The position numbers were made by a program, and so were the translations under genes. From Intoshia linei (taxonomy: Eukaryota > Orthonectida > Rhopaluridae), in contig LWCA01000489.1 of assembly GCA_001642005.1 (NCBI GenBank), positions 1 through 25,866 of the forward strand: 25,866 nt of DNA, in the 5' to 3' direction. The notes beneath the pieces were generated by a model. That model did not search any database, was not told the origin of the DNA, and saw nothing but the letters and a program-made list of their open reading frames with translations. Positions 1 to 25,866 of this stretch are shown one piece after another; position 1 is the stretch's first letter; every line of letters starts with the position of its first letter.

Positions 1-528
1 TATTACTTTTAAATAAGTTTTTATTCTGTTTCAATATTCTAAAGATACTTGAGTGATAATATAAATGGATTAGTTTCGAATGTAACTATTATAGATTAAT
101 AAACTAATGTTGTCTCATAGAACCATAAATAAATAATTAATTAAGTAACTAAATAATTAATGAATAAACTATTAACCATATTTGTGGTATACTATATATG
201 AAATTATATATGTATACATTGTTAAGATTATCTTCCAGTATATCTTTTGGTAATTCCTTCCATGAATCAAAGAAATTTGTAATAACGTGGAAAAATCCAT
301 AGATTATATGCAAAGTTAATTCCGGGATAAAATAGGCCAACAAAGCCAATTATATAGGCGTCTCGATGAGAAGACTATCAAGGTAAGTAAAATTATCAAA
401 AATTTTAACATCGTATTCAATTGTATTTGCATGATCCATCTGGACAGCGTTGAAGTAACAAAATGAATATGTAATGTATATTTAATAATAATAATATAAT
501 ATTGACACTGTATAATTCTAATTATTTA
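1..528. other. No confident gene; leftmost intergenic or intronic stretch
   Basis: I see no recognisable gene here. A 66-codon minus-strand frame is open across 149-349 (it contains DSWKELPKDILEDN), but it has no ATG, no usable acceptor in frame and no family I recognise. On the plus strand there is a textbook donor, CAAG followed by GTAAGTAAA, with GT at 383. It is preceded by a tiny open frame starting ATG-AGA-AGA. It could be the end of an exon, but nothing confirms it. Confidence 0.3.
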
Positions 529-720
529 CATTAACCCAGTGGTTTTCAACCGGGGGGTCGTGAAAATTTGAACAAAGTATAAAATATAAATAAAACTGAA
601 TATCCTTTTTTAATATTTTCATTTATGTGAATTGATACGATGTTTGGAGTACATAGACAATTTTTTATGTTTATAAAGGGGGTCGCGAACACAAAAAGGT
701 TGAAAACCACTGCATTAACC
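529..720. mobile_element. hAT MITE with perfect 8-bp TSD
   Basis: The 176-bp element runs 537-712. It starts CAGTGGTTTTCAACC and ends with the exact reverse complement, GGTTGAAAACCACTG. The flanks 529-536 and 713-720 are both cattaacc, the 8-bp target-site duplication expected of hAT transposition. Subterminal GGGGGTCG / GGGGGTCGCGA motifs face each other. It has no coding capacity, so it must have been moved in trans. The perfect TSD implies a fairly recent insertion. A truncated inverted relative lies at 3112-3252. Confidence 0.93.
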
Positions 721-1102
721 CATATATTACCAGTGTGACCTTATGTCAGTGCTTTCCAACCCATTTTGGTTGGCGACACACATTTCAATCTGAAAACTTT
801 TTGCGACACACCAATCTAAAAATATACTATTGATTCGTTGAAACGAAATTTTTTCTAATAATAATCTCAAAATAAATATAAAATTATTGCTTTACTATAG
901 ATTAAAAATAATTATATATGTAATGTTATTAAATAATTGTTAAAAATGTATAAATTGAAAGAATAAAAGTGAACAAATACAAAAATAATGAGACCATTTC
1001 AAGTACATGTATAATATAAATGTTTATATCTAAAAAAATGCAAAATTAATGAGATTTGTGATTGTTTGGATTAACATATTCTTTTAATATCTTTATATAT
1101 AA

Positions 1103-1205
1103 TACTAGCTTGGCTGTTTTGTACTACGTACAAACAGCACCTAGCTCTGCCGAGGGCACTCTTTTATTATACCAAAAAAATAAATTCACCTTGAAAATCT
1201 AACTT
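1103..1205 (+). repeat. TACTAG hairpin module, copy A
   Basis: This stretch of about 100 bp starts TACTAG and contains an imperfect hairpin with arms GCTGTTTTGTAC and GTACAAACAGC around a TAC loop. It then continues with CACCTAG and a GCCGAGG block. The same module occurs in reverse at 9925-10016, similar over the whole stretch as far as TTGAAAAT, and in degraded form at 21491-21533. All copies begin at TACTAG, which suggests a fixed terminus of some transposable element. I do not recognise the family. Confidence 0.6.
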
Positions 1206-1243
1206 AAAAATCTTATTATTAAATATTATCAATCCTTTAAAAG

Positions 1244-2600
1244 AGTGGTTCCCAAATTTGTTTTAGGTGGAACCGTCATATCACATTACTTTTTACTTTA
1301 AAGTGAATTATTCCATCTTAATTTTTTTTGTTAACATTTGCGTAAAGAATTTTAAAAACAATTATTATCCCATTTTTTTAATTTATTAGACAGAATGTGT
1401 GTATAATATTAAAAATAAAGTAAAAACAGTCCAATCTTAAAAATTGTCATAACTAGCATAAATTCCAGCAAAATAAAATTATAAAAACCTATTTTTTCAT
1501 TTTCAATGTGATGATATATATTCAGAACCAATTTAATAAATACTTAAAAATACCAATTGTGTATCAATAATTAATCGGATTTTACCATTATTGCAAAGGA
1601 TTGTAATATAAAAATGATTGATGTTAAAAATGTGTCAATACTTTTGGCCTTTTTTATTGTGAATGTTACTTTTCTTTTTAGCATTTTCAAATTAAGTTAG
1701 TATCAAAACTGTTACAAATTTGTTCTCATAGATGTTGTTCAAAATGTTTTGAAAAGGAAAATTTGAAATTTAAAACTTGCGTAGCAATGAAAAAAATTCC
1801 GAAAGAATGAATTATATAGATTTTCACCCATATGCCTTGACTGGAAATGTGTAGATGTACAATCCACATTTTATTTAAAATTGTAGGATCAATATTTACA
1901 TTTTCAATTTTAGATTTTAATCAAAATATTTAAAAAATATTGGTTGATAATATATTAAAAATTATTTTTCACCGGGAATGCGTAGATTTCTGGGTTTGAA
2001 ATTTTTTGTTTATATCAACTGGAATAAGCTCTATCAGAATAATTCTTTTTTTAATTTTTGGACCATTAATTATTTCACATTTTTGGTTTTAATAAAATAT
2101 TTCGGAAAAAAAATATATGAATACTAAAATGCTTTTTTGACCGTGAACTCGTCACTTATTCGGATTGAAATTTTTTATGTGTGTTAACATGATACAACTC
2201 TACCTACCTGTAAATTTTTTGAAATTCTAGGGCTGTTTTCATAAAAAAAGAAGGGTAATTAAATTATAGGGCTGTGTCCAAAAAAAAGGAAGGGGAATTT
2301 GGGGTTTTGGCTCTGAAGATATAATTTTTTTAAATTTATGATAATGTTTATGATTTTAAAATTCACATCAGCGTATATTTTTTTTAAGATCTCCAACTCG
2401 TTTGCTTTTCAAAAAAAAAGAAGAGGGACAACAGGGGTTTTTGATCCTTAAGATGTCAAATTGGGAGGTTGAAATTTATCTTATTATACGTCCCGGAAAA
2501 AACTGTATCTGAAATGTTATCTTTAAAAAATTTTAAAAATGCTAGTTATTTTAATAAAGTAGGACACACACATAAAACAAAAATTGCGTCGCATATTATA
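1244..2600. repeat. hAT-like relic with degenerate ~130-bp internal units, copy 1
   Basis: It begins with a hAT-like end, AGTGGTTCCCAAATTTG. The region from about 1780 to 2580 consists of divergent units of roughly 130 bp. Each opens with a version of TTTTTGACCGTGAAG and closes with an A-run followed by GG and AATTTGGGG. Related copies lie at about 11640-12440, 17083-17720 and 18440-19262. There is no open reading frame. It is nested inside the hAT element 747-2915. Confidence 0.6.
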
Positions 2601-2920
2601 TAAGTTAGAATAAAATTATTTGTATAAACGAGCTTTAAATTATTTCTTCATTATTTCAAAAGTTTGCGTAAACGATATTAAAAGGTGTATTTGATGACTA
2701 ATTTGATGTTTTATTTATTGATTTTGACTGTAAAATAATCATTTTGGTGATGCATTTAATCAAATTTAGTGAAAAATAACGCTAATTTAGTTGTGTAAAA
2801 ATTTTATTTGGTCACACTATAATATTTACATTATTATTGTTAATATTTTATAAATTTTAAAAAAAAATTAAATAAATTTTAAAAAGTTTGGCGACACACC
2901 GGTTGGAAAGCACTTACTTA

Positions 2921-3030
2921 TACAGTCAAACCTGGTCAATATGAACAGCTGTGTACCAGTTTTTGACGCCGTTCAAATTACAAACTATTATGAACACGGT
3001 TATATTGTTATACTAATCAAGGGAGAAAAT
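2921..3030. mobile_element. pogo/Tigger-like left end
   Basis: CAGTCAAACCTGG starts at 2923 directly after a TA dinucleotide. It is followed by repeated GAACA and ACGGTTATA motifs typical of pogo-like termini. A right-hand counterpart, ending GCTTGACTG then TA, lies at 6896. The two could bound one element of about 4 kb. Their inner sequences differ, however, so they may be ends of two different elements. I see no DDE transposase between them. Confidence 0.45.
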
Positions 3031-3111
3031 ATTTATTTAAAATTATTCATAATATATGTTAGAAATTTATTTTATGAGTTAAATTTAATGAGTCAATAAT
3101 TCTATTCAACA

Positions 3112-3252
3112 TTTTTGTGTTCGCGACCCCCTTATAAGCATAAAAAATTTTAGCGACCCAAAAATTTTCTATATACTCCAAACATCATATCAGTTCACAT
3201 AAATGAAAATATTAAAAAATTATATTCAGTTATATTTATATTTTATTCTATG
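3112..3252 (-). mobile_element. Truncated inverted copy of the 537-712 MITE
   Basis: Read on the minus strand this matches most of the MITE at 537-712, including the ACTGAATAT block, the long TTCATTTATGTGAA stretch and the GGGGGTCGCGAACACAAAAA end. Both outermost terminal repeats (CAGTGGTTTTCAACC) are missing, so it is a decayed or deleted copy. The stretch from 3256 to 3700 is A/T-rich and holds nothing else that I can name. Confidence 0.7.
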
Positions 3253-3714
3253 CTCACTGAGCACTAGGGTGTCACATTTTTTGGAAAATTTTAAAATTTG
3301 ATGGTCAATTAGCACTAAAAGTGTGTATTTTTAAAATAGAAAAACTAGTTAGCAATCAAAAAAATTTAACGCTATCTATTCGAGAGCCGTTTGTCATTTT
3401 AAATATCACTGTATAAATATTATGGAGAAATTAAAACTGAATTTTATTTTAACGGAAATTGGCGTTTGAGCTTTTAAACGTGGTACCAACTTTATAATAT
3501 TGTTCTTCATGTTTAGTTATACAGTTTATCTTTGTTAAATTTGTTTCTAGCGAACAAGATGAAATTATGTCTTATATTTAATAATTTTGTTGATAATAAA
3601 AATATCAATTATGTAATTTCACTCATTTAGAAAAAAAATTAATTAATTAATTAATAGTCAATTTTTAACTAATTATTTTATTAATGTAATTAAAAAAAAA
3701 TGAAAATAGCTCTG

Positions 3715-3752
3715 TGCACCCCAAAAATTGATTATGCACTCCTTGGGGTGCA
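3715..3752. repeat. Hairpin-forming inverted repeat
   Basis: TGCACCCCAA (3715-3724) and TTGGGGTGCA (3743-3752) are perfect 10-bp inverted arms around an 18-nt loop. The hairpin sits just inside the hAT end that the neighbouring piggyBac MITE disrupts. It is probably a subterminal structure of that hAT element. Confidence 0.6.
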
Positions 3753-3763
3753 TTCACCCGCGG

Positions 3764-3987
3764 TTAACCCTTTCACTGTCTGTGTATTCTATACTATACA
3801 CAGCAATTTCACATCACACGTCTGTGTATTTTATGATATACACAGCATAATTTTGAAAAACTTTATTTTTTTATTTACATACATTTTCACACAGGTAATT
3901 TAAAAATAATACAAGTTTAAATTAAAACAGAAATTTCAGACGTGTGGTGATAGTACATAAAATTGCATTAGACAGTGAAAGGGTTAA
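3764..3987. mobile_element. piggyBac-like MITE with TTAA duplication
   Basis: The 216-bp element at 3768-3983 starts CCCTTTCACTGTC and ends GACAGTGAAAGGG, a perfect 13-bp inverted repeat. It is flanked by TTAA on both sides (3764-3767 and 3984-3987), the piggyBac target. Inside, CACACGTCTG and CAGACGTGTG form subterminal inverted repeats. Two TGTGTAT...ATACACA palindromes lie near the left end. It has no transposase. The short open frame 3700-3903 is a chance frame across it. Confidence 0.92.
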
Positions 3988-3996
3988 GAACCACTT
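3984..3996. mobile_element. hAT end split by the piggyBac MITE
   Basis: Removing the MITE and one TTAA joins the GG at 3762-3763 to TTAAGAACCACTT, giving GGTTAAGAACCACTT. This is a normal hAT right terminus (complement of CAGTGGTTCTTAACC, last base changed). The piggyBac element therefore used the TTAA that exists naturally inside the hAT terminal repeat. The left end of this hAT copy is not identifiable upstream. Confidence 0.6.
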
Positions 3997-4021
3997 CCCT
4001 AACGTATATACATGATAAATC

Positions 4022-4562
4022 AGGAATTATGATGTAGCTTATCGAAGAAGTTTTAAATCTATCAAATTTTAACTAATTTTACTATGATGGCTTTGTTTCC
4101 ATTTCCATCATCTCAAGTAACAGATGCGGGTTTAGTGCTGTTTTAGACTTACAAAACTGTTTGTACTAACAAAAAAGATAAATAGACTCCAAATTTTAAA
4201 ATGAGGAGATACACAACAGTAGTGCCTAATATTAAGAAATTTTGTAAGAATCTTCAGGTCAATCATTTTATTAATTCTAAAAAATAATTAAATTATTATT
4301 GTTTTTAGCATTATTTTATTATAATTTGCTCGAATTTCGTCAATAATAGCTTTTATATATATTAATTATAGTCTAATAATATATTACAAAATTATAGTTT
4401 CTACTAAAAAGTAATAATGATTTAATAATAATTTTTTGTGAGTGAACTTTTGTAATAACCCCAAAAAATGTGGCCATTTGGTCAATTTTTTTTCCAGTGG
4501 GGCCTGGGATTTTTTTAAGAGTGAAAATGAGGCCTATAATAAAAAAAGGTTGGGAAAAACTG
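4022..4562 (+). pseudogene. 5'-truncated ZBED-type hAT transposase, C-terminal part and 3' end
   Basis: This is the second copy of the element at 7342-9842. The stretch 4022-4334 aligns with about 9460-9775, which encodes the C-terminal hAT dimerisation region, and 4494-4562 aligns with the last 64 bp, ending GGTTGGGAAAAACTG. Between them, about 160 bp is present here and absent from the other copy, where it may have been deleted between short AATTT repeats. The frame is broken by stops and shifts. The left half of the element is missing. Confidence 0.75.
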
Positions 4563-4884
4563 ATTTAGATAATGTTTAATTTTGCGCATTAGATAAAATT
4601 TTCCTACTTGTACCTTATTTAAATAAAATAATTGTATATTTTTAATTAGATTAGACTGAAGACAAAGATGTGAAAAAAATTTTTTTTTTGGTCAATTATA
4701 ACATAATATATCAACAATTTTAGCTAAATATTTCAGCTTTATTTTCTGGCAATGCTGTACGTGCGTGATACTAACCATGTAAATACAGGTACTAAATTTC
4801 ACCGGAAATTGAAAAGACAACTACCTTTTTTGTTGAGCTATAAAATATAATTATATAATGTTAATATAATTGAATTTTATAAAC

Positions 4885-4952
4885 ATTGTGGTTCGCGTGA
4901 TTCACAATTTGGTGGAATGTGGCCCGAGGATTAATTAAGCTGGGCACCACTG
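4885..4952. mobile_element. Solitary hAT right end
   Basis: The sequence GTGGCCCGAGGATTAATT, then AAGCTGGGCACCACTG, looks like a hAT right terminus (inverted: CAGTGGTGCCCAG) with the GGCCCG block usual just inside. No matching left end with a duplication of the following cgctagtg is visible. Between 4570 and 4880 I see no other feature. Confidence 0.5.
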
Positions 4953-5091
4953 CGCTAGTGTGAGTCCAATTATAGATAGGGAAATCATAATCACTAATGA
5001 TCTGTAATTTTCATATATTCTCACCGCTTGTCACCATCACAAATTATCAATATTATTATATTGTAATTATAAATAAATTAAATATTTAGAT

Positions 5092-5168
5092 ATGGACTTT
5101 ATAATGAATTATTTACTATATGTCCTGGTTATTTTTTGCTATGTATATTTTCGTTGCAACCTCATAAG
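5092..5168 (+). CDS. Possible first exon with signal peptide
   Basis: An ATG at 5092 opens 25 codons beginning MDFIMNYLLYVLVIFCYVYF, a short charged start followed by a hydrophobic core, which looks like a secretory signal peptide or signal anchor. The frame ends at a plausible donor, ATAAG followed by GTAATT (GT at 5169). The exon would leave in phase 2. The next exon candidate at 5735 enters in phase 0, so the two do not join directly; an exon could be missing or the model may be wrong. An insertion at 5216-5631 interrupts the putative intron. Confidence 0.4.
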
Positions 5169-5207
5169 GTAATTTTAGTAAATTTAAATTAATTTTATGA
5201 TAATACA

Positions 5208-5639
5208 GTTTAATTCATGGGTTCTTAACCTTTTTCTATTTGTCACCCCAATTTGGAATAAATTTTTAGCCGAAAATTTTTATTCGTCATCATAGATAAG
5301 TAGTTTTGGCTTTACATTTTACACCAAATAAATTAAAATTGATAGTACGTATTTTTTCTGGTCACTTTAATTAAAATTCAACGTATAAATCGTATTTTCT
5401 GACATTTTAAAAGCCGTCCCTATTAATATCAAACATAATCATTGAGTATTAATCAATTACAACATCAATAAATGGTAAAAACGAAAAATATCAGCTGTAT
5501 TTGATAAGATTTAAATTGGTTTAAAATTTAAATATTAACTTATTTTGATCGATAAAATAAAAAATGAATTATATTCATATATTATATGAAAGTATTGTGA
5601 TCCTACCGGCTACGACTCGGTTGAGACACTGTTCTATTA
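5208..5639. mobile_element. Probable hAT MITE
   Basis: The left end CATGGGTTCTTAACC (5216) resembles CAGTGGTTCTTAACC. The right end GGTTGAGACACTG closes at 5631. Flanks gtttaatt and ttctatta match at only 4 of 8 positions, so the insertion is old or the boundaries are off by a few bases. There is no coding capacity. It lies in what would be the first intron of the gene at 5092-6646. Confidence 0.5.
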
Positions 5640-5734
5640 TAATTATTGTAAAAAAGATGTTAGTTTAAATTTATATTGAAGGATATTTTAATAGAGTAGT
5701 ACATAATTTAATTTGATAATTTTTTCTAATTAAG

Positions 5735-6646
5735 GAGCACCGATTCATTAATCCAATTCTTCCATTTTTTACATATTCAATTGCTCAATGTACCAAAAAA
5801 ATTGTTGATCAATGCAACAAAAAGAAATATTGTCGTAATTTTCTTAAACACATAATTATGGCAATCTACACAACATTCGTATTGGTGTCTTGTTTGCGTA
5901 ATGTCAAATTAGCCTTATGGTATAAAGAAATTTCATTTAAGTCATTAAACGAAAATTTGCCTCAATTTGACGTAAAAATGCAAGGTTTAATTATTTATTA
6001 TTTAATTAATTATATAATTGAGATAAATTTATGTTTATAGAAAACTGCATATGTATTGGAGATGATTGGCACTTAATTGGAGGACATTTCTTTTTGAATA
6101 AGTATTTAAAATATTGTTTTATTTCATCAAATTTCAAAGCACAGTTACCTCAACACTTTAAAAAAAGAATGAACCTCAATTTAATAAAAAATTTTAATTT
6201 TCCAAACTATGCACATTTTGATGAAAGATTTAATGACATGAACAAAATCTATTCAGATTCATTGAAAAATGTCGATGCTTGTTCGTATCTCATAAAATGC
6301 TTTCAAGAAAAATTTCAAGTTGATGACAAAATTTTAATACAATTTAAATTTTTGGAAAAAATTTACATTCTCGATAGAGATAATACGAGACAACCTTGGC
6401 GTAGTTTATATCTCCCGTTTTTTGAAAAATTTGTTAAACGCAAAATGTGTGTATTATATATTAAAAAATAAATACATTACTGCATTTTATTCGGAAAAGT
6501 TGCACATTGGAAACGTACGAACATTGGATGGGCAGGACATTGATCCATTAATAATAGGATTTAACAATTGTCATCCAATCCCATGGAGGTACAATGAGCC
6601 CTGCAGTCAGCCACAAAATGATAAAATATTTCTAATTTTTTATTAA
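5735..6646 (+). CDS. Unrecognised multi-exon gene with cysteine-rich start, partly broken
   Basis: After an acceptor (TTTTTTCTAATTAAG, exon from 5735) an open frame includes QCTKKIVDQCNKKKYC. An intron at 5985-6040 (56 nt, GTTTAA...TTATAG) joins ...DVKMQ to ENCICIGDDWHLIGG exactly in frame, in phase 1. An optional intron 5835-5912 (GTAATT...AATTAG) would also be phase 1 and would leave a 72-nt phase 1-1 exon at 5913-5984. The long exon from 6041 reads on through LPQHFKKRMN and TRQPWRSLYLPFFEKF. Near 6440 the frame shifts, and the coding-like part continues as GNVRTLDGQDIDPL and NNCHPIPWRYNEPC, to a stop at 6644. I recognise no family. It may be a pseudogene or an assembly slip, or one of the parts may be a separate exon. 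Confidence 0.55.
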
Positions 6647-6739
6647 ACGTGATTATGCTTCTTTATCATTTAATTGTCAGTGTTATGATAAACTTTGTTT
6701 ACAAAAGTATTTTTTACATTTAAAATTAAATCAAATTGA

Positions 6740-6898
6740 ATCAAATTTGTAAAAATTATTTACTAACAATTCTTACATTGCAAATTTCAATTGCAAAATT
6801 ATCTACTGTTTTGAATTTTTAGTAAATAAATTATCTACTAACGGTACAAATTAGCAAATTATTCACTAACCATTTTATACTAACGGTGCTTGACTGTA
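6740..6898. mobile_element. pogo-like right end with reiterated ACTAAC motifs
   Basis: The stretch ends CTAACGGTGCTTGACTG followed by TA (6897-6898). Several related blocks precede it (AAATTATCTACTAACGG, AAATTATTCACTAACC, AAAATTATCTACTG), a reiterated subterminal arrangement. The outer CAGTCAA matches the end at 2923. It could be the right terminus of that element or of an independent one. Confidence 0.5.
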
Positions 6899-7056
6899 TA
6901 TGTATTTTTTTTAGAATAAACTTTGCTACACTACTAATATAAACCTGATACTTTAGTATATTTAAAAATAAATTAAGTAAACATTTCAATTGAAATTATT
7001 ATAAACAAATTATAAAATGACAGTTTTAATATTATGGTTAATTAATGGTTTTGCAG

Positions 7057-7062
7057 TTTTAG
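7057..7062 (+). CDS. Candidate 6-nt microexon
   Basis: TTTTAG lies between a strong acceptor (GGTTTTGCAG, AG at 7055-7056) and a donor-like GTATTAG at 7063. The following intron to the 27-nt exon at 7112 would be 49 nt, close to other introns here. The length is a multiple of three and the sequence is open in phase 1. It rests only on the splice-site pattern. Confidence 0.3.
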   Translation, partial: F

Positions 7063-7111
7063 GTATTAGTTACATTTAATTCTTATTTTATAATACTAAA
7101 CAAATTTTTAG

Positions 7112-7138
7112 CTATTTCGCAAAATGGTACATTGTCAA
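7112..7138 (+). CDS. Candidate 27-nt phase 1-1 exon
   Basis: It is bounded by an acceptor (AAATTTTTAG, AG at 7110-7111) and a donor (GTAATA, GT at 7139). Read with two leading bases and one trailing base it encodes ISQNGTLS. That resembles TLQNDTLI in the two 60-nt exons at 10205 and 11335, and the intron phase is the same. It may be a shortened member of the same exon family. The match is only a few residues long. Confidence 0.4.
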
Positions 7139-7333
7139 GTAATACTTTAACCATGTTTTTTAGTTGATATTATAAACTTAATTATAACTATTTATTCCAA
7201 TGTCTTAATTACTCATTAATATAAAGCATTTAACCCATCACTATTCGCGATTGGATAAAAATGACGTATATTTATGAATGAAATTTGGCTTATACGATGA
7301 CTTAACAAATTGTAAATAAATTAATTTACGAGG

Positions 7334-9850
7334 AATGAAATCAGTGTTTCCCAATTGTGTGGTCAGGCCCCACTGGTGGGCATGACGAAATTTTTGGTGG
7401 GACATTGGAAATTTGGTGGGGTCTGGGAAATATTACAAATTTATAGGATTATGAAAAATTTAGATTAATTTATTGTTAATTTTATACAATATTCTCAGGT
7501 TTATAAATGGTTATGTGATACTTGAACCAATTAATTGCACTATTAGAATAATGACAAAAAACAAATATATCTTTAATGATCGTGGTGTATTGAATTCAAA
7601 TTTAACTAAATTGATGAGTATATGCAAAATGCCAAATTTGCAAAAAAATATTCGTATTCATTATCTTATTTAAATCAGTTAATTTAATTAATTAAAAATT
7701 AAATTTAGATTAAAATAATGAATCTACATTGAAATTTTACATTCATTTAGTTTTTGTGTTTTTAAGAAATATTAGTGCCACTTTAGACTAAAGTTTAGTA
7801 CAAAAATATGATAGCACTTAGGTATATATTTTTGTCTAAAAAAACTAAAAAAATTTTGCATTTTATTTTACATTATTTTCATTATATAGGTTAATATTAA
7901 TTCTTAATTTTTAAAACAAGGGTTTGTCAAGATTCAGATACCATACAAATACAAACGCCAACTATGGTTTATTATTGTTAATATTATTGATAAACGCTTA
8001 CATTTTTGTCTGTTATGTCAAAAAACATTATCCAATGATTCAATGAAACCAGGTCGTCTTCTATCTCATTTGGAAACGAAACATTCTAACAATGAAAATT
8101 CAATAGACTATTTTAAATCGTTGAAAGTAAAATTTTAAAATCAAAATAAAATTACATGTGCATTCGAAACTAAATCTACAAAAATTAATCACATGATTAT
8201 ATCTAGTTATGAAATTGCTCTATTGATATAAAAAATGGAAAGAGTCATACAATAGCTGAAAAATTAATAAAGCCTGCAATTTCATCATTTGTTAAAACTG
8301 TCCATCAATTAAATGGCAATGTTGTTGAACAAATGCTATTGAGTAACAACATCATCAGTAATAGAATTGATGATATGAGCAAGTGCATTGCAAAATAATT
8401 GATGGATAAATTAAAAACGAGAAAATTTTCATTACAAATGGATGAGTTAACTTTTCGTGACAGTGAAGCTCTTTTAATGGTTTATGTGAGATATATTGAC
8501 CAAGAACAATTCAAAGAAGAAATTTTATTTTGTAAATCTTCGGATACGATCAAAACCAACTTCAGGTGATATATTTAAGAAATTAAATGATTATTTGAAT
8601 GAAAAAATATACCAAAACATAACATAACTTCATGTTTAGCTGATGGAGTACCGGTTATGATGGGGAAAAAATGGTTGCTTGAAATTAATTAAAGATCAAA
8701 ATCTCAATATGTTGATTGTGCTTTGTATAATAATACATAGAGAAAATTTAATTGCCAAAAAGTTATGTCTCATTTTACATAGAATTCTTCATTCGATAAT
8801 AAATTGCATAAATTATATTAAAAAAAGTGCTAAATGTGAACGCCTTTTCAAAAAATTATGTATTGATAATAATGAAGAGCATGTGCGATTATTGTTACAC
8901 ACTGATATTAGCTGGCTATCCAAGGGAAATTGTTTAAAAAGGTTTATAAAATTGGTTTTATCAGTCAATTTTAGAAAATAAATCTGAATTAGACCTTATT
9001 CTGAGTATTCTGACTTATTCTGACTACTGATGGAAAAACATATGAGCTATTTAACTGATATATTTGAAAAATTAAATACATTGAATAAGAATCTACAAGG
9101 AAGAGATAAGATTCGTAGAATCAAAAAATCAAATATTTGGATTAATGTCACTATTAGATGTTTATATAGAAAATATTTCATCCAATAATTATTTATTAAT
9201 TAATCAATGAATTATTAATTTTTTTAAATTCATTTCTTTTGGTTAAATAAATCCCATGTTACAGAATTAGTAAAAAAATTATATTAAATCATTTAAAAAT
9301 AATGAAAAATGATTTTAATATGCGTTTTGAAGATATCAAACTTATGCATTTTCCATTGTGGTTGACACAACCTACTTTGGTGGACTTATTAAATGTATTT
9401 ATCAAATACCAAGAAGATTGTATATTAATGCATGATAAATCTTTACAAACTGTATTTAGCATCAAAGGTATTATTATATGGCTTACTGAAGAAGCCTTTA
9501 AAAATTATCCGACTTTTTCTAGGATTGCTTTGCCATTTCCATTCTCTTATTTAGCAGAATGCTGGTTTAGTGCAGTTATAGAGTTACTGACAAAAAAAAG
9601 AAATAGACTACAAATTTCAAAAAGTGGAGATCTACGATTAAAGATTATAACATTAGTACCTAATATTAATAAACTCTGTCAGAATCGTCAGGCTCAATCG
9701 TTTAATTAATTCTAAAAAATAAATACATTATTATTGTTTTTATCATTATTTTATTATAATTCGCTCGAATTTTTTTTCAGTGGGCATGAGATTTTTTAAG
9801 AGTAAAAGTGGGGCCTAGCATAAGAAAGGTTGGGAAACACTGAATGAAAT
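7334..9850 (+). mobile_element. Complete hAT element with decayed ZBED-type transposase
   Basis: The 2501-bp element (7342-9842) starts CAGTGTTTCCCAATTGTG and ends GGTTGGGAAACACTG. Both flanks are aatgaaat (7334-7341 and 9843-9850), a perfect 8-bp TSD. GGCCCCACTGGTGGGCATGA on the left is mirrored by TGGGCATGA and GGGGCCTA on the right. It carries a dead transposase gene. The clean TSD suggests the insertion is younger than the decay of its coding region, so it may have moved as a non-autonomous copy. Confidence 0.93.
7960..9709 (+). pseudogene. hAT transposase, ZBED5/SCAND3-like, inactivated
   Basis: Pieces appear in family order on the plus strand. A BED-like zinc finger has CLLCQK, SMKPGRLLSHLETKH and IDYF. 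The next block has SHTIAEKLIKPA, then SNNIISNRIDDMSK and a decayed MDELTFRD (a catalytic-core region). The HCIIHRE-type block is present as CIIIHRENLIAKKL, followed by EHVRLLLHTDISWLSKGNCL. The C-terminal dimerisation part is intact from 9302 to 9709, with AECWFSAV and RNRLQISKSGDLRLKI. Stops and frameshifts separate these blocks in at least four places, so no functional transposase can be made. Confidence 0.9.
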
Positions 9851-9866
9851 ATAATGCAATACCAGT

Positions 9867-9881
9867 GACATGAGTCATGTC
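9867..9881. repeat. Short palindrome
   Basis: GACATGAGTCATGTC is a perfect odd palindrome (7-bp arms, one central base) followed by another CATGACACG. It lies between the hAT element and module copy B, and loosely resembles the palindromic stretch near 15447 in the opposite orientation. It may belong to the same unnamed element. Confidence 0.45.
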
Positions 9882-9924
9882 ATGACACGTCTTCTTTATT
9901 AGATTTGTTTTGAACTACAGTAGT

Positions 9925-10016
9925 GTAGGTCAATTTTCAACGTGAATAGAAATAAAAATGTGGCCTCGGCAAAACTAGGTGCTGTTGGTACGTAGTACAT
10001 AACAGTCAACCTAGTA
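9925..10016 (-). repeat. TACTAG hairpin module, copy B
   Basis: Read on the minus strand this starts TACTAG and closely matches copy A at 1103-1205. The match covers the GTACTACGTAC core, AACAGCACCTAG, TGCCGAGG and the ATTCAC..TTGAAAAT block. Here the hairpin is longer: CTAGGT...CTGTT..GTAC pairs with GTAC.AACAG.ACCTAG around a TAC loop. Differences on one arm are partly matched on the other, as in a maintained hairpin, though the copies are few. Confidence 0.6.
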
Positions 10017-10104
10017 ATTTATATTATCTTTTAATGTAACTGTGGCACCATATGAATTTAAAAATTCAATTAAAAATTTAAGATAAATAATTAAATCTCT
10101 ACTT

Positions 10105-10160
10105 CAGGGGTGCACAACGTGCGGCCGTGAAAGCGTTTATGTCCGGCCATTAGGTCCATG
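10105..10160. mobile_element. hAT-like left end
   Basis: CAGGGGTGCACAACGTGCGGCC is typical of a hAT 5' terminus (compare CAGGGGTG..CAAC..GCGGCCC). No convincing partner is visible. The right end at 14816 has weakly similar flanks, but pairing them would put the exon array inside a transposon (see rejected items). Confidence 0.5.
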
Positions 10161-10204
10161 TATTGTATTTCCAATGAATCCATTATATTAAATTGTATTT
10201 GTAG

Positions 10205-10264
10205 GTACTTTACAAAATGATACATTAATAGACAAAATTGAAGAGAAGAGTGTTAATATGACTG
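10205..10264 (+). CDS. 60-nt phase 1-1 exon, copy 1
   Basis: The acceptor is TTGTATTTGTAG (AG at 10203-10204) and the donor GTAAAT starts at 10265. With two leading bases and one trailing base the 60 nt encode [19 protein letters not shown]. The exon at 11335-11394 has the same length, phase and core peptide. Many of the differences are synonymous or conservative (TTA/CTG Leu, ACA/ACT Thr, GAC/GAA), which suggests selection on protein. The product is unknown; the peptide is polar and acidic/basic, possibly helical. A 14-bp relic of a following small exon (10286-10299) is out of frame. Confidence 0.6.
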
Positions 10265-13200
10265 GTAAATTTATGGTTATCTGAGATGATTGATCTCTAG
10301 TAAATTACCCCTTTGAATAATATTCGTTATTTTAAAATGAGATTTGTTGTAAAATTTAAAACAGGCTATGTGGAATTGCATTGTATTTATTAAACCACAT
10401 GTCATTTTTGCACTAATGTATGCTTTTTAGGTACTTTAATGTATTAAGGCTAAATTACAGAAAAAATTAGAAGCCAATACATTTTAGATTGTTTACTTAA
10501 ATAATTAACTATTGCACAGGCTTTTGCGATTTTATAATTCATATTATCCATGAATTTTCAACGAGTTAAATAGTCTATTTTAATGTTTTAATGATTCTTA
10601 AACTTAAAAACTTATCACACTAATTTCACCCAAAATACTTCGCGGAACCCTTAAAAATTTTTAAATTAGAGATAACAGAAATACTTTCATAAGGAAAAAA
10701 ATATAAAAGCTCAATTTTACTGAAATATATATTTAGTAAAACACTTATTGCAAAAAGCTTTATTAGAATCGGTGCTACTTAACCTGTTTGTTCCAAAATG
10801 TATATTTATATTTTTTACATAGCTGGAAATAATTGACCTGGTTTACGGGGTACCAAATTTAAAAAAGATTCAAAACCCTGATTTAAGGTCTAAGGGTTAT
10901 AGTTTAGATCAGGGATTCCCAAAGTGGGCGATATCGCCCCCAGGGGGCGATTAATTCAGTTAGGGGCAATTATAAAAACACTGTATACTCAAAGATTGAT
11001 TTTAGATGGATAGAGTGAAGCGTTGATGAATTTTTTGGTTTTAAGGGGATATTTTTATAGCAAGTTTGGGATTCACTGATATAAAAAGTGACAGTAATAA
11101 ATATATTTTTTTTTAATTAACACAATTTTTTAATTATTACATGTTGAATAATGAGTTACTTTTTAAATATACATACGAGATAGTTGAAAAATTTTTTACG
11201 GGGGCGTTGAAAAAATATATTGTTAAAAAGGGGACGGTAGGCAAAATGAGTTTGGGAACCCCTGTTTAGATTAAAGTTGTAGAACATTCCAATTTTGTTG
11301 TATTTATTTTCATTAGATAATATACGTTTAGTAGGAACTCTGCAAAATGATACTTTAATAGAAAAAGTTGAGGAGAATATAGTTAAAAAGAAAAGTAAAT
11401 ATCTAATTTTTTATTTATATTATTTCTAATAGATGTGGATGTTGCTAGTAAATTATTGTACAATTTTTTATTTAAACTAAAATGTAGTTCATATAAAGGA
11501 TGTATAATTTTCCCTTTATTGGTTATTATGAAATGATAAATTTACTATCCTATGTATATGATAATAAATAGTTATTTCACATACAATTATAATAATAATT
11601 TTTTGTTAATGAAATGATTTTCCAAAAAAAAAGTGAATAATAGAATACTTTTTTGAACATCAAGGTTTAGTCTAACATTGAAACTTTTAATATATTTTAA
11701 TTCGAAAAAGCTGTATTAAATGTGATTTTTTTTTTAAATTCTGGGACTATTCGTTATTTCAATTTTTAAAAATAATGGGTAGTTTGTGGTTTTGACCGTG
11801 AAGACGTCATTTTGTGATATGATAATTTTTTGTATGTATTAACTGGAGATAACTATATGAACCGTAATTTTAATTTAATTTTTTAATTGTAAGACTATTT
11901 TCATTTTTAAAAAAAGGTAATTTGAGGTTTTGGCTCTGAATATTTTGTTATTATATATCTTTTTAAAATTTAATTTTAATGTATGAAAATGTTGATGATT
12001 TCAAAATTTGTATCAGAGTGTATATTTTATTAATTTCTACGACTCGTTTAATTACAAAAAAGGATACTTGAGGTTTTTGACCGGTAAGATGTAATTTGCT
12101 GAAATTTAAATTTGTCTTACTTTCTCCCCGGAAAAAACTGACCTGAACTTTGGGATTGTTAAAATTCTAGGTCACTTAGTTATTGAAATAAACGATAACA
12201 CACAATGACTGATTTACCGAAAAACAAAAATATTATACAAGTTTGGAATCCTTAAGATTAACATATATCAATACAATTTAACTAATTTGTCAGTCTATGA
12301 TATTATAACATAAATCTATACTTACCGTAACTAAATTTTTTCAATTTATATTTTCTCAAATAAAATTTATTTTAAAATATAAATTTTTTTCGTGGAACAC
12401 CAATCTTCTTCTCCCGTCACACAGTTTGGGAATTGCACTAAGCTATTTAATTTTTTTTAGGTTAGATATCAAAGATATTTAATTATTTTTATTCCATTTG
12501 TTGATATATATTTTGCAAAAAAATTGATTCTGGTCAGTTTTTTTTTCCTAAGGCTTGGTAAGACTTTTCTAGATAAGCGAATTTTTCTTTTGGGTTTGAT
12601 CTGTGATTACTTCTCGAAAGTTTGGTAAATTTTTATATTTCAATAGAAACTTGGTAAAAGTGAATTTTTCCTTCCGTCATGAAAAAAATTTATAAAATAT
12701 GACGAAATTCTTCACTTTTCCAGAAATAGCAAAATGACTGTAACATATATACAATATTATAATGCATAATAATCTTAGTCAGTAAAAAATTATAATTTAT
12801 TAATATGTTCATTTATATTATTTATTAACATTATTTATTATTATATTTGAATCTTAATAATAGTGGGTAAATTCATAAAACAAAATATAAAATTTCCAAT
12901 TTAAAAGTTATTAATATTAGTATTAATAATATAATATAAAATTTTAATTTACAGTATGTAAATAAAATTTAATTGATATTTTTAAAAATATATTATTAAT
13001 ACGACACTAATAACCAAATGAATTAATGATCAGTGATCACACCTAATTTCTTATAAAATGTGGTTTATCCGACCAGGTCCATCGTAAATAAGTAATAATA
13101 TTTTAAAGATTTTTTAATTTCAATATATTTTTATAAAGTTGTTTTTCTCATTTGTACATTAATAATTTTGTCATACAGCCATTGAAATTTTTTCAAAACA

Positions 13201-16200
13201 TTTTCAATATCTAAAACATTTAAAATATACAGATGGTAAATATTAAAAAAGTTTCATCAACTTTTTGATAATTTACAATCAATTAATCTAGATTGTAAGT
13301 TTTTAATATTCAAAAATCATTAAATTAATTATTAATGTACATAATAAATTTTAAATGAAAAATTACATCAAATTATAGGTGGTAAAATATGTTCATATAA
13401 TAATAAAAACAATAAATAGAAAAATAATAATTAATTTACATGTGTTAACTTAAATGTGTCAATTGTATTATGATTATAATTTATAACGCAATATTTATAC
13501 TGATTATAATTATATTTCATGTATATTTTTAAATATAGTTGGTAACAAAGATAATTTAAAATGATAAAATAACTTACAAAAGGTATTATTATTTATTATC
13601 ATTATGAATTATTAGCAAGTAAATTCTGTTTTTATTATCTGTTATTATAATATTATATTTTTAACATGTGTTATACAAAATATTTTATTATTTATTATTA
13701 ATTTAGCTTGTAATTATTGAAAACTATGATTTAACTTTTTATGTTTATAAATATGCCATAAATATTAAAGTATTTGAATGTTATATTGTGAAGTCTACAT
13801 ATTGAAATTATTTATACATTAAAATTTTAATTAGTTAGTAAAATTTTACATTATTATTGCATTACATAGAATTACAATATTTACAGAGATAGGTGAACAG
13901 TTTATCAGATGAACATCGCAGTGTCTTGGTAATAAAAACTATTATAATATAATAGTAGCGTCAATGTCTCAAAAATCTATACAATATGTTTTTACTAATT
14001 TCACTAATAACGGATCCATACAACATCCACGCAGATTCGATTACGATCAACCTTTTAAAGTCGCTGCATTATAATGCAGATAAATATAATTATTGATTCC
14101 ATTGTAATTTCAACAAGTTAAAAGGGGCGTGGAAGCTGATGTTGGAAAATAAAATAATTAATTACCATGGAATGATGAAAACAATCAAAAACATAATAAA
14201 TCTATCATTTCTTTGTTAACATCAGATGTCAATATAGTAATATGTAAATAGAAATGCATTTTAGTATTTATGAGTGAATATTGGTTATTTATAATATTGT
14301 ATAAAAAATAATACATAATATGTAGTTGGTAAATTTAATTTAAATACTTTTGTTTAATTTTATCATTTTTTGAGATAAAATGTATAAATTATTAATTGAA
14401 TGTATTAATACAAAAAATTATAATACAGTTTACATTATATCAGTGATTTAAACCGTTTTAATCTTACTTATGGATCAAATTTCACTGAATCAAACATTTT
14501 AAGAACACTTAACCAAAAAAAGTCTTTCAGAATATATAATGTACGCTTTACTACCTTTTCGTAGTCAGATCCCTAGTAACATCAATTTTCTAATGGTCGC
14601 ATAAAATTTTTGCATAAATTTTAAATAAAATGAAAAATTTCCAACGTTTAAATATAAAATGTATGTAGTTGCGCTTTATATTTCAATTCACATACTTTAC
14701 AATTGAGTATATGTGGATTAAATGGAAAATTAATGGTAAAGACTTTTTTTGTGCGGCCCGCGTAATAATTTTTTTTCACATTTGACGCGCCAAGCAAATT
14801 GACTTTGACACACCTGCTCTAGAATTTTTTTTTTAATCACTATCGTACATATAAACTAATTTTTTACTAATTACGAGATAATTTATAACGTTTTTTATCT
14901 AATTTTTAATAAACATTCAATTAGATGGCGTTTATTAGAAATTATTACTATCAGTGGCGAAAAATAATGTGGACCCAGGAGTCCATATGGACGCGTTGAT
15001 AATGTTTTGTGTATATTTAATTGTTATGTATTCAAAAACTCACGATATCAAGAAATATTACTATTTAATGGTTTTTATTTAAAAAAATTAAATTCAGTAA
15101 ACAAGTGTGTTACTATGGGGAAAATTCCATATTATAGGAATTAGGGAATTTTCGATTCTGTAAATAAGGGCGGAGTAACAATTTTTTTATTAGAAAACAC
15201 ACCAGAAAATAATTTTTGAATATAATCTCAAAATGAACACTCTACAATTTGTTTGGTTGCCAACATTGCTAAAACTGCTGCAATTTTTACGTTGGGAATC
15301 CTGGGTCTATGTCAATGATGGCATAACTTTTCAGTTGGTGTGTAAAAAAAAATTTTTGTTGTTTTCGTTTATAGTTGCTTAGCACTTCTAAATGATAAAT
15401 AATTTTTGGTATGTATTTAACAGCGTGTCAGGCAGAATGCCTGTGTATGTCACTAGTGACATGCGTGTCATATTTTTGCATCATTGATCTATGTTAGAGT
15501 TAAATTATAGTTTAATTATTTGCAGTGAGTAAATTTACTTATTTTTAAATAGCAGTAGTAGTATACACTATACCAGCCAGGTCAAACTTACGGCCCGTAG
15601 GCCGCATAAGGCCCTTTTCAATTTTAAGTGCGGTCAGCCACGACTTCGTATATGTATATATAATATATTATTAATACTAATAATAATATTAATATATATG
15701 ATATAATATAGATATTATTAAATATTCCATAATGAATTGTTTATCATCATTTGCACACCTAAGCTGCGAGAAGATATATTTAATGATATTAATGATACGA
15801 TTAAAATCATGTTTATTAATTAATGATAATTCACAATAAATTCTAAATTTTTAAAAATACGTGCAAGTCATATCAAATCAAAATTCTAGTTTTATCATTC
15901 GAACATTAATTTAAAAAATGAATCTTGCACAATGAATACAAAACCACCCAAAAAAATATTTCACTTCTAATTTCCAGGATAAAATTATCACAAAATAATG
16001 AAGAAAAAAGAACTCACCAAGTTTACTCCGTAATTGACGACGATAATCTCGATTATCCTTTGAATAATATTAGCACAACTGACCGAACAATTTTTCACAA
16101 ATTAAAAAAACCATGGCCGCTCGAACTAAACACATATTCGATTTCGATTATCTGATTTGAGATCACTTTCAATACATACTGTGTATTTGAAAAAAATATT

Positions 16201-19200
16201 ATATAAAAAATTTTATGATGCGGCCCGCCACATATTTGAGTTTGATATGGGTGCATTATACAGTTTTACATGACTCATTGTATCTAACTTTTATTTTTAA
16301 TATTCAATTTATTTATAAAGGTATTTATAAAATTTTTAGTCGGTTAGTTGTTCCTATTGAAAATCAATATATAATTATAAAAATTTTTAAGACATAGTTC
16401 ATTGTAAAAATTTAATACATTTTAATATACAATAGTTAGTAAATATTAATATATTTATAACGTCGTCAATTAGGTGGGTAATGAGGAAATTGAGATATAT
16501 GATTTCTAGAAAATATTAGTAATGTTTAATTCATAAATAAATATGAAAATTGTTCAATGAAATATAAAAATTTTTATATTTGATCGTAATATTAAAAGTG
16601 TTGAGTCCATTTCAAAACTAGGTTGTAACGAAAAATGTTTTTAACGTGGAAATTCTTGTATGAAATTAAATAGTTTCTAAACTAAAGTACCGTTTTGTTT
16701 CATACAGTGAAACACCCTAATGCAGATCGAAGTCACCGAAAATAAAAAATAGGCCAATAAAAAAATATATACAAATGAAACGTAGTGTCGTATAGCCTTA
16801 AAAATAAATGAATTTAAATACATAATAATACAATAAATTAACCCTTAGCCACCTAATGCTCTTGATTTTACATTTTGAATTTAACGCACAAAATAATTAT
16901 GATTTTCAAGACTATAATTTTTTAATGCTCAATTTGAAGAATGATGCCTCCATTCCACAAAAATCTTGTCGAGGACACCAATACGGGTCTCATGTTACAG
17001 TGAGTTCGGCGCTTCCCTATTGTCGGTATGAATTTAATATATAATTTATTGCCTTAGTGAAATTTTATATTTGTACTAGGTTCACCGGGAATGCGTAGAT
17101 TTCTGAAGTTGAAATTTTGTATTTATATCAATTGGAATAATCTCTATCAGAATAATCTTTTTTTTAATTTTCGGACCGTTTAATTATTTCAGATTTTTGG
17201 TTTTAATAAAATATTTCGGAAAAAAAATAAATGAATACTATAATGGTTTTTTGACCGTGAAGTCGTCACTTATTCTTATGATTGAAATTTTTTGTGTGTG
17301 TTAACAGGATACAACTGTACCACATGTAAATTTTTTTATATTCTAAGGCTGTTTTTATAAAAAAAAGGGTAATTTGTGGTTTTGGCCCCGAACATATAAT
17401 TTTTTTTAATTTAAATTTATGACAATGTTTATGATTTTAAAATCCGTATCAGCGTAGTTATAATTTAAATTCTCCAACTTGTTTGATTTTCAAAAAAAAG
17501 GACAATTGGAGTTTTTGACCCGTAAGATGTGAGTTTGAGAGGTTGAAATTTATCTTATTATATGTCCCGGAAAAAACTGTAATTGAAATGTGGACTTTAT
17601 AAAATTCTAAAACTGGTAGTTATTTCAATAAACGATAACACAAACAAATATTGCATAGTATATTATAATATGCTATGATTATATAAGTACACACAAACAA
17701 ATATTGCGTAACATATTATATAAATAAAGATGTATTAAAATTACCCACCTAAAAATTGTGAAATTGAACCATGAAATAAGTAGATTGGAAATCCTGTTTT
17801 GGGATACTCTCAATACAATTTTTAAATAATTATATTCGAATAATATTAATAATTTTATATGTATTAATGATGTATAATCTCATTATAATTAGTCGGTATT
17901 TAAAAATATAGTCATATTTAATTTTTTCATTTACATGGTAATTTTAATCTGATTCATTTTTTTATAGTGTGTAAATTATATCATACATTATTTTACATGT
18001 TGTAAAATGAAAAATACACAAAATTACATTACATTACGTTATCGGTGTATCGATGTGAATAAACGAATCTTTCTTATCTGTATTTATGATTTATTATTTA
18101 ATTAATTAAATATACTAATTACTAGTAATACATAATAATAAAGTGTTACATTAATCATGTTAAGTTAGTTATAAACATGTACTGTTTTGATATTATTTAA
18201 ATTTAGCTGGTAGTTAATTGAAAAAATAATAGTTTTAAATTATTTATTTCGCATATTTTTTAAATTAATATGTTAATAAATCAATTATAGTTATTCATAT
18301 AAAAAGTATCAATTTAGCATGTAAAAATTTTGTATTTGGAATATAAATATATAAATAATAATAATAACAAATTTGCATTACTTTTAGTAATTCGTTGTGT
18401 TTTAATTTAAATTTTAAACAAAATTTTTTGAAAATGAGTATTTGAGATTGAAAAATTGCGAAGGAATGAATTATATAGATTTTCACCCATATTTCTTTAT
18501 TATAAATGTGTAGACGTTCAATGCAATTTTTTTTAAAATTGTAGGATCAATATTTACATTTTCAATTTTTATTTTAATCGAAATATTTGAAAAATATTGG
18601 TTGATAATATATGAAAAATTATTTTTAACCGGGAATGCGTAGATTTCTAAAGTTGAAATTGTGTATTTATATCAATTGGAATAATCTCTATGAGAATAAT
18701 TTTTTTTTTAATTTTCGGTGATTAATTATTTCATATTTTTTGTTTTAATAAAATATTTCGAAAAAAAAATATGAATACTAAAATTCTTTCTTGACTGTGA
18801 AGGCGTCACTTATTCAGATTGAAATTTTTTTAATATGTTAAAAGGATAAAACTGTACAACCTATAAATTTTATTAAATTCTAGAGCTGTTTTTATTAAAA
18901 AAAAAGGTAATTTGTGGTTTTGGTCCTGAAGATATATTTTGTTTAAATTTAAATTTATAATAATATTTATGATTTTAAAATCCGTATCAGAGTATATATT
19001 TTTTTAAATTTTCCAACTCATTTGATATTCAAAAAAAGGACAATTGGGCTTTTTGACCCATAAAATGTGAGTTTGAGAGGTTGAAATGTGTAACACACCC
19101 GGAAAATACTGTAATTGAAATGTGGACTTTATAAAATTCTAAGACTGGTAGTTATTGAAATAAACGATAACACAAACAAATATTGCATAGTATATTATAA

Positions 19201-22200
19201 TATGCTATGATTATATAAGTACATACAGCCAAACAAATATTGCAAAGCATTTTATGTAAGTAAGGATTATACAATTTACTATTGTTCCATTTTCATGTAG
19301 CATTTCAAGTTCAATGTTTCATTTAAAAAAATATTTTAAATAGTTAGTAATATATATTATATATAAAATAATTATATATATAATATTGTATAGAATAATT
19401 TAACCAAATTATTATTAATATTAATAATACTAATTTAGTGTTTAGCAATTTTATGAAACTATAAATAAATACATCATTAGAAAGTAAATTTTATATTTTA
19501 ACCACAGTCGCTTATTTACATTGTTGTATACGATATATAATTAAAATAGATAAAATCTAATTTAATTTAACATGTTAAAAAAACAGCTTGTAAATTTTAT
19601 AATTTTATGAAAGTATAAATAAATGACAATAATAGTAAAATGTACAATTTGATAACATTATAATGATATGTTAACAATTTCATTTTAATTAATTTTTAAA
19701 AAATTTATTGTATATCGTGTTTCACTTGACATAAATATTTATATTAAAAATTCATACTTTTTTATTTAAGATATCGTATTATTAAGATAAGTTATTAAGA
19801 TAACAATGAATATTACTTTCTTGTATTTATTTATAAAATTATATGTTTCTCTATTGCATCTTGAAATTTCGACCTGACCAGATAGAGTTATTACACAATT
19901 CGAATCATAAGAGTATCAGCTACAAAATGATATGTACTAGAAAAGTCTATATTTAAATTTATGATATAAAACATTAAAGTTGGTAATTTTTGTATTTAAA
20001 TGTATTATATTGATTATAATAATTACATAATTTTAATGAAGATGTTATTAAAAATATTAACACATTACATAACATTATAGCCGGTAAAATTAAACATAAA
20101 TATTTAAAGAGTCTTCATATCTTTTATTTCTAAAATTATAAAATTAAAAATTTCATTAGACAGTAAAATATTAATTTTTAATTTTTTTATCAAAATTTGT
20201 ACATTTCTATATATATCTTATATTCTATAATCTATTTATATATATAATAAATAAATCATGGTTAAGTTGGTACGTCTTTTTATTTTTAAATTATTTAATT
20301 TTTAAAATTTTAATTATTATTTTTCTAAATTAGGATGTAATTTATATAAATATTTATTTAATTATATACACCAGTGATTCAAACTGTTTTCCGTAAAAAG
20401 AAGGTTGGTGTGGAGCGAAAAAATATAGTGTGATAAATATACATTCGTGTATATTACATTTACATTTGTATATAACTTATATGTTTATATTAGCGTATAT
20501 AAATATTGATCACGCTATTTAAAATTTGTACTTTTGATTAAAAATTGGAAATATATCATTTTTTCATATAAATTTTTTTAAAACCATTTAAAAGGTGTGC
20601 CATAAAAAAAAAGTTTGAGAATCACTGGTATACACTATAACCCAATTAGTGTTGACTGAGTATGATCAGCCATGTTACCATAATACATTTTAATGAACAT
20701 CTACTGAATTGTTCATTATAATCTGTGGTTACACTGTATTTAGCTTATTTTACTAAATATAGCGTACTATTACTAATAATAATTCTAATAAAATAAATCT
20801 TTACAAGGCCGTAAATATTTAATTTTTTGTAATTTTGACATACAGGTTCATCACTTAGTGACGTTCAATTCAAGTATCATGTGAGTCTTAGTCACATCAG
20901 TAGAATAACCTTGAAAAGTTAACAATGACCATAGAACAATATAAAAATATCCATTATTAACATTTTTGTTAAATGATAATCAGGGATTGGAAATGATTAA
21001 TTCCAATTAATTATGTTGTATAAGCCATTTCATTGTTTGCTAAATATTAATTTTTGAATTAATTGATTTTTTTGCAATTTATTGAAAAATGAAAAGATAA
21101 TTTTCAATGAATTGGTTTTTTCATATAACTGAAAAAATATAAATTGAATCCTTTTATTGACGAATGGTTGGATGAAAAAATTAATTTAATTTTTTTATGT
21201 AGTTCAAAAATTAAATTAATAATAATATATATTAAGGTGTCAAGTTGAAACTGTCAACACTCGTTGTAGCGTATCGCAGTCCCATCATGCTTTATTTATT
21301 TCCAGAAAAAATTTTATTTCCAAATTCGAAAAAAGAAATAAAATAAATAATATGAAAATATTTTTTAACAACTATTTTGCGAATAAAATAGTTTGACATT
21401 GTATAATAAAATATTAAAAACTTTTCATTATTCTATGGAAATTTAAAAAAAAAAAAATGCGTTAGTCACCAGAAAAATGATTTATTTAACTTAATAGCTT
21501 GAATGTTATGTACTTCGAACAAACAGCATCCTAATATATTCATTATAACCACACGACAGTTGTTTAAAAATGATTATGATATGGTTATCAATCTTCAATT
21601 AATTGAAATTTTTTGTATATTTTAAAAAACCAATTTATGGCAATTATTTCATATAAATCAATTAATTGAAAAATATTTTTGAAGTACAAATTACTTCTGC
21701 AAATAAAATAATGAAATAGTAATATAATTATGAGCGGTCTTTTTATACATATATTAAATTTGTTTATATATAATATACACCCTACCACCCAACGAAGAAT
21801 GTCAATAATTTCAATTTGTACCAAAACAAAAGTTTCCATTTTTTAAAAAAACCCCGGGCAAAGCCATTAAATTTTTGAACATTTTATTACTCATACATAT
21901 AATAATAAAATAATATTTATTAATTTTTTGAAAATTATTATTGATTAAACCATCTTTTTTTAATTTATTTTAATATTAAGACTATACGTTATAGTATAAA
22001 ACTTAGATATAATAAATTTAATTGTTGATGACTCTACATTTCTACTCATAAGATTAACAACCCAACAACTAATTTTATAGCCCGCGCATACTGATAGTAT
22101 ATAAACAAATTTCTGGATTATAATAGCATGAATACAACGAGACAACAAGAAATGATGAAGAATTGAACCAATTAATGAAGCATATTACGATCAGCCAAGG

Positions 22201-25200
22201 CGTTGTATTGCCTCACATCAATTCAACTTTGATTCCCAAGAAGGCCAAGGCTACTGGCAGTACCTAAGCAAATTATAGACTATTGTAGATATTGTACATT
22301 AGAAAAATTACATAAATAGGATATTTTTAAAATTATATACGCACCAATAAAGGATTTTTTTAAAATTTACATTGTATTTAAAGTCTTGGCTTTTTTGTCA
22401 ATTTGAGAAAATTTGTTATTTATATTAATGGCTTTTCGACTTATTTAACTCGCCTCTACTCGAAATTCCAATCCCTGGTGATTATATTAAAAAATTGAGG
22501 TACATTGATCAGTTTCTATTAAATTTACGAGTTTATAATGTACATTTATTGATGGTATTAGATTAGTAAAATAATTGTGATGACTTTTTAGAAGGTAATT
22601 AATTTAACTATTTGTTTAATAGTCTGTAAGTAAGGTTATACAAGTGATTAAAGTCTTGTAAATTATACATGTAGTAAAATGTCTTTTCAAGATTTTGTTA
22701 ACAAATTATTAAAATTTGACTCACTTAAACAGTCTATTACTTTAGTCACTTCTACTGGACGTCATAAAAATAAAATTAAATTTTTATATTAGTGGGTTTG
22801 TTTATTAACATAAAATAAAATATTTTAAATAATTCTGAAATTTGGATTTACAAAGTTAATCATTATGATTAGGACGTAAATTAAAATTGATCAAGATTAA
22901 TATTATTAATTTAATAATATTAAAATATTAATTGTTATAATGTGTACACCAGGGATCGACAACCAAAGGCCCACAAAATAATTTTGTTGACCCTTTGAGT
23001 AATAATATAAATTATTTATTTTTAAATGTTTCAATTTTTAATACTTTTCTACCATAATTGGCTGATTTTAATCATTTTGACTCTGAATTTTCACATCGTC
23101 CTGGAAAATATTTTGTTAAATTTACTAGAACCGTTTCTCTACAGTTAAAATATAAATTTATCATGTGTAAATTTTTAAAACGGGACCTGTATAATTTTTG
23201 AAGAAAAAAAATCAACTCACGAGACGCAAAAGGTTTCCGCTCCTAATATACATGTATCGTAATAATGAATAACATTTTGTTTAGTAAGTAATTTTATTAA
23301 TCATTTTTATAATTTATGATTGAATGTATTCACAATTCAATTGTAAATTTTGTATTATGTATTATTATAAATATCATAACACATTTTATGACAATATTAC
23401 ATATCCGTTGCCGAATGAGCCAACCATCAAAATTAATCTATGCTGATTAGCACTATTTTTGAAATTACTTAACCTAACAATTGTATAAAAGTTTACACCG
23501 ATTTGGATTAGATTTGCACAGGCTTTAATAGCATATTTAAATATATTTCAGAGAAAAAATTAAAATTGAATATTAATTAAATTTAATAATTTTAGTATGT
23601 AAAATTTTTTATGTGATTATTTTATTTACATTATTAATTACCAATTAATAATAATGTAAATAATAGTATATAAATGTATGTAAAATAAATATTCCAATTT
23701 TAATAGTATGTAATTATGCTTTTATTTATCTCATACAACATATATCGTGACTTGATTTTTACAATGTACCATACATACGTTAATTAGAATTTCATATATC
23801 CTTTAATCTAAAGAAAATCCTAATTTTTTTTAAAATTGATGTTGATTATTAAAATTGCTGAAATATCGAAATTTCTCAAATTGATTCAATGGGAGATATA
23901 CATGTAAATAGGTTCATGATGATCAGGCCCGTCATATTAACTTAACCCCTTTCCAAGACCCTGCTCAAAATAATTTTAATAAAACCGATCTAACACTATT
24001 CATAAATATATATTTTAGTGAGTAAATACTATTATTATTACAATTATTTTTTTTCTTAAATTTATAATTCTATAATTTTTATAATATATAATTAATAAAT
24101 ATGATACATAAAAATCTATTAAACATAATTCTTAGTGCGTAACATTACATAAAACCATTTATTAAATATTTTTTTTAATATTTAAATATTACAATTAAAA
24201 ATATAATTATAATATTTTAATACAATAGCTTGTAATTAAAATTATTAGATATAATTTATAAATTGATAACATCTAATAAATCGACTATATTGAAATTTAA
24301 ATTGTTAAAAATAGTGTGTAAATTGAATTGTAGAATTGTATAAAATCAACATAGATCAGTATTTCTTAGTCATGGCTCACGACTAACGAGTAAACGAACC
24401 CAATCAGCCTGAATTTACTCAATTAATTTTAAAAAGAAATTTATTTTAGCTTGGTTTTTTGTGAGTAAATTGAATATTAAAATTTAAGTGATTGTATTCA
24501 TAAATTTTTCTTTTTAACGGGTTTAAAATGATTTTCATCTTTAATTTATTAATTAACATTTCGAATTAAACATTACAAAATTACACCAAATACTATACAA
24601 ATCGTTATTTAAAACTAGTTGATTATGTGCCTTGAGTCTAGAGTCTAGACTCATAAATTAAAAAATAACACATACATTTATTTGGTACTTTTTACAATTT
24701 GTATTTAGTGGGTTAATTAATTGTTATTTAAATATAAATTGTAAATTATATGTATCATACCTGTCCAATATCAGGTACCTCGACGAGAAATGCCAGATTT
24801 GCGACTTTACACACGACTTATACCTTTAAAATTCAAATCTACCACACTACAATAAATTGAGACAGATTTTATAAAACCTACATTTTATTTTAAGTTATTT
24901 CAGTTGATGATAAAAATTGTAAAAAAATTAATTTAAAATCTTAAATCAAAATTTCTTTAAATGACATATAAAGTAAATGTGAATTCTTTAAATATATTTT
25001 TAAATAAGGTATAGATTCCTGCATTATATCCATTTTTAAACCATTTAAATTACATGTAGATTTAAATTTTAAACGAAAGTAAACATATGTAATTAATTAA
25101 TATAAACGTTTCTAAAGTCGGTATTTTTTAAAAAAATTTTAAAAAAATTACAAATATATTAATTAAATTTTAATTAAAAATTTTTTATCATTCCTTTATA

Positions 25201-25838
25201 TATAAAGTTAGTAAAATTATTTTAATTTATCAACAGTAATATATTAGTTTCAAATTATTTTACTTACAAATAATTGTAATTATTATTGTAAATATAGACG
25301 GTATATATTCCAACACTATATAAACTAATATAAATAAAAGTAACATTTACTTTTTTCACAAGACCCAATTTACCAAACCTGAAAATCAAAAATAAAACCC
25401 TCAAAAATTTTTAAAAAATTGAGCCATTTTAAAAAAATTATGTCGATCCCTCGAGTACAGTATATTTGGTGCTGTTTCCCATTTAAGAGTTTATAATTGC
25501 TTCATCATATAAATTAAAAAATAAAAGTGTTTACAAATATCTATAAATTAATCGACGATTGTGTTTGTATATGTTATAGTTCATAAATTTTATTTTACAA
25601 ATTTAGTAGGTAAAGATATATTACAATAAATTAATTACAATCGCTAGAACAAATTATTTCTAATTATTGTCAAAGTATTTTAACCACCCAGTTTTTATAT
25701 TTCTTTTATATTTTCTTAACTTGTGATCCAGCGATAGTCATATCATATTTAATATTGTTGAAATATGAATAGTGTGTAAATCAATATATTATATTAATCA
25801 TAAAAATATTTTAATAATTAATAAAAATAAAAAAGATG
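10205..25838 (+). CDS. Putative giant gene with a train of 3-nt microexons (model)
   Basis: The model links two 60-nt exons, one 15-nt exon and 42 candidate 3-nt exons, all on the plus strand. What is seen: AG-NNN-GTAA occurs 38 times after 12.7 kb, against none that I found before it, with 4 further sites using GTAT, GTAG, GTTT or GTTA. Other spacings between AG and GTAA are rare in the same DNA. The larger exons demand phase-1 introns. In that phase the 41 codons formed by joining the triplets have no stop and begin M-V-Y-D. Phase 0 has four stops (TGA, TAA, TGA, TAG as whole exons) and phase 2 has three. The product would be hydrophobic. The gene would continue past the right edge. About 3-4 of the sites may be chance, and exons with atypical sites may be missing. 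The function is unknown. Confidence 0.5.
10850..10880. mobile_element. Solitary hAT-like right end
   Basis: GGGGTACCAAATTT, then AAAAAAGATTCAAAACCCTG, ends at 10880 like a hAT terminus (inverted CAGGGTTTTGAATC). The upstream block ACTTCGCGGAACCC near 10640 is a common subterminal motif of such elements. No left end with matching flank is visible. Confidence 0.4.
10902..11271. mobile_element. hAT MITE with gtttagat TSD
   Basis: The 354-bp element (10910-11263) starts CAGGGATTCCCAAAGTGGGCG and ends TTTGGGAACCCCT. The flanks 10902-10909 and 11264-11271 are both gtttagat. The terminal G of the right end is shared with the TSD, so the edge is ambiguous by one base. GGGCGATATCGCCC sits just inside the left end as a palindrome. 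It lies in the intron between the two 60-nt exons. Confidence 0.88.
11335..11394 (+). CDS. 60-nt phase 1-1 exon, copy 2
   Basis: The acceptor is CGTTTAGTAG (AG at 11333-11334) and the donor GTAAAT starts at 11395. The frame, with two leading bases and one trailing base, reads [19 protein letters not shown]. It is homologous to the exon at 10205-10264 but lies about 1.1 kb away, so an exon (or exon pair) has been duplicated within the gene. The next exon begins after a 38-nt intron. Confidence 0.62.
11433..11447 (+). CDS. 15-nt phase 1-1 microexon
   Basis: ATGTGGATGTTGCTA lies between ATTTCTAATAG and GTAAATT. Joined to the final A of the 60-nt exon it reads Asn-Val-Asp-Val-Ala and leaves one base, keeping phase 1. 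A degraded counterpart follows the first 60-nt exon (10286-10299, one base short, with a 21-nt gap), so the duplicated unit contained both exons. The 38-nt intron is very short. Confidence 0.5.
11640..12440. repeat. hAT-like relic with degenerate ~130-bp units, copy 2
   Basis: The same family as 1244-2600. Here the units starting TTTTGACCGTGAAGACGTCA, TTTTGGCTCTGAA and TTTTTGACCGGTAAGATGT are recognisable. The right end survives as CACACAGTTTGGGAATTGCACTA, matching in reverse the CAGTGGTTCCCAAA type of hAT end. It is non-coding and lies in the interval between the 15-nt exon and the first 3-nt microexon. Confidence 0.6.
12656..12719. repeat. Imperfect hairpin
   Basis: AAAAGTGAA...CGTCAT (12656-12680) and ATGACG...TTCACTTTT (12699-12719) are inverted arms with a short mismatched middle and an 18-nt loop. 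Upstream, CTTGGTAA recurs at three places between 12550 and 12660. It may be the remains of a small foldback element. Confidence 0.45.
12779..12957 (+). CDS. 3-nt microexon candidates 1-3
   Basis: Triplets: TCA 12779-12781, TGG 12864-12866, TAT 12955-12957. Each follows TTAG, ATAG or ACAG and precedes GTAAAA or GTAAAT. The introns are 82 and 88 nt and do not resemble each other beyond their ends. In phase 1, the A of the first and TG of the second form ATG. Confidence 0.55.
13233..13837 (+). CDS. 3-nt microexon candidates 4-10 (densest cluster)
   Basis: Triplets: ATG 13233-13235, ATT 13292-13294, GTG 13379-13381, TTG 13539-13541, CAA 13616-13618, CTT 13707-13709, TTA 13835-13837. Introns are 56, 84, 157, 74, 88 and 125 nt. 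The 56-nt intron equals the one found at 5985-6040. All donors are GTAA; one is GTAAGT. The first six concatenate to ATGATTGTGTTGCAACTT, a diagnostic string for transcript reads. Confidence 0.58.
13895..14074 (+). pseudogene. Coding-like remnant of unknown origin
   Basis: Two open pieces stand out from the A/T background. From about 13899 a frame reads [11 protein letters not shown] and ends at CTTG before GTAATA. At 13964-14074 an ATG opens 36 codons including [20 protein letters not shown] and FKVAAL. I recognise no family. They could be fragments of a transposon or host exons; the splice phases do not fit the phase-1 pattern of the surrounding array. Confidence 0.35.
14238..14328 (+). CDS. 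Candidate 6-nt exon and 3-nt microexon 11
   Basis: TTG at 14326-14328 lies between TGTAG and GTAAATTT and fits the array pattern. TAATAT at 14238-14243, between AATATAG and GTAAATAG, could be a 6-nt exon that keeps phase 1 (ATA-ATA-T). The 6-nt call is weaker because it depends on one site pair only. Between 13837 and 14238 I see only the coding-like remnant. Confidence 0.4.
14441..14816. mobile_element. Two hAT-like ends, not clearly one element
   Basis: CAGTGATTTAAACCG at 14441 resembles the left end of the MITE at 20372. The sequence GCGGCCCGCG, CATTTGACGCGCC, AAGCAAATTGACTTTGACACACCTG ends at 14816 as a right terminus of another hAT type (inverted CAGGTGTGTCAAAG). The two inverted repeats do not match each other, so two truncated insertions are likely. 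Confidence 0.45.
14952..15328. mobile_element. Inverted-repeat element, probable old hAT MITE
   Basis: CAGTGGCG at 14952 leads into TGGACCCAGGAGTCC (14970-14984). The reverse complement of GGAATCCTGGGTCTA (15295-15309) matches it at 13 of 15 bases, and the outer parts also correspond roughly (GTGGCG against ATGCCA). No duplication of flanks is visible. There is no coding capacity. Confidence 0.4.
15447..15462. repeat. Perfect 16-bp palindrome
   Basis: ATGTCACTAGTGACAT is self-complementary. GGCAGAATGCC, a small hairpin, lies just upstream, and a second GTGTCA follows. The arrangement loosely resembles the palindromic DNA at 9867-9890 in inverted orientation, so it may mark an unnamed repeat family. 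Confidence 0.5.
15526..15528 (+). CDS. 3-nt microexon candidate 12
   Basis: TGA lies between a good acceptor (TTAATTATTTGCAG) and GTAAATTT. As a whole codon it would be a stop, so it can be coding only if the introns are not phase 0; in phase 1 it contributes to codons around it without a stop. It sits between two transposon insertions. Confidence 0.45.
   Translation, partial: 
15566..16261. mobile_element. hAT element of 680 bp
   Basis: The element (15574-16253) starts CAGCCAGGTCAAACTTACGG and ends TTGAGTTTGATATGGGTG. GGCCCG blocks lie near both ends. The flanks cactatac (15566-15573) and cattatac (16254-16261) match at 7 of 8 bases. A 76-codon frame without an ATG start at 15925-16155 (with [17 protein letters not shown]) could be a transposase remnant, but I cannot assign it to a transposase domain. 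Confidence 0.8.
16436..16624 (+). CDS. 3-nt microexon candidates 13-14
   Basis: TTA at 16436-16438 (AATAG / GTAAAT) fits well. GTT at 16622-16624 (ACTAG / GTAACG) lacks a T-rich acceptor and may be chance. A near-miss at 16474-16477 has four bases (TTAG-GTGG-GTAATG) and would break the frame. From 16640 to 16850 I see nothing else. Confidence 0.4.
16856..17044 (+). CDS. Hypothetical 62-codon open frame
   Basis: An ATG at 16856 opens a frame whose second half ([20 protein letters not shown], then ALPYC) is richer in G/C than the surroundings and looks coding. A possible donor, GTTACA followed by GTGAGT, lies inside it. It directly follows TTAACCCTTAGCCACC, which resembles a piggyBac-type end, so it might be part of a transposon. 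I do not recognise the protein, and its reading frame on the other strand is also partly open. Confidence 0.3.
   Translation: MLLILHFEFNAQNNYDFQDYNFLMLNLKNDASIPQKSCRGHQYGSHVTVSSALPYCRYEFNI
17083..17720. repeat. Relic with ~130-bp units, copy 3
   Basis: It is the cleanest copy of the family at 1244-2600. Successive units begin CACCGGGAATGCGTAG, TTGACCGTGAAGTCGTCA, TTGGCCCCGAACATA and TTGACCCGTAAGATGTGAG. It ends with AACGATAACACAAACAAATA and a second CAAACAAATATTGC about 60 bp later. The same duplicated tail is in copy 4, so copies 3 and 4 are more closely related to each other than to 1 and 2. Confidence 0.65.
17893..18320 (+). CDS. 3-nt microexon candidates 15-18
   Basis: Triplets: TCG 17893-17895 (donor GTAT), TGT 17968-17970, CTG 18207-18209 (donor GTAG), CAT 18318-18320. 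Acceptors are TTAG or ATAG; the second follows a good T-rich tract. Spacing from exon to exon is 75, 239 and 111 nt. They occupy the DNA between repeat copies 3 and 4. Confidence 0.48.
18440..19262. repeat. Relic with ~130-bp units, copy 4
   Basis: It shares with copy 1 an upstream part (GAATGAATTATATAGATTTT, CACCCATAT) that copy 3 lacks, and with copy 3 the duplicated CAAACAAATATTGC tail. The internal units start AACCGGGAATGCGTAG, TTGACTGTGAAGGCGTCA, TTGGTCCTGAAGATA and TTGACCCATAAAATGTGAG. It is non-coding. Confidence 0.65.
19344..20336 (+). CDS. 3-nt microexon candidates 19-25
   Basis: Triplets: TTA 19344-19346, AAA 19481-19483, CTT 19587-19589, TTG 19980-19982, CCG 20081-20083, ACA 20160-20162, GAT 20334-20336. 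All donors are GTAA. The interval 19589-19980 lacks a site of this type; it contains TAAAAT before GTACAA at 19636, a possible 6-nt exon, and at 19919 a decayed LQND-like stretch (CTACAAAATGAT) resembling the 60-nt exons. This cluster is free of recognised transposons. Confidence 0.55.
20364..20635. mobile_element. hAT MITE
   Basis: The 256-bp element (20372-20627) starts CAGTGATTCAAACTG and ends AAGTTTGAGAATCACTG. The flanks atatacac (20364-20371) and gtatacac (20628-20635) match at 7 of 8. It has no coding capacity. Its left end is related to the isolated end at 14441. Confidence 0.88.
20808..20810 (+). CDS. 3-nt microexon candidate 26 (weak)
   Basis: GCC lies between TTTACAAG and GTAAATATT. 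There is no T-rich acceptor tract directly upstream, so this may be one of the few expected by chance. It sits in the 340-bp gap between two hAT insertions. Confidence 0.3.
21491..21533 (+). repeat. TACTAG hairpin module, copy C (degraded)
   Basis: AATAGCTTG, TGTTATGTACTTCGAAC and AAACAGCATCCTA match copies A and B in order, with several substitutions that weaken the hairpin. Only the first 40 bp or so is preserved. Confidence 0.45.
22148..22267 (+). pseudogene. Histone H2A C-terminal fragment
   Basis: A frame of 39 codons and a stop begins [20 protein letters not shown] and continues [19 protein letters not shown]. It matches the end of histone H2A, from the RNDEELN helix through the TI.QG.VLP.I docking-domain core to the PKK tail. 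The N-terminal three quarters, including the acidic patch and histone fold start, are absent, and no related sequence is found upstream. G/C is clearly higher than in the surroundings. There is no histone 3' stem-loop after the stop. It may come from a canonical or a variant H2A; the few residues do not decide it. Confidence 0.85.
22592..22875 (+). CDS. 3-nt microexon candidates 27-30
   Basis: Triplets: AAG 22592-22594, TCT 22623-22625 (donor GTAAGTAAGG), TGG 22793-22795 (donor GTTT), GAC 22873-22875. Acceptors are TTTTTAG, ATAG, TTAG and TTAG. The gap between the first two is only 28 nt, probably too short to splice, so one of them may not be used. Near-misses with four bases occur at 22563 and 22655. 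Confidence 0.45.
22942..23253. mobile_element. Old hAT MITE
   Basis: The 296-bp element (22950-23245) starts CAGGGATCGACAACCAAAGG and ends GCAAAAGGTTTCCGCTCCTA, a decayed inverted repeat. The flanks gtgtacac and atatacat match at 5 of 8, and the three differences are all transitions. There is no coding capacity. Confidence 0.6.
23285..24317 (+). CDS. 3-nt microexon candidates 31-37
   Basis: Triplets: TAA 23285-23287, TAT 23596-23598, TAT 23707-23709, TGA 24019-24021, TGC 24136-24138, CTT 24229-24231, TGT 24315-24317. All donors are GTAA and all acceptors TTAG or ATAG. The last four are 117, 93 and 86 nt apart. TAA and TGA as entire exons rule out phase-0 reading here. Between 23300 and 23590 and between 23720 and 24000 I see no other feature. 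Confidence 0.55.
24709..25838 (+). CDS. 3-nt microexon candidates 38-42
   Basis: Triplets: TGG 24709-24711 (donor GTTA), TTA 25208-25210, TAG 25607-25609 (donor GTAAAG), TGT 25773-25775, ATG 25836-25838. The last lacks a T-rich acceptor. The array shows no sign of ending at the window edge. GTGAGTAAATT at 24461, preceded by a T-run but no AG, may be a mutated site. The rest of 24320-25866 is plain A/T-rich DNA. Confidence 0.45.
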
Positions 25839-25866
25839 GTAATTTTCATATATCAATATTTTATAT

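What the first reader, a model, noticed from the sequence alone, without database searches (positions are those of the whole stretch)
12779..25838. Array of about 40 AG-NNN-GTAA sites: a train of 3-nt microexons
After 12.7 kb, AG followed by exactly three bases and GTAA occurs 38 times (4 more with GTAT/GTAG/GTTT/GTTA). In the first 12.7 kb, hand reading finds none with GTAA. From an A+T content near 79% I estimate 3-4 by chance in each half. Other spacings are rare: four bases three times, five bases none found. The outer bases are those of splice acceptors and donors and are fixed, while the inner three vary freely. Spacing is commonly 60-130 nt. Isolated 3-nt exons are known, but I know of no gene with dozens in series.
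Basis: partly seen in the sequence, partly recalled or inferred. Interest (0 to 1): 0.96.

Follow-up and report, generated by a model that had tools for sequence, protein, structure and literature searches.

The report
Gene spelled in one-codon exons
In the parasitic worm-like animal Intoshia linei, this stretch looks like a gene whose protein is pieced together from about forty exons of only three bases each, and similar runs lie on other contigs, which would strain how splicing is thought to find exons.

Summary
In detail: AG-NNN-GTAA occurs 38 times on the + strand of 12751-25866 and never in 1-12750; simulations give about 3. The assembly matches the orthonectid parasite Intoshia linei. 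Similar trains lie on about 18 contigs. In 18 stretches (74.8 kb), YAG-NNN-GTAA occurs 204 times sense and 2 times antisense. The sites carry acceptor features (YAG, an AG-depleted zone), and weak donors tend to follow a triplet ending in G. The strongest evidence is the frame: neighbouring triplets, joined in order with every intron in phase 1, give 2 stops in 210 codons (permuted mean 10.5), while skipping joins sit at chance. Upstream, four putative phase-1 exons, the first signal-peptide-like, lead into the train in the same frame. What it missed: codons are split 1|2 across exons, the gene probably starts near 7017, and it is one of a class of loci. There is no RNA evidence, counted singly the motif is not enriched genome-wide, and the protein's role is inferred.

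The parts
7017..7062 (+). putative exon 1: start codon and signal-peptide-like MTVLILWLINGFAVL, ends in G, donor GTATTA
   Evidence: one of 2 hydrophobic start-exon candidates on the + strand of 1-12780 (the - strand of the whole window has 3)
7112..7138 (+). putative exon 2 (27 nt, phase 1-1), ISQNGTLS
   Evidence: acceptor TTTTAG chosen by eye inside the 7070-7138 stretch listed; donor GTAATA
10205..10264 (+). putative exon 3 (60 nt, phase 1-1), [19 protein letters not shown]
11335..11394 (+). putative exon 4 (60 nt, phase 1-1), [19 protein letters not shown], paralogous to exon 3; other acceptors at 11317 and 11332 are possible
   Evidence: 78% DNA identity over 73 bp; 76% over 17 residues
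12779..25838 (+). train of 3-nt microexons as a whole: 38 AG-NNN-GTAA sites plus 7 YAG-NNG sites with other GT donors; last site 28 bases before the contig end
12779..12781 (+). microexon TCA
12864..12866 (+). microexon TGG
12955..12957 (+). microexon TAT
13233..13235 (+). microexon ATG
13292..13294 (+). microexon ATT
13379..13381 (+). microexon GTG
13539..13541 (+). microexon TTG
13616..13618 (+). microexon CAA
13707..13709 (+). microexon CTT
13835..13837 (+). microexon TTA
14326..14328 (+). microexon TTG
15335..15337 (+). possible microexon TTG (donor GTGT, uncertain)
15526..15528 (+). microexon TGA
16340..16342 (+). possible microexon TCG (donor GTTA)
16436..16438 (+). microexon TTA
16622..16624 (+). 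microexon GTT
17893..17895 (+). probable microexon TCG (donor GTAT)
17968..17970 (+). microexon TGT
18207..18209 (+). possible microexon CTG (donor GTAG)
18318..18320 (+). microexon CAT
19344..19346 (+). microexon TTA
19481..19483 (+). microexon AAA
19587..19589 (+). microexon CTT
19980..19982 (+). uncertain microexon TTG (AAG acceptor)
20081..20083 (+). microexon CCG
20160..20162 (+). microexon ACA
20334..20336 (+). microexon GAT
20808..20810 (+). uncertain microexon GCC (AAG acceptor)
22592..22594 (+). microexon AAG, 28 nt before the next site; the two are unlikely to be used together
22623..22625 (+). microexon TCT (alternative to 22592)
22793..22795 (+). possible microexon TGG (donor GTTT)
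22873..22875 (+). microexon GAC
23285..23287 (+). microexon TAA
23596..23598 (+). microexon TAT
23707..23709 (+). microexon TAT
24019..24021 (+). microexon TGA
24136..24138 (+). microexon TGC
24229..24231 (+). microexon CTT
24315..24317 (+). microexon TGT
24709..24711 (+). possible microexon TGG (donor GTTA)
25208..25210 (+). uncertain microexon TTA (AAG acceptor)
25298..25300 (+). probable microexon ACG (donor GTAT)
25607..25609 (+). microexon TAG
25773..25775 (+). microexon TGT
25836..25838 (+). uncertain microexon ATG (AAG acceptor), last before the contig end

Best explanation
This is a protein-coding gene of the orthonectid Intoshia linei, on the + strand from about 7017 to beyond the contig end. 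A signal-peptide-like start exon and three small phase-1 exons (27, 60, 60 nt) are followed by a train of about 40 exons of exactly 3 nt. Every intron is in phase 1: each codon is the last base of one triplet plus the first two bases of the next, so each 3-nt exon adds one residue and keeps the frame. Shown by sequence statistics: splice-site context on one strand, exact 3-nt spacing, frame coherence between neighbours only, recurrence on other contigs. Inferred: that the RNA is spliced this way; that splicing works by intron definition, one intron after another, because a 3-nt exon leaves no room for U2AF/U2 at its acceptor and U1 at its donor together, the triplet itself supplying U1 positions -3 to -1; and that the product is secreted, possibly at the host interface.
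For: Window: 38 vs 0 sites, only at k=3, simulations about 3. 18 stretches of this assembly, 74,838 bp: sense k=3 228, other k from 0 to 120 mean 18.4, maximum 32; antisense k=3 12. YAG-NNN-GTAA 204 sense vs 2 antisense; 11 loci of other contigs, 96,778 bp, have 8 and 8. The 17 non-window stretches were found by a k=3 pattern; leaving out the 72 of 190 sites that formed the selecting triples, 118 sense remain vs 10 antisense. Acceptor features: T or C at -1 in 89%, G in 1% of 223 sites; AG dinucleotides fall from 2.5% at -70..-50 to 0.5% at -16..-1 (199 sites). Donors: G is the last triplet base in 16 of 24 GTAT sites vs 55 of 204 GTAA sites, Fisher P 0.0002. Frame: neighbours joined give 2 stops of 210 in phase 1 (permuted mean 10.5, P 0.0003 in 10,000), against 15 of 228 and 16 of 210 in the other frames; joins i to i+2, +3, +4 give 9 of 192, 8 of 174, 11 of 157, near the permuted means 9.5, 8.5, 7.6. 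Genome-wide spaced pairs 129 vs 30 and 31 for k=4 and k=6. Upstream exons in the same phase and frame. A possible second example: on C86 a start exon MANVCFFLWLIFLIYSKA is followed 48 nt later by triplets. Spacing: 75 of 210 gaps are 50-90 nt, median 116; the median I. linei intron is 57 bp (PMC6543705, passages).
Against: No RNA or peptide evidence: two searches with predicted peptides found nothing at E up to 10. Singly counted, the motif is not enriched genome-wide, and for pairs the reversed-pattern control is 54, above the k=4 and k=6 counts. In the window one in-frame stop remains: at 22623 to 22873 in the chain of GTAA sites, at 20334 to 22592 in the chain of YAG sites with some weak donors. 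Both touch the pair 22592/22623, only 28 nt apart; leaving out one site of the pair clears each (by hand), but which one depends on uncertain neighbours. With stricter site rules the neighbour stops are 3 of 186 (permuted 9.8, P 0.002) and 3 of 212 (permuted 9.2, P 0.005). Gaps of up to 1.78 kb suggest missed or lost exons or insertions. The 3' end is off the contig. Hydrophobicity of the array's own peptide is not above permuted order (P 0.16 and 0.39). Exons 1-4 were picked out of an AT-rich region partly by eye, and hydrophobic start-exon candidates also arise antisense (7, vs 19 sense, in the 17 other stretches).
Confidence: 0.88

Rival explanations
1. Recursive-splicing (ratchet) points: the sites only help to remove one long intron in steps and leave nothing in the mRNA.
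For: Serial acceptor-donor pairs in a long AT-rich stretch look like ratchet points; k=0 (AG|GT) is slightly raised on the sense strand (25 vs 12 antisense).
Against: Ratchet points rebuild a donor exactly at the junction (k=0; recalled), whereas here the strong enrichment is at k=3 only. Three variable bases would be left in the mRNA at each step. Stop avoidance between neighbours needs the triplets to be retained and read.
Confidence: 0.05
2. The triplets are cassette exons, freely skipped, so one gene makes a very large set of peptide variants.
For: Any subset keeps the frame, since all exons are 3 nt in phase 1. Schistosome microexon genes make variants by exon skipping (recalled).
Against: Skip-one and skip-two junctions hold stops at the permuted rate (9 of 192 vs 9.5; 8 of 174 vs 8.5), so only the join of direct neighbours shows selection. 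Occasional skipping is not excluded.
Confidence: 0.12
3. A decayed tandem repeat or introner array whose units happened to carry AG-NNN-GTAA, without splicing.
For: Regular spacing in places; repeat copies lie between sites.
Against: Self-comparison of the window (blastn, E up to 1e-8) finds long repeat copies and the exon 3/4 pair, but no repeated unit around the sites. The AG-exclusion zone and frame coherence would be unexplained.
Confidence: 0.02
4. Two separate genes: a small gene of exons 1-4 (7017-11394) and an independent microexon gene that starts with the ATG split over 12781/12864.
For: The first junction of the train reads A|TG, and hydrophobic residues follow.
Against: Exon 4 has a good donor (GTAAAT), and the next YAG-NNN-GTAA on the + strand is the first triplet (none lies in 1-12750), in the same frame; the hydrophobicity is not significant.
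Confidence: 0.2

Closest known systems
Aphid bicycle and megacycle genes (Stern and Han 2022, PMC9168663, passages read) and the pea aphid KQY/KHI cassette genes (PMC7495047, passages read)
   Same: Many tiny internal exons in series, nearly all starting at codon position 2 (the same phase as here); many of the products carry N-terminal signal sequences; one protein spread over tens of kb; an animal that lives on a host. Megacycle genes reach more than 100 microexons.
   Different: Exons there are larger (KQY1a 6-416 bp in 37 exons; bicycle genes average about 17 exons; the M. sacchari megacycle codes 2092 residues in 118 exons); insects, no known relation to orthonectids; here the train is of exactly 3-nt exons. 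No sequence relation was tested.
Schistosome micro-exon genes (MEG; PMC10526429, passages read)
   Same: Serial short exons, mostly multiples of three, in a parasitic spiralian; secreted products.
   Different: MEG exons are 6-81 bp (3-81 in its abstract), mostly 15, with 10-20 per gene; here about 40 of 3 nt. Homology was not tested against MEG proteins directly.
Isolated 3-nt and 1-nt microexons (Drosophila homothorax, PMC7392893, search listing only; plant APC11 and VPS55, PMC8831610, passages read; two 3-nt exons in a fungal lipS gene, PMC5639578, passage read)
   Same: Show that a spliceosome can include such exons.
   Different: One or two per gene in the passages seen, not dozens in series.
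Recursive splice sites (recalled)
   Same: Serial acceptor-donor pairs used in order.
   Different: Zero-length exon, nothing retained.

Membership tests
Microexon gene (broad sense: most coding sequence in serial tiny exons) | many tiny exons in one transcription direction | tested here: met
   38 + and 2 - strand AG-N3-GTAA sites in 12751-25866
Microexon gene (broad sense: most coding sequence in serial tiny exons) | exons keep one frame and phase when joined | tested here: met
   2 stops of 210 in phase 1, other frames 15 of 228 and 16 of 210
Microexon gene (broad sense: most coding sequence in serial tiny exons) | exons present in mature RNA | not testable with these tools
   no RNA data held; protein searches with predicted peptides found nothing
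Aphid bicycle family | almost all internal exons start at codon position 2 | tested here: met
Aphid bicycle family | CYC motifs / saposin-like fold / homology | not tested
   predicted protein incomplete; no fold run
Aphid bicycle family | found in aphids, phylloxerans or scale insects | tested here: not met
   the assembly matches Intoshia linei, an orthonectid
Schistosome MEG family | exons 6-81 bp, mostly 15 | tested here: not met
   in the trains only k=3 stands out (228; k=15 sense 26, antisense 10, mean of other k 18.4); putative exons 2-4 (27, 60, 60 nt) do fall in the MEG range
Schistosome MEG family | sequence homology to MEG proteins | tested here: inconclusive
   no hit of any kind for the predicted protein; too weak a test to exclude distant relation
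Recursive splice site | acceptor and donor abut (k=0) | tested here: not met
   k=3 228, k=0 25 sense and 12 antisense

The most novel reading that the evidence does not exclude
Intoshia linei has a class of genes on about 18 contigs, probably coding for secreted proteins, in which most of the protein is spelled one codon per exon, always in phase 1. Such a gene can grow or shrink by single residues through gain or loss of an intron-plus-codon unit, and can be read only by strictly ordered, intron-defined splicing of dozens of 3-nt exons.
Probability: 0.6. Interest if true: 0.95.

Novelty: new variant of a known kind. Interest (0 to 1): 0.9.

Why it matters
Single exons of 1-4 nt are known but unusual, and they strain the model in which an exon is recognised across its own length. 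A gene with about forty of them in a row, and more such loci in the genome of a very simplified animal, would make it testable whether exon recognition can be dropped altogether, what sets splicing order and accuracy, and how proteins evolve when every residue is its own exon. Ordinary aligners and gene finders are likely to miss such genes, so the secreted proteins of orthonectids, and perhaps of other parasites, may be under-annotated. Similar tiny-exon, same-phase genes in aphids, and microexon genes in schistosomes, raise the question of why host-dwelling animals arrive at this structure repeatedly.

Tried and rejected
Insect origin (AT-rich, aphid-like) was my first guess; the netrin match on contig C1 showed Intoshia linei instead. 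Reading the train's first ATG (12781/12864) as the start of a signal peptide: not supported by permutation and replaced by the start exon at 7017. Longer internal exon classes within the trains: no k from 4 to 120 stands out (maximum 32 vs mean 18.4), but open phase-1 exons with length divisible by three are commoner sense than antisense (6-29 nt 82 vs 48, 30-59 nt 50 vs 18, 60-99 nt 32 vs 10), partly from the cysteine-rich exons on C86, and at k=15 open YAG-GTAA exons are 14 vs 4; so a minority of longer exons is possible. Genome-wide single-site count: no enrichment. Branch-site motif: only weak 4- and 5-mer differences. Homology or transcript evidence for the predicted peptides: none. Literature, open-licence papers only: no paper has both Intoshia and microexon; six phrasings of 3-nt exons found one paper, with two such exons in a fungal gene; broader searches gave lists of which I saw titles and abstract starts of 30 of 445, 40 of 116, 4 of 4 and 10 of 27, none naming a train of 3-nt exons. 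In PMC12249979 the words intron, exon and splice do not occur. The original I. linei genome paper was not read. No rows were dropped from the frame counts; C86, C924 and C1012, some of whose triples may be chance, are included. In the split by gap length two gaps under 40 nt fall outside both classes.

Full report
What is in the window. AG-NNN-GTAA occurs 38 times on the + strand of 12751-25866 and not once in 1-12750. The neighbouring spacings in the second half are rare (k=2: 0, k=4: 3, k=5: 0) and the - strand has 5 and 2 in the two halves. Order-1 and order-3 simulations of the second half give about 3 (maximum 9 in 200 each). Thirty-four of the 38 have C or T before the AG.

Where it comes from. 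The window is the whole of contig C171 (25,866 bp) of an assembly of 34.65 Mb in 1319 contigs. A netrin reading frame on contig C1 (25,140 bp) is 100% identical over 90% of the query to Intoshia linei protein A3Q56_04115, held on a contig of exactly 25,140 bp. I. linei belongs to Orthonectida, simplified worm-like parasites (PMC12249979, start of abstract in the listing). Its median intron is 57 bp (PMC6543705, passages), like the shorter gaps in the trains: 75 of 210 gaps are 50-90 nt, the median is 116.

The same trains elsewhere. The pattern of three AG-NNN-GTAA with gaps of 55-85 occurs 26 times forward and 3 times reverse in the assembly (reversed-pattern control 1 and 2). Its k=4 version occurs 0 and 6 times (control 3 and 4), four of the six looking like one repeat family by eye. 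A second gap range at k=3 gives 19 and 4 (control 1 and 1). Spaced pairs of YAG-NNN-GTAA: 129 for gaps 45-75 and 133 for gaps 76-106, each with a reversed-pattern control of 54; at gaps 45-75 k=4 gives 30 (control 109) and k=6 gives 31 (control 63). Counting by hand the 200 of 262 pairs that the tool listed, plus the C1046 triples, 18 contigs carry three or more: C171, C205, C219, C238, C329, C347, C351, C443, C488, C520, C527, C535, C559, C615, C872, C896, C897, C1046. Those of C535 lie up to 50 kb apart and may be chance. On C559 they run from 1789 to 11526 of a 12,426-bp contig. Counted singly over the assembly the motif is not enriched (7314, 7326, 7467 for k=3, 4, 6): the trains are local.

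They behave as splice sites. In 18 stretches of 14 contigs (74,838 bp) the sense strand has 228 sites at k=3; every other k from 0 to 120 has at most 32 (mean 18.4), and the antisense strand has 12. With YAG required it is 204 to 2, against 8 and 8 in 96,778 bp of other contigs. The non-window stretches were chosen by a k=3 pattern; without the 72 selecting sites, 118 sense sites stand against 10 antisense. Position -1 is T or C in 89% and G in 1%; AG is about five-fold depleted in the last 16 bases before the acceptor. The triplets are richer in G+C (29-36% by position) than the flanks. Sites with the weaker donor GTAT end in G in 16 of 24 cases, against 55 of 204 with GTAA (Fisher P 0.0002): the triplet's last base seems to take part in the donor, as position -1 does in U1 pairing (inference).

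They behave as codons. Triplets were joined in order in each stretch. One frame, with every intron after the first codon base, has 2 stops in 210 codons; shuffling triplet order within stretches gives 10.5 on average (P 0.0003 of 10,000). The other frames have 15 of 228 and 16 of 210. With YAG sites only it is 3 of 186 (9.8 expected, P 0.002). Joining each triplet to the second, third or fourth next gives 9 of 192, 8 of 174 and 11 of 157, as by chance. So selection is seen on the join of direct neighbours and on no other tested: the triplets look retained, read in order, and mostly not skipped. The property holds across short and long gaps (1 stop of 108 for 40-129 nt, 1 of 100 for longer).

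The gene in the window. Upstream, on the same strand and in the same phase, lie a putative start exon at 7017-7062 (MTVLILWLINGFAVL, donor G|GTATTA), a 27-nt exon at 7112-7138 and two paralogous 60-nt exons at 10205-10264 and 11335-11394 (78% DNA identity over 73 bp). Joined to the first 11 triplets they read [75 protein letters not shown] without a stop. The NxT motifs would fit a glycosylated secreted product (motif recalled; not tested). Repeat copies at 17081-17744 and 18625-19279 fall in two of the four longest gaps. The one awkward place is 22592/22623, two sites 28 nt apart: the chain of GTAA sites has its stop at the join 22623 to 22873, the YAG chain with some weak donors at 20334 to 22592; leaving out one site of the pair clears each (by hand), so at most one is likely used. 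On C86 a signal-peptide-like start exon (MANVCFFLWLIFLIYSKA) is followed 48 nt later by a triplet and then more, a possible second case of the same layout. In a scan of the 17 other stretches hydrophobic start-exon candidates number 19 sense and 7 antisense, so single candidates prove little.

How it would work. A 3-nt exon cannot hold acceptor and donor complexes together, so exon definition is implausible. The likely course is intron definition of AT-rich introns, one after another, each junction creating the full donor for the next (inference). Since all exons of the train are 3 nt in one phase, gain or loss of an intron-plus-triplet unit changes the protein by one residue without a frameshift, which could explain how such trains grew (inference; no repeated unit is visible now).

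Known relatives. Aphid bicycle genes share the phase, and many have signal sequences, with larger exons; megacycle genes reach 118 exons (PMC9168663, PMC7495047; passages). Schistosome MEG genes have serial exons of 6-81 bp, mostly 15 (PMC10526429; passages). Single 3-nt or 1-nt exons are known. Dozens of 3-nt exons in series were not seen in the searches made, which cover open-licence papers only and of which I saw mostly titles and abstract starts.

Limits. No RNA was available; two searches with predicted peptides found nothing. Exon 2 and some weak-donor triplets were picked by eye or by rule. The 3' end is missing. Secretion and a role at the host interface rest on analogy.

Noticed in passing
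17081-17744, 18625-19279, 1792-2600, 11790-12202: Copies of one repeat (70-86% identical in the pairs listed); two of them sit inside long gaps of the train.
   Followed up: partly
8000-9770: Broken + strand reading frames that look like a hAT-type transposase by eye (label recalled; Pfam gave nothing for 8661-8981 and 9251-9709). A relative of its end (9466-9772) lies at 4022-4337 (74% over 331 bp).
   Followed up: partly
5093-6646: What looks like a multi-exon gene (boundaries by eye); its part 5723-6040 weakly resembles Alg9-like mannosyltransferases (PF03901, E 1e-4, below the cut-off).
   Followed up: partly
L013 (contig C86 23599-26743, - strand): Upstream of the C86 triplets lie cysteine-rich open phase-1 stretches (CxxC repeats), perhaps exons of a separate gene.
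   Followed up: no
G000 contigs with trains: Of the 18 contigs with three or more listed pairs, 14 carry them on the forward strand and 4 on the reverse (counted by hand); unexplained, perhaps chance.
   Followed up: no
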